Shown here one piece after another: positions 1 through 64,000 of a stretch of 64,000 nucleotides of DNA. The position numbers were made by a program, and so were the translations under genes. This stretch comes from Anaerococcus marasmi. GTDB taxonomy: Bacteria; Bacillota; Clostridia; Tissierellales; Peptoniphilaceae. Location of the stretch: the NCBI RefSeq assembly GCF_900290195.1, contig NZ_OLMF01000004.1, positions 1,539,501-1,603,500 of the forward strand, written 5' to 3'. Position 1 is the first letter of the stretch. Each line of letters begins with the position of its first letter. Under the pieces are notes generated by a model. That model had not been told where the DNA came from. It did no database searches and was given only the letters and a program-made list of their open reading frames with translations.

Positions 1-27
1 TGAAATTTAAAATATCTATCTATAAAC

Positions 28-501
28 TTAGAAATCATCATCCAAGATATCTTCTAGATCTTCTGAAATATTTTCCTTATCCTCTTCTTTTACGGTAGAT
101 TTTAGGAAGGAAGAAATATCCTTATAAGAAAGCTCGTAAATTCCCACATAGGCTTGTTCGAAATAAAGTTTTTTATCTTCTTCATGGATGGTATTTCTTA
201 TGTATCCGCCTTCTGACATTTCGATACTTACTAGGATAAACTCGTCTTTATTAGGAAAATCTGATACGCTTTCTTTCTTTGTTAGTTTAGAGTTTTCTAA
301 CAATTGTAGAAAATTTTCTATATCATTATTTTCCTTAATTGTCCGTTTTTCAACTCCTCTATCATTTGCAATTTTGATAAGGCTAAGGCTTTTTACATCT
401 TCTGCCTTAGGAAGACTCGGTCCTTTGTTATTAGGTTTTATCTTTAATAAAACGCCTATGATTATTAGACCTATTAATACAAGGTAATGCTTTTTCTTCA
501 T
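28..501 (-). CDS. Small membrane-anchored protein of unknown function
   Basis: 157 aa. A short lysine-rich start (MKKKHY) is followed by one hydrophobic segment at about residues 6-20, so the protein is probably an N-terminally anchored, outward-facing protein or an uncleaved signal peptide; there is no lipobox cysteine. The rest is charged, with the alternating pattern of a small beta-rich domain, and the C-terminus is very acidic (ends LDDDF). I do not recognise the family with certainty; it resembles the small secreted DUF5301-like proteins of anaerobic Firmicutes. The next gene upstream on the same strand (625-1053) encodes a protein of the same design, so the two may be distant paralogues in one transcription unit. 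Confidence 0.6.
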   Translation of the reverse strand: MKKKHYLVLIGLIIIGVLLKIKPNNKGPSLPKAEDVKSLSLIKIANDRGVEKRTIKENNDIENFLQLLENSKLTKKESVSDFPNKDEFILVSIEMSEGGYIRNTIHEEDKKLYFEQAYVGIYELSYKDISSFLKSTVKEEDKENISEDLEDILDDDF

Positions 502-624
502 AATTTATCCTTTCATCTTTTTTCATTAAATTATAGTAATATTAAAATCTGAAAACTTGCGATATAGTAGGCAAATTAGTATTTCTTACAAAGATAAGAA
601 GGCTAGTAGTCTTAGCTTAAAATT

Positions 625-1053
625 TCAAATTTGAAGGTCGAGTATATAGCCCTTATTTAAGTCGTAATTTATAATAAAGAGGCTCTTATGACCTTTTTTG
701 TCGAAATCTTCCTGATATTTGTAGATAGTACTAGGGTTTTTCTCAAGAATCTCTATTGAATGAAGAATATCGTCATAGTCATCTATTTCTTCCTTACTAG
801 TTTTCATAATTTGCTTAAGACCTTTTGATTTTTTGTAGTAATCATCATCTATGCTTTTTCCTTTAATTATATTCTTGTCATCAATTATAATTTCATAGAT
901 ATCGAAATAATCATCACCAAAGGCCCTCTGAGATTTGTATATTCCTTTTATCTTGTAAGAGTTATTTTTCTGGGTATTTTTCTTGGATATGGAAAATACA
1001 GCTAAAAATCCCAGGATTATAAGTATCAAGATTTTCAATTTCTTATTTTTCAT
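625..1053 (-). CDS. Small membrane-anchored protein of unknown function
   Basis: 142 aa. It begins MKNKKLKILILIILGFLAVFS, a basic start plus a single membrane segment at about residues 7-20, with no lipobox. The exported part is rich in lysine, aspartate and tyrosine and ends in a hydrophobic beta-like strand (YILDLQI). It has the same build as the neighbouring 28-501 product, which it precedes in the direction of transcription, separated by about 120 bases. Function unknown; a host- or envelope-related secreted protein is only a guess. The coding call rests on a plausible start, the anchor and uniform composition. Confidence 0.6.
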   Translation of the reverse strand: MKNKKLKILILIILGFLAVFSISKKNTQKNNSYKIKGIYKSQRAFGDDYFDIYEIIIDDKNIIKGKSIDDDYYKKSKGLKQIMKTSKEEIDDYDDILHSIEILEKNPSTIYKYQEDFDKKGHKSLFIINYDLNKGYILDLQI

Positions 1054-1293
1054 CTTATTACCCTTCTTTCATCTCTATAATTAAAATTAACTAGAACAAA
1101 CTGTAAACTCTACATTTTATAGAAACCTATTAATTTTTGTAGGCTTAAGTTTTTGACCTCTAAAATTTTCTTTGAATAAATCTTAACATTTTTATTATAA
1201 CAACTCATCTGTTATTATTTCAACCTTTATATCAAGCTTCTAATGCTATTATAGATTGCTTTCTAATAAAAGTTTGTTTTAATAAGATAAGTG
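1054..1293. other. AT-rich intergenic stretch
   Basis: No gene or clear repeat seen between the small exported-protein gene and the aminopeptidase terminator. It presumably carries the promoter for the leftward genes at 28-1053, but I could not pick a convincing -35/-10 pair. Confidence 0.3.
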
Positions 1294-1326
1294 GATAAAA
1301 AAAGCCTATCGATACAATCGACAGGC
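1294..1326 (-). terminator. Intrinsic terminator of the M29 aminopeptidase gene
   Basis: On the minus strand the inverted repeat GCCTGTCGAT/ATCGATAGGC (1304-1326, one mismatch, loop of 3) is followed directly by a run of T. It lies just past the stop codon of the leftward gene at 1346-2578. Confidence 0.8.
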
Positions 1327-1345
1327 AAAATATATTATATTTTTT

Positions 1346-2578
1346 CTAGAAGGCCCAGTTGCCATTTTCAAATATTTTAAATTCTTCTTCGTCTTTGTAG
1401 CCAGTAATCTCCAAATCTTCTGTTCCTACCATAAAGTCCTCGTGGATTAGGGAATCGTTTAGGCCTATTTCTTTTACCTTGCTATCATCTAGATCGCTTC
1501 CTCCTTCTACTGTTGTTGGGTAGGCCTTACCTAGGGCGAAGTGGCAGGAGGCGTTTTCGTCAAAGAGGGTATTGTAGAAAAGAATGTTGGAATTTGATAT
1601 TGGAGAATCGTAAGGGACTAGGGCTATTTCTCCTAGGTACTTGCTTCCTTCATCGCTATCTAGCATCTTCCTTAGGGTGTCTTCTCCTTCTTTGGCAGAA
1701 AAAGATACTACCTTTCCATCTTTAAATTCAAATTCGAAATCGTTAATTACAACTCCGTTATAGACTAGAGGCTTGCTAGCTACAAGTTTACCATCTACTC
1801 CATCGTATTGAGGTGAGGTAAAGACTTCTTCTGTTGGCATATTTGGGATAAATCTATCGTTTTTCTCATTTTTTGATCCTGCAGACATCCAAATATGATT
1901 TTTAGGAAGTTTAACCCAAAGATCTGTTCCATTACTTGATTTGTAGTGAACCTTGTCGAATTGATGGTCATTTAAGAATTTGGCCTTCTCATCTAGGGTG
2001 TTGATGTGATTTGTCCAGTTAGCCTTTGTCTCATCCCATGATTCAGAGACTCTTGATACATCAAGGATTGTTTCCCATAATTTATCGTAGGCTTTTTCGT
2101 GAGATAAGTCTGGGAAGACTTTCTTGGCCCATTTTTTGGTTGGGACAGAGATTACTAGCCAAGATAGGATATCGTTCATGGTGTATTTGACATATTCCTT
2201 GGTTTTCTTGCTGTTTTCTCTGATAGCTTCAGAAATTTTTTCGCTATCAAGTCCATTTAATAGGTCTGGGTCTTCTGCGTAGATTGAAATCCTGTTTGAT
2301 TTCTTTTGAGCGATTTGATAATCTAGCTTTTTTATCTTCCAGTCAGGAACTTCGTTTAAAGTCTCCTGGTCTTGGTATTCGTAAGTTAGTCTTGTGATTG
2401 TGTCATCTTTCCAGTCGATTGCCACATTTCTTGCCCCCTTTTCGTAGGCTGCCTTTGCTATAAGGCGACAAAGCTCAGGACTTTCGACAGGGGATGTGAT
2501 TAGGACATCTTCTCCTTCTTTAACGTTTACGCCGAATTCTACGGCAAGTTTAGCGAAGTTTTCTATTCTTTTATTCAT
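1346..2578 (-). CDS. Aminopeptidase, M29 family (AmpS/PepS type)
   Basis: 410 aa, the usual length of the family. M29 enzymes are cytoplasmic dinuclear metallo-aminopeptidases that trim N-terminal residues from peptides. The metal-binding region is recognisable: a glutamate in NMPTEEVFTSP (about residue 247), a glutamate in LGEIALV, His in CHFALGKAY and His/Asp in IHEDFMVGT near the C-terminus. The start at 2578 has a good ribosome-binding site (GGAGGAG on the minus strand). The gene is monocistronic with its own terminator and is divergent from pepF, so two peptide-degrading enzymes share one intergenic region, which fits an amino-acid-fermenting anaerobe. Substrate preference cannot be read from sequence. 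Confidence 0.9.
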   Translation of the reverse strand: MNKRIENFAKLAVEFGVNVKEGEDVLITSPVESPELCRLIAKAAYEKGARNVAIDWKDDTITRLTYEYQDQETLNEVPDWKIKKLDYQIAQKKSNRISIYAEDPDLLNGLDSEKISEAIRENSKKTKEYVKYTMNDILSWLVISVPTKKWAKKVFPDLSHEKAYDKLWETILDVSRVSESWDETKANWTNHINTLDEKAKFLNDHQFDKVHYKSSNGTDLWVKLPKNHIWMSAGSKNEKNDRFIPNMPTEEVFTSPQYDGVDGKLVASKPLVYNGVVINDFEFEFKDGKVVSFSAKEGEDTLRKMLDSDEGSKYLGEIALVPYDSPISNSNILFYNTLFDENASCHFALGKAYPTTVEGGSDLDDSKVKEIGLNDSLIHEDFMVGTEDLEITGYKDEEEFKIFENGNWAF

Positions 2579-2633
2579 TGCTCCTCCTTTTTTTCTTCTA
2601 TTATACTTCTATTGTTATTAAATAATATTGTAG

Positions 2634-2650
2634 ATGATAGATACTATCAT
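2634..2650. promoter_or_regulatory. Inverted repeat in the divergent aminopeptidase/pepF promoter region
   Basis: ATGATAG-ATA-CTATCAT is a perfect 7-bp inverted repeat with a 3-bp spacer, centred between the two divergent peptidase genes. Its position and symmetry suit a repressor operator acting on both; the regulator is unknown. Confidence 0.35.
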
Positions 2651-2691
2651 TTTGGGTAGAATAATTGTAATGAAGTAAAAAGGAGATATAG

Positions 2692-4491
2692 ATGAAAAAA
2701 AGAAGTGAAGTTGATGTAAAAGAAACTTGGAAGATCGAGGATATGTATGCCGATGATGATGCCTTCTACGAAGAAATAGAAAAGCTAAAGGCTAAGGCGA
2801 GCGAATTTTCTAAGGAATTTAAGGATATAAGCGCAGTAGAAGAAGTATCAAAATCCTTAAGAGAGTATTCGGAAATTATAGCCATAGTAGATAAGCTAGG
2901 AACCTTTGCGGGAATTTCTATGGAAGTCGATACTACAGATGATCATATGGCTAAAAGATATGCAAGACTTGGCAATGAGCTTTCTAAGGTATTTTCTGAC
3001 CTATCTTTCTACGAGCCAGCTCTTTCAAGGCTTGATAAGGAAGTCCTAAGAGAAGTAGTAGAAAATAATAAGGATTTTGCCTACTTTATAGAAAGAATAG
3101 AAGACAAACAAGCCCACATGCTATCAGATGAGACAGAAGCTGTCCTTGCAAGTCTTGAGCCAACCTTTGATGCCCCATATACTAACTACAACGACATGCG
3201 TTATGGAGATATGGACTTTGAAAACTTCGAATATGAAGGAGAAGAGATCGTCCTAAACCACAACACCTTCGAGGAGTTCCTAGAGACGGACCCAAGGACC
3301 GACCTTAGACGTGAGGCCTTCAAGAGATACCACGACGTTCTTAGAAAATACGAAAACGCAGATGCCTCAGTTTACAATACCCAAGTAACAAATGAGAAGA
3401 GACTAGCTGATATTCGTGGCTATGAATCAGTTTTCCATTATCTCTTGGCCCGTCAAGATGTCGATTTCGATATTTACGAAAATCAATTAGACACAATCAT
3501 GGAAAAACTTGCTCCTCATATGAGAAAGTACGCAGAAATCATAAAGAAACACTACGGTCTAGATGAGATGACCTACGCAGACCTAAAGCTTGCAATAGAC
3601 CCAGATTATGAACTTGAAGTCGATATAGACAAGGCTCGTGAATACATCCTAGACGGACTTTCTCCCCTAGGAGAGGAATATGTATCATATCTTGATAAGG
3701 CCTTTTCTGATAGGTGGATTGACTATGCCCAAAACACAGGCAAGAGGACAGGAGCCTTCTGTGCAAGCCCTTATAAGTCACACCCATTTATAATGACAAC
3801 CTACAACAATTCCATGAGCCAAGTTATGACCCTAGCCCACGAGTTAGGCCATGCCTGCCAGGGGATTTACTCAAACGATAATCAAGAGGCTCTGCTTTCT
3901 GGTATGAGCATGTATTTTGTAGAATCTCCATCAACGGCCAACGAGATAACTATGGAAAGATATCTCCTAAACAAGGCAAAAGACGATAGGGAGAAATTGT
4001 GGGTGCTTTCTACAATGATTGGAAAGACCTATTATCACAATTTCGTTACCCACTTCCTAGAAGCAAGTTTCCAAAGAGATGTTTATCGTAAAGTAGAAAA
4101 AGGAGAGAGGCTTTCATCTTCTGACTTTAACATAATCTTTAAGGAAAATCTAGAGAAATTCTGGGGAGATTCTGTAAAACTTGATGAGGGAAGCGAGTTG
4201 ACTTGGATGAGACAACCTCACTATTATATGGGACTTTACCCTTACACCTACTCAGCAGGTCTTACTATCGGAACAATAATTTCAGATAAGATTGTAAATG
4301 GTACAGACGAAGATAGGAAAAGATGGATAGATGTCTTAAAGATGGGTGGATCAAAAGGACCGATCGAGCTTGCCAAGGAAGCTGGAGTAGATATGACTAC
4401 TACAAGGCCTCTTGAGGAAGCCATAGAATTTATAGGATCTATAATCGATCAAATCGATAAGCTTCTAGCAAAGCTTGACATGTATAAATAG
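2692..4491 (+). CDS. pepF: Oligoendopeptidase F (M3 family)
   Basis: 599 aa, full length for PepF. It is a cytoplasmic zinc metallopeptidase that cuts oligopeptides imported or released in the cell. The zinc motif is LAHELGHACQG at about residue 383 (HExxH), followed downstream by the glutamate ligand region (FVESPSTANEI), and the substrate-binding segment QPHYYMGLYPYTYSAG near the C-terminus is typical of the family. The start at 2692 follows AAGGAGATATAG. The gene is followed within 10 bases by an FNT-family channel gene, probably co-transcribed. Confidence 0.95.
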   Translation: MKKRSEVDVKETWKIEDMYADDDAFYEEIEKLKAKASEFSKEFKDISAVEEVSKSLREYSEIIAIVDKLGTFAGISMEVDTTDDHMAKRYARLGNELSKVFSDLSFYEPALSRLDKEVLREVVENNKDFAYFIERIEDKQAHMLSDETEAVLASLEPTFDAPYTNYNDMRYGDMDFENFEYEGEEIVLNHNTFEEFLETDPRTDLRREAFKRYHDVLRKYENADASVYNTQVTNEKRLADIRGYESVFHYLLARQDVDFDIYENQLDTIMEKLAPHMRKYAEIIKKHYGLDEMTYADLKLAIDPDYELEVDIDKAREYILDGLSPLGEEYVSYLDKAFSDRWIDYAQNTGKRTGAFCASPYKSHPFIMTTYNNSMSQVMTLAHELGHACQGIYSNDNQEALLSGMSMYFVESPSTANEITMERYLLNKAKDDREKLWVLSTMIGKTYYHNFVTHFLEASFQRDVYRKVEKGERLSSSDFNIIFKENLEKFWGDSVKLDEGSELTWMRQPHYYMGLYPYTYSAGLTIGTIISDKIVNGTDEDRKRWIDVLKMGGSKGPIELAKEAGVDMTTTRPLEEAIEFIGSIIDQIDKLLAKLDMYK

Positions 4492-4501
4492 AAATTTAAA
4501 T

Positions 4502-5140
4502 ATGAAATACAAAGACTATGTATATGGCTTTATGGCCGGAGTTATAGTTGGCCTTGGAGGAGTAATAAAATTAAGTCTTCCTTCAAAGGCCCTAGGCTCT
4601 TTCCTCTTTGCTGGAGCGCTTTTTATTATCTTAAGCCTAGAGTATTATCTTTTTACTGGCATGGTAGGATATTACTTTTATAAGGAAAGAAGGCCCTACA
4701 GATTAAAGTTAATTAAAGTGCTTTTAGGAAATCTCTTGGGGACTTTCACAGTAGCTAAAATGATTAGCCTAACAAGGTATGGCGAGAATTTAATCCATCT
4801 TGCAGAAAGGTCAGTTGCAATAAAAACATCGGATAATTTATTGAGTTTATTTATCCTAGCGATTTTTTGTAATATGTTTGTCACAAATGCTACTCATCAA
4901 TTTAAGTACAATTCCTACCAAGTAGGAAAGTATTTAGCTATATTTATATCTATTATGACCTTTGTCCTATCAGGATTTGAGCATTCAATAGCAGATAGCT
5001 TTTACTTTTTCTTGGTAGGAAATATAAATCCTCGCGTTATAACTGTGTTTTTGATAGTTCTTTCGGGAAATATTGTTGGAGGATTAATTATACCTATGGT
5101 GGCTCTTTTCTACGATGAGAACTTTAGGCTTAAGGGATAA
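4502..5140 (+). CDS. Formate/nitrite transporter (FNT) family protein
   Basis: About 212 aa from the ATG at 4502; a start further upstream would lie inside pepF. It is a hydrophobic protein with roughly six membrane segments. FNT proteins are pentameric channels for formate, nitrite or other small monovalent anions. Visible family marks are the glutamate-containing segment LSLEYYLFTGMVGY in helix 2, the central GFEHSIAD motif with the pore histidine, and the GNIVGGLIIPM motif in the last helix. At 212 residues it is shorter than FocA/NirC (about 260-285), mainly at the ends. The substrate is uncertain; formate or another fermentation acid would fit an anaerobe. Confidence 0.75.
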   Translation: MKYKDYVYGFMAGVIVGLGGVIKLSLPSKALGSFLFAGALFIILSLEYYLFTGMVGYYFYKERRPYRLKLIKVLLGNLLGTFTVAKMISLTRYGENLIHLAERSVAIKTSDNLLSLFILAIFCNMFVTNATHQFKYNSYQVGKYLAIFISIMTFVLSGFEHSIADSFYFFLVGNINPRVITVFLIVLSGNIVGGLIIPMVALFYDENFRLKG

Positions 5141-5182
5141 GTTTAACTTGGAGAAATTTTTAGAAAAAACAAGTGTTTTTGC

Positions 5183-5210
5183 TTGACATTCTTGCTTTAT
5201 ATAGTATATC
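5183..5210 (+). promoter_or_regulatory. Candidate promoter upstream of gltX
   Basis: TTGACA (5183-5188), a 16-bp spacer, then TATATC (5205-5210); a second -10-like hexamer TATAAT lies at 5215-5220. It lies after the FNT gene and before the hairpin at 5236. Confidence 0.45.
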
Positions 5211-5235
5211 TTGATATAATAAAATATATTAGTTT

Positions 5236-5275
5236 GAAGGGGGTGGATTTTCACTCCCTTCCTTATCTATTTTAT
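5236..5275 (+). terminator. Terminator-like hairpin between the FNT gene and gltX
   Basis: GAAGGGGGTG (5236-5245) pairs with CACTCCCTTC (5252-5261) with one G-U pair and a 6-base loop, followed by a T-rich tail. It either ends the pepF-FNT transcript or, because a promoter-like sequence lies just upstream, attenuates gltX. No T-box sequence was recognised. Confidence 0.65.
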
Positions 5276-5361
5276 TATTTTTACTTAAAAATTTTTAAGA
5301 TTTATTATATAATAGTAAAAGAATATATATTTTGTAATTAATTAAAATTAAGGAGAATTAA

Positions 5362-6843
5362 ATGGAAAACGTACGTGTAAGATTTGCACCATCACCAACA
5401 GGATATTTGCACATAGGAGGTCTTAGAACTGCTTTGTTCAACTACCTATACGCAAGACATACTGGTGGGGATATGCTTTTAAGAATTGAAGATACAGATA
5501 GGACTAGATTTGTAGAAGGAGCTTTGGAAAACCTCCTAAAGGCCCTTAAATGGTCTGGCATCGAAATCGACGAAGGAGTAATGCTAGACGAAAATGGCAA
5601 AGTTATCCAAAAGGGCGACTGTGGTCCATATATCCAATCTGAAAGAGTTGAAGAAGGTATCTATGATAAATACATCGACCAACTCATAGAAGAAGGCAAG
5701 GCTTACTATTGCTTCTGCTCACAAGAAAGAATCGACAAGGTACGTGACCAACAAAGAGCTGATGGACTTACACCAAAATATGACGGACTCTGCAGGTCAA
5801 TTCCTCTAGAAGAAGCTAAAAAAAGAGTTGCAGCAGGGGAACCTCACACAGTTAGACTAAAACTTCCAGTAAACAGAGACATTACTTTTAACGATAAGAT
5901 AAAGGGAAAGATCACCTTCAACACAGACGATCAAGACGACCAAGTCCTTATCAAAAGAGACGGCTTCCCTACCTATCACTTCGCGGTAGTAGTAGACGAT
6001 CACTTGATGGGAATTACCCACGTAGTTCGTGGAGATGAGTGGGTTTCTTCAACTCCAAAACACGTTTACCTATACGAAGCTTTTGGCTGGAAGGCACCAG
6101 AATACATCCACCTACCAACCGTTCTTAACAAGGACCACAAGAAATATTCAAAGAGAAACGGAGACGGCATGGTAGAAGACTTCATCGAAGAAGGCTACAT
6201 GCCAGAAGGACTTATCAACTTCCTAGCCCTACTCGGCTGGTCACCAGATAGCGAAGAAGAAATATTTACTATGAAACAATTGGCTGAACAATTCGACTTC
6301 GACAGAGTAAATAAGACCGGAGCAGTTTTTGATAAGAGAAAACTTGATTGGGTTAACGGCCACTATGTAAGAGACTTATCAGTAGATGAGCTTACAGAAA
6401 AAATCAAACCATACATGGTAAAATCTGGCCTAATAGACGAATCTTACCCAGAAGATAAATTAAAACTCTTAGCAGCAACTTGGCAATCAGCAATCGATAA
6501 GTTCTCAGATGCGCCAGAGTTATCAAAGAATTATTTCATAGCTGATAAGGATATGACTTGGGATGAGGAAGCTGTTGAGGCAATAAAGACAGATGATGCC
6601 AAAAAACTAATCGACTCCTTCCTAAATCATCTTGAAGAAATCGATGAAATCGACGAAGAATTTGCATCAACTATAATGAAGAAAATCCAAAAAGAAACAG
6701 GAATCAAGGGCAAGAACCTATGGTTCCCAGTAAGAGCTGCTATAACAGGCTCAGTTCATGGACCAGAACTATCTAATGCCTTCGTAATCATGGGCAAGGA
6801 AAAGATTAAAGAAAGATTAAATTACGTAAAGGAAAACTTTTAA
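5362..6843 (+). CDS. gltX: Glutamyl-tRNA synthetase
   Basis: 493 aa, normal length. A class I aminoacyl-tRNA synthetase that charges tRNA-Glu (and in many Firmicutes tRNA-Gln, which is then amidated). The HIGH motif is seen as PTGYLHIGGLRT at residues 11-22 and the KMSKS equivalent as KYSKRNGDG near residue 260. The ribosome-binding site AAGGAGAATTAA precedes ATG 5362. The stop overlaps the cysS start by one base, so this is the first gene of the gltX-cysS-rlmB-yacP-sigma operon. Confidence 0.97.
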   Translation: MENVRVRFAPSPTGYLHIGGLRTALFNYLYARHTGGDMLLRIEDTDRTRFVEGALENLLKALKWSGIEIDEGVMLDENGKVIQKGDCGPYIQSERVEEGIYDKYIDQLIEEGKAYYCFCSQERIDKVRDQQRADGLTPKYDGLCRSIPLEEAKKRVAAGEPHTVRLKLPVNRDITFNDKIKGKITFNTDDQDDQVLIKRDGFPTYHFAVVVDDHLMGITHVVRGDEWVSSTPKHVYLYEAFGWKAPEYIHLPTVLNKDHKKYSKRNGDGMVEDFIEEGYMPEGLINFLALLGWSPDSEEEIFTMKQLAEQFDFDRVNKTGAVFDKRKLDWVNGHYVRDLSVDELTEKIKPYMVKSGLIDESYPEDKLKLLAATWQSAIDKFSDAPELSKNYFIADKDMTWDEEAVEAIKTDDAKKLIDSFLNHLEEIDEIDEEFASTIMKKIQKETGIKGKNLWFPVRAAITGSVHGPELSNAFVIMGKEKIKERLNYVKENF

Positions 6844-8261
6844 TGAAAATTCATAACACGCTTACAAGACAAAAAGAAGAATTTATCCCAATAGAAGAAA
6901 ACAAAATAAGGATGTATGTCTGTGGGCCAACTGTTTATGATTATATGCACATTGGAAATGCTAGGCCTTTGGTTGTCTTCGATACTTTCAGACGCTACAT
7001 GCAGTTTAAAGGCTTTGATGTAAAATACGTGGTAAACTTCACAGATGTAGACGATAAGATAATCAACAAATCTATCGATGAAGGAATCACCACCAAGGAA
7101 GTTACAGATAAGTATATAGCTGCCTACATGGAAGATGCCAAGGACTTAAATATAGATGAAGAAGATACCATCCACCCTAGGGCAACCGAGGTTATGGATG
7201 ATATCATTAGCTTCGTCAAAGGCCTAGTCGATAAGGGTATGGCCTACGAATCAGAAGGAGATGTCTACTTCGACGTATCAAAGGCAGACGATTATGGTAA
7301 GCTTTCAGGCAAAAACATAGAAGATCTCATGCACGGAGCAAGTAACAGACTAGATTCTGCTGATGGCTCTAAGAAAAAATCCCCAGTAGATTTTGCCTTG
7401 TGGAAGAAAACTAAAAAAGAAGGCGAAATAAGCTGGCAATCTCCATGGGGAGAGGGAAGACCTGGCTGGCATATAGAATGCTCTACCATGAGTAAGAAAA
7501 TCTTAGGAGAGACTATAGATATCCATGCCGGTGGAGAAGACTTAGAGTTTCCTCACCATGAAAATGAAATTGCTCAATCAGAAGGCCTTAATGGCAAGAC
7601 CTTTGCCAATTACTGGATGCACAATGGGATGATCCAAGTTGACGGAACAAAGATGAGCAAGTCTTTGGGAAACTTCTTCACCCTTCATGATATCAAGAAG
7701 GAATACGACCTATCTATTATTAGATTCTGGCTACTTACAACAAATTACAGACAAACAATCAACTTCACAAGAGAAATAATAGAGCAGGCCAAGGCCTCCC
7801 TTCAAAGACTAACCAATGCTTACTTTAGACTAGAAGAACTGTTAGATAAGGCAGAGGACAAGGACCTATCAGAAGAAGAAAAAAGTCTCGAAAATGACCT
7901 TAAGGCCTTTAAGGATAAGTTTATCGAAGTGATGGATGATGACTTAAACACAGCGGATGCTATTACAGTTTTATTTGACATAGCAAAATTTGTAAATACA
8001 AAGCTCGATTTATCATCAAGTAAAGATCTTGTAGATAAAACTTATAAGCTCTACAAGGAGCTTTTCGAAAGCTTGGGCCTTCTTGCCAAGAAAAAAGAAG
8101 CTGATGTAGACGTATCTAAAATCGAAGAGCTAATAGCAAAAAGAAGCGAAGCTAAAAAGGCCAAGGACTTTGCTACAGCAGATAAAATCAGAGATGAGCT
8201 TTCTTCTATGGGAATTACTATCAAAGATACCAGAGAAGGTGTCAAGTGGGAGATTAGCTGA
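6843..8261 (+). CDS. cysS: Cysteinyl-tRNA synthetase
   Basis: 472 aa. A class I synthetase charging tRNA-Cys. The zinc-binding and HIGH region is VCGPTVYDYMHIGNARP at residues 28-44, the zinc ligands continue in GRPGWHIECSTMS and EFPHHENEIAQSE, and KMSKS is present exactly as TKMSKSLGNFF. It overlaps gltX and rlmB by one base each (TAATG- and TGATG-type junctions), indicating translational coupling. In many Firmicutes the mini-ribonuclease III gene mrnC follows cysS; here rlmB follows directly. Confidence 0.97.
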   Translation: MKIHNTLTRQKEEFIPIEENKIRMYVCGPTVYDYMHIGNARPLVVFDTFRRYMQFKGFDVKYVVNFTDVDDKIINKSIDEGITTKEVTDKYIAAYMEDAKDLNIDEEDTIHPRATEVMDDIISFVKGLVDKGMAYESEGDVYFDVSKADDYGKLSGKNIEDLMHGASNRLDSADGSKKKSPVDFALWKKTKKEGEISWQSPWGEGRPGWHIECSTMSKKILGETIDIHAGGEDLEFPHHENEIAQSEGLNGKTFANYWMHNGMIQVDGTKMSKSLGNFFTLHDIKKEYDLSIIRFWLLTTNYRQTINFTREIIEQAKASLQRLTNAYFRLEELLDKAEDKDLSEEEKSLENDLKAFKDKFIEVMDDDLNTADAITVLFDIAKFVNTKLDLSSSKDLVDKTYKLYKELFESLGLLAKKKEADVDVSKIEELIAKRSEAKKAKDFATADKIRDELSSMGITIKDTREGVKWEIS

Positions 8262-8965
8262 TGGATAAGATATACGGAAGAAAGCCGGTTCTAGATACCT
8301 TAGATACAGACATCAAAGTCCATAAGGCCTATATCTTAAAGCAAAATTCCAAGCTAGTAGATAAGATAATAGATAAATTAAATCAAAAAAATATAGAAAT
8401 ATCCTTTGTAGATAAGAGATTTTTTGATAAGATAGATATGAACCACCAGGGCGTTATGCTTGAGGTCGAATCTTTTAAGTATTCTAGCTTGGAGGACTTA
8501 TCTGATTCTTCAAGGCTTATAATCCTAGATAAAATCGAAGACCCTCACAACCTAGGCGCTATTATAAGGAGTGCAGAAAGCTTTGGCTTCGATGCAGTTA
8601 TAATTCCAGAGAGAAGATCAGCTTCTGTAACATCTACAGTCTATAAGACTAGCGCTGGAGCTATTAATAATATCAAGGTAGTAAGGGTCACCAATCTAAC
8701 TAGAACCATAAAGGACCTTAAGGACAAGGGATTTTGGGTCTATGGTCTTGCTGGAGAAGCCCACTCTGACATAAGTCATGCAGACCTAAGAGGTAAGGTA
8801 GCTCTCGTTGTAGGCAATGAGGGTGAAGGAATCTCTAGACTTGTGAGGGAGAATTGTGATATGCTTATAAATATACCAATGCTTGGGAGAGTTAATAGCT
8901 TAAATGCCTCTGTAGCGGCGGCGATTTCTATGTATGAGCTATTAAGACAAAATGGCTTTAACTAA
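8261..8965 (+). CDS. rlmB: 23S rRNA (guanosine-2'-O-)-methyltransferase, TrmH/SpoU family
   Basis: 234 aa. RlmB methylates the ribose of G2251 in 23S rRNA. An N-terminal substrate-binding domain (IYGRKPVLDTL, residues 3-13) is followed by the SPOUT fold with its three motifs: DKIEDPHNLGAIIRSAESFG (motif 1), VVGNEGEGISRL (motif 2) and IPMLGRVNSLNASVAAAI (motif 3, knotted SAM site). The family start and length are normal. It is coupled to cysS by a 1-base overlap and overlaps yacP by 14 bases. Confidence 0.93.
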   Translation: MDKIYGRKPVLDTLDTDIKVHKAYILKQNSKLVDKIIDKLNQKNIEISFVDKRFFDKIDMNHQGVMLEVESFKYSSLEDLSDSSRLIILDKIEDPHNLGAIIRSAESFGFDAVIIPERRSASVTSTVYKTSAGAINNIKVVRVTNLTRTIKDLKDKGFWVYGLAGEAHSDISHADLRGKVALVVGNEGEGISRLVRENCDMLINIPMLGRVNSLNASVAAAISMYELLRQNGFN

Positions 8966-9482
8966 GAAAAATATAACCTTTATTGATGGCTACAATGTCA
9001 TAAATAAATGGAGTGAACTTAAAGAAATCAGTAGGATTGACCTGGCGGATGCAAGAGATAAACTCATAGAGGAGATGGCAGAATATAAGTCCCTATCGGG
9101 AGAAGAACTTATAATAGTCTTTGATGCTTACAATCTTGACAGGGTAAAAGAAACCATCATAGAAAAATATGGGATGGAGATTGTATTTACTAAAAGGTTT
9201 CAGACTGCTGATACCTACATAGAAAGAGAGCTCGCAAAGGCTAATAGGCATCATAATATCAAGGTAGTAACTGATGATGGCGCTATCCAAACCCAGGTGA
9301 CAAGCAAGGGAGCAAGCAGGGTTACGGCCCTTGAATTAAGACAAGACCTAGATACTATGAGAGGAAAGATCAAAAGAAAAAGGAAAGAAGACTTCAACCA
9401 AAACTTCAAAACTTTCCCTATATCAGATAAGCTTTCTGATGTGATTGATAAAATAAAGGAAGATTTGGAAAATAAAAGTTAG
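8952..9482 (+). CDS. NYN-domain ribonuclease-like protein (YacP/Rae1)
   Basis: 176 aa. The NYN/PIN-like fold is recognisable from FIDGYNVINKW at the N-terminus, LIIVFDAYN in the middle and KVVTDDGAIQ, which supply the acidic metal-binding residues. In Bacillus the homologue Rae1 (YacP) is a ribosome-associated endoribonuclease. The C-terminal third is lysine-rich. It begins inside the end of rlmB (14-base overlap), and the order rlmB-yacP is the classical Firmicutes arrangement, which supports the assignment. Confidence 0.85.
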   Translation: MALTKKNITFIDGYNVINKWSELKEISRIDLADARDKLIEEMAEYKSLSGEELIIVFDAYNLDRVKETIIEKYGMEIVFTKRFQTADTYIERELAKANRHHNIKVVTDDGAIQTQVTSKGASRVTALELRQDLDTMRGKIKRKRKEDFNQNFKTFPISDKLSDVIDKIKEDLENKS

Positions 9483-9508
9483 GTAAATAAATTCAAATGG
9501 GTGATAAA

Positions 9509-10528
9509 ATGGATAAAATAAATTTAAAAGATAAAAAAACCCTAGAGAAATTACAAGAGTATCTCAACTCAGAGGACTTGACCGAAGAGGAGATCATCTC
9601 AATTCTTGAAGGTTTAACAGAAGAAGAAAAAGATGAGATAATGGATATTATATCAGACGAAGTGGATGATGATGACGAAGACGATGACTTCGAAGAAAGA
9701 AATAAAAATGTATCAAAAACTTCAATCATGCCTATAAGCCGTCGTGATATGATAGAGCTATCAGACCTTACTAATGAGCAAATAGTGGAACAATTCCAAA
9801 TAGGAAATCAGAATGCCCTAGCAGCCCTTGTAGAAAAAAACCAAGGACTTGTTAGAAGTAGGGCCTCATATTTCTTTAGATCTCACGGAAACGACCTAGA
9901 CCTAGAGGACCTAGTACAATCAGGTATGCTCGGTATGATTCGTGCGGCAGAAAAGTTTGACCTATCCCTAGGCTATAAGTTTACAACCTATGCCTACAAG
10001 TGGATAGATAAGGCTATAAGAAAGGCCATCAACAAAGAAGGCCACACTATAAGAATACCTGCTGGTAAATACCTAAAGCTTAACAAGCTCAAGCAGATTC
10101 TTAAGGCAAATCCAGAAGCAAGTGATGAGGAACTTTATAGGATTTTGGAAAAGGAAGGAATCGATAAGAAACAAGCAGACGACCTTTTCCTAATCAACAG
10201 AAACCAAGTAAACTCCACATCCCTTAACATCAACCTAGACAGTGAGGATTCGACAGGTGATGAGCTTATGGATATGGTAGGAGATGAGTCAACTCCAGTC
10301 GATATGCTGATTTTAGAAAAAGACATGGAAAACTTCCTCCTAAAGGCTCTAGACCAACTAACTGATAGGGAAAAACAAATAATAATCTTTAGATACGGTC
10401 TAGATAACGAAAAGCCTAAGACCCTTGAAGAAATAGGTAAAATCTACGACTTATCTAGAGAGAGAATTAGACAAATTGAAAATCAAGCCTTGGGTAAACT
10501 AAAAGATTTTTCTGAAAGAGAAGAATAA
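9509..10528 (+). CDS. Sigma-70 family RNA polymerase sigma factor, non-standard region 2.4
   Basis: About 339 aa from ATG 9509, chosen because GGGTGA precedes it at proper distance; an ATG at 9497 has no such site. The N-terminal ~70 residues are strongly acidic (a run DDDDEDDD). Region 2 follows (LDLEDLVQSGMLGMIRAAEKFD), then region 3, then region 4 with the helix-turn-helix LSRERIRQIENQALGKL. The organisation is RpoD-like, not SigH-like, although SigH is what usually follows yacP in Firmicutes. In region 2.4 it reads YAYKWIDKAIRKAI where primary sigmas read YATWWIRQAITRAI, so residues that melt and read the -10 element are changed. Probably an alternative sigma factor with its own promoter class. 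Confidence 0.85.
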   Translation: MDKINLKDKKTLEKLQEYLNSEDLTEEEIISILEGLTEEEKDEIMDIISDEVDDDDEDDDFEERNKNVSKTSIMPISRRDMIELSDLTNEQIVEQFQIGNQNALAALVEKNQGLVRSRASYFFRSHGNDLDLEDLVQSGMLGMIRAAEKFDLSLGYKFTTYAYKWIDKAIRKAINKEGHTIRIPAGKYLKLNKLKQILKANPEASDEELYRILEKEGIDKKQADDLFLINRNQVNSTSLNINLDSEDSTGDELMDMVGDESTPVDMLILEKDMENFLLKALDQLTDREKQIIIFRYGLDNEKPKTLEEIGKIYDLSRERIRQIENQALGKLKDFSEREE

Positions 10529-10532
10529 AATC

Positions 10533-10567
10533 AAGTGGCAGAGAGTAAACTTTCGGCCACTTTTTTA
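10533..10567 (+). terminator. Intrinsic terminator of the gltX-sigma operon
   Basis: AAGTGGC (10533-10539) pairs with GCCACTT (10556-10562), ending in a run of T. It starts a few bases after the sigma factor stop codon. Confidence 0.85.
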
Positions 10568-10647
10568 GATTTTTATAAATACTAAATTTTCTTTCAAACA
10601 ATTATGTAAAAAAATCCATCATTCGTTTAAATCTAGACGATTTTGCT

Positions 10648-10689
10648 TACTAGATAAAAAACGTTTGCATTTTTATTAATTATCTAGTA
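10648..10689. promoter_or_regulatory. Long-spaced inverted repeat upstream of ptsH
   Basis: A perfect 10-bp inverted repeat, TACTAGATAA (10648-10657) and TTATCTAGTA (10680-10689), separated by 22 bases, lies 37 bases before the HPr start. It could be a two-site operator or an mRNA-leader hairpin. Confidence 0.4.
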
Positions 10690-10725
10690 CCATATAAATA
10701 TATTATTAAAGAAAAGGAGGTACCT

Positions 10726-10992
10726 ATGTACGAACAAAAAGTAACACTTTCTAATGAAATAGGTTTACATGCTAGACCAGCATCTATTTTTATCAGACAA
10801 GCCGTTAAGTTCCCATGTGACATCACAGTAGAGAAAGCTGGTAGGAGTTACAATGCAAAGTCTATCATGTCAGTTCTTAGCATGAGTGCTTCTAAAGGCG
10901 ATGAGATAATTATTAGAGCAGACGGTGAATCAGAAAATGAAGCTGTAAGTGCACTCATTGACTTAGTTGAGAATAAACTTGCAGATTATTAA
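10726..10992 (+). CDS. ptsH: Phosphocarrier protein HPr
   Basis: 88 aa. HPr passes phosphate from enzyme I to the IIA proteins of PTS systems such as the one at 39579-41431. The phosphorylated histidine lies in GLHARPAS (His15 type), and the Gram-positive regulatory serine lies in KSIMSVLSMSASKG (Ser46 type), so the protein can also serve as the co-repressor of CcpA; that fits the cre-like sites at 58192-58264. It is monocistronic, with a strong AAGGAGG ribosome-binding site; enzyme I is not adjacent. Confidence 0.95.
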   Translation: MYEQKVTLSNEIGLHARPASIFIRQAVKFPCDITVEKAGRSYNAKSIMSVLSMSASKGDEIIIRADGESENEAVSALIDLVENKLADY

Positions 10993-11007
10993 TAATACTT
11001 TTACATA

Positions 11008-11181
11008 GGGGCTGTTGCAAAACTATGAATAATCATCGTACCATCGTTAGAAGGTTCTCTTAGGAAATTTTACCTCTCCTAGCCGGTAGGCCAATTGGCG
11101 CCTGCCGGCTGAAGGAGGCAAAATTGACGTGGAGGTTCTTCTAACGATAACGGTACGATTTATTCATTCTGCAACAGTCCC
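11008..11181. mobile_element. 174-bp palindromic MITE-like element
   Basis: Almost the whole element is one imperfect inverted repeat. The ends are GGGGCTGTTGCA (11008-11019) and TGCAACAGTCCC (11170-11181), with further matching blocks inside: ATGAATAA/ATTCAT, ATCGTACC/GGTACGAT, TCGTTAGAA/TTCTAACGA, and a GC-rich apical hairpin around AGCCGG/CCGGCT. The terminal sequence resembles the CTGTTGCAA-type ends of some insertion sequences (IS6-like among others). No open reading frame fits inside. Followed by CTTTTTG, its RNA hairpin could also terminate ptsH transcription. No clear target duplication was found. Confidence 0.6.
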
Positions 11182-11379
11182 TTTTTGTGTTTAATTTTAT
11201 ATATGACAAGAATTACTTTCCATTGGGGAATTAGAAAATTTATCTAAGCTTACAAAGATTCATCTCAGATGTTTATTTTTACCTTTCTTTAGGGTAAATT
11301 GATTAGAGGGATAGTTGTATAATCCCTAGTAAAAGAGTATACTTTAAATAGATTTTTGAAAAAATAAAAAGAGGTGCAG

Positions 11380-12111
11380 ATGACTAATTTATTAAAGATA
11401 GAAGATCTTCACGTATCTGTTGGAGATAAGAAGATTTTAGATGGTATAGATTTAGAAATAAATAAAGGTGAAGTTCACGTTGTAATGGGATCAAATGGTT
11501 CCGGTAAGTCAACCCTAATGAATACAATTATGGCTAACCCTGTCTATGAAGTTACAGAAGGTAAGATCTTCTTTGAAGGAGAAGATATCACTGAAGAATC
11601 AGTAGATAAGAGAGCTAGACGCGGTATTTTCATGAGTTTCCAACACCCAGATGAGATCCCTGGAGTAAAGCTTAATGACTTTTTGAGAATTTCCAAAGAG
11701 CAAAGAGAAGGAAAGAAGCCTTCAATCCTTGCCTTTAACAAGGAATTATCAAAAGAGATGAAAGATTTAAAACTTTCAGATGATTACGCTACAAGATATG
11801 TAAACGTAGGATTTTCTGGTGGTGAAAGAAAGAAATCGGAGATTCTTCAAATGAAGATGCTTAATCCAAAGCTTGCCCTCCTAGATGAGACAGATTCAGG
11901 TCTTGACGTGGATGCTGTAAGAATTGTAAGCGAAGGAATCAAGGACTTCTTAAGCGAGGATAATGCAGTTGTTATCATAACTCACCACAGAGAGTTACTT
12001 TCAAATATCAAGGCTGACTATGTACACATCCTAAAAGACGGCAAAATCCAAGAGACAGGCGACGATAGCCTAATGGATAAGATTGAAAAAGAAGGATACG
12101 AGTGGGTGTAA
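11380..12111 (+). CDS. sufC: Fe-S cluster assembly ATPase SufC
   Basis: 243 aa from ATG 11380, preceded by AAGAGGTG; an in-frame GTG at 11374 lies within the ribosome-binding site and is less likely. SufC is the ABC-type ATPase that powers the SufBCD scaffold in the cytoplasm. Walker A is GSNGSGKST (about residue 35), the signature is VGFSGGERKKSEILQM, and Walker B is LALLDETDSGLD, with the SufC-specific DETDSGLD wording. It is the first gene of sufC-B-D-S-U, which builds iron-sulfur clusters needed, for example, by the radical-SAM enzyme ThiH encoded downstream. Confidence 0.96.
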   Translation: MTNLLKIEDLHVSVGDKKILDGIDLEINKGEVHVVMGSNGSGKSTLMNTIMANPVYEVTEGKIFFEGEDITEESVDKRARRGIFMSFQHPDEIPGVKLNDFLRISKEQREGKKPSILAFNKELSKEMKDLKLSDDYATRYVNVGFSGGERKKSEILQMKMLNPKLALLDETDSGLDVDAVRIVSEGIKDFLSEDNAVVIITHHRELLSNIKADYVHILKDGKIQETGDDSLMDKIEKEGYEWV

Positions 12112-12112
12112 G

Positions 12113-13525
12113 ATGAAAGAAATTAATATTGAAGATCAATTAAAGGAGCTCGATAGAGGATACTACGACTTCTTTAATGAATTTGAATATGCAGATATAA
12201 CTGACAAGGGTATAAATGCTGATATAGTAAATGAGATTTCTAAGAAGAAAAACGAGCCAGACTGGATGAGAAGAAGGAGACTAAAGTCCCTTGCTCTTTT
12301 TGAAAAGATCGACAATCCTTCTTGGGGACCAGACCTTTCTGAGCTAAACATGGATGATATCACAACTTATGTTAAACCAAAGTCTGATAAGAAATCTAAC
12401 TGGGAAGCTCTCCCAGAAGAGATCAGAGATACCTTCGATAGACTTGGAATACCTCAAGCTGAACAAGAGTCTCTTGCAGGTGTCGGTGCCCAATACGATA
12501 GTGAGGAAGTTTACCACTCAATCCAAAAACACCTATCTGATCAAGGGGTAATCTTTATGGACTTCTCATCAGCCCTTAGAGAGCATGAGGATATAGTAAA
12601 GGCTTATTTCCAAAAGGCCATCCCTCCAACCCTACACAAATACGCTGCCCTTCACGGCGCTGTATGGAGCGGAGGTTCCCTAATTTACGTTCCAGAAGGA
12701 GTTGAGGTAGATATTCCTCTCCAATCCTACTACAGGCTAAATGCTCCAGGAGCAGGCCAATTCGAGCATACTATGATTATAGCAGAAGATAATGCCAAGG
12801 TTCACTTTATCGAGGGCTGTTCTGCCCCAAGATATAATGTAGTTAACCTCCACGCAGGTTCTGTAGAAATCTTTGTCGGCAAAAACGCTGAAGTTAGATT
12901 TTCAACTATCGAAAACTGGTCAAGAAATATGTATAACCTAAACACCAAAAGAGCAATCGTCCAAGAAGGCGGCAAGGTGATTTGGGTATCAGGTTCTTTC
13001 GGATCTAAGGTTTCTATGCTTTATCCAACAAGCGTTCTTGCAGGAGAAGGAGCTAGTGCAGAATATACAGGAATTACTTTTGCATCTAACGGTCAATATA
13101 TAGACAATGGTTGCTCTATGATTCATCTTGCTCCAAACACTTACTCAACAGCTCTTACAAAATCAATCACAGCAGGTTCTGGTAAGAGTATGACAAGATC
13201 TCTTGTTCAGATGAAGAAAAACTCAGCTGGTTCTAGATCGACAGTAGACTGTGAGAACCTTATGATTTCAGAAGAGTCTCAATCGGATACAATACCTGTA
13301 TTAGATATAAGAAATGACGATGTAGATTGCGGCCACGAAGCCAAAATTGGATCAATAGATCAAGGACAAATCTTTTATCTAATGAGTAGGGGAATCCCTG
13401 AAGAAGAAGCTAAATCAATGATTGTAAGAGGTTTTGCTGAACCAATTTCTAGAGAGCTTCCACTAGAATATGCTGTCGAGATGAATCGTCTTATCGATAT
13501 GGAATTGGAAGGAGCAAACGGCTGA
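12113..13525 (+). CDS. sufB: Fe-S cluster assembly protein SufB
   Basis: 470 aa from ATG 12113, one base after the sufC stop; a longer frame would start inside sufC. SufB is the scaffold subunit on which the cluster is built. Characteristic segments are FDRLGIPQAEQESLAGVGAQ, the beta-helix core with EGCSAPRYNVVNLHAG (conserved Cys) and the C-terminal DVDCGHEAKIGSIDQGQIFYLMSRGI helix-binding SufC. It is translationally coupled to both neighbours (TGATG junction with sufD). Confidence 0.96.
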   Translation: MKEINIEDQLKELDRGYYDFFNEFEYADITDKGINADIVNEISKKKNEPDWMRRRRLKSLALFEKIDNPSWGPDLSELNMDDITTYVKPKSDKKSNWEALPEEIRDTFDRLGIPQAEQESLAGVGAQYDSEEVYHSIQKHLSDQGVIFMDFSSALREHEDIVKAYFQKAIPPTLHKYAALHGAVWSGGSLIYVPEGVEVDIPLQSYYRLNAPGAGQFEHTMIIAEDNAKVHFIEGCSAPRYNVVNLHAGSVEIFVGKNAEVRFSTIENWSRNMYNLNTKRAIVQEGGKVIWVSGSFGSKVSMLYPTSVLAGEGASAEYTGITFASNGQYIDNGCSMIHLAPNTYSTALTKSITAGSGKSMTRSLVQMKKNSAGSRSTVDCENLMISEESQSDTIPVLDIRNDDVDCGHEAKIGSIDQGQIFYLMSRGIPEEEAKSMIVRGFAEPISRELPLEYAVEMNRLIDMELEGANG

Positions 13526-14577
13526 TGGCAAGAATTAACGAAATGAGAATGCCAACTTGGGCAAGTCTCGGACTAAATTATTTAAAAGAAGATAAAGTTA
13601 ATATAGAAAATATAGAAGAAATCTCCAAGAAAGAAGAATCTTCAGGCATAAGCGAAGTCGAAGAAGCCTTTGAGGGCCACAAGGTCGGAATTTCTGAAAA
13701 AATCGAAAAAGAAAATAAAGATTTCAGAAACAGATCCTATGACTTTGATGTTAAGGGAGAAAGAGAAACAGAATATATAGAATTTGACCTAAAGAAAGAC
13801 GACAATATCCTAGTTTCTAACATAGATATCAAGGCGAGTGAAGCTAGCAGGTCATCATTTTTGATAAATATCTTCGATGATGGTTCAGAAAAGATCTTCC
13901 TTAACTCAAGAATTAGGGCCAAACTTGATAAGAATTCCTATGTCAAAATTGTTGTAGTTACAAATCTTGGAAAAAATGCTACAAACCTAAACTCTATTGG
14001 AACTTACCTTGCCGACGACGCTATATTAGATATCACATATATAGAGGTTGGAGCTGGCAAAAGCCTTGTAAATATTGACAATATCCTTAAGGGAGATAGG
14101 TCTCAGGTCATCCAAAAGGGAGTTTACTTCAAAGAAGGAGATGACTTCCTAGACCTATTAGCTACCAACGAGCACTTCGGAACAGATACTGACTCAGAAT
14201 GTATGTTCAACGGTGCCCTAAAGGATAGGGCTGAGAAGAACTTCAAGGGAGTGGTTGATCTAAGAAGAGGCTGCCACAAGGCAGACGGAAAAATTGGCGA
14301 CTATTCTATGATGCTTTCAGATGATGTAATCAATAAGTCTGCTCCAATCCTTCTAAACGAGGAAAGGGAAGTTGCTGGAAACCACGCAGCAAGTGTAGGT
14401 AGACTAAATAAGGAAATGCTATTTTACATCATGAGCCGTGGCTTTAGCAAGAAGCAAGCCGAAGCTATGATGCTTGAAGCAAACTTCGCTCCAGCTATTG
14501 ATAATATTGAAGATGAAGCTTTGAGAGATAAGATTAGAGAAAAAGTTCACCAAATGAACCTAGGATACGACCTATGA
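13525..14577 (+). CDS. sufD: Fe-S cluster assembly protein SufD
   Basis: 350 aa. SufD is the SufB paralogue that completes the SufBC2D scaffold. The N-terminal half is poorly conserved and charged; the beta-helix core is followed by the typical C-terminal region with RRGCHKADGKIGDYSMMLSDD, NHAASVGRLNKEMLFYIMSRGFSKKQAE, matching the SufB C-terminus. It overlaps sufB by one base and sufS by four bases, in the normal place within the operon. Confidence 0.92.
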   Translation: MARINEMRMPTWASLGLNYLKEDKVNIENIEEISKKEESSGISEVEEAFEGHKVGISEKIEKENKDFRNRSYDFDVKGERETEYIEFDLKKDDNILVSNIDIKASEASRSSFLINIFDDGSEKIFLNSRIRAKLDKNSYVKIVVVTNLGKNATNLNSIGTYLADDAILDITYIEVGAGKSLVNIDNILKGDRSQVIQKGVYFKEGDDFLDLLATNEHFGTDTDSECMFNGALKDRAEKNFKGVVDLRRGCHKADGKIGDYSMMLSDDVINKSAPILLNEEREVAGNHAASVGRLNKEMLFYIMSRGFSKKQAEAMMLEANFAPAIDNIEDEALRDKIREKVHQMNLGYDL

Positions 14578-15797
14578 TTGATGTAGAAAAAATTAGAGCT
14601 GACTTTCCCTACCTTGATAGCGAAAGGGTGGGAAAGGAAGTTATTTACTTAGATACAGGAGCGACAAGCCAGAAGCCAGCCTATGTAATTGATGCAGTTG
14701 ACGAATACTACAGATATTCTAACGCCAACCCTCACAGGGGAGCCCACTTTCTAAGCTGGAAGGCGACAGAAGCTTACGAGGAAACAAGGGAAGTTGTCAA
14801 AGATTTCATAGGAGCTAGAAAATCTTCCGAGATTGTATTTACAAGATCAACCACAGAGGCCCTAAACCTTTTGGCCTACTCTTATGGACTAAATAATCTG
14901 AAGGAAGATGATGAGATCCTAATCACAATCCTAGACCATCATGCAAATCTAGTTCCATGGCAAATGGTGGCAAAAAAGACTGGGGCAAAACTAATCTATG
15001 CCTACCTAAATGAGGACTACAGCCTAGACTACGACGATTTGAAAAGCAAAATCAACGAGAAGACTAAGATAGTTTCTGTAACTGGAGCAAGCAATGTTAC
15101 AGGAGAGCTTATCGATTCAAAGCTTATTACTAAATGGGCCCACGAAGTAGGAGCTATATCAATAGTAGACGGAGCCCAACTTATCCCTCATGTAAAGACA
15201 GATGTGAAGGATATAGATTGTGATTTCTTAGCCTTTTCAGGACACAAGATGTTCTCTCCTATGGGAATCGGAGTCCTTTACGGAAAATACGAGCTTTTAG
15301 ATAAGCTTGAGCCTTTTAACTACGGTGGAGATATGATAGAATATGTCTATGAACAAGAGTCCACTTTCCAAGAGCCACCTATCAAATTTGAAGCTGGAAC
15401 TCCAAATGTAGGAGGAGTCCTTGGATTAAAAGCTGCGATTGAGTATGTAGAAAAAATCGGCATGGATGAGATATTTGCCTATGAGCATGAATTAACTTCC
15501 TATGCCTATGATTTGATAAAGGATATCCCAAATATCAAAATCTTCTATCCGACAAATGGCAAGGCAGGATCTGTAATATCATTTACCTTTACAGACATCC
15601 ATCCACACGATATAGCTACAATCCTTGATAGCAAGGGAATAGCTGTAAGAAGCGGCCACCATTGTGCTATGCCACTTCACGGATATCTAGGTATATCTGC
15701 AACAGCTAGAGCATCATTTTCTATATACAATACCAAGGAAGAAGCAGAGACTTTTGCTCGCGAGTTAAAGAATGTAAGAAAGGTTATGGGCCTATAA
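14574..15797 (+). CDS. sufS: Cysteine desulfurase SufS
   Basis: 407 aa. A PLP-dependent group II cysteine desulfurase that releases sulfur from cysteine and hands it to SufU. The PLP lysine is in FSGHKMFSPMG (about residue 224), the aspartate and histidine binding the cofactor are in IVDGAQLIPH and DHHANLVPW, and the catalytic cysteine is in RSGHHCAMPLH near residue 362, on the short loop expected for SufS. The start ATG overlaps the end of sufD. Confidence 0.95.
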   Translation: MIDVEKIRADFPYLDSERVGKEVIYLDTGATSQKPAYVIDAVDEYYRYSNANPHRGAHFLSWKATEAYEETREVVKDFIGARKSSEIVFTRSTTEALNLLAYSYGLNNLKEDDEILITILDHHANLVPWQMVAKKTGAKLIYAYLNEDYSLDYDDLKSKINEKTKIVSVTGASNVTGELIDSKLITKWAHEVGAISIVDGAQLIPHVKTDVKDIDCDFLAFSGHKMFSPMGIGVLYGKYELLDKLEPFNYGGDMIEYVYEQESTFQEPPIKFEAGTPNVGGVLGLKAAIEYVEKIGMDEIFAYEHELTSYAYDLIKDIPNIKIFYPTNGKAGSVISFTFTDIHPHDIATILDSKGIAVRSGHHCAMPLHGYLGISATARASFSIYNTKEEAETFARELKNVRKVMGL

Positions 15798-16216
15798 TGA
15801 ATATGGAAGAAATTTATAGTCAAATAATACTAGATCATTCAAGAAATCAAGCTAACAAACACGACTTAGAAGATGCGGATATCACTGAGCCAGGCCACAA
15901 TCCATCCTGTGGGGACGAGATCGTCCTCCAATTAAAGATGGATGGAGATGTCATAAAAGATGCAGCCTTCACGGGAGATGGCTGTGCCATAAGCCAAGCT
16001 GCAACTAGCGTCATGTGCGATATTATAGTTGGAAAGACTAAGGAAGAAGCCAAGAAGCTTGCTGATATCTACGTAAGAATGATCAAAAGAGAAGATGTTA
16101 CAGATGAAGAGTTAGAGCTTTTAGAAGATGCGGTAGCCTTCAGGAACATCCAAAACATGCCACAAAGAGTAAAGTGTGCCCTCCTATCATGGAAGACACT
16201 TGACCAGACTATTTAA
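15797..16216 (+). CDS. sufU: Sulfur-transfer protein SufU
   Basis: 139 aa. SufU is the zinc-dependent sulfurtransferase partner of SufS in Gram-positive bacteria. The zinc and acceptor residues are visible: Cys and Asp in NPSCGDE (about residues 37-42), Cys in GDGCAISQAA and the last Cys in RVKCALLSW. A one-base overlap with sufS supports coupling. Confidence 0.94.
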   Translation: MNMEEIYSQIILDHSRNQANKHDLEDADITEPGHNPSCGDEIVLQLKMDGDVIKDAAFTGDGCAISQAATSVMCDIIVGKTKEEAKKLADIYVRMIKREDVTDEELELLEDAVAFRNIQNMPQRVKCALLSWKTLDQTI

Positions 16217-16217
16217 G

Positions 16218-16403
16218 ATGAATTTGAAAAACTTTGAATTGATGGAATTTATAACGAGCCTTATATCTTCTATCCTTTTATACATCCTAACTATTCATCA
16301 ATATCTAAATTCTAAGCCATTTTTTTGGCTAGTATTAATAGCAGCTCTTCTAATGAGCGCTAATTCCTATGTAAAATACAGAAAAATAAAAGAGTCCAAG
16401 TAG
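16218..16403 (+). CDS. Small membrane protein of unknown function
   Basis: 61 aa from ATG 16218, one base after the sufU stop. It has two hydrophobic segments (about residues 9-24 and 32-46) and a basic C-terminus (YRKIKESK), so a two-helix membrane protein is likely. The last codons run into the terminator hairpin at 16391-16410. No family recognised; the link to Fe-S assembly is positional only. Confidence 0.5.
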   Translation: MNLKNFELMEFITSLISSILLYILTIHQYLNSKPFFWLVLIAALLMSANSYVKYRKIKESK

Positions 16404-16410
16404 GGCTCTT
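16391..16410 (+). terminator. SUF operon terminator, left duplicated copy
   Basis: AGAGTCCAAGTAGGGCTCTT folds as AGAGTCC/GGGCTCT. The identical 20 bases recur at 16732-16751, where they are followed by the T-run. This left copy has lost its T-run to the inserted repeat. Confidence 0.75.
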
Positions 16411-16414
16411 AGAG

Positions 16415-16726
16415 TGTAGACAAAGTAACTTCAATCGAAATTTATTTTATCGTTAAGTTACCCTTATCTCGACTAGTTAAATGTGCCTTAACTGGCACAT
16501 TTAACCCTAAAACAAAAAGCTAGAGATATACACTAGTATTTTCTGATATGTTTTAGTGAGAGTGAAACGAACGCATGGAGAGATCTCATTAGATTTCTCC
16601 GCTCACTCCGTACTCTGACTCGTTACTTAGTAACTTTTCCGTGCTACGCACTAGTAAGAGGGGTAAATAGCCAATTCAATGGCTATTTACCTGGTCGAAA
16701 TAAGGGTTATCTTGATTTTGTCTACA
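16415..16726. mobile_element. 312-bp non-coding mobile repeat, copy 1 (inside the SUF terminator)
   Basis: The ends are inverted: TGTAGACAAAGTAA on the left and, read from the right, TGTAGACAAAATCAAG; a further subterminal pair reads ACCCTTATCTCGAC and ACCCTTATTTCGAC. The interior holds several hairpins: AAATGTGCC/GGCACATTT, GGAGAGAT/ATTTCTCC, GTTACTTAGTAAC, GTGCTACGCAC and GTAAATAGCC/GGCTATTTAC. No coding capacity. A related copy lies at 56053-56252. The element is flanked on both sides by the same 20-bp terminator sequence, so it either inserted with a target duplication or is bounded by a terminator-derived repeat. Confidence 0.7.
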
Positions 16727-16731
16727 GCCTG

Positions 16732-16756
16732 AGAGTCCAAGTAGGGCTCTTTTTTA
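16732..16756 (+). terminator. SUF operon terminator, right duplicated copy with T-run
   Basis: The same 20-bp hairpin as at 16391-16410, followed by TTTTTA. It now stands next to the converging gene at 16754-17998. Confidence 0.75.
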
Positions 16757-17998
16757 GTTAAAAAGTTTATAATCACTCAGCTCATCTAACCTAGTCATTA
16801 CTAAATTTTTAAATTCATTATCGAACTCTCCGGATATGACACTATCTGCAATCAAATATATAATCTCATCAGGGATAGATTCTCCCATATTTTTTATATC
16901 TTTAAGAGTATCTAGTTGGTCCAATATTTCAATCATCATATCTCCTATAGAGGAATCATTATAAGGATTTCCACTAAACTTAGCATCAAATTCACGCCTG
17001 GTCATTTCCAATTCGTACAAATCTTTATCAAGAACCAAGTCGATTTTTAGACTCATACAGGTATCCTCTAACAAAAAGTATGTTCTTTTATCGCTGACAC
17101 TTATCTTTACCGGTTTAAGTCCTTCTTTCATTATGCTTTCTAAGAAATTATTGACTGCGGCGTTTGGATTTTTCCTATAATTTTTAATGGGCTTAACGGG
17201 GATAATAGTCCCACGTCTCTTCTCCAAGGCTAAAAGAAGTTGAGGATAATAGGGGTCTGAGCCCTTTTCATATACAGGACTTGATAAGGCTATTAGCTTA
17301 CATTCCACGTCAGTTTTCTTTCTCAGTTTCTTTAATTTCTTCGCTGTACTCATATATACCATATCTGCCCTAGTATAGAAGCTATTATTTTTCCAATCTA
17401 TGTCAATGGTATCACTAAGTACATATTTGCCATTTAACTTCTCCAATAAGATTAGCTTATCTTCCAGAGGCATTATTCCAAGTCCGATATCTTTGGGGCT
17501 TTTTTCTTCTAAAATATCAGCTAGAGCTAGGCTTGCTTCTAGGGCCTGTTCTATATAGTGGTAGTCTTCCTTTTTATTAAACTCAACCATAGGAGCAAAG
17601 GGGGTAGATTTTCTAAAATAAGGCATAGACAAAGACCCTCTTATATTTAAGGAATTTTTCTTCTTATAGGCTTTAATGTCATCGGCCTCTTTTTTTGTAA
17701 TATCAATCCTATTTCCAAGCACTAGTTGATAATAAGTAGAATCGAGAGTTGATAGGAACTTATCATAATCTGAGACTATATCATCTATTTCGAAAATATC
17801 TTGAAAATATAAGATACTTTCAAGACCAGGATATAAGTTTATAGAATTGTATTCTCCAGAAGATCCTAAAATACTTACAAGGCCAATTTGTCCATCATCT
17901 AGTTTGATTGCGAAAATGTTATTGTCGTCAATCCTTGTCCATAATTTCTTCTTCTTGTATGCGAAAGCGAGCTTATAATATTTGTCCAAATTTTCCAT
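16754..17998 (-). CDS. Protein of unknown function, 414 aa
   Basis: Soluble, highly charged, no signal peptide and no membrane segment. The N-terminal half (residues 1-150) has a repeated beta/alpha look (IFAIKLDDGQIGLVSILG); the middle has an acidic/helical stretch (YIEQALEASLALADILEE) and the C-terminal third is helical. I do not recognise a catalytic motif; the design recalls proteins annotated with DUF6930/DUF7309-type domains, but that is a weak memory-based suggestion. It is a single gene converging on the SUF operon and divergent from the thiamine operon. Composition resembles the neighbourhood. Confidence 0.65.
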   Translation of the reverse strand: MENLDKYYKLAFAYKKKKLWTRIDDNNIFAIKLDDGQIGLVSILGSSGEYNSINLYPGLESILYFQDIFEIDDIVSDYDKFLSTLDSTYYQLVLGNRIDITKKEADDIKAYKKKNSLNIRGSLSMPYFRKSTPFAPMVEFNKKEDYHYIEQALEASLALADILEEKSPKDIGLGIMPLEDKLILLEKLNGKYVLSDTIDIDWKNNSFYTRADMVYMSTAKKLKKLRKKTDVECKLIALSSPVYEKGSDPYYPQLLLALEKRRGTIIPVKPIKNYRKNPNAAVNNFLESIMKEGLKPVKISVSDKRTYFLLEDTCMSLKIDLVLDKDLYELEMTRREFDAKFSGNPYNDSSIGDMMIEILDQLDTLKDIKNMGESIPDEIIYLIADSVISGEFDNEFKNLVMTRLDELSDYKLFN

Positions 17999-18096
17999 AG
18001 CGTATCCTTCTTTCTAAACTCTTATAATATTCCTACTTTTGTAGTTTATTATATCAATAAAATTCGCTTTGTTAAAGACCTTACATAAAGAAAAAT

Positions 18097-18125
18097 TTGA
18101 AAAATATAAAAAATTATCTTATAAT
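18097..18125 (+). promoter_or_regulatory. Promoter of the thiamine operon
   Basis: TTGAAA (18097-18102), 17-bp spacer, TATAAT (18120-18125), starting transcription a few bases before the riboswitch. Confidence 0.75.
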
Positions 18126-18130
18126 GTAAA

Positions 18131-18213
18131 TAGCTAGGGGTGCAATAGCTGAGAGATGGAATTATCCATTAACCCTTTAAACTTGTTAGGTTAAAACCTG
18201 CGTAAGAAAGCTA
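18131..18213 (+). ncRNA. TPP riboswitch (THI element)
   Basis: The conserved blocks are present in order: AGGGGTGC, GCTGAGAGATGG, AACCCTTTAAACTTGTTAGGTT, AAACCTGCGTAAGAAAGCTA, closed by a P1 stem TAGCT/AGCTA. Binding of thiamine pyrophosphate is expected to switch on the terminator at 18238 and shut off the thi operon. Confidence 0.95.
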
Positions 18214-18237
18214 AGTTATTATAAAGCAAAAGTTTAA

Positions 18238-18263
18238 AGACCCCTAGAAGGGGTCTATTTTTA
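18238..18263 (+). terminator. Riboswitch-controlled terminator
   Basis: AGACCCCT-AGA-AGGGGTCT hairpin (18238-18256) followed by ATTTTTA, right after the TPP aptamer. Confidence 0.9.
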
Positions 18264-18278
18264 TACTTAAAATATAGC

Positions 18279-18451
18279 TGATTGCGTAAGCAATCTACAA
18301 CTTTTATGAAGAAACCGCGAAGCGAGTTTCTACCTTATTTGCGCCCTCGCAAGGCCGCCCGGGGTTGATGGGAAAAGAGGGCCCGGGAGAAAACCGGACG
18401 GGGCATGCGGAAAGCCCCGAGAGGTTGTCTCCCGGAGGTTCGAAGAGAAAC
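18279..18451 (+). ncRNA. GC-rich, highly structured leader RNA of unknown family
   Basis: In an AT-rich genome this stretch is strikingly GC-rich from 18312 to 18440. Hairpins seen: GATTGC-GTAA-GCAATC (18279-18294), AGAAACCGC-GAA-GCGAGTTTCT (18310-18331), TTGCG-CCCT-CGCAA (18339-18352), CCGGGAGA (18383-18390) with TCTCCCGG (18428-18435), enclosing ACC/GGT and GGGGC (18400-18404) with GCCCC (18414-18418). An alternative outer stem GTTTC (18326-18330) with GAAAC (18447-18451) would compete with the second hairpin, suggesting switching. It lies between the riboswitch terminator and thiS. It is not a TPP aptamer, SRP RNA, tmRNA or RNase P RNA as far as I can tell; a mobile-element-derived RNA (for example HEARO/omega-RNA type) is a possibility only. 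Confidence 0.5.
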
Positions 18452-18526
18452 ATTTAGTATAGTATAGGATCCTATTGATGAAGTTTATGATAAAATAATA
18501 AAAAATATGAATTTTTTGAGTGTTTT

Positions 18527-18580
18527 GGCACAAAGGGGCATACCACCTCGGGTATGGTTGTCCTTTCTGTGCCTTTTTTT
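18527..18580 (+). terminator. Second terminator-like hairpin immediately upstream of thiS
   Basis: GGCACA (18527-18532) pairs with TGTGCC (18568-18573); AAGG/CCTT and CATACC/GGTATG extend the stem; seven T follow. Only a few bases separate it from the GAGGAGGTG ribosome-binding site. The apical bases CACCTC (from 18544) are complementary to that GAGGTG, so both transcription and translation of thiS could be affected. Confidence 0.75.
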
Positions 18581-18594
18581 GAGGAGGTGATTTT

Positions 18595-18792
18595 GTGATT
18601 AAGTTAAACGATAAGGAAGTGACTTTTCTTGAAGGGGAAAATCTTAAAGATTTTCTTTTAAGGAATAATTATGACCCAGATTTTCTTGCTTGCGAAGTAA
18701 ATAGTAAGCTTGTAAAGAAAGTAGACTTTGAAGACTTTATAGTTGAAGATGAATCAAATATAGAGGTTTTTTCCTTTGTAGGAGGGGGTTGA
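18595..18792 (+). CDS. thiS: Sulfur carrier protein ThiS
   Basis: 65 aa, GTG start at 18595 behind GAGGAGGTG. The small ubiquitin-like carrier ends in VGGG, the Gly-Gly tail that is adenylated by ThiF and turned into a thiocarboxylate. It delivers sulfur to ThiG for making the thiazole ring. First gene of thiSFGHWME. Confidence 0.92.
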   Translation: MIKLNDKEVTFLEGENLKDFLLRNNYDPDFLACEVNSKLVKKVDFEDFIVEDESNIEVFSFVGGG

Positions 18793-18793
18793 T

Positions 18794-19405
18794 ATGAATT
18801 TAAGAGAAGAAATTTTACAAAGACAAGAGCCTAGTGTGAATAAAATATTGGAAAAAGCGTCGGTTTCAATTCTTGGTTGCGGAGGCTTAGGTTCTAATAT
18901 AGCTATGGAGTTAAGTAGATGTGGAGTTGGAAACATTCATATCTATGATTTCGATAAGGTCGAGTATTCAAACCTAAACAGACAGAATTACGGTATTGAT
19001 GACCTAGGAAAGTCTAAGGTAGAGCAAACTAAAAAAAAAATAAAAGAAGCCATTCCCTATGTTAATATCTATGAGCATGATATAAAAATAAATTGGGACA
19101 ATCTAGATGTAATTAGTCAAAAGACTGATATTTTCATTGAAGCATTTGATAAAAAAGAAATGAAGTCTTTAGTTTTTGATTATTTTTTAGGAAAAAAAGG
19201 CAAGAAACTTATAATTGCATCGGGACTTTCTGGACTAGCTGGGCTAGAAGATATAAAAATCAAACAGATTGACAATGTGACTATGATAGGTGACTTTAAG
19301 ACAAGCCCTGAAAGCGGGCTCTATTTACCGCGTGTTGCTGTTATTGCAAGCCTTGAAGCCCTCTATGCTGTTAACACTATAATAGGAGAAGCGAATGGAA
19401 AATAA
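18794..19405 (+). CDS. thiF: Sulfur carrier adenylyltransferase ThiF, short form
   Basis: 203 aa. The nucleotide-binding motif is SILGCGGLGSNIAMELSRCGVG (residues 29-50), then the IYDFDKVEYSNLNRQNY motif of E1-like enzymes. It activates the C-terminus of ThiS. It is shorter than the E. coli ThiF (about 250 aa) and has no cysteine in its C-terminal third, as in the clostridial ThiF type found next to ThiS-ThiG-ThiH. It overlaps thiG by 11 bases. Confidence 0.9.
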   Translation: MNLREEILQRQEPSVNKILEKASVSILGCGGLGSNIAMELSRCGVGNIHIYDFDKVEYSNLNRQNYGIDDLGKSKVEQTKKKIKEAIPYVNIYEHDIKINWDNLDVISQKTDIFIEAFDKKEMKSLVFDYFLGKKGKKLIIASGLSGLAGLEDIKIKQIDNVTMIGDFKTSPESGLYLPRVAVIASLEALYAVNTIIGEANGK

Positions 19406-20165
19406 AGATTATCTAGTTTTGGGAGATAAGAAGTTTGAGTCCAGATTTATCTTAGGATCTGGTAAATACTCACCAGAATTAATCGATGCTGCAGTAGAAT
19501 CTGCAGGAGCCGAGATGATTACAGTAGCTCTAAGGCGAGCTAATACCAAGGATGTTGCTAATATTTTAAACTATATACCAAAGGAAGTTACAATAATTCC
19601 TAACACATCTGGAGCAAGAAATGCAGATGAGGCAATTAGGATAGCAAGACTTGCTAGAGAGATGGGATGCGGTAATTTCGTAAAAATTGAAATCATGAGA
19701 GATAGCAAATATCTCTTGCCAGATAATGCCGAAACCCTAAAGGCAACTAAGGTCCTTGCGGGGGAAGGCTTCGTAGTTCTTCCTTATATGTACCCAGACC
19801 TAAACTTTGCAAGAGACTTAAGGGATGCGGGAGCTAGCTCAATCATGCCTCTGGGAAGTCCTATAGGATCAAATAGGGGCCTTGCTACCAAGGACTTTAT
19901 CAAAATCATAATAGATGAGATTGATCTTCCTGTAATTGTCGATGCGGGAATTGGAGTTCCAAGCCATGCTTCAGAAGCCATGGAGATGGGAGCTGATGCT
20001 ATTATGGCCAATACTGGAATTGCTAGCGCATCTGATATTACTATGATGGCAAAAGCCTTCAAGCTTGGAATCGAAGCAGGAAGATGCGCCTACCTTGCAA
20101 GACCAGGTAGAGTTTTAGATAAGGGTGCTGATCCATCATCACCACTAAGGGACTTTTTTGACTGA
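19395..20165 (+). CDS. thiG: Thiazole synthase ThiG
   Basis: 256 aa TIM-barrel protein that joins deoxyxylulose-5-P, the ThiS thiocarboxylate and dehydroglycine. The N-terminal SRFILGSGKY, the Schiff-base lysine in FVKIEIMRDSKYLLPD (about residue 96) and the phosphate-binding IVDAGIGVPSHASEAMEMGADAIMANTGIA are clear. Overlaps thiF and thiH by a few bases. Confidence 0.95.
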   Translation: MENKDYLVLGDKKFESRFILGSGKYSPELIDAAVESAGAEMITVALRRANTKDVANILNYIPKEVTIIPNTSGARNADEAIRIARLAREMGCGNFVKIEIMRDSKYLLPDNAETLKATKVLAGEGFVVLPYMYPDLNFARDLRDAGASSIMPLGSPIGSNRGLATKDFIKIIIDEIDLPVIVDAGIGVPSHASEAMEMGADAIMANTGIASASDITMMAKAFKLGIEAGRCAYLARPGRVLDKGADPSSPLRDFFD

Positions 20166-21324
20166 TATGAATATTAAAAGCGTAAATGATTATTTTCCAG
20201 AAATGGATATAATTGACTCAGATATAAAAGAAAGAATCGAGAAAGCTTACGATGTAGTAAAAGATACCGAGGTAAGTGAGACAGACGTTCTAGCTAGTCT
20301 TAATAAGAAAAATCTTTCAGAAAGAGACTTCTACAATCTCCTAAGCGATAAGGCAGAAGATCATTTAGAAGAGATGGGAGAGCTTGCTAGAGAAGCTAGG
20401 ATTAGATATTTTGGTAATAATGTCAGCTTATTTTCTCCGATCTATATAGCTAACTATTGCGAGAACTCTTGCAGATATTGTGGTTTTAGGGCAAAAAGCG
20501 ATATCAAAAGAGCTAAGCTTAACCTAGAAGAGATCGAGGAAGAGATGAAGGCTTTGGCAGAAACTGGGATTGAAGATGTTCTAATCCTCACTGGTGAAAG
20601 CGAGAGATTTTCTTCTGTAGATTATATAGCAGATGCTTGTAGGATTGCCAGCAAATATTTTAAGGTGGTAGGAATAGAAGTCTATCCAGCCAATGTTTCC
20701 TCTTATGAGAAATTAAGAGAGGCTGGAGCGGATTTCGTTACAGTTTTTCAGGAATCCTACAACAAGAAAGCTTTCGACTACTATCATCCATCAGGGCATA
20801 AGCGAAGCTTTAACTATAGAATCGATACCCAAGAGCGCGCCCTTATGGCAGGCTTTAGGGGAGTGGGCTTTGGGGCTCTCTTTGGACTTTCTGATCCTAT
20901 AGAAGATGCCTTTAAGCTTGCCATCCATGCCAAGGAAGTTCAAAGGAAATATCCTAAGGCAGAAATTGCAATCTCTCTTCCAAGGATTAGGCCAACCCAC
21001 GGGGCGGATGATACTCTAGACTTTAATATCGTAGATGATAAGAAGTTCTTCCAAATAATGCTTGCAATTAGAATATTTTTGCCTTTTGCCTCTATTACCC
21101 TTTCAACACGTGAGTCGAAAGACTTTAGGGACTTGGCTGTGAAATATGCTGCGACTAAAATCTCTGCCTCAGTAGATACTTCTATAGGACACAGGTCAAA
21201 GAAAAGTGCTGATGAAGGAGATGAGCAGTTTGAGATTGACGATAGCCGTTCTACCGAAGAAGCTTTCGAAGACCTCAAGAAAATTGGCATGACACCAGTC
21301 TTTACTGATTATATTAATTTATAG
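20158..21324 (+). CDS. thiH: 2-iminoacetate synthase ThiH (radical SAM)
   Basis: 388 aa. ThiH splits tyrosine to give dehydroglycine for ThiG, the oxygen-sensitive alternative to glycine oxidase. The Fe4S4-binding motif CxxxCxxC reads NYCENSCRYCGF near residue 100, followed by the family stretches EVYPANVSSYEKLREAGADFVTVFQE and GVGFGALFGLSDP. The use of ThiH supports an anaerobic lifestyle. Overlaps thiG by eight bases. Confidence 0.94.
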   Translation: MTDMNIKSVNDYFPEMDIIDSDIKERIEKAYDVVKDTEVSETDVLASLNKKNLSERDFYNLLSDKAEDHLEEMGELAREARIRYFGNNVSLFSPIYIANYCENSCRYCGFRAKSDIKRAKLNLEEIEEEMKALAETGIEDVLILTGESERFSSVDYIADACRIASKYFKVVGIEVYPANVSSYEKLREAGADFVTVFQESYNKKAFDYYHPSGHKRSFNYRIDTQERALMAGFRGVGFGALFGLSDPIEDAFKLAIHAKEVQRKYPKAEIAISLPRIRPTHGADDTLDFNIVDDKKFFQIMLAIRIFLPFASITLSTRESKDFRDLAVKYAATKISASVDTSIGHRSKKSADEGDEQFEIDDSRSTEEAFEDLKKIGMTPVFTDYINL

Positions 21325-21331
21325 GAGAAGT

Positions 21332-21877
21332 ATGGAAAACAAAAGAAAAATCCTAATACTAGTAACTATGTCCATGTTTGTAGCAATCGGAGTTGTTATC
21401 TCTCCAATCCTAAGGTTTGAGGGCTTCGCCCCTACAGCTCACTTTGTGAATATAGTATGCTCAGTCTTTCTAGGACCTTGGTATAGCTTACTAAACGGAA
21501 TTATCACAGCTGCTATCCGCATGAGTCTTATGGGAATCCCTCCTCTTGCCATAACAGGACAAGTCTTTGGAGCCTTCTTGTCAGGCTTTCTTTACAGAAA
21601 GAGCAAGGGCTCAATCCTTGCTTGTGTAATTGGAGAGATTATAGGAACAGGAATTATCGGATCAATAGCCTCCTACCCAGTCATGGCCCTTCTTTGGGGC
21701 AAGGGAGATATCACCTGGTACTTCTACCTTCCAAGCTTTTTGATAGCTACACTTATAGGAGGAACGGTAGCTTTTATCTTCCTAAAGACCCTACAAAGAG
21801 CCAAGGCTCTCTATCCAATCCAAAAGAAATTAGGAGTTAATGTCTATGAAAAATCTAAATCAGATTTTGCTAAATAG
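21332..21877 (+). CDS. thiW: ECF transporter S component ThiW (thiazole uptake)
   Basis: 181 aa with five to six membrane segments. It begins with the S-component pattern KILILVTMSMFVAIGVVISPI, then FAPTAHFVNIVCSVFLGPWYSLLNG. ThiW binds hydroxyethylthiazole and needs the shared ECF A/A'/T module, which is not in the window. Its presence next to a full thiazole synthesis branch indicates both synthesis and salvage. RBS GGAGAAGT precedes the start. Confidence 0.88.
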   Translation: MENKRKILILVTMSMFVAIGVVISPILRFEGFAPTAHFVNIVCSVFLGPWYSLLNGIITAAIRMSLMGIPPLAITGQVFGAFLSGFLYRKSKGSILACVIGEIIGTGIIGSIASYPVMALLWGKGDITWYFYLPSFLIATLIGGTVAFIFLKTLQRAKALYPIQKKLGVNVYEKSKSDFAK

Positions 21878-22667
21878 GAAGAAGTTAGAAGATACTTCGC
21901 CCCTAATCCATGCCATAACCAATCCCATAGCCATAACCATGGTGGCAAATGGGATTCTTGCAACTGGTGCTAAGGCTATTTGCGCAGCTCATCCTGATGA
22001 AGTTTCGGAAATTGTAAATATGTCCAAGGCCTTAAGTCTTAATTTGGGTAATATAACAAGTGAGAGAATGGTCGCTATGAGAAAGGCTAGCCAATGTGCT
22101 AGTAAGAGAAACATTCCCCTAGCCCTAGATGCGGTGGGAGTTGGAGCTTCCACCCTTCGTCTGACCTATGCCAAGGACCTTTTGGGAAAATATCATTTCG
22201 ATTTGATAAAGGGAAATAGCTCGGAGATTAAGGCCCTAGCTGGAGAAAAAAGCGAGGCTTTGGGCATAGATGTAGGAAAGAATGATGAGATAAGAGAAGG
22301 AAATATAGAAAGTCTCGCCCAAATAGGAAGAAGGCTCTATGAAAAATATAAGTCGACTATCCTAATTACAGGTAAATCCGATCTTTTAGTAACTAGGGAT
22401 AGGTATTTCGTAGTAAATAATGGAGTAGAAAATCTTTCCAGAATCACTGCTACAGGTTGTATGCTTACAGGTATAATTTCAAGCTTTATGGCTGTTACAG
22501 ATCCCCTAGAGGCATCCCTTATGGGCTTACTCCTCCTTGAAGTTTCTGCAGAGATGGCAAATACCGATAGGCTAGGAACATTTCTTGTAAATCTCATGGA
22601 TGAAGTTTCTACGATAGAAGATGAAGTTATAAGCAGGAGAGCTGATATAAGAGAGGTAGAATTTTGA
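21846..22667 (+). CDS. thiM: Hydroxyethylthiazole kinase
   Basis: 273 aa from ATG 21846 (an ATG at 21840 is also possible). ThiM phosphorylates hydroxyethylthiazole taken up via ThiW. Seen: SPLIHAITNPIAITMVANGILATGAKAICA at the N-terminus, KGNSSEIKAL, the ATP-site ITGKSDLLV, and the catalytic ATGCMLTG with Cys in the anion hole, all typical. Overlaps thiW by about 30 bases and thiE by four. Confidence 0.95.
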   Translation: MKNLNQILLNRKKLEDTSPLIHAITNPIAITMVANGILATGAKAICAAHPDEVSEIVNMSKALSLNLGNITSERMVAMRKASQCASKRNIPLALDAVGVGASTLRLTYAKDLLGKYHFDLIKGNSSEIKALAGEKSEALGIDVGKNDEIREGNIESLAQIGRRLYEKYKSTILITGKSDLLVTRDRYFVVNNGVENLSRITATGCMLTGIISSFMAVTDPLEASLMGLLLLEVSAEMANTDRLGTFLVNLMDEVSTIEDEVISRRADIREVEF

Positions 22668-23281
22668 CAAAACTTTACTTAGTAACAAATTCAGATAAAT
22701 ATGACGAAGAAGAATTCCTAAGAAGGATAGAAGAGGCCCTAAGGGGTGGAGTAGACATCCTCCAGCTTAGGGAAAAAGATAGACCTGATAGGGAAATTTT
22801 AGAACTAGGGAAAAAGGTAAAGGCTCTTTGTGATAAACACAAAGTCCCTATGCTAATTGACGATAAGGCCCACCTGGCCTGGGCTCTGGGAGTAGGAGTC
22901 CACCTAGGCCAAGAAGACATGCCAGTAGATCTAGCAAGAAAGCTTCTAGGAAAAGATGCCCTAATCGGAGCGACTGCAAAGTCTGTCGAAGCGGCCCAAA
23001 AGGCGGAAAAGGACGGAGCGGACTATCTTGGAGTAGGGGCAATCTTTGATACCAAAACCCACGTCAAGACCAAAAGGACCAGTGTAGAAACTTTTAAAGA
23101 AATAAAAAACAAGGTAGGCATAGATGTCTACGCCATAGGAGGACTCAATACCAGTAATATCGACGTCCTAAAATCTTCTGGGGCAGATGGCATATGTGTA
23201 GTAAGGGCCATAATGGATAGCCCAAATGTCTACGAAGATACAAAAAAGCTTAAGGAGAAAATGGAAGATATTTTAGGCTAG
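22664..23281 (+). CDS. thiE: Thiamine-phosphate synthase
   Basis: 205 aa, TTG start overlapping the thiM stop. ThiE joins HMP-PP to thiazole phosphate. TIM-barrel motifs seen: VDILQLREKDR, VPMLIDDKAHLAWALGVGVHLGQEDMP, GATAKSVEAAQKAEKDGADYLGVGAIF and DVYAIGGLNTSNI. Last gene of the operon; note that thiC and thiD for the pyrimidine half are absent from the window. Confidence 0.95.
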   Translation: MTKLYLVTNSDKYDEEEFLRRIEEALRGGVDILQLREKDRPDREILELGKKVKALCDKHKVPMLIDDKAHLAWALGVGVHLGQEDMPVDLARKLLGKDALIGATAKSVEAAQKAEKDGADYLGVGAIFDTKTHVKTKRTSVETFKEIKNKVGIDVYAIGGLNTSNIDVLKSSGADGICVVRAIMDSPNVYEDTKKLKEKMEDILG

Positions 23282-23352
23282 ATCAATTAGCCTTTAGAGA
23301 TCCGTATTTAGCTTAAGTTTATCAATGAATTTATAGGATAGACTTAAAATAA

Positions 23353-23406
23353 AAATCGTCCCATTATTAGACTTTGATCTAGCTAATAATTGAGACGATT
23401 ATTTTT
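23353..23406. terminator. Bidirectional terminator between thiE and the glutaredoxin-like gene
   Basis: AAATCGTC (23353-23360) pairs with GACGATT (23394-23400), with an inner ATTATTAG/CTAATAAT extension. T-runs lie outside on both strands, so it can end both converging operons. Confidence 0.85.
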
Positions 23407-23428
23407 CTTTATTAAATTTCTATAGATT

Positions 23429-23674
23429 TTATAAAAATTCCACTTCCTTTTCATCAATGACCTTACAAGGAACTCCAACTCTAGCTGCTTCTTTCACTTC
23501 ACCAAATCCTTCGAGTCTATCTCTAAAGTAGAGAAATCTCTTAAGGTTAGCCATAGAGTCGGTAATATTGTAAAAGCTAACTCCCTTGTACTTATCTGGA
23601 TTTTTGTCATAATCTGCCATTATTAAAGTACAATCCGGACACTTATCACTTACAAAAATTTCAATCTTTCCCAT
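23429..23674 (-). CDS. Glutaredoxin-like protein with CPDC motif
   Basis: 81 aa thioredoxin-fold protein. The redox motif is KCPDC at residues 11-15, the cis-Pro region is RVGVPCKV near residue 70 and contains an extra cysteine. The family is small cytosolic thiol-redox proteins; the partner is unknown. Start overlaps the end of the DHFR gene by 14 bases, so the two are co-transcribed. Confidence 0.75.
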   Translation of the reverse strand: MGKIEIFVSDKCPDCTLIMADYDKNPDKYKGVSFYNITDSMANLKRFLYFRDRLEGFGEVKEAARVGVPCKVIDEKEVEFL

Positions 23675-24155
23675 AATTATTCCTCCTATATCTCACATAT
23701 CTAAAAGATACCCCATTTTCTTCCATAATATCAGATTCTTCGCTTAGGGACCAGTCCTCATCTTGGTCAAAATTATGGAGGAAACTATCGGCCTTTTTCT
23801 CAGCGTTAATCTTGGTTATAATGGCCTCATTGCAATATTCTAGGAAGATTTCTACTATCTTCTCCCCGCCTATAACAAAGACTTCCTCAGATCTTTCCTT
23901 GACATAGGCTAAGACATCCCTGTAGTTTGTAAATACCCTCGCATCTTTTGCCTTATAATCCCTATTTCTAGAAAGGACTATATTTTCCCTATGAGGAAGG
24001 GCGCCACCCATGGACTCATAGGTTTTTCTGCCCATGATACAGATATTTCCTAAAGTATAGGACTTAAAATGCTTAAGGTCCCTTCTTATATGAAAAAGCA
24101 TCTTTCCATCTTTGCCTATGCCCCAATTCTTATCGACTGCCAAAATAATTTTCAT
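23661..24155 (-). CDS. folA: Dihydrofolate reductase
   Basis: 164 aa. DHFR regenerates tetrahydrofolate with NADPH. N-terminal ILAVDKNWGIGKDGKMLFHIRRDLKHFK includes the catalytic acidic residue (Asp); IMGRKTYESMGG and the NADPH-site FVIGGEKIVEIFL follow. The usual LPW is here MLF, a modest deviation. No thymidylate synthase gene is adjacent. Coupled to the glutaredoxin-like gene downstream. Confidence 0.92.
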   Translation of the reverse strand: MKIILAVDKNWGIGKDGKMLFHIRRDLKHFKSYTLGNICIMGRKTYESMGGALPHRENIVLSRNRDYKAKDARVFTNYRDVLAYVKERSEEVFVIGGEKIVEIFLEYCNEAIITKINAEKKADSFLHNFDQDEDWSLSEESDIMEENGVSFRYVRYRRNNYGKD

Positions 24156-24274
24156 ATTAACTCCTTAGTCTCATTATATCATCTTAGACAAAGATTTGTA
24201 GGTAAACATTATCTTTGTTTTTAGCCGAATCCTATAAATTAGCTGATGAAAATGTTTGATTTTGTAAGAAAGTG

Positions 24275-24303
24275 TTGACAAACTTTCACTTTTCATATAT
24301 ATT
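24275..24303 (+). promoter_or_regulatory. Promoter of the BadF/NagK-type kinase gene
   Basis: TTGACA (24275-24280), 17-bp spacer, TATATT (24298-24303). Confidence 0.75.
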
Positions 24304-24335
24304 TGAAGCAAAAGAAGAAAAAGCGAGGAGATATT

Positions 24336-25241
24336 ATGGCAAGAGAAATTTATCTAGGAGTAGATGGTGGAGGAACCAAGACTGCCTTCCTCTTGGATGT
24401 AGATGGAAAGCGTTTTGAATCCAAGCAAATCACCATTCACCCAAAACAAGTTACAAAACAACAATTCTTTGAAATAATGAAGCTAGGAGTAGGAGATGTG
24501 TGTAAGGAAGCTGGTATAGATCCAGAAGAAATCCTCTACACCTTCGTTGCAGCTCCAGGTTACGGCCAGTACCCTGATACTGAAGCCTACATCGATGAAG
24601 GAATAAGAGAGGCTATTGGTTCAGATAGATTTACGGTGGCTAATGACTGCGTAAATGGTTGGGCAGGAAGTCTTAATGCAAAGCCTGGCATAAACTTAGT
24701 TTTAGGAACTGGACAGATAGGCTACGGTGTAGATGAAGAGGGAAATTCCATGAGATCTGGTGGTTGGGGACCACTTTTGGGAGATGAGGCGAGCGGATAT
24801 TATATAGGACTAAAGCTACTCAACCACTTTACCAAAATGAGCGATGGAAGGAGTGATAAGACTATCCTCTATGATATCATAAGAGAAAAGCTAGACCTTA
24901 AGGAAGATATGGAAATAATCGATAAGGCAGAGAAGATGAAAAGAGATGAGATAGCTTCCCTATCTAGAATATTTACCGAAGCCTTAGATAAAAAAGACAC
25001 ATATTGCGAAAAACTTCTAGAAGAAATATCTAAAGAAGCCGCAGCAGTCATAGACTCGATAATAAAGGGGCTAAACTTCAAAGAAGAAGTAAGGGTATCC
25101 TATTCAGGCGGAGTCTTCAACCTAGGAGATAGGCTGATTAAGAGGATAGAAGAAAAGTCTAAAAACAAAATAAAAATAGAAAAACCTTACACGGACCCTT
25201 CCGAGGGAGCTTTGATTTTGGCTAAGGCTTACAGTAAATAA
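24336..25241 (+). CDS. BadF/BadG/BcrA-type sugar kinase (N-acetylglucosamine/muramic acid kinase-like)
   Basis: 301 aa from ATG 24336, behind GAGGAGATATT; a longer frame has no good start. Actin-like ATPase fold: phosphate 1 loop LGVDGGGTKTAFLLD (residues 6-20), LVLGTGQIGYG, and GGWGPLLGDEASGYYIGLKLL typical of the GlcNAc-kinase branch, then VSYSGGVFNLGDRL and DPSEGALILAKAY at the end. In clostridia the family includes MurK, which phosphorylates both MurNAc and GlcNAc during cell-wall recycling. Monocistronic, with its own promoter and terminator. Confidence 0.82.
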   Translation: MAREIYLGVDGGGTKTAFLLDVDGKRFESKQITIHPKQVTKQQFFEIMKLGVGDVCKEAGIDPEEILYTFVAAPGYGQYPDTEAYIDEGIREAIGSDRFTVANDCVNGWAGSLNAKPGINLVLGTGQIGYGVDEEGNSMRSGGWGPLLGDEASGYYIGLKLLNHFTKMSDGRSDKTILYDIIREKLDLKEDMEIIDKAEKMKRDEIASLSRIFTEALDKKDTYCEKLLEEISKEAAAVIDSIIKGLNFKEEVRVSYSGGVFNLGDRLIKRIEEKSKNKIKIEKPYTDPSEGALILAKAYSK

Positions 25242-25249
25242 TAGAAACA

Positions 25250-25279
25250 GGCATCAAGCGATTGATGTCTTTTGTTTTA
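25250..25279 (+). terminator. Terminator after the kinase gene
   Basis: GGCATCAA-GCGA-TTGATGTC hairpin (25250-25269), followed by TTTTGTTTTA. Confidence 0.8.
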
Positions 25280-25336
25280 TCTTATAAAAAGTAAGATGAT
25301 ATAAATAACGATTTGGGCAAATACAAGGAGAGATTT

Positions 25337-26545
25337 ATGAAATTTGAATTTGACAAGATGCTTGAAAGACATGGGATGGATGCTATAGCAGTCGACGGCC
25401 TTGGGACTGTGCCTGGGATGAGTCCAGATAAGCCTAAGGAGGGATTTGATGTAATTCCTATGTGGGTGGCTGATATGAACTTTGCTACAGCTCCCTCAAT
25501 CCAAGAAGCCATAATAGAAAGGGCCAAGCACCCAGCCTTTGGATATTTTGCCCCAACGGATGAGTATTATCAGGCTATAATTGACTGGCATAGGGACAGG
25601 AAGGGGTTAGGCGATATAAGAAAAGAGCATATAGGATACGAAAATGGAGTCTTGGGTGGAGTAATTTCTGCTCTTAATGTATTTTGCTCAAGAGGAGACA
25701 AGGTCCTAGTCCATTCGCCAACCTATATAGGCTTTACCAATTCGCTTACCAATAATGGCTATAAGATAATTCACTCCGACCTAATCAAGGACAAAGATGG
25801 AAGATGGGTCATGGACTATGAGAATATGGAAGAGCTAATAGTTAGGGAGAAAATATCTGCAACAATCATGTGTAATCCTCACAACCCAACAGGCAGGGTT
25901 TGGAGCAAGGAAGAGTTAAGAAAGGCCTGCGACATATTCGAAAAACACGGTGTAAAGATAATCTCTGACGAAATCTGGTCCGATATAATCCTTGACGGAA
26001 ATAAGCAAACCCCAACCCAAAGCGTAAGCGACTACGCCCACGAAAACACAGTCGCCCTATACGCTCCAAGTAAGACCTTCAACCTAGCAGGACTTGTAGG
26101 ATCCTACCACATCATTTACAACGGGTATCTGAGAAATAGGATAAACAAGGAATCTTCCCTCTCCCACTACAACAGTATGAACGTCCTATCCATGCACGGT
26201 CTAATAGGAGCTTATTCTAAAACAGGTCGCGAATGGACAGATGAATTAAATCAAACTCTTACTCAAAATGTAAACTACGCTTGTGATTTTATAGAAGAAA
26301 ACTTCAAGGGAGTAAGTGTAAACAAGCCAGAAGGAACCTACATGCTCTTTGTTGATTTTAGTGAGTATTGCAAGGATAAGGGAGTTGATATAGGAGAAAT
26401 CCTAAAAAGAGGTTGGGATTGCGGAGTAGCCTGGCAAGACGGCAGATCCTTCAATGGAAAATACGCCATTAGAATGAACCTCGCCCTCCCATTAGCTAAA
26501 GTAAAAGAAGCCTTCGATAGGCTTAAGAAATATGCGGTTTTGTAG
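25337..26545 (+). CDS. PatB/MalY-type aminotransferase (cystathionine beta-lyase)
   Basis: 402 aa from ATG 25337, after AAGGAGAGATTT. Fold type I PLP enzyme. The N-terminus (MPMWVADMNFATAPSI-like region, here IPMWVADMNF) is diagnostic for the MalY/PatB branch, which cleaves cystathionine or cysteine S-conjugates to release thiols or H2S plus pyruvate. The PLP lysine is in APSKTFNLAGLVGSY (about residue 235), and NPHNPTGRVWSKEEL carries the cofactor-binding asparagine. Monocistronic; may supply methionine synthesis or degrade cysteine. Confidence 0.9.
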   Translation: MKFEFDKMLERHGMDAIAVDGLGTVPGMSPDKPKEGFDVIPMWVADMNFATAPSIQEAIIERAKHPAFGYFAPTDEYYQAIIDWHRDRKGLGDIRKEHIGYENGVLGGVISALNVFCSRGDKVLVHSPTYIGFTNSLTNNGYKIIHSDLIKDKDGRWVMDYENMEELIVREKISATIMCNPHNPTGRVWSKEELRKACDIFEKHGVKIISDEIWSDIILDGNKQTPTQSVSDYAHENTVALYAPSKTFNLAGLVGSYHIIYNGYLRNRINKESSLSHYNSMNVLSMHGLIGAYSKTGREWTDELNQTLTQNVNYACDFIEENFKGVSVNKPEGTYMLFVDFSEYCKDKGVDIGEILKRGWDCGVAWQDGRSFNGKYAIRMNLALPLAKVKEAFDRLKKYAVL

Positions 26546-26572
26546 ATTATAAATTTGAATTAGAACAAGCTT

Positions 26573-26626
26573 AAACAGAGTTAAATTAAAATAATTTTTA
26601 TTTCTTTAGGACTTAACTCTGTTTTT
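26573..26626 (+). terminator. Terminator after the PatB-type gene
   Basis: AAACAGAGTTAA (26573-26584) pairs perfectly with TTAACTCTGTTT (26613-26624), followed by TT. Confidence 0.8.
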
Positions 26627-26649
26627 GTGTATAGAAATCTATAAAAATA

Positions 26650-26677
26650 TTGCAGATTTTAAACTATAGCATATAAT
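26650..26677 (+). promoter_or_regulatory. Promoter of the deoR-pdxA2 unit
   Basis: TTGCAG (26650-26655), 16-bp spacer, TATAAT (26672-26677). Confidence 0.65.
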
Positions 26678-26716
26678 GTAAACAAAAGAAAACGGAAGGA
26701 TACGGAACCAAACGAA

Positions 26717-27472
26717 ATGTTTAATGAAGAAAGGTATGACTATATCATCTCAAAACTTAAAGAAAATGATAGAGTTAGTGTTTCAATACTTTCCAAAGAG
26801 CTTGATATTTCAGAAGTAACTATAAGAAAAGATTTGAATCATCTCGAAAAGGAAAACTTTCTAAAAAGAACTCATGGGGGAGCTGTTTTAATAAATAAGC
26901 ATGTAAGAGCAGATTCGCTAGAAAATAAAAAGAGCAAAAATATAGAAGCAAAGCAGAAGATTGCAGACTTGGCATCAAGCTTTTTAGAAGATGATCTAAA
27001 TATTTTCCTAGATGCAGGTACTACAATCCAAGCTCTCTTAGATAGTCTTACTAAATTTAAGAATCTCAATATCATAACCTATGATTTGGAGATTGCTTAT
27101 AGATTATCAAGTTTTCCCAACTTATCTGTCTATATTCTTGGCGGATACATAGATAAGGCTAGCAAAAGCTCCACTTCCCTAGAAGGCTTTGAGAATTTAT
27201 CTAATATCCACGCAGATATTTCCTTTATTGGGGCGGATGCCTTTGACGATGACTATGTCTATTCTACTTCTGAAAACAAAGGAAAAATCAAAAACAAAAT
27301 GATTTCGAATTCCTCTAAGTCGATCTTAATGACTGATTGCACAAAGTATGAGAAAAGAGCTCTTTATTCATTTAATAAATGTAAAGATTTCGATTATTTC
27401 ATAAGTGATAGAAAAAACGAAAAGTTTGTAAAGAATTTTTCTCAAAAATTAGGGGAGAAATTTATTTATTAA
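26717..27472 (+). CDS. DeoR-family transcriptional regulator
   Basis: 251 aa. N-terminal helix-turn-helix of the DeoR type (VSVSILSKELDISEVTIRKDLNHLEKENFLKRTHGGA, residues 18-54) and a C-terminal sugar-phosphate-sensing domain with DAGTTIQAL, IITYDLEIAYRL, IGADAFDDDYVY and the final LMTDCTKYEKRALYSF. DeoR proteins usually repress neighbouring sugar catabolic genes until a phosphorylated sugar binds. It lies 54 bases before pdxA2 in the same direction, so it probably controls that gene and itself. Confidence 0.9.
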   Translation: MFNEERYDYIISKLKENDRVSVSILSKELDISEVTIRKDLNHLEKENFLKRTHGGAVLINKHVRADSLENKKSKNIEAKQKIADLASSFLEDDLNIFLDAGTTIQALLDSLTKFKNLNIITYDLEIAYRLSSFPNLSVYILGGYIDKASKSSTSLEGFENLSNIHADISFIGADAFDDDYVYSTSENKGKIKNKMISNSSKSILMTDCTKYEKRALYSFNKCKDFDYFISDRKNEKFVKNFSQKLGEKFIY

Positions 27473-27526
27473 AAAGATACTATAGATTCAAATTAAAAGG
27501 TTCATAGTAAAGTAAAGGAGAGTAAT

Positions 27527-28522
27527 ATGAAAAAAAGCACGATAGCAATTACACTAGGAGATCCTGCGGGCATTGGTCCTGAAATAGTAGCTAAAACATT
27601 TAATGTAAAGGAATTATACGATAAGGCAAATCTTCTCTTAGTTGGAGATAGGTTTGTTCTTGAAAGGGCATTAGATCTTACGGGACTTGATTTAAAGATA
27701 AATATAATCGAAAATGTAGAAGATGGAAAATATGAATACGGTACAATCGACTTAATAGACTTAGGAATTATTAGGGATGATTATGATTTTGGTAAGGTAA
27801 ATGCCAAATGTGGAGAGGCTTCTTATCAGTATATAAGAAAGGCCGGAGAACTTGCCATGACCGGTAAGGTAGAATCAGTTGCGACCTCGCCTATAAACAA
27901 AGAGTCCTTAAGGGCAGCGAACGTTCCTTTTATAGGGCACACGGAGATGTTTGAGGGTATTTCTGGAGTCCATGATCCCTTAACCATGTTTGAAGTTGAA
28001 GGGCTAAGGGTCTTTTTTCTATCAAGACATCTTTCGCTAAGAGATGCTATAGACCAAGTGAAATATGATAGAATCCTTGATTATATAGAAAGATGTACAG
28101 AAGCTATGGCAAGACTTGGTCTTCACGGAAGTTTGGCTGTTGCAGGACTCAATCCACATTCTGGAGAACATGGACTTTTTGGAAATGAGGAAGTAGAAGA
28201 AGTTACGCCTGCAATCGAAGAGGCCCAAAGGAGGGGCTTTGATGTCGTAGGACCAATTGGCGCTGATTCGGTTTTCGCCCAAGCCCTCGCTGGCAAGTAT
28301 GCTGCTGTACTTTCCTTATATCACGATCAAGGCCACATAGCTACAAAAACCTATAACTTTATGAAAACTATATCTCTGACAAACTCAATGCCATTTCTAA
28401 GAACTTCAGTAGATCATGGCACAGCTTATGATGTTGCTGGTAAGAATATTGCATCAGAAGTTAGCATGGTCGAGGCAGTAAGATTAGCCGCTAAATATGG
28501 GCCAGGATTTATTAAAGATTAA
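27527..28522 (+). CDS. pdxA2: PdxA2-type 4-phospho-threonate/4-hydroxythreonine-4-phosphate dehydrogenase
   Basis: 331 aa. The PdxA family oxidises and decarboxylates 4-phosphorylated threonate-like acids with NAD. Seen: ITLGDPAGIGPEIVAK at the N-terminus, metal-binding HTEMF (His-Thr), AGLNPHSGEHG, and SLYHDQGHIATK with the second metal-binding histidines. No pyridoxine genes are nearby, whereas a DUF1537 four-carbon acid sugar kinase lies at 31176, and PdxA2 together with that kinase forms the known route from D-threonate or D-erythronate to dihydroxyacetone phosphate. Hence the PdxA2 call. Confidence 0.88.
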   Translation: MKKSTIAITLGDPAGIGPEIVAKTFNVKELYDKANLLLVGDRFVLERALDLTGLDLKINIIENVEDGKYEYGTIDLIDLGIIRDDYDFGKVNAKCGEASYQYIRKAGELAMTGKVESVATSPINKESLRAANVPFIGHTEMFEGISGVHDPLTMFEVEGLRVFFLSRHLSLRDAIDQVKYDRILDYIERCTEAMARLGLHGSLAVAGLNPHSGEHGLFGNEEVEEVTPAIEEAQRRGFDVVGPIGADSVFAQALAGKYAAVLSLYHDQGHIATKTYNFMKTISLTNSMPFLRTSVDHGTAYDVAGKNIASEVSMVEAVRLAAKYGPGFIKD

Positions 28523-28533
28523 TTTATTTGTAG

Positions 28534-28575
28534 AAGTCGCAGGATTTCTTAAAGGATTGTCCTGTGACTTTTTCT
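28534..28575 (+). terminator. Terminator after pdxA2
   Basis: AAGTCGCAGGA (28534-28544) pairs with TCCTGTGACTT (28560-28570, one G-U), followed by TTTCTTTT. Confidence 0.85.
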
Positions 28576-28638
28576 TTTGGATTAATAAATCTCCGAAAAC
28601 TTTGATAATAATTAGAAAAAAATATACATTTGGCTGAT

Positions 28639-29185
28639 GATTTGATAAATAAGCGGCAAACCAATACTGGGATAGAGGTTATTCCGACACTTTTTGAAGG
28701 AGAAAGCGTGGGGAGGATTTATGAAAATAATTAATTTTGAATCTATCAATATTGATAGATTCTTTGCGGTAGATCATATAGTTAGACCTGGTGAGACTAT
28801 TAGTGCAAAATTCATTGAAAAAAGAGCAGGAGGCAAGGGACTTAACCAATCAGTAGCCCTAGCCAAAAATTATGATTTTGTATACCATGTTGGTAATGTC
28901 GTATTTACGGTAAGTTTTTAGCGTAATATTTGTAAAATGAGAAGATAAATACCGAATTTATTAGGAAAAGCAAGAGTCTTACAGGAAATGCCCTAATCCA
29001 AGTTGATGATATGGGAGAAAATTACTTAGTTCTCTATAATAGAGTTAACTTCGACAATGATAAAGAATTCGTAGAATCTGCATTTGATAGATTGATATAT
29101 TGGTTTTACAAAATGAGATAAATATGATGGATTATGTCATCGATAAGTCCTACGAAAGGTACCTCAGATACTTCTAAACCCTTTA
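28639..29185 (+). pseudogene. Decayed ribokinase copy with its 5' region
   Basis: From 28639 the sequence parallels 34966 onward, including the upstream GATTTGATAAATAAG and the AAAGCGTGGGGAGGATTT ribosome-binding region. The reading frame from ATG 28721 is close to the intact ribokinase at 35050 for about 60 residues (for example [25 protein letters not shown]), then a deletion and frameshift end it at 28921. Matching blocks continue in other frames (AGTCTTACAGGAAA, GTTGATGATA, ATGAGATAAATATGATGGA) until about 29185, where similarity stops. A duplicate that has lost its function; the first 67 residues can still be translated but cannot fold as a kinase. Confidence 0.85.
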
Positions 29186-29471
29186 TCGATCACATAAGCT
29201 AAATTTTGTCTAAATTATTCTTTTATATTTTCACCTTTGCTTAGGGTTTTCATTAATTGTATATTAAAATAATATAGAGACTTCCTGTTATTTCGATGGT
29301 TAACGAAATTTTACACTGCGGCTGATCTTTAGGGCAAAAGTCGGCGAGCGTAATATATTACCTATTTAATAACACAATTATTTCTTTTTGCTTATAGTGT
29401 TTAAGATATAACTTGATCACGAGCTATGTCCTTAATAAATTTTCCTAGATTTTTTATTATATGAGTAAAAA
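29186..29471. other. Intergenic stretch with no recognised feature
   Basis: AT-rich sequence between the ribokinase remnant and the 3' end of the gntR gene. A moderately GC-rich island around 29320-29352 does not form an obvious terminator. No gene seen. Confidence 0.3.
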
Positions 29472-30116
29472 TTATAAATCGTTTAGATTTATACCTTTCG
29501 GTACTTCCATATGTATTAGTGTTATTTCATAAATGTGGGCAAGATCACCTTTTTCCATAGCATTTAGAATCTCTAGGTGTTCGTTATAGGTATCTTCCAT
29601 CCTACCTTCATGAGAAAGAGAAAGAATTGCTAGAGTTCTCATCTTATACATCAAGGAAGAGAAAATTGATGAAAATTGGTCGTTATCAAGATAATTAATC
29701 ATTTTAACATGAAACTTAAAGTCGTATTCGCAGAATTCTTCAATTGATTTACTAGTATTTAGAATTTTGAACATATCTTCCATATCAGTACGTAAGCTTT
29801 TGAATAAATCTTGAGCTTTTTTAGTTTTGAATTCCTTACAAATTTGTAAGGTACAATATATCTCAAGTGCTGATCTAAGTTCGAATGTCTCGTTTATATC
29901 TTTCTCTGTGATTTGATGGAGCATAAAGCCTTTATTTGGGATAATATCAATATAACCCTCCTGGGCAAGGCGGTGGACAGCATCACGCAGAGGTGTTCTG
30001 GAAATGCCAAGCTCTCTAGCTAATTTAGTCTCAGAGTATGTTTCATTATAAGATAATTTATTTTTTTTTATTAATTCTTTTAGATGATTATAAGCTATTT
30101 TATTAAGGGGAATCAT
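29472..30116 (-). CDS. GntR-family regulator, FadR (FCD) subfamily
   Basis: 214 aa. N-terminal winged helix (ETKLARELGISRTPLRDAVHRLAQEGYIDIIPNKGF, residues 28-64) and an all-helical FCD ligand domain with metal-binding residues in ELRSALE, FHVKMINYL and YNEHLEILNAM. Divergent from the ltnD-like/dtnK/gntP operon, with a palindromic operator placed between the -35 and -10 of that operon (30177-30205). It is therefore the likely repressor of the operon, with a four-carbon sugar acid as inducer. Confidence 0.9.
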   Translation of the reverse strand: MIPLNKIAYNHLKELIKKNKLSYNETYSETKLARELGISRTPLRDAVHRLAQEGYIDIIPNKGFMLHQITEKDINETFELRSALEIYCTLQICKEFKTKKAQDLFKSLRTDMEDMFKILNTSKSIEEFCEYDFKFHVKMINYLDNDQFSSIFSSLMYKMRTLAILSLSHEGRMEDTYNEHLEILNAMEKGDLAHIYEITLIHMEVPKGINLNDL

Positions 30117-30176
30117 TTAAACTCCTATTCTTTTCTTATTTATTAAGATTATACTTTAAAAAAATAATAAAAAAAC

Positions 30177-30205
30177 TTGACCGGTATACCGGTATACGAT
30201 ATAAT
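30177..30205 (+). promoter_or_regulatory. Promoter with overlapping GntR operator
   Basis: TTGACC (30177-30182), 17-bp spacer, TATAAT (30200-30205). The spacer is filled by two overlapping perfect palindromes: ACCGGTATACCGGT (30180-30193) and GTATACCGGTATAC (30184-30197). Binding here would block RNA polymerase directly. GTATAC-centred palindromes are common for FCD-type GntR regulators. Confidence 0.8.
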
Positions 30206-30272
30206 ATGAAATATAAAAACAAAACGCGTGGAAAAGGATATCCCAAATCAAAACATATAAAGGAGATTTATT

Positions 30273-31157
30273 ATGAAAACAGGATTTATTGGATTAGGAA
30301 TAATGGGTAGGCCAATGGCTAAAAACTTGATCAAAGCTGGTAAGGATCTTTTAGTATCAGATTTGAATAAGGAAGCTGTAGATCAGCTTGTAAGCTTTGG
30401 AGCAAAAGAAGCTACATACCAAGAGATTGGTAAGAAATGTGATAGGATATTCATAATGGTGCCAAGCGGAGAAATATCAAAATCTATTATTTTCTCAGAA
30501 AACGGTATCATTTCTACTGTTAAAGAAGGAACAATTGTATGTGATATGAGTTCTGTTACACCAGTTGAGTCAAAAGAATGCTACGATGGACTAAAAGAAA
30601 AGGGAGTAGGCTTTCTCGATGCGCCAGTATCAGGTGGTGAACCTGGAGCAATTGCAGGAACTTTGGCAATCATGGCGGGAGGAGATGAGGAAGTTTTCGA
30701 TCAAATGAAGGAATATTTCGATATTCTAGGCTCATCTTATCTTTTGATAGGAGAATCAGGTAGCGGTAGTGTCACCAAACTAGCTAATCAAGTGATTGTT
30801 AATAATACTATAGCAATCGTTTCCGAGGCCTTTGTTCTAGCTGCAAAAGCAGGAGCTAATCCTAGCAAAGTTTACGAAGCTATTAGAGGAGGGCTTGCAG
30901 GAAGTGCTGTTCTTGATGCTAAAATCCCAATGATAATAGAAAGAAACTTCAAACCAGGTGGACCTATACGTATAAACCACAAGGATATAAAAAACGTTAT
31001 CAACACAGCACATTCAATAGATGTACCAATGCCATATACAGCTCAACTATATGAGATTTTACAAGCACTAAAAGTTCATGGTCATATGGAAGACGATCAT
31101 GGTGGAATTGCTCAATATTTTGAGGAACTTGCTGGTATTCAGATTAAAAATAATTAG
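30273..31157 (+). CDS. Beta-hydroxyacid dehydrogenase (LtnD/GarR-like)
   Basis: 294 aa. NAD(P)-binding GFIGLGIMGRPMAKNLIKAG at the N-terminus, substrate-binding FLDAPVSGGEPGA (about residue 115), and the catalytic lysine in GSVTKLANQVIVNN (about 170). The family includes tartronate-semialdehyde reductase (GarR/GlxR) and L-threonate 2-dehydrogenase (LtnD). Next to a DUF1537 kinase and a GntP permease, an LtnD-like oxidation of a four-carbon aldonate is favoured over tartronate-semialdehyde reduction; sequence alone does not settle it. First gene of the operon behind the GntR operator. Confidence 0.8.
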   Translation: MKTGFIGLGIMGRPMAKNLIKAGKDLLVSDLNKEAVDQLVSFGAKEATYQEIGKKCDRIFIMVPSGEISKSIIFSENGIISTVKEGTIVCDMSSVTPVESKECYDGLKEKGVGFLDAPVSGGEPGAIAGTLAIMAGGDEEVFDQMKEYFDILGSSYLLIGESGSGSVTKLANQVIVNNTIAIVSEAFVLAAKAGANPSKVYEAIRGGLAGSAVLDAKIPMIIERNFKPGGPIRINHKDIKNVINTAHSIDVPMPYTAQLYEILQALKVHGHMEDDHGGIAQYFEELAGIQIKNN

Positions 31158-31175
31158 GATAAAGGAGATATAATC

Positions 31176-32600
31176 GTGGGAATAAGCGCTGATATATTAA
31201 AATCATATAAAAGTATAGATGAAAAGTATGTAGACAATCTTTTAAGTGAGGAAATAGCAAAAAACAATAACAAGATTGTAGTTTTGGATGATGATCCTAC
31301 AGGTGTACAGACTGTAAACAATATTTCTGTCTATACAAACTGGGAAAAAGATACTATTCGTGAAGCTTTCAAGGAAGATAATAATTTATTTTATATATTA
31401 ACCAATTCAAGAGGCTTTACAGAAGAATATACCAAAAAAGTCCATGAAGACATAGCTAATGTAGTAGATGAAGTAGCTAAAGAGTTTGGAAAGGAATATA
31501 TCTTCATAAGTAGAAGTGATTCAACCCTAAGAGGTCATTACCCAACCGAGACAGAAGTCCTAAAAAGAAACTATGAGAAAAATACAGGTAAGAGAATAGA
31601 TGGAGAAATCCTATGTCCTTTCTTTAAAGAAGGAGGACGCTTCACAATTGATAATGTACATTATGTTAAGTACGGAGATCAATTGATTCCTGCAAACGAG
31701 ACTGAATTCGCAGAGGATAAAACTTTCGGATACAAGGCAGCGAATATGCCGGACTATGTTGAAGAAAAAACTAATTCAAAATATAAGGCTAGCGATGTAG
31801 TATGTATTTCACTAGATGAAATACGTAACCTAGAAATTGATGCTATTAAAGAAAAGCTTATGAACATTAATAATTTTAATAAAATCATCGTAAATGCTAT
31901 TGATTATGCAGATATAAAGGTATTTTGTGTGGCTTTGTATCGTGCCATGAATGAAGGAAAAGTATTTATGCTCAGAACTGCAGCAGCTATAGTCAAGATC
32001 ATGGGAGAAGTTAAAGATAAGCCTCTGCTTACGAGAGAGGAAATGATTGTCGATGAAGTTGGTAACGGTGGAGTAATAATCGCAGGATCACACACTAACA
32101 AGACAAGTAAGCAAATAGAAGAGTTAAAGAAATTAGACAACGTTGAATTTATCGAGTTAGATGTTTCTTTAGTAAAGGATGAAGAAAAGTTTAAAGAAGA
32201 AATAAATAAATGCATTGAAAAAGAAGAAGAATTAATAAGAAACGGAAAGACAGTATGCTGCTATACAAGCAGATCCCTAATCACTGCAGATACAGGGGAT
32301 AAGGAAGATGAATTAAAGCTTTCTGTAAAAATCTCAGATGCTGTTCAGTCTCTAGTAGGTAAGCTTAAAGTTAGACCAGAGTTTATTATTGCCAAGGGTG
32401 GTATAACATCAAGTGATATCGGAACTAAGGCGCTAAAGGTAAGAAGGGCAAATGTTCTAGGACAAATAAAACCTGGAATTCCTGTATGGCAAACTGGAGA
32501 AGAGAGTTTATTTCCTAACATTTCTTATGTAATATTTCCTGGAAATGTTGGAGAGGATACGACTCTAAGAGAAGCTGTAGAAGTTTTAACAAAAAAATAA
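31176..32600 (+). CDS. Four-carbon acid sugar kinase (DUF1537; DtnK/OtnK family)
   Basis: 474 aa, GTG start at 31176 behind AAAGGAGATATAATC. These kinases phosphorylate threonate, erythronate or their 2-keto derivatives at O-4. The N-terminal domain has VVLDDDPTGVQTVNN (residues 34-48) and SRSDSTLRGHYPTE; the C-terminal nucleotide domain has the AKGGITSSDIGTKAL motif and FPGNVGEDTTL. Length and both domains are intact. Its product is the expected substrate of the PdxA2-type enzyme at 27527. No OtnC aldolase or OtnI isomerase gene is adjacent. Confidence 0.9.
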   Translation: MGISADILKSYKSIDEKYVDNLLSEEIAKNNNKIVVLDDDPTGVQTVNNISVYTNWEKDTIREAFKEDNNLFYILTNSRGFTEEYTKKVHEDIANVVDEVAKEFGKEYIFISRSDSTLRGHYPTETEVLKRNYEKNTGKRIDGEILCPFFKEGGRFTIDNVHYVKYGDQLIPANETEFAEDKTFGYKAANMPDYVEEKTNSKYKASDVVCISLDEIRNLEIDAIKEKLMNINNFNKIIVNAIDYADIKVFCVALYRAMNEGKVFMLRTAAAIVKIMGEVKDKPLLTREEMIVDEVGNGGVIIAGSHTNKTSKQIEELKKLDNVEFIELDVSLVKDEEKFKEEINKCIEKEEELIRNGKTVCCYTSRSLITADTGDKEDELKLSVKISDAVQSLVGKLKVRPEFIIAKGGITSSDIGTKALKVRRANVLGQIKPGIPVWQTGEESLFPNISYVIFPGNVGEDTTLREAVEVLTKK

Positions 32601-32612
32601 AAGGTATAAATT

Positions 32613-33884
32613 ATGGATATTACAATTACAACTTTGGGCGCACTCCTTGGCCTGGCAGTAGCTATAATTCTAATTATAAAAAAGATAGAACCCTCCTATA
32701 GTATGATTGCTGGAGCCTTTGTAGGTGGTATTGTTGGAGGCGCTGGAATAGAAGGAACAGTAGCTGTCATGATTGAAGGTGCCCAAGGAATAATGCCAGC
32801 AATCCTTAGAATACTGACCTCAGGTATCTTAGCTGGTGTATTAATAGAATCGGGGGCTGCCAATAAAATCGCAGAAAAGATTATTTCTATTTTGGGAGAA
32901 AAGAGAGCCCTCTTATCCCTAGCCCTTGCTACAATGATTCTAACTGCCGTTGGAGTTTTTGGAGATGTTGCCATTATAACTGTAGCTCCTATTGCTTTAG
33001 TGATAGGAAAGAAGATAAATTGCAGCAAATTTGTACTTTTGGCTACATTGATGGGTGGAGAAAAAGCCGGAATGGTAATTTCTCCAAATCCTAATACTAT
33101 TGCTGCTGCAGAAAACTTTGGGGTTGACTTATCAGCCCTTATGATGGCAGGTCTTATTCCTGCAATAGTCGGCTTGATATTTACAGTTATAATCTGTACT
33201 TACTTGGCTAAAAGAGAATCTAGGAAGAATGTAGTTTACGATTATAGTGACTTAGATGATAATCAATCAAAGACTCAATTACCTTCGTTTTTTGGATCTA
33301 TAATTGGTCCTTTGCTTGCGGTTGTCTTATTAATGCTAAGACCTATATGTGGAATTAATATTGATCCTCTCATAGCTCTACCTTTTGGGGCGATAGTGGG
33401 CCTCTTATGTATGGGACAAATTAATAAATTTAGAGAGTATTTTTCATTTGGTCTAGGTAAAATGATGCCGGTAGCAATACTTCTAATTGGTACGGGAACG
33501 ATTTCAGGGATTATAAAGACCTCCAATTTTCAAAATGATATGATCCTAGTACTTGAAGCCCTTAAGCTTCCTGCTTTCCTACTAGCACCAGTATCTGGTA
33601 TTGTGATGGCAGCAGCAACAGCATCTTCATCAGCTGGAGCAACTATTGCATCAGTAACATTTGCAGAACAAATCACTATGGTAGTTCCAGCTATCAATGG
33701 AGCTGCTATGCTTCACGCAGGAACCATAGTCCTAGATTCCTTGCCACACGGGTCTGTTTTTCATGCATCAGCAGGAGCTATGGAGATGCCAATAAAAGAG
33801 AGAATGAGACTATTACCTATAGATATGATCTTAGGTTTTATAATAGTTCTTACATCAACAATAGTATATGGTGTGTTTATCTAG
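32613..33884 (+). CDS. GntP-family sugar-acid:proton symporter
   Basis: 423 aa with about 11-12 membrane helices. The glycine-rich GAFVGGIVGGAGIEGTVAVMIEGAQGIMPAILRILTSGILAGVLI and MVISPNPNTIAAAENF motifs and the C-terminal ASSSAGATIASVTFA/HGSVFHASAG repeats are typical of GntP/GntT-type permeases. In this operon it presumably brings in D-threonate, erythronate or a similar aldonate. Ends 30 bases before the IS30 remnant; no terminator was seen, perhaps lost to the insertion. Confidence 0.88.
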   Translation: MDITITTLGALLGLAVAIILIIKKIEPSYSMIAGAFVGGIVGGAGIEGTVAVMIEGAQGIMPAILRILTSGILAGVLIESGAANKIAEKIISILGEKRALLSLALATMILTAVGVFGDVAIITVAPIALVIGKKINCSKFVLLATLMGGEKAGMVISPNPNTIAAAENFGVDLSALMMAGLIPAIVGLIFTVIICTYLAKRESRKNVVYDYSDLDDNQSKTQLPSFFGSIIGPLLAVVLLMLRPICGINIDPLIALPFGAIVGLLCMGQINKFREYFSFGLGKMMPVAILLIGTGTISGIIKTSNFQNDMILVLEALKLPAFLLAPVSGIVMAAATASSSAGATIASVTFAEQITMVVPAINGAAMLHAGTIVLDSLPHGSVFHASAGAMEMPIKERMRLLPIDMILGFIIVLTSTIVYGVFI

Positions 33885-33916
33885 AGAACATCATTAGATA
33901 AATTGCAAGTAATATT

Positions 33917-34850
33917 TCGACACTTAAATCAAACTAAGTTCGTGTATAAACAAATCAAATGGAGCTTGATATCATAAATATTTTCTAGGTCTGGTATTAA
34001 GCTCCATTAAGTTTTTAATCAGCTCATTAATAGATATTTTAGATAAATCTGTCTTCTTAGGGTAATAATCTCTTAGCAATCCGTTTGAATTTTTGTTACT
34101 GATACTTTGTTATGCTGAATATGCATCTGCAAAATAAAAATTTATCCCTCTTCTTTCAACAGCTTCATAACAAGTAAATTACCTTTGTCAGATGTAAGAG
34201 TCTTTAAAGCTTCTGATGGTAAAGATTTAATTATCTTGTCAATTGCTTCTAGCATAGAATTTTTACTTAGATCTACCATAGGTAAAGCTATTTAAAATCT
34301 AGTTTTTCTTTCTACAAATGTTGCTGGACAACCTTTGCTTTTACTTCTGGATGACACAACTGTACCTAACTCCCATGTCCAAAAGTATTTCTTTTTTAAC
34401 TTCTTTAGGTCTTTTGTTTATTAATTTACCTGTGTTAAATCTACATCTTGTTTCTTTGACTTTTCTTGATTTTCCTTTTCTTCTTAACATAGAAATATCA
34501 AAGTCTATGATTCCTGAATAAATCCAATTATATATTGTTTTAAGACAGGTTACATCTTTACATATAGCGTTTGCTATTTGCTCAAGAGATCAGTTCTTAT
34601 GAAGTTTTTCAGATATAGATTTGGTGATATTATTACACCTTTTAAATCTTTAGAAATCGCGGAGTGATAAAAACCTAAAATCATCGCTATTCTTATAGAA
34701 GATTAGCCCTCTTTGTTTAGTAACTCTATCTTATTTTTCTCATTTAGGGTAAGATGTTTATAATTCATATTGATCTCCGGGTGTGTTTTTGTCGTTATTG
34801 ACATTTTACACGAAGTTAGTATGAGTTTTCTATTTTATTCTAGTGTCGTA
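33917..34850 (-). mobile_element. Degenerate IS30-family insertion sequence
   Basis: About 930 bp. The ends form imperfect inverted repeats: CGACACT at each end and, further in, TTCGTGTATAAA near 33940-33950 against its counterpart TTACACGAA near 34806. Inside, on the minus strand, is a broken IS30-type transposase (33924-34768). Flanked by gntP on the left and the duplicated ribokinase 5' region on the right, so it sits at a rearrangement boundary. Confidence 0.75.
33924..34768 (-). pseudogene. IS30-family transposase remnant
   Basis: Reading leftward from ATG at 34768: MNYKHLTLNEKNKIELLNKEG then a stop, then further fragments of the helix-turn-helix. Around 34380-34300 the catalytic core reads WTWELGTVVSSRSKSKGCP followed by ATFVERKTR, where active IS30 enzymes have an aspartate in WExDT (here Gly). 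The C-terminus NTRPRKYL is followed by a stop and then QAPFDLF in frame. Several stops and the lost DDE residue mean it is inactive. Confidence 0.85.
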
Positions 34851-35049
34851 TTTAACAAAAGAATAAATATAAAGTAACAATTTCCTAGTGATAGTTATTT
34901 AGATGGGAATATATGTGCAATAAGCTTAGAATACAACGAAAAACTTGGTGATTGAACACATAAAGGATTTGATAAATAAGAGAAAGACAGACAGACAGTA
35001 GGATAGAGATTGAGCCGTAACTTTGAAAGAGAAAGCGTGGGGAGGATTT

Positions 35050-35943
35050 ATGAAAATAATTAATTTCGGATCTATCAATATTGATATATTCTTTGCGGTA
35101 GATCACATAGTTAGACCAGGTGAGACTATTAGTGCAAGATCTATAGAAAAAAGAGCCGGAGGTAAGGGGCTTAATCAATCGATAGCTCTTGCGAAGAACT
35201 CTGATTCTGTATACCATGTAGGAAATATCGGCATCGATGGCAAGTTTTTGGCAGAATATTTGGAAAATGAGAAGATAAATACTGAATATGTGAGAGAAAG
35301 TAAAAGTCTTACAGGAAACGCCCTAATTCAAGTTGATGATAAGGGAGAAAATTCCATAGTTTTATACAAGGGAGCAAATTTCGACAACGATAAGGACTTT
35401 GTAGATAGAGTATTTGACCATTTTGATGAAAACGATATATTGGTCTTACAAAATGAGATAAATATGATGGACTATATTATCGATAGGGCCTACGAAAAGG
35501 GCTTAAAGATAGTCTTAAACCCTTCACCAATCACAGAAGAGGTCAAGAAATTTGACTATGACAAGATCGATATGCTACTTTTAAATGAGCATGAGGCTAA
35601 AGCCATAAGTGGTAGGGAAGGATTCGACGATAATATAAAATATTTTAAAGAAACTTATCCAAATCTTAAGCTAGTCATAACCTTGGGCAAGGAAGGGTCA
35701 ATTTATATATCAGAGGAAGAGACTATAAGACAAAAGGCCAAAAAGGTTAAGGCTATTGATTCTACAGGGGCAGGAGATACATTCACAGGATACTTTGTAG
35801 CGAATTTCTACCAAGGAAAAAAAGTCAAGGATTGTCTTGAGCTTGCAACTTCAGCATCAGCCCTATCTGTTACCAAAAAGGGAGCGAGCGCTTCTATCCC
35901 AAGCCGTTTAGAAGTAGAGAAAGAGACTTCGAAGAAGTTGTAA
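35050..35943 (+). CDS. Ribokinase (PfkB family) with altered C-terminus
   Basis: 297 aa from ATG 35050, behind GTGGGGAGGATTT. N-terminal [20 protein letters not shown] and [16 protein letters not shown] are ribokinase-type substrate-binding motifs; the ATP/anion-hole motif is [15 protein letters not shown] (about residue 236), and VTLGKEGS precedes it. The end reads ...[20 protein letters not shown]: the last few residues are encoded by the out-of-frame 5' part of a transaldolase remnant that begins at about 35917. The native C-terminus of the family lies at about the same place, so the enzyme may still work. Substrate probably ribose or a related pentose/aldose. Confidence 0.85.
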
Positions 35944-36466
35944 AAGAAATATGCCAAATCGTAGACGGCCCTGTTTCTGCGGAAGTTACAAGTTATGAAT
36001 ATGAAGGGATGGTCGAAGAGGCTAGAAAGCTTTCCAAATGGGCTGATAATATCATAGTCAAAATCCCTATGACAGAGGAAGGTCTCAAGGCAATCAACAC
36101 CCTAAGCGAAGAAGGAATCAAAACCAATTGCACCTAATATTTTCTCTATCTCAAGGGATCATGGCTATGAAGGCAGGAGCGACTTATATCTCTCCATTTA
36201 ATGGAATAGTTGATGATATGGGCGAAGATGGCATGAGACTAATCTATAATCTTAAAACAGTCCTAGACAACTACGTCCTAGAAAGTGAAATCATAGCAGT
36301 CTAAATCAGAACAAACAAATACCTAGAAGGAGCAGTCATAGTAGGCGCCCACATAGCCACAATCTCAGGCACCTTATTTGAAAAAATGTGGACCCATCCA
36401 CTAACAACACAGGGAATTGAAAGCTTCAAAAAAGACTGGGACAGCTTCATAGAGAAAAGTAAGTAA
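35917..36466 (+). pseudogene. Transaldolase remnant fused to the ribokinase end
   Basis: From about 35917 the DNA closely parallels 43744-44280 of the intact transaldolase gene (for example GAGACTTCGAAGA, AAAGAAATATGCCAAATCGT, TATGAATATGAAGGGATGGT). It lacks the first ~38 codons, has a 1-base frameshift near 36137 and stop codons (for example TAA at about 36303). It ends with TAA at 36464-36466. Produced by a recombination that joined ribokinase to a second transaldolase copy. Confidence 0.85.
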
Positions 36467-36546
36467 AAAACACTACTTGGTAGAACTTAGTAATAAAAAC
36501 AAAAATAAAAATAAAATGAAAAAATAATAAAATTTCAACCATAAGA

Positions 36547-36590
36547 AAACCAGGCAGAGATCTATTTGCATCTTTGCCGGGTTTTTATTT
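36547..36590 (+). terminator. Strong terminator after the transaldolase remnant
   Basis: AAACC-A-GGCA-G-AGAT pairs with ATCT-T-TGCC-G-GGTTT and is followed by TTATTT. Separates the rearranged region from the PTS operon. Confidence 0.85.
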
Positions 36591-36801
36591 CTAAAGAAAG
36601 TATTAGATACAGTTTGACTAGATATAAGCAGTTCAATGCGATAAGTTGGACTAAATATTAACTTTTTATCTTAGTATATATAACAAGAAATATATAAGTA
36701 CAAAGATGTGGAAAAAAAGATGTGGAAACTCTATGATAACGTATTCATTGACTATTTATTTAGATGTTTATATAATTACTAATATCAGGAGGATGAATTT
36801 A
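36591..36801 (+). promoter_or_regulatory. Leader region of the PTS operon
   Basis: AT-rich stretch holding the promoter of the operon; no -35/-10 pair stands out. AAAGATGTGGAAAAA is partly repeated in tandem (AAGATGTGG at about 36703 and 36719). AGGAGG at 36788 serves the ATG at 36802. Confidence 0.35.
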
Positions 36802-37701
36802 ATGTTAATAAAATTGATAGGATTAGGTAAAATGGGCTTTAATTTAGCTCTTAATATGAAAGACAATGGAATTGATGTTGTAGGATACGATATTACAGAA
36901 ACAGCTTTAGCAAAGGCTAATGAAAACGATATTAAAACATCAAAAGATCTAAAGAGTCTAATATCAAATGAAGATAGAAACATTGTTTGGGTCATGTTAC
37001 CAGCTGGTAATATAACAAACGATACAATAATAGAATTGTCTAAGACTCTTAACAAAAATGATATAGTAATTGACGGAGGCAATTCTAACTATAAAGACAG
37101 TCTTCGAAACACACGAATTTTAGAGGAAAAAGGGATATGTTTTTTTGATGTTGGAACATCTGGAGGAGTCAATGGTGCTAGAAATGGAGCCAGTCTAATG
37201 GTTGGAGGACCCGAAGCTATATATAATAATCTTCTAGAAGATGAATTATTTTTAAAGATTTCTGCAGAAGGTGGATGTTTATATACAGGAGAAGCTGGTA
37301 GTGGACATTATTTAAAAATGATACACAATTCTATGTTATATGGATTTATGCAAACTCTAGGTGAAGGTTTTGAACTTCTAGAAAAAAGTGATTTTAATTA
37401 TGATTTAGAAGAAGTAGCTTTATCCTTAAGTAAGTCTAGTGTTATAAGATGTTGGTTATTAGAATTGCTAGCTAATGCATTTTCTAAAGACGCAGATTTA
37501 TCTAAAATAAAAGATGTTGTAAGCTCAAGCAAGACAACATTAAATACTATTGAATCAGCATTTGAACTAGATGTTCCAATACCTATTATATCAACTTCAT
37601 TGATGATGAGACTAAGATCTGAGCAAGATGAATCTTTCTCTGCAAAAGTAATAGCTTCTTTAAGAGATGAAGTGGGAGGTCATAAACCTAAATCAAAGTG
37701 A
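36802..37701 (+). CDS. 6-phosphogluconate dehydrogenase-like protein lacking the catalytic glutamate
   Basis: 299 aa from ATG 36802 (AGGAGG ten bases upstream); the size and sequence match the short, NAD-type 6PGDH group (YqeC-like). Seen: KLIGLGKMGFNLALNM nucleotide loop, VWVMLPAG, IVIDGGNSNYKDS, GTSGGVNGARNGASLMVGG, and the C-terminal SFSAKVIASLRDEVGGH. The catalytic segment reads GHYLKMIHNSMLYG, whereas 6PGDHs read GHxVKMVHNGIEYG: the lysine, histidine and asparagine are kept but the glutamate acting as general acid in decarboxylation is leucine. It may therefore oxidise C3 of a 6-phospho-hexonate without completing decarboxylation, leaving that to the UlaD homologue in the same operon (inference). 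First gene of the PTS operon; overlaps the regulator gene. Confidence 0.8.
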   Translation: MLIKLIGLGKMGFNLALNMKDNGIDVVGYDITETALAKANENDIKTSKDLKSLISNEDRNIVWVMLPAGNITNDTIIELSKTLNKNDIVIDGGNSNYKDSLRNTRILEEKGICFFDVGTSGGVNGARNGASLMVGGPEAIYNNLLEDELFLKISAEGGCLYTGEAGSGHYLKMIHNSMLYGFMQTLGEGFELLEKSDFNYDLEEVALSLSKSSVIRCWLLELLANAFSKDADLSKIKDVVSSSKTTLNTIESAFELDVPIPIISTSLMMRLRSEQDESFSAKVIASLRDEVGGHKPKSK

Positions 37702-39568
37702 GAATAATTTGAAACAAGATAGACTAATCAAAATAATTGAAAATTTAATATTAACCGATGAGATTCAAACCATTAGTGATATATCTAAGAATCTTGGAGT
37801 GTCAGAAAGAACTGTCCGAACAGATTTAGATCAAATAGAAATTTTTCTATCAAGCTATCGATTAAAATTGGTTAGAAAACCAGGAGTTGGAGTTTGGGTT
37901 GAGGGAAAAGAAGAAAATAAAATCAAATTCTTAAACGACCTTAATAACAAAGATATAGAGAATAGATATTCTAAACAATGGGTTATTAATTCAATTTTAA
38001 TAGATATTTTAATTAATGAAGGAGAACTTAATAAAGAGTATTTTTCTAGAAAATATTTTGTTAGTAAATCACTTTTAAATAAATATATAACTGATTTGAA
38101 AGGTATATGTGTTAATAATAATTTGGATGTTAGAATTAATTCTAAGCATTATTTCTATATATACGGTAATCAAATGAATAAAGTTAATTTTTTATACAAG
38201 CTATTAAAGAATAAAATTAACAAAGATTATATAACAGAACAGAGTGATTTCGTTATAAATATGTTTATTGAAGTTAGTGAGTTATTAAAAGAATGGTTTG
38301 AGGAAGGTATTGATGAGTCTATTAGTAATAAACAAATTGAAGATATAACATATTTTATAATTTCTATAATGTTGATGCCTGATTTTTCAATGTGTAAAGA
38401 CTATATAGATAAAAATATATATGGACAGATTTTAAAATTTAATTTGAATTTAGATGGATTTATTTATAATTTAGAAAAAAAAATTAAAAGACATATTAGT
38501 AGTATCGAAAAGAAATATATAATAATTAAAATATATGAAAAATTAATTATATTTGATAAGTACAAGATTGATGAATTAAATTTAAAATCAAATCTGATTT
38601 TAGATGATTATATCAATAATTTATATGAGTTATTTAATTTTGAATTTAAAATAGACAAAAATGTATACTGTGCTTTTATTAATCACTTGAGCCAGATTAT
38701 TTATAGAGCGAAGAATAAGTTATCTATTTACAATCCGCTTAATATTGAAATAAAGGAAAATTACAAAAAATATTTTTATATTACTAAAATTATTAATTCT
38801 AGTTTTAATAAAATATTAAGAATTGAAATAAATGATGATGAAATAGCTTATATATCTCTATATATGTATATAATTCTTGAAAATAGAACGAAAAAAATAA
38901 AAGTTGGTGTGATATGTCAATATGGTGTTGGAGTATCAAAATCTTTAATATTTAGGTTGGAGAACGAGTATCCAAATATCAAATTTTATTCAATAGGGAT
39001 TAATGATTACTATAAATATAATAAATTAGATATGTACCTATCAACAGTTAATACAGATTTGTTCGAAAACTTTATTATGATAAGTCCATTTTTAGATGAA
39101 GGTGATAAAGCTAGAATAAACAAACATCTAGGAAATTTAGAAAATAACTACTCTTTGATACAGAAATATCATATAGAAATAATAGACTTTGAAATAACTT
39201 CAAAAGAATTGTTAAAATTAAGTTGTATAAAACTACATGAATTAGGATATGTGAAAGAAGGCTATTACGATAGTGTTCTTGATAGAGAAAAAATAGGTTC
39301 AACTGAAATAGGGAATGGTGTAGTGTTAACGCACGGGATACCTAAACTTGTAAATGAATCAGTAATATATTTTAACATACTAAAAAAACCTGTATTATGG
39401 AAAGATGAAGAGGTTGATTTGGTAGTGATACTTTCATTAACGGAAGACGATAGTAAAAAAAGTATTGATCTAAATTGGCTATGGAAATTTTTAAATAGTG
39501 ATAAGTTAAAGGGAGTAAGAAATGTTGACAGGAAAGAAGAATTTATTGAATTGATTTTATCAAATTAG
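37667..39568 (+). CDS. PRD-type PTS-controlled transcriptional activator (MtlR/LicR-like)
   Basis: 633 aa if started at ATG 37667; a TTG at 37709 is a plausible later start. Domains: helix-turn-helix (TISDISKNLGVSERTVRTDLDQIE, about residues 35-60), a second DNA-binding/linker part, two PTS-regulation domains (about 180-390), a IIB-like domain whose phosphorylation cysteine lies in VICQYGVGVSKS (about 418), and a IIA-like domain with the histidine in LTHGIP (about 560). Such proteins activate their operon when unphosphorylated by their own PTS. Visibly more AT-rich than the genes around it. Lies between the 6PGDH-like gene and the PTS genes it should control. Confidence 0.85.
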   Translation: MKWEVINLNQSENNLKQDRLIKIIENLILTDEIQTISDISKNLGVSERTVRTDLDQIEIFLSSYRLKLVRKPGVGVWVEGKEENKIKFLNDLNNKDIENRYSKQWVINSILIDILINEGELNKEYFSRKYFVSKSLLNKYITDLKGICVNNNLDVRINSKHYFYIYGNQMNKVNFLYKLLKNKINKDYITEQSDFVINMFIEVSELLKEWFEEGIDESISNKQIEDITYFIISIMLMPDFSMCKDYIDKNIYGQILKFNLNLDGFIYNLEKKIKRHISSIEKKYIIIKIYEKLIIFDKYKIDELNLKSNLILDDYINNLYELFNFEFKIDKNVYCAFINHLSQIIYRAKNKLSIYNPLNIEIKENYKKYFYITKIINSSFNKILRIEINDDEIAYISLYMYIILENRTKKIKVGVICQYGVGVSKSLIFRLENEYPNIKFYSIGINDYYKYNKLDMYLSTVNTDLFENFIMISPFLDEGDKARINKHLGNLENNYSLIQKYHIEIIDFEITSKELLKLSCIKLHELGYVKEGYYDSVLDREKIGSTEIGNGVVLTHGIPKLVNESVIYFNILKKPVLWKDEEVDLVVILSLTEDDSKKSIDLNWLWKFLNSDKLKGVRNVDRKEEFIELILSN

Positions 39569-39578
39569 GAGGTACATA

Positions 39579-40037
39579 TTGGACTTTAGTGAAGTGTTAG
39601 ATAAAGGGTGTATAAAGTTAGAATTAGATTCTACTGAAAAAGATGGGGTGATCAATGAATTAGCTAGTATTCTTTATGAAAATCATAAAATTAATAATTT
39701 AGAAAAATTTATTGATGATGTATACAAAAGAGAAGATATGGGAGTTACTGGAATGGGAAATAGCATAGCTATTCCTCATGGGATTTCAGAACAAGTAAAA
39801 AGCCCATGTGTTGCCATAGGTAAAGCAAAAAGTGAGGTAAAATGGGAATCAATCGATGACACGCCTGTAAGACTTATATTTTTAATGGCTGTTCCTAATG
39901 GGGATAACAACAAACAACATTTAAAGATTTTATCTAAATTATCGTCCTTCTTGGCATATGAATCAAATATAAAATTGATAATGGAAAGTAAAAATAATGA
40001 GCAAGTAATGAACTATTTAAAGGAGTATTTAAAATAA
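39579..40037 (+). CDS. PTS IIA component, fructose/mannitol type
   Basis: 152 aa, TTG start at 39579 behind AGGAGGTACAT. The phosphorylated histidine lies in MGNSIAIPHGISEQVKSP (about residue 67), preceded by KREDMGVTGMG, both typical of the EIIA type-2 domain. Accepts phosphate from HPr (such as 10726-10992) and passes it to IIB. Followed at 10 bases by the IIB gene. Confidence 0.92.
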   Translation: MDFSEVLDKGCIKLELDSTEKDGVINELASILYENHKINNLEKFIDDVYKREDMGVTGMGNSIAIPHGISEQVKSPCVAIGKAKSEVKWESIDDTPVRLIFLMAVPNGDNNKQHLKILSKLSSFLAYESNIKLIMESKNNEQVMNYLKEYLK

Positions 40038-40047
40038 AGGAGGAAAA

Positions 40048-40362
40048 ATGAAGGTGGTAGGAATTACATCTTGTACTGTAGGTATTGCGCACACATATAT
40101 GGCAAGAGAAAAACTAATTAGTGCAGGTGAAAAACTAGGTTGGGATGTAAAAGTTGAAGCTCAAGGAAGTGGAGGAGTAGAGTTTGCACTTACTCAGGAA
40201 GAAATTGATAATGCTGATTTTGTACTAATTGCTTCGGATGTTACTACAGATGGTATGGAGAGATTTAAAAATAAGCCTCTAATAAAAGTTCCTATAGCAG
40301 TAGCGTTAAAATCACCAGAAGGATTATTATTAAAAATTGAGAAACAGTTGAATAGGAGTTGA
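40048..40362 (+). CDS. PTS IIB component, fructose type
   Basis: 104 aa. Fructose-type IIB with the phosphocysteine in GITSCTVGIAHTYMAREKL (about residue 8; most relatives have CPTGIAHT, here CTVGIAHT). Then VKVEAQGSGGVEFALTQEEIDNADFVLIASDV and ERFKNKPLIKVP as expected. RBS AAAGGAGGAAAA. IIC follows immediately. Confidence 0.93.
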   Translation: MKVVGITSCTVGIAHTYMAREKLISAGEKLGWDVKVEAQGSGGVEFALTQEEIDNADFVLIASDVTTDGMERFKNKPLIKVPIAVALKSPEGLLLKIEKQLNRS

Positions 40363-40363
40363 T

Positions 40364-41431
40364 ATGATTAAAAATATTTTTAAAAATTTTAGACAACATG
40401 CATTAACTGGAATTTCTTATATGATTCCTGTTATAGTTATAGGTGGATTTTTAACGGCTATAGCAAGATTAATAGGGAATGTTGACGTTGAAGGTAGTGT
40501 AGGATATTATTTTTTAACAGCTGGGGGCGTAGCATTTTCATTAATGATGTCTGTGTTATGCGCTGGAATAGCATTTTCAATATGTGGTAAACCTGGTATA
40601 GCCCCTGGAGTAGTAGCTGGATATTTAGCTACTCAGATAAATGCTAGTTTCATAGGAGCGTTAGTATCTGCGTTTATTATTGGCGTACTCATTGTTACTA
40701 TGCAAGAAAAATTACCAAAACACAAGGCGTTAAAATCCATTTACCCTATAGTAGTATATCCTGTTATCGCTGCAATAGTATCTAGTTTGGTTTTATTAAT
40801 TGTTATTGGACCACCAATTGCAGCAGCGACACAAATAGTAGTTGATTTCTTCATGGGTCTTAACACTAGTTCAAGATTTTTGTTTGGATTTATGATGGGT
40901 GCAATGACTGGATTTGATATGGGTGGACCTATTAATAAAATACAATTTGCAGTAGTTAGTGCATTCGCAGCATCAGGATATTATGGACCTGCTGCAGGAA
41001 AAAATGCCGCTGCGATGTCTCCACCTTTAGGCTTAGCTATATCAGCATTGATATTAACACCACATAAGTATACAGAAGAAGAAAGAGAAGATGCAAAGGT
41101 TGCTATAGCAATGTCGTTATGCCAAGTTACAGAAGGCGCGTTACCATTTGCCTTTAAAGATCCTAAGAGGGTAATACCTGCAGTAACAATCGGTTCAGGC
41201 GTTGCCCACGGATTGGTATTAGCATTTGGTGTAACAGTTCCTGTACTACACGGTGGAGTATTTTCGATTCCATTAACTAGTAATCCTCTAATTTGGATTG
41301 GATGCTATCTAGCTGGAGCAGTGGTTACTGCTATAATTGTATCAGTTACAAAACCAAAAAACCCGGTATATATTGAAGAAAAAGAAGAAGATTTAGACGA
41401 AGATTTTGAAATAAACATAGAAAATATTTAG
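40364..41431 (+). CDS. PTS IIC component, fructose type
   Basis: 355 aa with about 9-10 membrane helices. N-terminal FKNFRQHALTGISYMIPVIVIGG and central GFDMGGPINKIQFAV motifs mark the fructose-family IIC domain; the end is acidic and cytoplasmic (KEEDLDEDF). Separate IIA, IIB and IIC polypeptides rather than the fused FruA form suggest a non-fructose substrate. With UlaD/E/F homologues downstream, an aldonate or other sugar acid is likely. The very AT-rich style of coding changes just after this gene. Confidence 0.9.
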   Translation: MIKNIFKNFRQHALTGISYMIPVIVIGGFLTAIARLIGNVDVEGSVGYYFLTAGGVAFSLMMSVLCAGIAFSICGKPGIAPGVVAGYLATQINASFIGALVSAFIIGVLIVTMQEKLPKHKALKSIYPIVVYPVIAAIVSSLVLLIVIGPPIAAATQIVVDFFMGLNTSSRFLFGFMMGAMTGFDMGGPINKIQFAVVSAFAASGYYGPAAGKNAAAMSPPLGLAISALILTPHKYTEEEREDAKVAIAMSLCQVTEGALPFAFKDPKRVIPAVTIGSGVAHGLVLAFGVTVPVLHGGVFSIPLTSNPLIWIGCYLAGAVVTAIIVSVTKPKNPVYIEEKEEDLDEDFEINIENI

Positions 41432-41459
41432 TCGGAAAAATTTTAGTAAGTAGGTAAAG

Positions 41460-42152
41460 ATGTTTGAAGAATTAAGAGAAAGAGTTTACCAGGCGAATTT
41501 ACTCTTGCCTAAATATGGCCTAGTCAAATTTACTTGGGGCAATGTATCAGAAATAACTGAAGATAGGAAATATGTAGTTATCAAACCATCTGGAGTGGAA
41601 TATGACCAAATGAAAGCTTCAGACATGGTTGTAGTAGATATGGATGGCAATGTCGTAGAAGGTGATTTAAAGCCTTCTAGTGACACTCCAACTCATATAG
41701 AGCTATACAAAAGTTTCCCAGAAATATCAGGCATTACCCACACCCACTCAAGATGGGCGACAATCATGGCACAGGCAAAACAAGATGTAAAAGCAGCTGG
41801 CACAACCCACGCAGATTATTTTTATGGACCAATTCCAGTAACAAGGGATATGACCAAGGAAGAAATAGAAGGCCAATATGAGAAAAATACAGGACTTGTA
41901 ATCATAGAAACCTTCAAAGAAAGAAATATAAAGGCGGATGAAGTTCCAGCAGTCTTAGTTGCCAATCACGGACCATTTACCTTTGGCAAAGACGCAGGAG
42001 ATTCAGTATTTCACTCAGTGGTATTAGAAGAAATTGCCTTTATGGATTGGCACTTGGAATCAATTGGAAAGAAAGATTCGATGAGCCAAGACCTACTTGA
42101 TAAGCATTATCTAAGAAAACACGGAGAAAATTCATATTATGGACAAAACTAG
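41460..42152 (+). CDS. ulaF: L-ribulose-5-phosphate 4-epimerase (UlaF/AraD type)
   Basis: 230 aa. Class II aldolase fold; interconverts L-ribulose-5-P and D-xylulose-5-P. Zinc ligands are His-His in THTHSRWAT (about residues 93-97) and a third His in the VVLEEIAFMDWH region's vicinity; the substrate loops TWGNVSEI, KPSGVEYD and SSDTPTHIELY are typical. Start ATG 41460; it overlaps ulaE by 14 bases. Confidence 0.93.
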   Translation: MFEELRERVYQANLLLPKYGLVKFTWGNVSEITEDRKYVVIKPSGVEYDQMKASDMVVVDMDGNVVEGDLKPSSDTPTHIELYKSFPEISGITHTHSRWATIMAQAKQDVKAAGTTHADYFYGPIPVTRDMTKEEIEGQYEKNTGLVIIETFKERNIKADEVPAVLVANHGPFTFGKDAGDSVFHSVVLEEIAFMDWHLESIGKKDSMSQDLLDKHYLRKHGENSYYGQN

Positions 42153-42969
42153 CTTAGGCATATACGAAAAGGCCATGCCAGATCAGCTTAACATCCATCA
42201 AAAATTGCAACTTGCCAAGGAAATCGGCTTTGACCAAGTAGAAATAAGCATAGATGAAAGTGATGCAAAGCTAAATAGGTTTTTTTCAGGCTTTGCATAT
42301 AACTTAGCCAAGGCCCAAAGAGATGAAGGAATTAGGGTCAGGACCATGTGCCTATCAGGTCACAGGAAATATCCTCTAGGATCTATGGATGAAAATATTA
42401 GAAAAAAGAGCCTTGAAATAATGAAAAAGGCTATAGAATTTTCTGATATCAATTCTATTAGGATAATTCAACTGGCAGGCTATGATGTCTACTATGAAAA
42501 AGGAAACGAAGATACAAAAAAATATTTTATAGAAAACTTATCTAAGTCAGTAGATATGGCTGCAAAATACGGGGTGATCCTAGCCTTTGAAACCATGGAA
42601 ACTGAATTTATGGATACAGTAGAAAAGGCTATGAAATATGTAAAACTAATAGACAGCCCATACCTCGGCATATATCCAGATATAGGAAATCTAAAAAATG
42701 CAGCTGTCAAATATGGAACAGATGTAGTCGAAGATTTAAAACTCGGCAGAGGCCATATTTTTGCAGCCCACCTAAAGGAAACAAATCCCGGAATCTACAG
42801 AGATATGACCTTTGGTTCTGGTGGCCATACTGAATATGAAAGATGCATAGAAGAGTTAAAAGATCAGGGAGTAAGACTCTACACTGGTGAGTTCTGGAAC
42901 CATGGTGAAGAAAATTATAAGGAAATAATCACAGATGCCTACGGATTTTTGACAGGCAAATTAGAATAA
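42139..42969 (+). CDS. ulaE: L-ribulose-5-phosphate 3-epimerase (UlaE type)
   Basis: 276 aa TIM-barrel protein. Converts L-xylulose-5-P to L-ribulose-5-P. Metal ligands visible as Glu in LAFETMET, Asp in IYPDIGN, His in AAHLKET and Glu in TGEFWNHGEE; N-terminal LGIYEKAMPDQLN is family-typical. Coupled to ulaF; followed by ulaD. Confidence 0.93.
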   Translation: MDKTSLGIYEKAMPDQLNIHQKLQLAKEIGFDQVEISIDESDAKLNRFFSGFAYNLAKAQRDEGIRVRTMCLSGHRKYPLGSMDENIRKKSLEIMKKAIEFSDINSIRIIQLAGYDVYYEKGNEDTKKYFIENLSKSVDMAAKYGVILAFETMETEFMDTVEKAMKYVKLIDSPYLGIYPDIGNLKNAAVKYGTDVVEDLKLGRGHIFAAHLKETNPGIYRDMTFGSGGHTEYERCIEELKDQGVRLYTGEFWNHGEENYKEIITDAYGFLTGKLE

Positions 42970-42981
42970 ATGGAGAGAAAA

Positions 42982-43617
42982 ATGACAAAACCAAAATTAC
43001 AAATAGCTTTAGATAGCCAAAATTTAGGCGAAGCCCTTGAAACAGTTAGGGAAGTTGGAGATGTTGTAGATATACTTGAAGTGGGAACAGTTTTGTGCCT
43101 ACAAGCAGGTATGGAACCTGTTAGGGCCATAAGAGCCTTATATCCAAACAAGGATATTCTAGCTGATACTAAATGTGCAGATGCAGGTGGAACAGTTGCA
43201 AAAAACTGCAAAGACGCAGGCGCAAATATAATGACAGTTATTTGCTGTGCTACAATTCCAACTATGGAAGCTGCTAAGAAAGAAATTGACACTTTACAAG
43301 TAGAACTTTATGGAGATTGGACCTTTGAACAAGCCCAACAATGGATGGATATAGGAATTGATCAAGTGGTTTACCACCAATCGAGAGATGCCCTCTTATC
43401 TGGCGAAACTTGGGGAGAAAAGGACCTAAATAAAATCAAAAAATTAATTGACATGGGCTTTAAAGTCTATGTGACAGGCGGACTTGATGTAAATAGCCTA
43501 GAACTATTTAAGGGAATTGATGTTTATGCCTTTATAGCTGGCAGGGGAATTGCTAAGGCAGAAAATCCAAAACAAGCTGCTATTGATTTTAAAGAAAAAA
43601 TAAACGAAATATTTTAA
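42982..43617 (+). CDS. ulaD: 3-keto-L-gulonate-6-phosphate decarboxylase (UlaD type)
   Basis: 211 aa from ATG 42982, preceded by GGAGAGAAAA; an ATG at 42970 is further from any site. OMP-decarboxylase-type barrel: Asp in IALDSQN, Glu in ILEVGT, Asp-x-Lys in [11 protein letters not shown]. The YHQSRDA motif carries the His and Arg that distinguish 3-keto-gulonate-6-P decarboxylases from hexulose-phosphate synthases. Makes L-xylulose-5-P plus CO2. The cluster has no lactonase UlaG and no ascorbate-type PTS, so the source of the 3-keto acid is probably not ascorbate (see findings). Confidence 0.92.
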
Positions 43618-43634
43618 TTGTGAGTTTTAAAACA

Positions 43635-44282
43635 ATGAAATTTTTCTTAGACACAGCAAATGTAGACGAAATAAAAAGAATAAACGACCTAGGTCTTTGT
43701 GATGGAGTAACTACCAATCCATCTATTATCAACAAAGAAGGAAGAGACTTCGAAGAGGTTGTTAAAGAAATATGCCAAATCGTAGATGGCCCTGTTTCTG
43801 CAGAGGTTACAAGTTATGAATATGAAGGGATGGTCGAAGAGGCTAGAAAGCTTTCCAAATGGGCTGATAATATCATAGTCAAAATACCTATGACAGAAGA
43901 AGGACTTAAGGCAATTAAAACCCTAAGCGAAGAAGGAATCAAAACCAACTGCACCCTAATATTTTCTTTATCCCAAGGGATCATGGCTATGAAGGCAGGA
44001 GCAACTTTCATATCTCCATTTATGGGAAGAGTTGATGATATGGGCGAATCAGGTAAAAAGTTAATAGAAAATTTAAGAAAAGTCATAGATATCTACGGCT
44101 ATGACTCAGAAATAATTGCAGCAAGTATAAGGCATAACAAGCACCTAGAAGAAGCAGCTCTCGCAGGGGCTCATATTGCCACCATTCCAGGGAAGCTTTT
44201 CGACAAACTCTGGACCCACCCACTTACCACAGCAGGAATCGAAGCCTTCAAGAAAGACTGGGATGCCTTTGAAAATAGATAG
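43635..44282 (+). CDS. tal: Transaldolase, TalC/MipB small type
   Basis: 215 aa from ATG 43635 ([13 protein letters not shown], the standard start). Schiff-base lysine in [25 protein letters not shown] and [33 protein letters not shown] follow. The SPFMGR motif has Phe where fructose-6-P aldolases have Tyr, favouring a true transaldolase. A decayed second copy lies at 35917-36466. It handles sugar phosphates made from D-xylulose-5-P together with the transketolase next door. Confidence 0.92.
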
Positions 44283-44407
44283 GTCATCGGAGTTGTGTGA
44301 GTTTTCATAATAATTGGAAGCATTTTCCATAAAGACCTTTTATATTTCTAAAAAATGTGAAAATTTATAGTAAAGTATAAGGTAGAAAGAATTATAAAGG
44401 AGAGCAA

Positions 44408-46396
44408 ATGTTTAATAAAAATGATAGGTTAGCAGTAAATGCTATAAGAGCTTTGTCCATAGCTCAAGTAGAAAAGGCCAACAGTGGACACCCAGGTCTA
44501 CCAATGGGAGCAGCTCCTATGGCTTATGTTTTGTATAACAAGATTCTTAAGGCAAATCCAGAAAATGCGAACTGGTTCGATAGGGATAGATTTATCCTAT
44601 CAGCAGGTCACGGTTCATCCATGCTTTATTCCTTGCTTCATCTTTCAGGCTACAAGCTTTCCATGGATGAACTTAGGGAATTTAGGCAAATTGGTTCCTT
44701 AACTCCAGGACATCCTGAGTATGGTTATACCGAAGGAGTTGAAGTTACAACAGGTCCTTTGGGTCAAGGTATAGCCCAAGCAGTAGGAATGGCAATTGCT
44801 GAAAAGCATATGGCTGCCCTCTACAACAAGGAAGAAGCTAAGATAATCGACCACTACACCTACGCTTTGTGTGGAGATGGAGACCTAATGGAGGGAGTAT
44901 CCTACGAGTCTATGTCTCTTGCCGGTCATCTTAAGCTTGATAAGCTAATCGTTCTTTATGATTCAAACGATATTTGTCTTGATGGAGACCTTAATACATC
45001 CTTCTCTGAAAATGTAGAAGCGAGAGTTAAGGCACAAGGCTGGAACTATCTAAGGGTAGAAGATGGAAATGACCTAGAAGCGATCTACGACTCTATCATT
45101 AAGGCAAAAGAAAATACAGACGGACCAACCCTTATAGAAGTTAAGACTGTAATAGGCTATGGTTCAGCAAACGCCGGAACTAACAAGGTTCACGGAGCAC
45201 CAATTGGATCAGATGACTTTGCTGCTGCAAAGAAAGTTTACGCTTGGGATTATCCAGACTTTGAAATCCCTGAAGAAGTCTACGAGACTTTCAAAAATGG
45301 AGTAGGAAGTAAGGGAAAAAAAGCAAATAATAAGTGGGAAGAATACTTAAAATCCTACCAAGAAAAATATCCAGAAGACTACAAGGAACTTATGGCAGGA
45401 ATCAATAGAGAACTTCCAGAAAACTTCATGGATCAGGTCAAAAAATACGACTCATCAATGAAGGCACTTGCTACAAGAGCATCTGGTGGAGAAATCATCC
45501 AAGATCTTGCTAAAATCACAAGAAACTTCTGGGGAGGATCAGCAGACCTATTCTCATCAAACAAGACAAACATCAAAGACTCCAAGGCCTTCAGAGACGA
45601 AAGCCCAGAAGGAAGAAATATCTGGTATGGAGTAAGAGAATTTGCCATGGCTGCTATAGGAAATGGTATCATGGCCCACGGAGGAAGCTTCCACCATGTA
45701 TCTACCTTCTTCGTATTTTCAGACTACTTAAAAGCTGCCGTTAGACTATCAGCCCTATCAGGACTTCCACTAACATACGCAATGACCCACGATTCAGTAG
45801 CTGTCGGAGAAGATGGACCAACCCACGAGCCAATCGAGCAACTTGCTATGCTTAGAGCAATACCAAACACCATTGTCCTAAGACCAGCAGATGCTAACGA
45901 GACAAGACTTGCTTGGAAAGTTGCCCTAGAAAGCAAAGACAAGCCAGTAGTAATAGCCCTAACTCGTCAAGGAGTTCCAAACCTCAAAGAGACAGAAGAG
46001 ATTGATAATATCGACAAGGGAGCCTACATCATAAAGGATGCTGAAAACCCAGACCTAGTATTAATAGCAACAGGATCAGAAGTAGCCCTAGCAATAGAAA
46101 CCTCCAAGGCCCTAGAAGAAGAAGGAAAAAATATAAGAGTAGTATCAATGCCTTCTATGGAACTTTTCAGAGCTCAAGATAAGGCCTACAAGGAAGAAAT
46201 CCTTCCAAAAGGAGTAAAGAAAGTTTCAATCGAAATGGGAACAACATTCGGTTGGGCAGAATGGACAGGAGCTTGTGGCCTAAACATAGGAATAGATAGA
46301 TTCGGAATCTCAGGCAAGGGAGACTTAGTACAAGAAGAACTCGGCTTTAGCGTAGAAGCTATCAAAGAGAAAATTGACGAGAGATTTTTTAAATAA
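44408..46396 (+). CDS. tkt: Transketolase
   Basis: 662 aa, full length. Thiamine-diphosphate enzyme of the non-oxidative pentose phosphate pathway. N-terminal ANSGHPGLPMGAAPMA, cofactor motif CGDGDLMEGVSYESMSLAGHLKLDKLIVLYDSN, pyrimidine domain MTHDSVAVGEDGPTHEPIEQLA, and C-terminal TTFGWAEWTG are all present. Placed last in the operon, it draws off the D-xylulose-5-P made by UlaF. Depends on thiamine, which links it to the thi operon in the same window. Confidence 0.97.
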   Translation: MFNKNDRLAVNAIRALSIAQVEKANSGHPGLPMGAAPMAYVLYNKILKANPENANWFDRDRFILSAGHGSSMLYSLLHLSGYKLSMDELREFRQIGSLTPGHPEYGYTEGVEVTTGPLGQGIAQAVGMAIAEKHMAALYNKEEAKIIDHYTYALCGDGDLMEGVSYESMSLAGHLKLDKLIVLYDSNDICLDGDLNTSFSENVEARVKAQGWNYLRVEDGNDLEAIYDSIIKAKENTDGPTLIEVKTVIGYGSANAGTNKVHGAPIGSDDFAAAKKVYAWDYPDFEIPEEVYETFKNGVGSKGKKANNKWEEYLKSYQEKYPEDYKELMAGINRELPENFMDQVKKYDSSMKALATRASGGEIIQDLAKITRNFWGGSADLFSSNKTNIKDSKAFRDESPEGRNIWYGVREFAMAAIGNGIMAHGGSFHHVSTFFVFSDYLKAAVRLSALSGLPLTYAMTHDSVAVGEDGPTHEPIEQLAMLRAIPNTIVLRPADANETRLAWKVALESKDKPVVIALTRQGVPNLKETEEIDNIDKGAYIIKDAENPDLVLIATGSEVALAIETSKALEEEGKNIRVVSMPSMELFRAQDKAYKEEILPKGVKKVSIEMGTTFGWAEWTGACGLNIGIDRFGISGKGDLVQEELGFSVEAIKEKIDERFFK

Positions 46397-46410
46397 ATCC
46401 TAAAATATAA

Positions 46411-46440
46411 GGTGCGTCTTAACTGGCGCATCTTTTTTCT
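46411..46440 (+). terminator. Terminator of the PTS-tkt operon
   Basis: GGTGCGTC-TTAACT-GGCGCATC hairpin (two G-U pairs), followed by TTTTTTC. Confidence 0.85.
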
Positions 46441-46491
46441 TTACAAAAAAACCTTTTCTCTGCTAGAATAGTACTTACATGGGAGGATTTT

Positions 46492-48123
46492 ATGGGAGAT
46501 TGTAAGATTGAACTTTTTGAGGTAAGTCCTTATGTTAGGGGAGACTTTACTTATGAAAATATTGATTATGCCTATAGGGGAGATTTGTTTTCTGCTTCTT
46601 TTATTATAGAGAATCTTTCGTCAGAGAGTTTATCTGTCAAGATTGAGCCTTCTTCTTTAAGATCTTCCGAATCTTGTATTCCTTTGGATTTTATTTCTAT
46701 AAGGATTCTTGAAAAAGCAAGAGGCCATATAGGAAGAGGGTATGATAGGACTCTTATGCCGGATTTTCCAAAGCTTGAACTTGATGATATTATAGACTAT
46801 AAATCTTCAGCTGTAATAGAAGGCGGTTCTTCACTTAGGTTTTTCTATTATGTAAATTTCCCAAAAGATGCTAAGCCAAAGCTTTATAAGGGTAAAATTA
46901 ATATTTATTATCAGAAATCTCATTTTGAATTAGAGTTTTCGATTAGACTCTTAGACCTTTGTAGGGAGGAATCATCTTTTGATATAAATCTTTGGCAATA
47001 TCCCTTCTCTTCTTATAGATTTTATGAGCTTTCCGAGAAAGAATTGTTTGCTAAAAGGCACATGGACATTTTAAGAGAGCATCTCTTCTTGTACAAGACA
47101 CTTTCTGGAAAAACTCTTACTACAACCATAGTAGATGAACCCTGGGCCCATCAGACCTATGACGATAGCCCTTCTATGATTAGGGGGTTTTCGAAAGATG
47201 GAAGATATGATTTTGATTATTCCTACTTCGATAGATTTCTTAGTCTTGGCGAAAGTTGTGACATGCTTGATAAGATATATGCCTTTTCTCTCATAAGTTG
47301 GAGAGCTGCAACAAAGGATAAGGAATTTTGGCAAAGGTTTTTGCCGGATTTTATAGAACATTTGGATGATTTAGGATATTTTGACAAGACTTATATAGGG
47401 ATTGATGAAAGAGACGAGGTGGAAGTAAGGGATGCTATAGATTTTCTATCAAGCTTTAAAAACAAGGATGGGAATACTTTTAAAATTGCCTATCAGACTT
47501 CTTTTGACAAGGAAAATATTGAGCTTTTCGATAGGATAGAGGATGTCTCCTTTATTTTATCTAGCGTCGACGATGATTGTATTTCCTATGTTAGAGATAG
47601 GAGAAAGAAGGGGCTTTTTACAAGTCTTTATACTTGTACTGGAATATTTCCCAATACCTTCCTTTACTCAGAACCTTTCGAAGCAACTTGGCTAATTCTT
47701 TTTTCTTATCTAAATGGATTCGATGGATTCTTAAGATGGGCTCTTGACGCTTGGGTAAAAGATCCTAGGCAAGATACGAGCTTCTTTCTTTGGGAAAGCA
47801 GGGATTCCTTTCTTATATATCCGTCTAAGGATAAGAGGGAAAATAAACCTAGCCCTAGCCTAAGCTTTGAAGGAATGAGGATTGGACTTATGATGGTAGA
47901 GAAAATAGTATTTATTAGAAAGACCTTGAAGGGATACTACTTGGAGCAATTTGAAAAAGAAATACCTAGAATAAAACCAAAGACTTCCTTCGAAAATGAA
48001 TATGGAGCAAGAGTATCTAGCAAAGGCGAGCTAGTAAAAACCCTAGAAGAAGTAGAAATGATTTCAAAATTGATTTATAAGTATAGCAGGATTATTGAAG
48101 AGGGATTTTATGAAAATTATTGA
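46492..48123 (+). CDS. DUF4091-containing glycoside hydrolase (GH123-like)
   Basis: 543 aa, no signal peptide. The N-terminal ~165 residues form a beta domain (SFIIENLSSESLSVKIEPSSL), then a TIM-barrel-like catalytic region with TIVDEPWAHQTYDD and the acidic pair in YIGIDERDEVEV, and LNGFDGFLRWALDAWVKDPRQD as in DUF4091 proteins. GH123 enzymes act on beta-linked N-acetylgalactosamine with an Asp-Glu pair and substrate assistance; this protein shares the architecture, but the substrate is uncertain. First of three adjacent glycosidase genes, all apparently cytoplasmic, overlapping the next by 14 bases. Confidence 0.75.
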   Translation: MGDCKIELFEVSPYVRGDFTYENIDYAYRGDLFSASFIIENLSSESLSVKIEPSSLRSSESCIPLDFISIRILEKARGHIGRGYDRTLMPDFPKLELDDIIDYKSSAVIEGGSSLRFFYYVNFPKDAKPKLYKGKINIYYQKSHFELEFSIRLLDLCREESSFDINLWQYPFSSYRFYELSEKELFAKRHMDILREHLFLYKTLSGKTLTTTIVDEPWAHQTYDDSPSMIRGFSKDGRYDFDYSYFDRFLSLGESCDMLDKIYAFSLISWRAATKDKEFWQRFLPDFIEHLDDLGYFDKTYIGIDERDEVEVRDAIDFLSSFKNKDGNTFKIAYQTSFDKENIELFDRIEDVSFILSSVDDDCISYVRDRRKKGLFTSLYTCTGIFPNTFLYSEPFEATWLILFSYLNGFDGFLRWALDAWVKDPRQDTSFFLWESRDSFLIYPSKDKRENKPSPSLSFEGMRIGLMMVEKIVFIRKTLKGYYLEQFEKEIPRIKPKTSFENEYGARVSSKGELVKTLEEVEMISKLIYKYSRIIEEGFYENY

Positions 48124-50224
48124 TGACATATTAAAAGATATAAGATATACAGATACTAGGATAGGGACAGCTTCCGTAAGAGATTTTTCTAATGGCAATA
48201 CCCTACCCTTGTGCGGGATGCCTCATGGGAATAATTATCTTACACTGATGACCAGGGACGATGGGACTTTCTTCTTTCATCCAGAAGATAAAGATCTCCT
48301 TGCCTTTCGCATAAGCCACCAGCCTAGTCCTTGGATGGGAGATTTTTCCTATATCAATATCCTTCCCTTTACGGATGATGAGAATATAAGTTATGACAGG
48401 GAAAAATCGATATTTAGACCGAATTTTCTTAAAATCTCTTACAAGAATGGGGGAAGGGTCCTTGCTTCTATGATGGATTTGGGAGGAATAATCAAGTCTT
48501 GTGGAAAGGATTCTTTTAAAATATTTGCAGATGGTCTAAAACTAGATAAGACTGGAGATTACTTGGAAGGATTTGTCATAAATTATGCGGCTTGTGAGGA
48601 TAGGGATCTTAAGATGTATATCAAAATTGGTTTTTCAACAGCCTATAAGTTTTCTTTCGAGAAGGGATGCTACTATGTAAAGACAAGTAGTGATGATATA
48701 TCTCTTAAGTTCGCAACATCTTTCATCTCAATGGACCAAGCCCGAGATAATTATGAAAAGATCCCTGATGATCTTGAACTTATCATCAAAGAATCTAAAA
48801 AGACTTGGGATAAATATTTCGATATTTTCCAAATAGGAGACTTAGACTATGAGGATAATTTCCAAAAATTCACCCCTTACAGGAAGATAGACAAGGTAAA
48901 GTTCTTTTACCATGCTGTCTACAGAGCCTTCCTTTTTCCCATGAAATTCTTCGAAAAGGATAAGGAAAATCAGGACATCTATTTCGATACTCATTCTAGG
49001 TCTATAAAAAGAGGGAAGTTTTATACAAATATTGGCTTTTGGGATGGACAGAAGACCCTCTTTCCCCTCCTTAGCCTCGTAGCAGAAGAAGATTTATCGG
49101 ATATTTTAGAAGGGGTTTTGAACTTCTATCGTGATACCGGCTATCTTCCAAAGTGGCTCTCACCAGATGAGAGAGGACTTATGCCAGGAACCTTGGTTGA
49201 AAATGTGATAGCTGATGCCCTTACTAAGGGGATTTCTATCGATAAGAAAGAACTTTTCTTAGAGGTCTTGTTGGATGCGGCTGAAAAGGAAGCAGAAGAA
49301 GATAGATATGGTCGTTTCAAGGCTAAAACCTACAGAAAGCTCGGCTATGTGCCATCAGACTTTCCCGAATCTGTCAACCAGACTCTTGATAACAGTCTAG
49401 CGGATTTTTCTATAGGAAGGCTTGCAGAGCTTTGCGGGAAGGAGAATTTGGCAGATAGATATTATTCTTATTCTAGAAATTGGGAAAAGCTCTTCGATTA
49501 TGAGACTAAGTTTCTTAGGGCAAAGAATAGAGAAGGAAAGTTTGTAGGAGATTTTGATCCACTTTCCTGGGGTTCTCCCTACACAGAGGGATCAGCCTTC
49601 CAGAATTCCTACAATTGCTACCACGACTTTCCTAGATTGATAGAGCTTTTTGGAGGAGATGATAAGTTTGAAGAAAGACTTGATTATATGATAAATGCGG
49701 ATTCTAGCTATCATGTAGGATCTTATGGCTATGAGATCCATGAAATGATCGAGATGAGTGATGCCCATTTTGGTCAATTTGCCATATCGAACCAACCTTC
49801 CTTTCATCTTCCTTACCTATACAATTTAGTCGGAAAGTATTGGAAGAGTGAAATTTTAGTAAAGACTTTGATGAGAGATTATTTTTCCTATAACTTTAGG
49901 GGATTTCCTGGAGATGAGGACAATGGTTCTATGGCATCTTGGTTTATCCTATCGGCTATGGGAATCTATCCACTCACACCAGCAAGTGGCTTTTATGAAA
50001 TGGGTATAAGCCTTTTTGATAAGATGAAAGTGAAGCTTTCTTCGGGAAATACTATAGAAATTAGGACTCGCGAAAATTACCCCCACAAGAATTTTGTCAA
50101 ATATATAAAAGTAGACGGGAAAATTTTAGAAGGAAAAAGAATAAGCCATGAGGACTTTATAAGGGCAAGGGAGATAGTCTTTAGCTTGAATATACTTCCA
50201 GGGAGGGGAGATTATGAAAAGTAA
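48110..50224 (+). CDS. Alpha-mannosidase, GH92 family
   Basis: 704 aa from ATG 48110, behind GAAGAGGGATTTT. GH92 enzymes are calcium-dependent exo-alpha-mannosidases acting on N-glycan or yeast mannan side chains. Family signatures: GNTLPLCGMPHGNNY near residue 35, SHQPSPWMGDFSY, FWDGQKTLFPLL, and the C-terminal GDEDNGSMASWFILSAMGIYPLTPASGFYEMG (with the catalytic acid region). No signal peptide, so it acts inside on imported oligosaccharides. Coupled to the DUF4091 gene upstream and overlapping the GH2 gene by 11 bases. Confidence 0.9.
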   Translation: MKIIDDILKDIRYTDTRIGTASVRDFSNGNTLPLCGMPHGNNYLTLMTRDDGTFFFHPEDKDLLAFRISHQPSPWMGDFSYINILPFTDDENISYDREKSIFRPNFLKISYKNGGRVLASMMDLGGIIKSCGKDSFKIFADGLKLDKTGDYLEGFVINYAACEDRDLKMYIKIGFSTAYKFSFEKGCYYVKTSSDDISLKFATSFISMDQARDNYEKIPDDLELIIKESKKTWDKYFDIFQIGDLDYEDNFQKFTPYRKIDKVKFFYHAVYRAFLFPMKFFEKDKENQDIYFDTHSRSIKRGKFYTNIGFWDGQKTLFPLLSLVAEEDLSDILEGVLNFYRDTGYLPKWLSPDERGLMPGTLVENVIADALTKGISIDKKELFLEVLLDAAEKEAEEDRYGRFKAKTYRKLGYVPSDFPESVNQTLDNSLADFSIGRLAELCGKENLADRYYSYSRNWEKLFDYETKFLRAKNREGKFVGDFDPLSWGSPYTEGSAFQNSYNCYHDFPRLIELFGGDDKFEERLDYMINADSSYHVGSYGYEIHEMIEMSDAHFGQFAISNQPSFHLPYLYNLVGKYWKSEILVKTLMRDYFSYNFRGFPGDEDNGSMASWFILSAMGIYPLTPASGFYEMGISLFDKMKVKLSSGNTIEIRTRENYPHKNFVKYIKVDGKILEGKRISHEDFIRAREIVFSLNILPGRGDYEK

Positions 50225-53200
50225 ATATTATATAGAAAAAATAGATACTAATCAAAGAAGAATCAATCTTAATAAGTCTTGGAGATTTACTTTAGGGGAT
50301 ATTCCAGGATTTTACAAGAACTTCTTCGACGATTCTTCCTGGGATTATATAGACCTACCCCACGATTACTCAATAGCTAGACCTTATTCTAAGGCGGGAG
50401 AGGCCCAGTCTGCCTATAAGCTCGGAGGAGTGGGGCTTTACAGGAAAAGTTTTATTATAGAGGAGAAAAAGAGAGCTAAACTTTCCTTTGATGGAATCTA
50501 CTGTGATGTAGAAGTTTTCTTAAATGGGAAGAAACTAGCTTGCCACCACCATGGATACAGTCCCTTTCTAATCGATATTACTGATTTCCTTTATTATGAT
50601 AGGGAAAATATTTTGGCTATCAAAGTTGATAATCCAATTCCTACTAGCCGCTGGTATTCCGGTTCTGGAATTTATAGAGAACTTGATCTCATCCTTACAG
50701 ACGACATAGCCTTCGATGAAGTTAGGATTGATGATTATGGTTTAGAAGATAAAAAAGGAGAAATCGACCTAGAAATCAGGTCTTTTATTTCAAACAAGAG
50801 TAACTTTGATGAAGAAATTATCCTTGAACATAAGATTATCTACAAGGACAAATTAGTTGAAAGATATAAATCAGAAGTTTTTTCCATAGAAGCTATGGGA
50901 GAAAGAGAGCTTAAAGATAGATTTCCTATTTCCTACCCAAGACTTTGGAGCGTGGATAATCCCGAGTTTTACAAGATAGAATCTCTTATAAAACGTAAGG
51001 GTAAAATAATTGAAAAAATTACGATTGACTATGGCTTTAGATACTTTGCTGCTAGATCTTCTAGGGGTTTTTCCTTAAATGGAAAGGCCATAAAGCTAAA
51101 GGCAGTCTGCCTCCACCACGATCAGGGGGCTCTTGGGGCGGCCGATTATTATAGGGCAATCCTTAGGCAAGTTCTGCTTATGAAGGATATGGGAGCAAAT
51201 GCTATAAGAATCACCCACAACCCAGCTAGTAAGAAGTTAATCGATATAGCGAACAAGGAGGGCATCCTCCTTATAGAGGAAATATTCGATGGATGGATTT
51301 TGGATAAGAATAATAATTACAAGGATTATTCTAGGTATTTTGCCCAAAAGATTGGTGAAAGCAAGCTCATAAATTCGACTTGTGGCATGACTTGGGGAGA
51401 ATTTGACCTAAAGGAGACCTTAAGAAGAGATTATAATGCCCCATCAATCATAGCCTATTCTTTGGGCAATGAAATTTTGTGCGGGACTAACCAGACTAGG
51501 AGCAAGGAATATCCTAGTCTTGCCAGGGATTTGATAAGCTGGGCGAGAGGGCTTGACCAGAAGAGATTTCTAACTATAGGGGATAATTCCCTAAGAGATG
51601 GCTACGATAAAAACTTAGTCGAAATCGAAGAAGAACTCACAAAATCTAAGGGCCTTGTCGGTCTTAACTATTGCGATGGAGATAAATATGATAAGATCCA
51701 CAAAGACCACCCTAATTGGATTCTCTGGCAGTCAGAATCTGCTTCATCAGTTAACTCTAGGGCTTGTTATGATAGGTTGGGAGATGATCTAAGAGAAGAT
51801 ATGCGCCTTACTTCCTATGATGAATCCGAAGTCGCCTGGGGAAATCTTGCAGCAGAATCCTGGTTTGATGTAATAAACCGCGACTTTGTAATGGGAGAGG
51901 CTGTATGGACGGGCTTCGATTATCTAGGTGAGCCAACTCCCTACAATGGCATCGAAAGGGGAGCGCCCTACGGCTTTCCTGCTCCTAGATCTTCCTTTTT
52001 CGGAATAGTTGATACGGCGGGATTTCCCAAAGACTCCTACTATCTCTATAGGGCCTTGTGGAATGAAAAGGATACAACGACCCATATCCTTCCTTCTTGG
52101 AATCCTAAAGAACTAGGAGATTTGGCAGAAAATGTACCGATTGTTGTCTACACTAATGCTTCTGCTATTGAGTTGATATTTACTGATGAAGATGGGAATA
52201 TTAAATCTTTGGGAAAGAAATACATGGAGAAAGTTAGGACTGAGAGAGGATTTAGCTATAAGAAGGTCAAGGGAGTAGATGGTCCAAGATCTCTTTATAT
52301 GACTTGGCATATGCCTTATGAGAAGGGAGAGATCTCTGCCATATCCTTTGATGAAAATGGCAAAATCATAAGAAATACGGTAGGAAGATCTAAGGTTAAA
52401 ACTCCTACTGAAGATACTTTTATAAAATTAGAGGCCTTTTATCCTTCTATGGGAGAAAATAGGGAGGGAATTAACTTCATTACTATAGACCTTGTAGATA
52501 ATGATGGGAATATCAAAACCGCCTTAACAGATGAAATATCCGTAGAAGTATCAGAAAATGCAAAGCTTCTTGGTCTGGATTCAGGCCTACAGACTGACTT
52601 CGAACTCTTTGCGACTGATAAGAAAAGGGCCTATGGGGGAAGGCTCCTTGCCATAGTTAAGGCAAAAGGTCCTGGTCCTCTTAAGCTTAAAGCTTCTGGC
52701 CAAAATTTAAGTCAGGTAGAGCTTACAATCCCTGTTTGGGGAGAATTTCACAAAAGAAATAGTCTAGTTTATGATAAGTATCTGATAAATTCTTCGTCAG
52801 AAGATCTTAATTTTGAAGGGGATAAGAAAATTACCTGGAAGCTAATAGAAAAAGGCAAGTATCATAGGACCTATGTGGGAGATTCTAAGATTGGACCGAT
52901 GAACCTCTACGTTTTAGATATCAAGGGTGAGCTTAGGCTAATGGATTATGAAATGGGTATTTTCGAAGAAGAGCTACCAATCTTCCCTAAATCCCTTCCC
53001 CTAGTAGATGAGGAGGGACAAATTTATTATCATGGCAAGGAGATAAGCTATGATGATTTTGATGAGGAAAAATTTAGGGGAGAGGGTTTTGTAAGAACTA
53101 GGGCAATGCTTAAAGTCTTAGGGGAAAATTATAAATCTTCTGTCAGTGTAAGAAAGCTAGTAGAAAGATACAGAAAAGATGCCTATATAGAGGATTTCGC

Positions 53201-53495
53201 CCTAGAAAAAAGAGTGAGTGAAGATGAGATATACTTCGCCTACGATACCCAGCAGATATTTGGAGAAATTGAGATCTTTCCGCAAGGATCTTTTTCTAAT
53301 CTTAGATTTTTCATAGGAGAAAGTGAGAATGAAGGAAGCTTCAAGGAGATTAGGGCTAATAAAATAGTAAAAGATTCTTCTAAGACTACTTTTACCTTCG
53401 AGAAATTTCCTGCAACATTAATCAAAATTATAGGCGATGTAAGAAATATTAGTAAAGTAAGGCTTAGGTCTATGAAGATTAAAGTGGAAGAATAG
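50214..53495 (+). CDS. GH2-family beta-glycosidase (beta-galactosidase-like), multi-domain
   Basis: 1093 aa. N-terminal sugar-binding domain (KSWRFTLGDIPG, LPHDYSIARPYS, GGVGLYRKSF, residues ~20-180), an immunoglobulin-like domain, then the TIM barrel with AVCLHHDQGALGAA, ITHNPASKKLIDIANKEGILLIEE, the acid/base glutamate in YSLGNEILCG and the nucleophile region ILWQSESASS. A DUF4982-type domain follows (VYTNASAIELIF), and the C-terminal ~90 residues resemble a discoidin-like binding module (EIEIFPQGSFSNLRFFIGE). No signal peptide. With GH92 and the GH123-like enzyme it suggests breakdown of a complex host glycan fragment; a beta-galactosidase, beta-mannosidase or glucuronidase activity all remain possible. 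Confidence 0.88.
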   Translation: MKSKYYIEKIDTNQRRINLNKSWRFTLGDIPGFYKNFFDDSSWDYIDLPHDYSIARPYSKAGEAQSAYKLGGVGLYRKSFIIEEKKRAKLSFDGIYCDVEVFLNGKKLACHHHGYSPFLIDITDFLYYDRENILAIKVDNPIPTSRWYSGSGIYRELDLILTDDIAFDEVRIDDYGLEDKKGEIDLEIRSFISNKSNFDEEIILEHKIIYKDKLVERYKSEVFSIEAMGERELKDRFPISYPRLWSVDNPEFYKIESLIKRKGKIIEKITIDYGFRYFAARSSRGFSLNGKAIKLKAVCLHHDQGALGAADYYRAILRQVLLMKDMGANAIRITHNPASKKLIDIANKEGILLIEEIFDGWILDKNNNYKDYSRYFAQKIGESKLINSTCGMTWGEFDLKETLRRDYNAPSIIAYSLGNEILCGTNQTRSKEYPSLARDLISWARGLDQKRFLTIGDNSLRDGYDKNLVEIEEELTKSKGLVGLNYCDGDKYDKIHKDHPNWILWQSESASSVNSRACYDRLGDDLREDMRLTSYDESEVAWGNLAAESWFDVINRDFVMGEAVWTGFDYLGEPTPYNGIERGAPYGFPAPRSSFFGIVDTAGFPKDSYYLYRALWNEKDTTTHILPSWNPKELGDLAENVPIVVYTNASAIELIFTDEDGNIKSLGKKYMEKVRTERGFSYKKVKGVDGPRSLYMTWHMPYEKGEISAISFDENGKIIRNTVGRSKVKTPTEDTFIKLEAFYPSMGENREGINFITIDLVDNDGNIKTALTDEISVEVSENAKLLGLDSGLQTDFELFATDKKRAYGGRLLAIVKAKGPGPLKLKASGQNLSQVELTIPVWGEFHKRNSLVYDKYLINSSSEDLNFEGDKKITWKLIEKGKYHRTYVGDSKIGPMNLYVLDIKGELRLMDYEMGIFEEELPIFPKSLPLVDEEGQIYYHGKEISYDDFDEEKFRGEGFVRTRAMLKVLGENYKSSVSVRKLVERYRKDAYIEDFALEKRVSEDEIYFAYDTQQIFGEIEIFPQGSFSNLRFFIGESENEGSFKEIRANKIVKDSSKTTFTFEKFPATLIKIIGDVRNISKVRLRSMKIKVEE

Positions 53496-53545
53496 AAGAA
53501 AATCTTGGGAATCGGTAGAATATATAGTGAAAGAAAAGAGGTAGT

Positions 53546-54112
53546 ATGGAAGAAAAGAAAAGTTTGTGGCAACTATTTAAGTCCACCCTATATCTGTCCG
53601 CCTTTACCTTTGGCGGAGGTTATGTAATAATTTCACTGATGAAGGATACCTTTGTAGATAAGCTAGGCTGGCTAGAGAAGGACGACATGCTAGATATGAC
53701 TGCTATTGCCCAGTCGGCTCCTGGAGCTGTCGCTGTAAATGCAGCTGTAGTAGTAGGTTATGAGACTTTTGGCATCTCCGGTATGCTTGTAGCAATCCTT
53801 GCAACTATTATTCCGCCCCTTGTGATAATTTCTACGATTTCTATTTTCTACAAGGCCTTTATAGCCAATAAATTTATAGCGACCTTTCTTAAGGGAATGC
53901 AGGCAGGAGTCGCAGCCCTTATCTTTAAGGTAGTCATAGATATGACGAAAGATTTATTAAAACTTAAGTCGAAAACCCTCCTTCTAGTAATGGTTTTAAG
54001 CTTTGTGGCAGGATTTTTCTTTAAGATTAATATTGTCTATATCATCCTTGCTTTGATTTTGGTGGGCCTTATCTATTCATGGAAGAAGAAAGGAGAAAGC
54101 CGTGCTTCTTGA
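53546..54112 (+). CDS. Chromate transporter, short-chain CHR subunit 1
   Basis: 188 aa with about five to six helices. The CHR motifs FTFGGGYVIISLMKD, AIAQSAPGAVAVNAAVVVGYETFG and ILATIIPPLVIIS are clear. Half-size CHR proteins are made as pairs that work together; in most bacteria the natural anion is unknown although the family is named for chromate efflux. Overlaps its partner gene by 11 bases. Confidence 0.9.
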   Translation: MEEKKSLWQLFKSTLYLSAFTFGGGYVIISLMKDTFVDKLGWLEKDDMLDMTAIAQSAPGAVAVNAAVVVGYETFGISGMLVAILATIIPPLVIISTISIFYKAFIANKFIATFLKGMQAGVAALIFKVVIDMTKDLLKLKSKTLLLVMVLSFVAGFFFKINIVYIILALILVGLIYSWKKKGESRAS

Positions 54113-54653
54113 CTTATATTTGACCTTTTTTAAGGTGGGACTTTTCTCCTTCGGTGGAGGTTACGCTGCCCTTCCACTAATCCAGCAGGAAGTAGTCGGG
54201 GCAAATTCTTGGCTAAGTCTTTCTGAGTTTAACGACCTTATTACCATAAGCCAGATGACTCCAGGGCCTATTGCCGTAAATTCTGCGACCTTCGTGGGAG
54301 TTAGGGTAGGAGGTATTCTTGGAGGGCTTGTCGCAACCCTAGGTTGTGTGACGCCTTCTGCGATAATCGTTGGAATTTTGGCCTATTTTTACAAAAAATA
54401 CAAGGACCTAGATTCGATTTCTAATGTCCTATACTTCCTAAGACCTGCTATAATTTCTATGATTTTAATAGCTGGCGTAGATATACTTATGACTGCCTTA
54501 TTTGACACAAGAGCAATTACTTTAATGAATCTAGACTATAAGATGCTAGGGCTTTTCGCCCTTATCTTAATCCTAATGATCAAAAAGGATATAGATCCGA
54601 TTAAGCTGATGCTTGCATCAGGAGCTATCTATCTTTTGATAAGTTTAATATGA
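54102..54653 (+). CDS. Chromate transporter, short-chain CHR subunit 2
   Basis: 183 aa, GTG start. FFKVGLFSFGGGYAALPLIQQEVV, ISQMTPGPIAVNSATFVGVRVGG and LGCVTPSAIIVGIL match the second half of full-length ChrA. Together with the preceding gene it reconstructs a bidomain transporter with opposite topology of the halves. Followed by its own terminator. Confidence 0.9.
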   Translation: MLLDLYLTFFKVGLFSFGGGYAALPLIQQEVVGANSWLSLSEFNDLITISQMTPGPIAVNSATFVGVRVGGILGGLVATLGCVTPSAIIVGILAYFYKKYKDLDSISNVLYFLRPAIISMILIAGVDILMTALFDTRAITLMNLDYKMLGLFALILILMIKKDIDPIKLMLASGAIYLLISLI

Positions 54654-54659
54654 CACAAG

Positions 54660-54698
54660 GGACTTGATAAAAAATTTGCATATCAAGTCCTTATTTTA
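54660..54698 (+). terminator. Terminator after the chromate transporter pair
   Basis: GGACTTGATA (54660-54669) pairs perfectly with TATCAAGTCC (54681-54690), followed by TTATTTTAT. Confidence 0.85.
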
Positions 54699-54748
54699 TA
54701 TAATAAAAGAAAAGCTTTTCATGAAGAGAAGCGAACAAAGGAGTTTTT

Positions 54749-56023
54749 ATGAAAATCAAATTACCTTATGGCAAAACATTCCAAGAAACAGAAATTGACG
54801 ATTCAAGAATTCAAGGAATCCTAACATCTCATCTAGAAGAATACCATCCAGAAGACGACCAACTTACAATAGTAAAAAAAGCTATGGCAAGTCCCATCGA
54901 ATCAAAGAAACTAAAAGAGCTTGCTGTCGGCAAGGATAAGGTTGTCATCCTTATAAGTGATCATACAAGACCAGTTCCAAGTAAATACATACTTCCCCTA
55001 ATGCTTGCTGAAATCAGAGAGGGAAACCCAGATGCGGACATAACCCTCCTAGTAGCTACAGGATGCCATAGAAATTCTAAGAAAGAAGAATTGATATTTA
55101 AACTCGGTGAAGAGATTTATAATAATGAAAAAATCTACATCCACGACTGTGATGATGAAGAAATGCTCGTAACCTTAGATGAAAAGCTTCCTTCAGGTGG
55201 AGATATTGTAGTAAATAAACTAGCTGCTGAGGCAGATCTTCTAGTAGCTGAGGGCTTTATCGAGCCACATTTCTTCGCAGGATTTTCTGGAGGAAGAAAG
55301 TCAGTCTTTCCTGGATGTTGTTCTAGGAAGGCTGTAATGTACAATCACAACTCAGAATTTATCGACAGTCAATACTCAAGAACAGGAAATCTCGAAAACA
55401 ATCCAATCCACAAGGACATGGTTGCAGCAGCCAGAGCCCTAGGCCTTTGCTATGTAGTTAATGTAGTTATAAACTCCGAAAAGAAAGTAATCCACGCAGT
55501 AGCAGGTGATCTTGAGAAGGCTCACGAGGCTGGAACAGATTGGCTAAAGGATAAGGCGGGAGTTGAAAGAAAAGAAGCAGACATTGCCATTACATCAAAC
55601 GGTGGCTACCCACTTGATCAAAACATCTACCAAACAGTTAAGTCAATGACAGCAGCAGAAGCGACCCTTAAAGATGACGGAGTAATCATAGTTTGCTCTG
55701 AATCAGGAGATGGTACTGGAGGAGATGCCTTCCACAAGGCCTTCCTAGAAGAAAGAGATATAGAAAAGCTATACAAAGGCTTCCTCGATACACCAAAAAT
55801 CGAAACTATACCAGACCAATGGGAATCACAAATCCTATGTAGGATTCTCCTAAAGGCAAAGGCAGTAATCTACGTATCAGATTATGATCCTAAAGTCCTA
55901 GAAGACTTCCACTTTATCCCAGTCAAAACCCTAGATGAGGCTATGGAAAAAGCAGACGAATTAATGGGCAAAGACAGCACAGTTACAGTTATACCAGACG
56001 GTATTGCAGTTATAGTAAAATAA
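54749..56023 (+). CDS. larA: Lactate racemase family protein (LarA)
   Basis: 424 aa. LarA interconverts D- and L-lactate (or other 2-hydroxyacids in homologues) with a covalently bound nickel-pincer cofactor. Key segments: SDHTRPVPSKYILPLML, VATGCHRNSKKEE (first active-site His), and EPHFFAGFSGGRKSVFPGCCS with the nickel-binding His and the lysine that holds the cofactor. RBS AAAGGAG. The cofactor genes larB, larC and larE are not in the window, so they must lie elsewhere, or the protein has a related role. Its terminator is split by the second mobile repeat. Confidence 0.9.
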   Translation: MKIKLPYGKTFQETEIDDSRIQGILTSHLEEYHPEDDQLTIVKKAMASPIESKKLKELAVGKDKVVILISDHTRPVPSKYILPLMLAEIREGNPDADITLLVATGCHRNSKKEELIFKLGEEIYNNEKIYIHDCDDEEMLVTLDEKLPSGGDIVVNKLAAEADLLVAEGFIEPHFFAGFSGGRKSVFPGCCSRKAVMYNHNSEFIDSQYSRTGNLENNPIHKDMVAAARALGLCYVVNVVINSEKKVIHAVAGDLEKAHEAGTDWLKDKAGVERKEADIAITSNGGYPLDQNIYQTVKSMTAAEATLKDDGVIIVCSESGDGTGGDAFHKAFLEERDIEKLYKGFLDTPKIETIPDQWESQILCRILLKAKAVIYVSDYDPKVLEDFHFIPVKTLDEAMEKADELMGKDSTVTVIPDGIAVIVK

Positions 56024-56028
56024 ATTAG

Positions 56029-56052
56029 AGCCGGCTTAGACCTGGCTTAGAC
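56029..56052 (+). terminator. larA terminator, left duplicated copy
   Basis: AGCCGG-CTTAGA-CC-T-GGCT hairpin right after larA, lacking a T-run. A near-copy recurs at 56258-56281. Confidence 0.6.
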
Positions 56053-56252
56053 TGTAGACAAAGTAGCTCTAATTGAAATTTATTTTATAGTTAAATTACC
56101 CTTATCTCGACTAAGAGAGTGAAACGAACGCATGGAGAGATCTCGTTAGATTTCTCCACTCACTCCGTACTCTGACTCGTTACTTAGTAACTTTTCCGTG
56201 CTTTCGCACTAGTCAGAGGGGTAAATAAGGGTGTTTTTTGAAATTTTCTATA
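56053..56252. mobile_element. 200-bp non-coding mobile repeat, copy 2 (inside the larA terminator)
   Basis: Begins TGTAGACAAAGTAGCTCTA and is colinear with copy 1 at 16415-16726: shared AAATTTATTTTAT, TTACCCTTATCTCGACTA, AGAGTGAAACGAACGCATGG, GAGATCTC, TCACTCCGTACTCTGACTCG, TTACTTAGTAACTTTTCCGT and the GTGC..GCAC hairpin. It lacks about 80 bases of copy 1 (the AAATGTGCC hairpin region) and the GTAAATAGCC stem. The right end (TCTATA) is degenerate against the expected GTCTACA. Flanked by two copies of the larA terminator sequence. Confidence 0.7.
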
Positions 56253-56257
56253 GTCCA

Positions 56258-56283
56258 GGCCGGCTTAGTCCGGCTTTTCTTGT
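56258..56283 (+). terminator. larA terminator, right duplicated copy with T-run
   Basis: GGCCGG-CTTAGT-CCGGC followed by TTTTCTTG. Shares GCCGGCTTAG and the following CC..GGCTT with the left copy at 56029. Confidence 0.65.
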
Positions 56284-56400
56284 GCAATCTTCTTAATAGA
56301 ATCGACTTTTTTGAATCGAGCAGATATAGATTTTAGAAAATTAAAAAACTTTGGCACTTATAGTATAGTAATCCAAAGAGTAAAGAGAAAAGGAGATTTT

Positions 56401-58065
56401 ATGCAAAAAAAGTGGTGGCAGAAGGAAATTGTTTATCAGATTTATCCTAGGTCTTTCAAGGACTCAAACAATGACGGGATAGGTGATATTAGGGGAATTG
56501 TTGAAAAACTTGATTACTTAAAGGACTTGGGCATTACTATGATTTGGCTTTGCCCAATTTATAAGTCCCCTATGGCCGACAATGGTTATGATATTTCTGA
56601 TTATTTCGATATCAATGAAGAGTTTGGCAGTATGGAAGACTTTGATCTTTTGGTAGCAGAAGCGAAAAAAAGAGATATCAAGATCATGATGGACCTTGTC
56701 CTAAACCACACCTCTAATGAACATGCGTGGTTTAAGGAGGCGATATCTGATAAGGATAGTCCTTACAGGAATTATTATATCATCAAAGAAGGGAAAGAGC
56801 TTCCAAACAATTGGAGATCGATCTTTGGTGGCTCTACTTGGACTAAGATAGATGGTGAAGATGCCTATTACTTCCATTCCTTTGCCAAAGAGCAGCCAGA
56901 TCTCAATTGGGAAAACCCTAAGCTTAGAGAAGAAGTAATTAATATTGTTAATTTCTGGATTGATAAGGGAATAACAGCCTTTAGGATGGATGCGATTAAC
57001 CATATCAAGAAAGACCCATCCTACAAAAGTGGTGAGCCAGACGGGGCTGATGGCAGAGTTTCAGTCGTAAAATTCGGCAGAAATCAAGAGGGAGTTGAAG
57101 AACTCATAAGGATCCTTTCAGATAATACCTTCAGAATTCACGATTCGATGACTGTTGGTGAGACCGCTGGTCTTTCTTATGATAAATACGCTAACTACAT
57201 CGGTGATGATGGTGTATTTTCCATGGTATTTGACTTTATCCCAGCAAACTTCGACGTGGTTGAAGAAACTTGGTACAAGAGACTTGACTGGAAGGTAAGT
57301 GACTTTAGAAAGTCGATTTTCGATAGTCAAGAATCGATCCAAAAATACGGCTGGTCAGCAAACTTCATTGAAAACCACGACCAACCAAGGGCTACTACCA
57401 AGATTTTAAGGGAAAAGGACGAGGATATTGATGCTATCAAGATGCTTGGAGGAATATATTTCTTCTTTAGGGGAACTCCTTATATCTACCAGGGTCAAGA
57501 GCTCGGTATGAAAAACTTCGTAAGAGAATCACCAGACGACTTCCAAGACATCCAATCCATAGACTCCTATAATAGATCGCTAGAGGAAGGATTTAGCGAG
57601 AAGGAAGCACTCTACTTCACTAACCTTAGGAGCAGGGACAACCCAAGAGTTCCTTTCGCCTGGACTGGGGAAAAGTACGGAGGATTCTCAGAAACTAGAC
57701 CTTGGCTTGCCATGGCCTACGAAAATCCTAAAGTAAATGCAGACGATGAAGAAAAGGATAAGGATTCTGTCCTAAACTTCTACAAAAAAATGATAGACTT
57801 TAGACAAAATAGCCAGTATTCTGATATCCTAATCTATGGAGACTTCAAGCCTCTAGAAGGATTGGATGATGAAATAATAGCATATGAAAGAATCCTAGAT
57901 GGTAAAAATCTAGAAATTATCGCCAACTTCTCAGATGAAGAAAAGAAAATAGAAGCAAAGGGTAAGGATATAATCTTTTCAAACTTAAGGGGAGAAATTG
58001 AAGGAGATATCTTAAGCTTAAGCCCATACGGCTTTGTAATCCTAGATAAAAAAGTTAATAAATAA
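56401..58065 (+). CDS. GH13 alpha-glucosidase (oligo-1,6/maltase type)
   Basis: 554 aa from ATG 56401, behind AAAAGGAGATTTT; the longer frame has no start site. Cytoplasmic alpha-glucosidase. Conserved regions: YQIYPRSFKDSNNDGIGDI, DLVLNHTS, nucleophile Asp in FRMDAINHIKK, acid/base Glu in TVGETAG, and ENHDQPR. The residue after the nucleophile is Ala; isomaltases usually have Val there and alpha-1,4-preferring enzymes Ala or Thr, so maltose-type activity is possible. Trehalose-6-P hydrolase is less likely because no trehalose PTS is near. Has its own terminator. Confidence 0.9.
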   Translation: MQKKWWQKEIVYQIYPRSFKDSNNDGIGDIRGIVEKLDYLKDLGITMIWLCPIYKSPMADNGYDISDYFDINEEFGSMEDFDLLVAEAKKRDIKIMMDLVLNHTSNEHAWFKEAISDKDSPYRNYYIIKEGKELPNNWRSIFGGSTWTKIDGEDAYYFHSFAKEQPDLNWENPKLREEVINIVNFWIDKGITAFRMDAINHIKKDPSYKSGEPDGADGRVSVVKFGRNQEGVEELIRILSDNTFRIHDSMTVGETAGLSYDKYANYIGDDGVFSMVFDFIPANFDVVEETWYKRLDWKVSDFRKSIFDSQESIQKYGWSANFIENHDQPRATTKILREKDEDIDAIKMLGGIYFFFRGTPYIYQGQELGMKNFVRESPDDFQDIQSIDSYNRSLEEGFSEKEALYFTNLRSRDNPRVPFAWTGEKYGGFSETRPWLAMAYENPKVNADDEEKDKDSVLNFYKKMIDFRQNSQYSDILIYGDFKPLEGLDDEIIAYERILDGKNLEIIANFSDEEKKIEAKGKDIIFSNLRGEIEGDILSLSPYGFVILDKKVNK

Positions 58066-58075
58066 CAAGAAGAAG

Positions 58076-58121
58076 ACGCAAAATCAAAGGTGATCATAAG
58101 CCTTTGCTTTTGCGTTTTGCT
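58076..58121 (+). terminator. Terminator after the GH13 gene
   Basis: ACGCAAAA-TC-AAAGG pairs with CCTTT-GC-TTTTGCGT (58101-58115), followed by TTTGCTTT. Confidence 0.8.
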
Positions 58122-58148
58122 TTAATTCTATAAATCTTCGCAAAACAT

Positions 58149-58177
58149 TTGACATTCCTTTGACTAAGTGTTATATT
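58149..58177 (+). promoter_or_regulatory. Promoter of the glucuronate (uxu) operon
   Basis: TTGACA (58149-58154), 17-bp spacer, TATATT (58172-58177). Confidence 0.8.
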
Positions 58178-58191
58178 AATATCAGAAGAGA

Positions 58192-58206
58192 TTGTAAGCG
58201 ATTACA
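58192..58206 (+). promoter_or_regulatory. cre site 1 (CcpA/LacI-type operator)
   Basis: TTGTAAGCGATTACA fits every position of the cre consensus WTGNAANCGNWNNCW and is itself an inverted repeat (TGTAA-GCGA-TTACA). It starts about 15 bases after the -10, so bound protein would block early transcription. A LacI-family uronate repressor could also use it. Confidence 0.75.
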
Positions 58207-58249
58207 AAAAAGATTGAGCCTTATAATCGCTTAAAAATTTTAGGATAAA

Positions 58250-58264
58250 TTGCAACCGCTTACA
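58250..58264 (+). promoter_or_regulatory. cre site 2 (CcpA/LacI-type operator)
   Basis: TTGCAACCGCTTACA, 58 bases after site 1, also fits WTGNAANCGNWNNCW at all positions. A weaker half-like ATAATCGCTTA lies between them. Confidence 0.7.
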
Positions 58265-58377
58265 GAAATGTTTGATTATTTGATTAAGAGAAATATTAGA
58301 GATTAGGAACTTAAAATATCATAAACGATTAGGGTATAAGAGAAATAGGAAGCTTTAGCAATTAAATGGAGGAGTTT

Positions 58378-59958
58378 ATGGAACTAAAACTAGAGAACTT
58401 AGATCAAATTCTAGAAAAAGTGGACAAGGGTCCAAAATATGACGTAAAAAAGCTTAGAGAAGAATCAATCAAGGATCCAAAATGGCTCGCTTTTGGTTCA
58501 GGTAATATCTTTAGAGGATTTATTGCAAGAGTAAACCAAGACGCAATAAATGCAGGCAAGGAAGATCGTGGAATTTCTGTTGTAGAAACCTTCGATGAAG
58601 AAATCATCGAAAAGATCTACAAGCCATACGACAACCTAGCCCTATCAGTTACCCTTCACAAGGACGGTAATTTCGATACAAACTTAATAGCCAACCTAGT
58701 TGAAGCTCTAACTCTTAAGGATATGACAAGAATTAAAGAAATTGCCACAAATCCTAACCTTGAACTAATGAGCTTCACGATTACAGAAAAAGGCTACAAC
58801 CTCTACGGTTCAGACGGAAATCTTATGGGAGTAGTTAGAGAAGATCTTGAAAATGGTCCAGAAACTAGTAAGCACCTTATGAGCATTGTAACCGCTTTAT
58901 TAAACCTAAGATATAAGGAAAATGGCAAGGCCCTAACCCTATTGTCAATGGATAATGCAAGCCACAACGGAGATTTAGTCAAAAACTCAGTTATGCTTAT
59001 AGCTAAGGCTTGGCTAGAAAAAGGCTTCGTAGAAGAAGGATTTATCAAATATCTAGAAGAAAAAATAGCCTTCCCACTTTCTATGATCGATAAGATCACG
59101 CCAAGACCTTCTGAGGATGTTCAAAAACACCTAGAAGATGAAGGCTTTAGTAGAATGGAGACTGTAATAACAGAAAAAGGCTCCTATATAGCAGGTTTTG
59201 TAAACTCAGAGGAAGCAGAGTATCTCGTTATAGAAGATAATTTTACTAACGGAAGACCAGCTTTCGAAGAAGGCGGAGTATATATGGCAGATAGGGAGAC
59301 TGTAAATAAGGTTGAGACAATGAAGGTTACAACTTGCCTAAACCCACTTCACACAGTGCTTGCGACTTACGGTTGCATCCTAGGCCATGCAAAGATTTCA
59401 GAAGAGATGGAAGATGTGGAACTTGTTAAGCTAATTAAGAAAATTGGTTATGACGAAGGCCTTAAGGTTGTAGTTGATCCTGGAATCATCAATCCAAAAG
59501 ACTTCATTGATGAAGTAATCAATGTAAGATTTCCAAACAAGTTCATGCCAGATACACCACAAAGAATCGCAACAGACACATCACAAAAGATTCCTGTAAG
59601 ATTTGGAGAGACTATAAAAGGTTATATGAATGATAAGAATCTCGATGTAGCTGACCTTAAGTTTATCCCACTAGCCCTAGCCGGTTGGTTGAGATATCTT
59701 CTAGGAGTAAATGATGAGGGAGAAGCTTTCGAGCTTTCAAACGATCCTATGATGGACTATCTAAAGGAAAGCCTAGAAGGAATCAAAGTCGGAGACTTCA
59801 AGGAAACTGATGGTCTAAAAGAATTACTAAGAAACGAAAAAATCTTCGGAGTAAATCTTGAAGAAGTTGGACTTTCAGAAATAGTTACAAAATATTTCGA
59901 AGAATTGTCAGATGGCCCTGGAAGTGTAAGAGCTACACTTAAGAAGTACCTAGCATAA
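58378..59958 (+). CDS. uxuB: Fructuronate reductase / mannitol dehydrogenase family (UxuB)
   Basis: 526 aa from ATG 58378, behind GGAGGAG; an upstream ATG at 58366 overlaps that site. Polyol-specific long-chain dehydrogenase: N-terminal WLAFGSGNIFRGFIARVNQDAI, then SMDNASHNGDLVKN, the catalytic region FPLSMIDKITPRPSED with the Lys, and CLNPLHTVLATYGCI. Reduces D-fructuronate to D-mannonate with NADH. Followed by uxuA after 16 bases, confirming the hexuronate role over mannitol. Confidence 0.9.
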   Translation: MELKLENLDQILEKVDKGPKYDVKKLREESIKDPKWLAFGSGNIFRGFIARVNQDAINAGKEDRGISVVETFDEEIIEKIYKPYDNLALSVTLHKDGNFDTNLIANLVEALTLKDMTRIKEIATNPNLELMSFTITEKGYNLYGSDGNLMGVVREDLENGPETSKHLMSIVTALLNLRYKENGKALTLLSMDNASHNGDLVKNSVMLIAKAWLEKGFVEEGFIKYLEEKIAFPLSMIDKITPRPSEDVQKHLEDEGFSRMETVITEKGSYIAGFVNSEEAEYLVIEDNFTNGRPAFEEGGVYMADRETVNKVETMKVTTCLNPLHTVLATYGCILGHAKISEEMEDVELVKLIKKIGYDEGLKVVVDPGIINPKDFIDEVINVRFPNKFMPDTPQRIATDTSQKIPVRFGETIKGYMNDKNLDVADLKFIPLALAGWLRYLLGVNDEGEAFELSNDPMMDYLKESLEGIKVGDFKETDGLKELLRNEKIFGVNLEEVGLSEIVTKYFEELSDGPGSVRATLKKYLA

Positions 59959-59974
59959 TTAAGGAGAAACGTTT

Positions 59975-61045
59975 ATGAAAATGACATTTAGACACTACGG
60001 AAATGATGATCCAATCTCACTAGAATACATCGCACAAATTCCTGGAGTTACAGGAGTTATGGTTATGATGAATGAGTGGGAAGCAGGAGAAGTTTGGGAG
60101 AAGGAAGTCTTCCAAGAATACGTTGATAAGTGCCACGCAGTAGGTCTTGATTGTGAAATCATCGAGTCAATCAACGTTCACGAAGATATCAAGATGGGTC
60201 TTCCAACAAGAGATAAATACATCGAAAACTACAAAGAGTCTCTAAGAAACGTTGCAGCTTGTGGTGTAAAGACAGTAATTTACAACTTCATGCCAGTATT
60301 TGACTGGGTTAAGACAGAACTATACAAGGAGCTTCCTGATGGATCTAATACCCTTGCCTTTGACCAAGCCAAGGTAGAAGGTCTTTCTCCAAGAGATATG
60401 GTAAATGAAATCCTCGACGGAGCAGGAAACTTCGAATTACCAGGTTGGGAGCCAGAAAGACTATCTCAACTAGAAGATGTTCTTGAAAAATACAAGGATA
60501 TCGATGAAGATAAATTAAGAGAAAACTACAAATACTTCCTTGAAGCAATAATCCCAACATGCGAGGAAGTAGGAATCAAAATGGCAGTTCACCCAGACGA
60601 TCCAGCTTGGCCAATCTTCGATATACCTAGAATAACCTCAACTCCAGAAGATTTAGAAAAAATTGTAAATCTAGTAGATTCCCCATCAAATACCCTATGT
60701 GTTTGTACAGGATCATTGGGATCTAGAGCCCAAAATGACGTTCCTGCCATAATCGCAGACTTCGCTAAAAGAGGCAAAATCGGAGCAATTCACGCTAGAA
60801 ACATCAAGTTTACTGGAGAAAAACAATTCTATGAATCAGCTCACCTTTCTAGCTACGGGTCATTAGATATGTACGCTATAATGAAAGCCCTCTACGATGC
60901 TGACTTTGACGGCTACCTAAGACCAGACCACGGAAGAATGATCTGGGGCGAAGAAGGAAGAGCAGGCTACGGACTCTACGACAGAGCCCTAGGAGTTGCT
61001 TACCTAAACGGTCTTTGGGAAGCTATAGATAAAAATAATAAATAG
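59975..61045 (+). CDS. uxuA: Mannonate dehydratase
   Basis: 356 aa. Dehydrates D-mannonate to 2-keto-3-deoxygluconate. TIM-barrel enzyme with metal ligands in [11 protein letters not shown] (His), [11 protein letters not shown] (Cys), AIHARNIK (His) and [13 protein letters not shown] (Asp, His). N-terminal [19 protein letters not shown] is typical. Length slightly under the E. coli protein, as usual in Firmicutes. Confidence 0.96.
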
Positions 61046-61088
61046 ATAATCAAGTTTTTAGACAACTACGAACATAAACCTTTGATAG

Positions 61089-61117
61089 GTGAGGCCTCTC
61101 TTAGGAGAAGTCCTCAC
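61089..61117 (+). promoter_or_regulatory. Hairpin between uxuA and uxaC
   Basis: GTGAGG-CC-TCTC-TTAG-GAGA-AGT-CCTCAC without a T-run, in the 143-base gap inside the operon. Could be an mRNA-stability or processing element. Confidence 0.45.
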
Positions 61118-61188
61118 TTAATCCGAGGAAATTCTTTTGACCATAATAGACAAAAAATTAACTAATACTATAAAAGAAAGGAAAACCA

Positions 61189-62595
61189 ATGAAATTCATG
61201 ACAGAAGACTTTATGCTTCATAATGACTTTGCAAAAAAGCTTTACCACAATTATGCGGCCAAGATGCCAATATTTGACTTCCACTGTCACCTTGAAGCTA
61301 AGGAAATTTATGAAAACAAAAACATTCCTTCAATAACTGAAGCTTGGCTTGGTGGAGACCACTACAAGTGGAGAGTTATGAGATCTTGTGGGGTTGAGGA
61401 AAAATACATCACAGGAGATGCTGATGATTTCGAAAAGTTTGAAAAGTATGCGGAAATCATGCCATACCTTATAGGAAATCCAATCTATCACTGGACCCAA
61501 CTTGAGTTAAAGAACTTCTTTGGCATAGAAGAGAGCCTTAACAAGGAAAATGCCAGAGAAATTTATGATAAGTGTAACAAGCTTCTAGCAAAAGATGAAT
61601 TTAGACCAAGAGGCCTAATCGAGATGAGTAATGTGGCTGCAGTTTGTACCACAAATGATCCTATAGATGATCTTAAATATCACGAGCTTTTGGCTAAAGA
61701 TGACTTCAAAGTAAAAGTCCTTCCAGCCTTCAGACCAGATAATGCCCTATACATCGAAAAAGATAGCTTCAAGGACTACATAGGAGATCTTTCTAAGGCA
61801 AGTGGAGTAGAGATTACAAACTTCACAGACATCAAAAAGGCCCTAAAGGCAAGGATGGACTTCTTTAACGACCATGGAGCCAAGGCCAGCGATCAAGCCT
61901 TCAAATACATCCCACATAGAAGATGTGACGAAGATTGTCTTAATAAAGTAGTTCAAAAGAAATTAAATGGAGAAGAGATTAGTCTAGAAGAGGAAGAAGC
62001 CTACAAGACAGAACTTGTAATATTCCTTGCCAAAGAATATAAAAAGCTAGACTGGGCTATGGAAATTCACGTTGGAGTAATCAGAAACAACTCCAAGTTA
62101 ATGTTTGAAAAACTCGGGGCTGATGTTGGAGGAGATAGCCAAAACGACCTAAATTTCGCAGAAAATCTTGCGGACCTACTTTCTGATTTTGAAGAAAACG
62201 AAGGCCTTCCAAGAACTGTAATATTCCCACTTAATCCAAAAGACCAATTCCCAATTGCTACAGTTGGAGGATCTTTTAACAGGGCAAATCCTGATGGTAT
62301 GCAAAATATCCAACTTGGAACAGCTTGGTGGCATCTCGACCACAAGGATGGAATGATAGAGCAAATGAAAGTATTCTCAAGCGTTGGAGTCTTCTCCAAA
62401 TTCATAGGAATGCTAACAGACTCAAGAAGCTTCTTGTCCTACCCAAGACACGAATACTTCAGAAGAATCCTCTGCAACTTCATAGGAGAATTAGTAGAAA
62501 ACGGCGAATATCCAGCTGACGAAGAATTCTTAGGAAAAGTTGTAGAAGATATTTGCTACAACAACGCAAGAAAATACATCAAAATAGATTTATAA
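61189..62595 (+). CDS. uxaC: Glucuronate isomerase
   Basis: 468 aa. Converts D-glucuronate to D-fructuronate (and galacturonate to tagaturonate), the entry step of the pathway. Amidohydrolase-like features: IFDFHCHLEAKEIYENK near residue 26, WRVMRSCGVEEKYITGDA, AVCTTNDPIDDLKYH, MEIHVGVIRNNS and TDSRSFLSYPRHEYFRRILCN at the C-terminus. Preceded by AAAGGAAAACC. No galacturonate-specific genes (uxaA, uxaB) are seen, so the operon is for glucuronate. Confidence 0.95.
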   Translation: MKFMTEDFMLHNDFAKKLYHNYAAKMPIFDFHCHLEAKEIYENKNIPSITEAWLGGDHYKWRVMRSCGVEEKYITGDADDFEKFEKYAEIMPYLIGNPIYHWTQLELKNFFGIEESLNKENAREIYDKCNKLLAKDEFRPRGLIEMSNVAAVCTTNDPIDDLKYHELLAKDDFKVKVLPAFRPDNALYIEKDSFKDYIGDLSKASGVEITNFTDIKKALKARMDFFNDHGAKASDQAFKYIPHRRCDEDCLNKVVQKKLNGEEISLEEEEAYKTELVIFLAKEYKKLDWAMEIHVGVIRNNSKLMFEKLGADVGGDSQNDLNFAENLADLLSDFEENEGLPRTVIFPLNPKDQFPIATVGGSFNRANPDGMQNIQLGTAWWHLDHKDGMIEQMKVFSSVGVFSKFIGMLTDSRSFLSYPRHEYFRRILCNFIGELVENGEYPADEEFLGKVVEDICYNNARKYIKIDL

Positions 62596-62610
62596 AAGAA
62601 AGAAGGAAAA

Positions 62611-63237
62611 ATGAGCAAAGTAGAAACAATCAGCCAAGTCTTAGACTTAGGAATCGTACCAGTAGTAAGAGCAAACTCAGCAGACGAAGCAATCGAATAC
62701 TGTAAAGGCCTAATCGATGGAGGAATCAACACCCTAGAAGTAACCTTCACAATCCCAAACGCAATTGAAGTCTTCCAAAGAATCCAAAAAGAACTCCCAG
62801 CTGACACATTACTCGGAGCAGGAACAGTACTAGACCCAACAACAGCAAGACTTGCCATAATGAACGGAGCCAAATTCATAGTAAGCCCATCATTTGACAA
62901 AGAAGTAGCCAAAATGTGTAACATCTACAACATCCCATACATGCCAGGCTGCGTAACACCAGCCGAAATGCTAGAAGCCTACAAATACGGAGTAGACATC
63001 ATAAAACTATTCCCAGGCTCCCTAACAGGCCCATCCTACGTAAAAGCAATCCACGGCCCATACCCACACTTCCAAATCATGCCAACAGGCGGCGTAAGCC
63101 TAGACAACCTAGAAGACTGGTTTAAAGCAGGTGTAGTAGCAGTAGGAGCAGGATCAAACCTAGTAAAAGGCAGCAAAGAAGAAATAACCCAAAAAGCAAA
63201 AGAATACCTAGAAAAAATAGCGGAGGTAAGAAAATAA
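62611..63237 (+). CDS. eda: 2-keto-3-deoxy-6-phosphogluconate aldolase
   Basis: 208 aa. Cleaves KDPG to pyruvate and glyceraldehyde-3-P. Seen: GIVPVVRANSADEAIEYCKGLIDGGINTLEVTFT (catalytic Glu in LEVTFT), LLGAGTVLD, AKFIVSPSFDKEV (Schiff-base Lys region) and FPTGG-like IMPTGGVSLDNL. Third positions are almost only A or C, giving a strong codon bias compared with nearby uxaC. Overlaps kdgK by one base. Confidence 0.95.
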   Translation: MSKVETISQVLDLGIVPVVRANSADEAIEYCKGLIDGGINTLEVTFTIPNAIEVFQRIQKELPADTLLGAGTVLDPTTARLAIMNGAKFIVSPSFDKEVAKMCNIYNIPYMPGCVTPAEMLEAYKYGVDIIKLFPGSLTGPSYVKAIHGPYPHFQIMPTGGVSLDNLEDWFKAGVVAVGAGSNLVKGSKEEITQKAKEYLEKIAEVRK

Positions 63238-64000
63238 TGACAAAAAAAGTAGTAACCCTAGGCGAAATAATGCTAAGACTATCCACACCAGGATACGAAA
63301 GATTCGTTCAAGCTGAAAGCTTTGATGCAATCTACGGAGGAGGAGAAGCAAACGTAGCAGTATCCCTAGCCAACTACGGCTTCGACGCCCACTACGTAAC
63401 CAAACTACCAAAACACGAAATCGGCCAAGCCGCAGTAAACGCACTAAGAAGATACGGAGTAAACACAGACTACATCGTAAGAGGCGGAGACAGAGTAGGA
63501 ATCTACTACTCAGAAACAGGCGCATCAGCCAGACCATCCAAAGTAATTTACGACAGAAGTAACTCAGCCATAGCAGAAGCTAAAGCAGACGAATTTGACT
63601 TCGACGAAATCTTCAAAGACGCAGCACGGTTCCACACATCAGGCATAACCCCAGCAATATCAAAAGAAGGTGCAGAAATCACCAAAAAAGCCATGCAAGC
63701 AGCCAAAAAAGCGGGAGCCAAAATATCAATCGACCTAAACTACAGAGCTAAACTCTGGAGCCCAGAAGAAGCCCAAAAAGTAATGAAAGATCTCATGCAA
63801 TACGTAGACGTCTGCATAGGAAACGAAGAAGATGCATCCCTATGCCTAGGCTTTACCCCAAAAGGACTCGACGTAACAAGCGGCAAACTAGACGTAGAAG
63901 GCTACCACGAAATCTTCAAACAAATGAAAGAAGAATTCGGCTTTGAAATGATCGCATCATCCTTAAGAGAATCATACTCAGCAAGTGACAACGGCTGGTC
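63237..64000 (+). CDS. kdgK: 2-keto-3-deoxygluconate kinase (partial, cut by window end)
   Basis: At least 254 codons are visible, open to the window edge. ATG 63237 overlaps the eda stop and follows CGGAGGTAAG. PfkB-family N-terminus VVTLGEIMLRLSTPG, then AIYGGGEANVAVSLANYG and KISIDLNYRAKLW, all typical of KdgK, and IGNEEDASLCLG. Phosphorylates KDG from UxuA to KDPG for Eda, completing the glucuronate route. The ATP-binding GAGD motif lies beyond the window. Shares the A/C-ending codon bias of eda. Confidence 0.9.
   Translation, partial: MTKKVVTLGEIMLRLSTPGYERFVQAESFDAIYGGGEANVAVSLANYGFDAHYVTKLPKHEIGQAAVNALRRYGVNTDYIVRGGDRVGIYYSETGASARPSKVIYDRSNSAIAEAKADEFDFDEIFKDAARFHTSGITPAISKEGAEITKKAMQAAKKAGAKISIDLNYRAKLWSPEEAQKVMKDLMQYVDVCIGNEEDASLCLGFTPKGLDVTSGKLDVEGYHEIFKQMKEEFGFEMIASSLRESYSASDNGW

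What the first reader, a model, noticed from the sequence alone, without database searches (positions are those of the whole stretch)
36802..44282. Split 6PGDH-like/UlaD route: a candidate new PTS-fed sugar-acid pathway
Seen: the 6PGDH-like protein keeps the Lys, His and Asn of the active site (LKMIHNSMLYG) but has Leu where 6PGDHs have the general-acid Glu (VKMVHNGIEYG). The same operon encodes a separate PTS (IIA, IIB, IIC of fructose type) and UlaD, UlaE, UlaF homologues, but no UlaG lactonase or ascorbate-type PTS. Known: 6PGDH oxidises C3 and then decarboxylates using that Glu; UlaD decarboxylates 3-keto-L-gulonate-6-P. Inference: the PTS imports a hexonate as its 6-phosphate (for example L-gulonate), the 6PGDH-like enzyme stops at the 3-keto acid, UlaD removes CO2 to L-xylulose-5-P, then UlaE and UlaF give D-xylulose-5-P for Tal and Tkt. 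I know of no described pathway that divides the 6PGDH reaction this way.
Basis: partly seen in the sequence, partly recalled or inferred. Interest (0 to 1): 0.78.

Follow-up and report, generated by a model that had tools for sequence, protein, structure and literature searches.

The report
Sugar-acid operon with altered phosphogluconate dehydrogenase
An anaerobic bacterium and several lactobacilli share a gene cluster in which a dehydrogenase that normally oxidises a sugar acid and also strips off carbon dioxide has lost a residue tied to the second half of that job, and sits beside a separate carbon-dioxide-removing enzyme, which points to an undescribed way of eating a rare sugar acid.

Summary
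The short 6PGDH-like protein (36802-37701) has Leu at the Glu190 position; 98 of 98 distinct comparison short 6PGDHs have Glu. It is not a private oddity. Five further clusters (a Lacticaseibacillus paracasei plasmid, a Ligilactobacillus salivarius plasmid, three genomes of one Lactobacillales genus) carry the same set: Leu-type 6PGDH, PRD-type regulator, fructose-type IIA/IIB/IIC, UlaD, UlaE, UlaF. All six 6PGDHs have Leu and form one clade. UlaG and ascorbate IIC are absent from the six stretches read and present in 11 of 11 other UlaD loci read. Of 66 loci around Glu-type genes none has UlaE, UlaF or this IIC. Six same-genus genomes have closely related UlaF-E-D genes (73-94%) behind a normal ascorbate front end, so the window carries a swapped front end. 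The substrate is inferred: L-gulonate or L-idonate. No enzyme was assayed. Open-access searches showed no description.

The parts
36748..36776 (+). promoter-like site (TTGACT-17-TATAAT) ahead of the transcription unit
   Evidence: best of 51 matches, 11 of 12 positions; the total is not above shuffles (48.2), so a consensus match only
36802..37701 (+). Leu-type short 6PGDH paralogue (GndL): predicted NAD+-dependent hexonate-6-phosphate 3-dehydrogenase, non-decarboxylating
   Evidence: (TIGR00872 318.7 bits)
37667..39568 (+). PRD-type transcription regulator with EIIA-2 domain
39579..40037 (+). PTS IIA, fructose type
   Evidence: TIGR00848 above cut-off
40048..40362 (+). PTS IIB, fructose type
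   Evidence: TIGR00829 above cut-off
40364..41431 (+). PTS IIC, fructose type; 53-55% identical to the IICs of the lactobacillus clusters
   Evidence: (TIGR01427 above cut-off)
41460..42152 (+). UlaF/AraD: L-ribulose-5-phosphate 4-epimerase
   Evidence: NF006047 above cut-off (TIGR00760 below its cut-off)
42139..42969 (+). UlaE: L-ribulose-5-phosphate 3-epimerase
   Evidence: TIGR00542 above cut-off
42970..43617 (+). [quoted passage not shown]
   Evidence: (NF009832 above cut-off; NF009831 below its cut-off)
43620..44282 (+). FSA/TalC-type transaldolase
   Evidence: TIGR00875 above cut-off
44408..46396 (+). transketolase, last gene of the operon
   Evidence: TIGR00232 913.9 bits, above cut-off; terminator-like site at 46409-46434; present next to FSA in 5 of 6 same-genus stretches

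Best explanation
The operon encodes a PTS-fed catabolic route for an L-hexonate (L-gulonate or L-idonate most likely). IIA-IIB-IIC import it as the 6-phosphate. GndL, a short NAD+-dependent 6PGDH that has lost the general-acid Glu and changed its GEGKWT loop, oxidises C3 and releases the 3-keto-hexonate 6-phosphate. UlaD decarboxylates this to L-xylulose 5-phosphate; UlaE and UlaF give D-xylulose 5-phosphate; the FSA-type transaldolase and transketolase pass it to glycolysis. Shown here: gene content, the Leu substitution, its conservation in a clade, its linkage to UlaDEF and this PTS, absence of UlaG, and the front-end exchange. Inferred: NAD+ use (Asp30), each reaction, and the substrate.
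For: Leu at the Glu190 position in 6 of 6 cluster enzymes, Glu in 98 of 98 others. Ser-Gly-Gly, Lys, His, Asn, Arg270 (E. coli R287) and tail Arg288 are kept in the four Leu-type rows aligned column by column; the fold is predicted well (pLDDT 89.3) and matches solved 6PGDHs best. Six clusters, three gene arrangements, two on plasmids, all with UlaD, UlaE, UlaF and the same kind of PTS. UlaG and UlaA: 11 of 11 UlaD loci without GndL, 0 of 6 stretches with it. 0 of 66 loci around Glu-type genes have UlaE, UlaF or this IIC. Window UlaD is 94% identical to a same-genus UlaG-linked UlaD but 60-63% to lactobacillus ones, so the link to UlaDEF probably arose at least twice. The ten best plasmid records of the window IIC are the same ten that hold relatives of the L. 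paracasei Leu-type enzyme at 60% or more; then IIC scores fall from 350 to 206 bits. The genome has no G6PDH match (9 of 14 control genomes ring).
Against: No assay. Glu190 protonates the enediol after decarboxylation and binds the substrate carboxylate (PMC8900737, passages read), so its loss does not prove that CO2 is kept. The known UlaD substrate has the L-gulonate configuration at C2, whereas the parent enzyme's geometry fits L-idonate: one of the two enzymes would have to tolerate a change. NCBIfam's decarboxylating equivalog TIGR00872 scores GndL above cut-off. By plain identity GndL is no closer to the other Leu-type enzymes (48-50%) than to the best Glu-type ones (52%); with the trait columns removed its nearest rows by path are Glu-type, though the Leu clade stands at SH-aLRT 95. 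Three of six clusters come from one genus.
Confidence: 0.62

Rival explanations
1. GndL still oxidises and decarboxylates its L-hexonate 6-phosphate by itself, giving L-xylulose 5-phosphate directly; UlaD is kept for another substrate or as a safeguard.
For: Lys183, which assists decarboxylation in 6PGDH, is kept; a 3-keto acid can lose CO2 unaided (general chemistry).
Against: UlaD is kept in 6 of 6 clusters, two on plasmids and in three gene orders, while Glu is lost in all six.
Confidence: 0.13
2. GndL works as a reductase or at C2: the PTS imports an oxidised ascorbate product (2,3-diketo-L-gulonate) as its 6-phosphate and GndL reduces it with NADH to 3-keto-L-gulonate 6-phosphate for UlaD.
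For: Fits the UlaD substrate exactly and would drain NADH in a fermenter; related beta-hydroxyacid dehydrogenases act as reductases or at C2 (GarR, LtnD; recalled).
Against: The clade nests inside C3-oxidising 6PGDHs and keeps their Lys/His/Asn/Ser arrangement.
Confidence: 0.09
3. GndL is an ordinary 6-phosphogluconate dehydrogenase and its neighbours are coincidental.
For: Family models call it decarboxylating 6PGDH; it is the only 6PGD-domain protein over cut-off in the genome.
Against: Glu190 and the GEGKWT loop are lost; no G6PDH match in the genome; linkage 6 of 6 against 0 of 66.
Confidence: 0.03
4. GndL acts on a different PTS substrate whose product is not the usual UlaD substrate, with UlaD following it, or GndL is catalytically silent.
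For: Substrate is unproven; promiscuity of this decarboxylase is in the title of Wise et al. 2005 (seen only in the reference list of PMC10176493).
Against: Window UlaF, UlaE and UlaD are 90, 88 and 94% identical to those of a same-genus ascorbate operon, leaving little room for a shift; catalytic residues of GndL are kept.
Confidence: 0.13

Closest known systems
Short NAD+-dependent 6-phosphogluconate dehydrogenase (TIGR00872; GntZ/YqeC/Gnd2 type, names recalled)
   Same: Descent, length, NAD-binding fold, Lys/His/Asn/Ser-Gly-Gly, Asp for NAD+
   Different: Glu190 to Leu, GEGKWT loop replaced, Phe of the FGGH tail changed; linked to a separate decarboxylase
L-ascorbate Ula pathway (ulaABCDEF and ulaG)
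   Same: UlaD, UlaE, UlaF and, in the window's genus, the FSA and Tkt genes
   Different: UlaG and the ascorbate PTS are replaced by GndL and a fructose-type PTS, so an oxidation replaces a lactone hydrolysis
yiaK-S/sgb route of E. coli (enzymology recalled; operon named in passages of PMC4324149)
   Same: A nicotinamide-linked enzyme upstream of a UlaD homologue giving L-xylulose 5-phosphate
   Different: YiaK is of another family and acts before phosphorylation by a kinase (recalled); no PTS
Four-carbon acid sugar pathways with LtnD/OtnK/OtnC (recalled, Zhang et al. 2016)
   Same: A 6PGDH-superfamily dehydrogenase and a separate decarboxylase
   Different: Four-carbon substrate, kinase instead of PTS, class II aldolase-type decarboxylase; not a 6PGDH

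Membership tests
Short NAD+-dependent 6PGDH (TIGR00872) | Model score above curated cut-off | tested here: met
   318.7 bits against 297.2
Short NAD+-dependent 6PGDH (TIGR00872) | Catalytic Lys183, His186, Asn187, Ser128-Gly-Gly | tested here: met
   kept in 4 of 4 Leu-type rows aligned; Lys, His, Asn seen in the other two
Short NAD+-dependent 6PGDH (TIGR00872) | General-acid Glu190 of oxidative decarboxylation | tested here: not met
   Leu in 6 of 6 cluster enzymes; Glu in 98 of 98 others
Short NAD+-dependent 6PGDH (TIGR00872) | Converts 6-phosphogluconate to ribulose 5-phosphate and CO2 | not testable with these tools
   needs purified enzyme
L-ascorbate Ula pathway | UlaD, UlaE, UlaF | tested here: met
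L-ascorbate Ula pathway | UlaG lactonase | tested here: not met
   no match in the window with 11 of 11 controls ringing; no candidate in the genome (no control of its own)
L-ascorbate Ula pathway | Ascorbate-type EIIC (UlaA) | tested here: not met
   operon IIC is fructose type; no UlaA match in the window or in the two EIIC-GAT loci; the rest of the genome was not searched with UlaA itself
Fructose-type PTS | IIA, IIB, IIC model scores above subfamily cut-offs | tested here: met
   TIGR00848, TIGR00829, TIGR01427
Fructose-type PTS | Transport of a hexonate | not testable with these tools
   substrate inferred from neighbours only

The most novel reading that the evidence does not exclude
A 6PGDH clade has given up decarboxylation and become an L-idonate- or L-gulonate-6-phosphate 3-dehydrogenase, handing its 3-keto product to UlaD: the one-enzyme oxidative decarboxylation of the pentose phosphate pathway split into two enzymes and moved, as a front-end cassette with its own PTS, onto the lower half of ascorbate catabolism.
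Probability: 0.55. Interest if true: 0.72.

Novelty: new variant of a known kind. Interest (0 to 1): 0.62.

Why it matters
If true it is an undescribed PTS-fed route for L-hexonates in an Anaerococcus-like anaerobe and in lactobacilli, and it shows how a textbook two-in-one reaction can be divided during evolution. The two plasmid copies read here are annotated 'phosphogluconate dehydrogenase (NAD(+)-dependent, decarboxylating)', so the Leu signature would correct annotations and flux models. The natural swap of UlaG for GndL in otherwise matching operons makes the prediction directly testable.

Tried and rejected
First motif search (K-M-x-H-N-x-x-L-Y-G at DNA level) found only the window among 398 genomes; it was too strict, since the lactobacillus enzymes read KVIHNAILH. 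The protein scan of the 84,980-species collection (six exact peptide patterns) returned 66 loci, all Glu-type (65 short and one long enzyme). Considered and set aside: private degeneration of one gene (against it: six conserved members and a confident fold); a hexulose-6-phosphate synthase instead of UlaD (302 bits against 130); a link to the pneumococcal ula2 operon (PMC4324149 passages: different genes). Structure prediction and fold search only confirmed the 6PGDH fold; the two-subunit active site was not modelled. The figure of 8e-5 for UlaG against GndL ignores relatedness and is not used as a probability. Paper searches: on the pathway and 20, 72 on mechanism; listings only were seen, except passages of PMC10164179, PMC8900737, PMC4324149, PMC10176493 and PMC3928093 and the abstract of PMC5306355. 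The 11 papers listed were not opened; I take their matches to be mentions of 3-keto-L-gulonate 6-phosphate. Rows dropped before the count of 98: ORFs under 250 aa and matches under 270 aa (such as L014, L076, L079), duplicate proteins, copies of the window gene, two long 6PGDHs (both Glu) and two other beta-hydroxyacid dehydrogenases (both Val).
Full report
WHAT IS THERE. The window lies in a 2.13 Mb genome (G000) of the same genus as a genome (G059) whose contig length, 1,884,085, equals that of Anaerococcus vaginalis ATCC 51170, so it is taken as an Anaerococcus or near it. From a promoter-like site at 36748 to a terminator-like site at 46409 runs one co-directional set: short 6PGDH-like (GndL, 36802-37701), PRD-type regulator, PTS IIA, IIB, IIC of fructose type, UlaF, UlaE, UlaD, FSA-type transaldolase, transketolase.

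THE SUBSTITUTION. GndL reads GHYLKMIHNSMLYG where E. coli Gnd reads GHYVKMVHNGIEYG. Leu179 stands at E. coli E190. Glu is found in 75 of 75 non-window rows, in 98 of 98 distinct full-length short 6PGDHs after removing duplicates and fragments, in 19 of 19 rows (at least one a repeat) and in 5 of 5. In a comparison of four of the Leu-type enzymes, eight positions hold one residue in at least 95% of the Glu-type and never in the Leu-type: S177, L179, S212, D238, K244, T245, N248, V291 in window numbering; K244, T245 and N248 lie in the GEGKWT loop. Kept in all four: the GxGxMG motif, Asp30 (NAD+ preference, inferred), Ser-Gly-Gly, Lys172, His175, Asn176, Arg270 (E. coli R287) and Arg288 (that this equals the tail Arg446 of long enzymes is inferred). 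A review names Lys183 as general base and Glu190 as general acid, the latter mainly by mutagenesis, and has Glu190 bind the substrate carboxylate (PMC8900737, passages read). In two other beta-hydroxyacid dehydrogenases (E. coli GarR and the window's GarR-like protein) the aligned residue is Val.

RELATIVES. A UlaD search of plasmids matched 194 records; I read three of them (H1, H2, H13). H2, a Lacticaseibacillus paracasei plasmid (NZ_CP029538), has PRD regulator, gnd, a small protein, IIA, IIB, IIC, UlaD, UlaE, UlaF; its gnd reads KVIHNAILHAE, Leu again. A search with that gnd found nine Ligilactobacillus salivarius plasmid records at 65.9% identity, counted as one (NZ_CP114513 read), with FSA and Tkt in the set. 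A profile of three Leu-type enzymes over 395 Lactobacillales genomes gave 145 genomes with a match, one far above the rest (496 against 386 bits) and Leu-type; of the 30 matches given loci only that one lacked Glu. Its genus (21 genomes, 8 with a match at the cut) holds three Leu-type genomes and five Glu-type. The genus of L. chiayiensis (30 genomes) gave one match at the cut, Glu-type. Among 249 genomes of the window's order (12 with a match) and 398 of its phylum (35 with a match, 20 given loci), only the window gene was Leu-type among the matches read. So the type is rare and scattered: six clusters in all, and weaker matches without loci were not read.

LINKAGE. All six clusters hold UlaD, UlaE, UlaF and fructose-type IIA-IIB-IIC, in three arrangements: the window has UlaF-E-D after the PTS; L. 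paracasei and the three genomes of one genus have UlaD-E-F after the PTS; L. salivarius has UlaE-F before the regulator and UlaD after the PTS. In L179 the regulator is split in two ORFs. A tblastn control settles the front ends: UlaG and UlaA match in 11 of 11 UlaD loci without a Leu-type gnd (L094-L103, L105) and in 0 of 6 stretches with it (window, L104, L116, L147, L179, L180). The whole window genome gave no UlaG candidate (no positive control of its own). As a further control, 66 loci around gnd genes with Glu have no UlaE, UlaF, IIB or IIC match, two UlaD matches at 30-32% identity (probably hexulose-6-phosphate synthases), one weak IIA and one FSA match; some of these loci are cut short by contig ends. 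The window IIC, searched against plasmids, returns first the same ten records that hold Leu-type relatives (350-354 bits) and then drops to 206, so transporter and dehydrogenase travel together.

FRONT-END SWAP. Six other genomes of the genus carry a UlaR-like regulator, UlaG, UlaC, UlaA, UlaB, UlaF, UlaE, UlaD, FSA and, in five of the six stretches, Tkt. Their UlaF, UlaE and UlaD are 73-94% identical to the window's (one UlaE lies in two ORF pieces); the nearest, G033, 90, 88 and 94%. The window UlaD is only 60-63% identical to the lactobacillus ones, while the window IIC is 53-55% identical to theirs and at most 39% to other plasmid IICs listed. The Leu-type enzymes form one clade: SH-aLRT 100 with four members, 95 with six after removing the motif, loop and tail columns. 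Against an overly neat picture: GndL's highest identity is to a Glu-type enzyme (52%), and in the second tree its nearest rows by path are Glu-type, so its branch is long and old. The simplest account is that a GndL-PTS-regulator cassette replaced the ascorbate front end in this lineage, and that the joining to UlaDEF happened at least twice.

MECHANISM. If UlaD, UlaE and UlaF keep their known roles, the incoming compound must become 3-keto-L-gulonate 6-phosphate or its C2 epimer. A PTS gives the 6-phosphate; a 6PGDH-like enzyme gives oxidation at C3; UlaD takes off CO2. Bookkeeping of configurations (the Fischer patterns are recalled) leaves four hexonates that give L-xylulose 5-phosphate: L-idonate, L-gulonate, L-galactonate, L-talonate. 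L-idonate differs from D-gluconate only at C5; L-gulonate differs at C2 and C5 but gives the exact UlaD substrate. Both are formed on the fungal D-glucuronate route (PMC5306355, abstract). I put L-gulonate and L-idonate about level and the others well behind. The genome lacks a G6PDH match and any other 6PGD over cut-off, so a housekeeping role in the oxidative pentose phosphate pathway is unlikely.

LIMITS. Nothing was assayed. Loss of Glu190 makes a non-decarboxylating enzyme likely, not certain. NCBIfam's decarboxylating model accepts GndL above cut-off. Three of six clusters are from one genus and six of eleven comparison loci from another, so counts are not independent, and 191 of 194 plasmid records matched by UlaD were not read as UlaD loci. 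Seven open-access searches on the pathway listed no paper that I recognised as describing it; subscription papers are not covered.

VERDICT. It is a new variant built from known enzyme families.

Noticed in passing
35920-36466: Remnant of a second FSA-type transaldolase gene (ORF pieces 90% and 68% identical to the operon's own), with stops and a frame break, directly after a ribokinase-like ORF; possibly a scar of the operon rearrangement.
   Followed up: partly
27527-33884: Four-carbon acid-sugar-like module: PdxA-type dehydrogenase, GntR-type regulator on the other strand, GarR-like dehydrogenase (2-hydroxy-3-oxopropionate reductase model above cut-off), a weakly D-threonate-kinase-like protein, a GntP-like permease.
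   Followed up: partly
L104:5511-5852, L116:10872-11186, L147:9059-9379: A small protein of about 105-113 aa between gnd and IIA in the lactobacillus clusters; the L104 one has no NCBIfam match at E 1e-10. There is no room for it in the window, where the regulator overlaps gnd.
   Followed up: no
L036 and L038, about 8.5 kb from gnd: Anaerococcus obesiensis and A. vaginalis carry an ordinary Glu-type gnd on the same stretch as a close relative (64-65%) of the window's ribokinase-like gene.
   Followed up: no
G000:C1:40838-41974 and G000:C2:1369640-1370770: Two EIIC-GAT family PTS proteins elsewhere in the genome that do not match UlaA at E 1e-3; substrate not worked out.
   Followed up: partly
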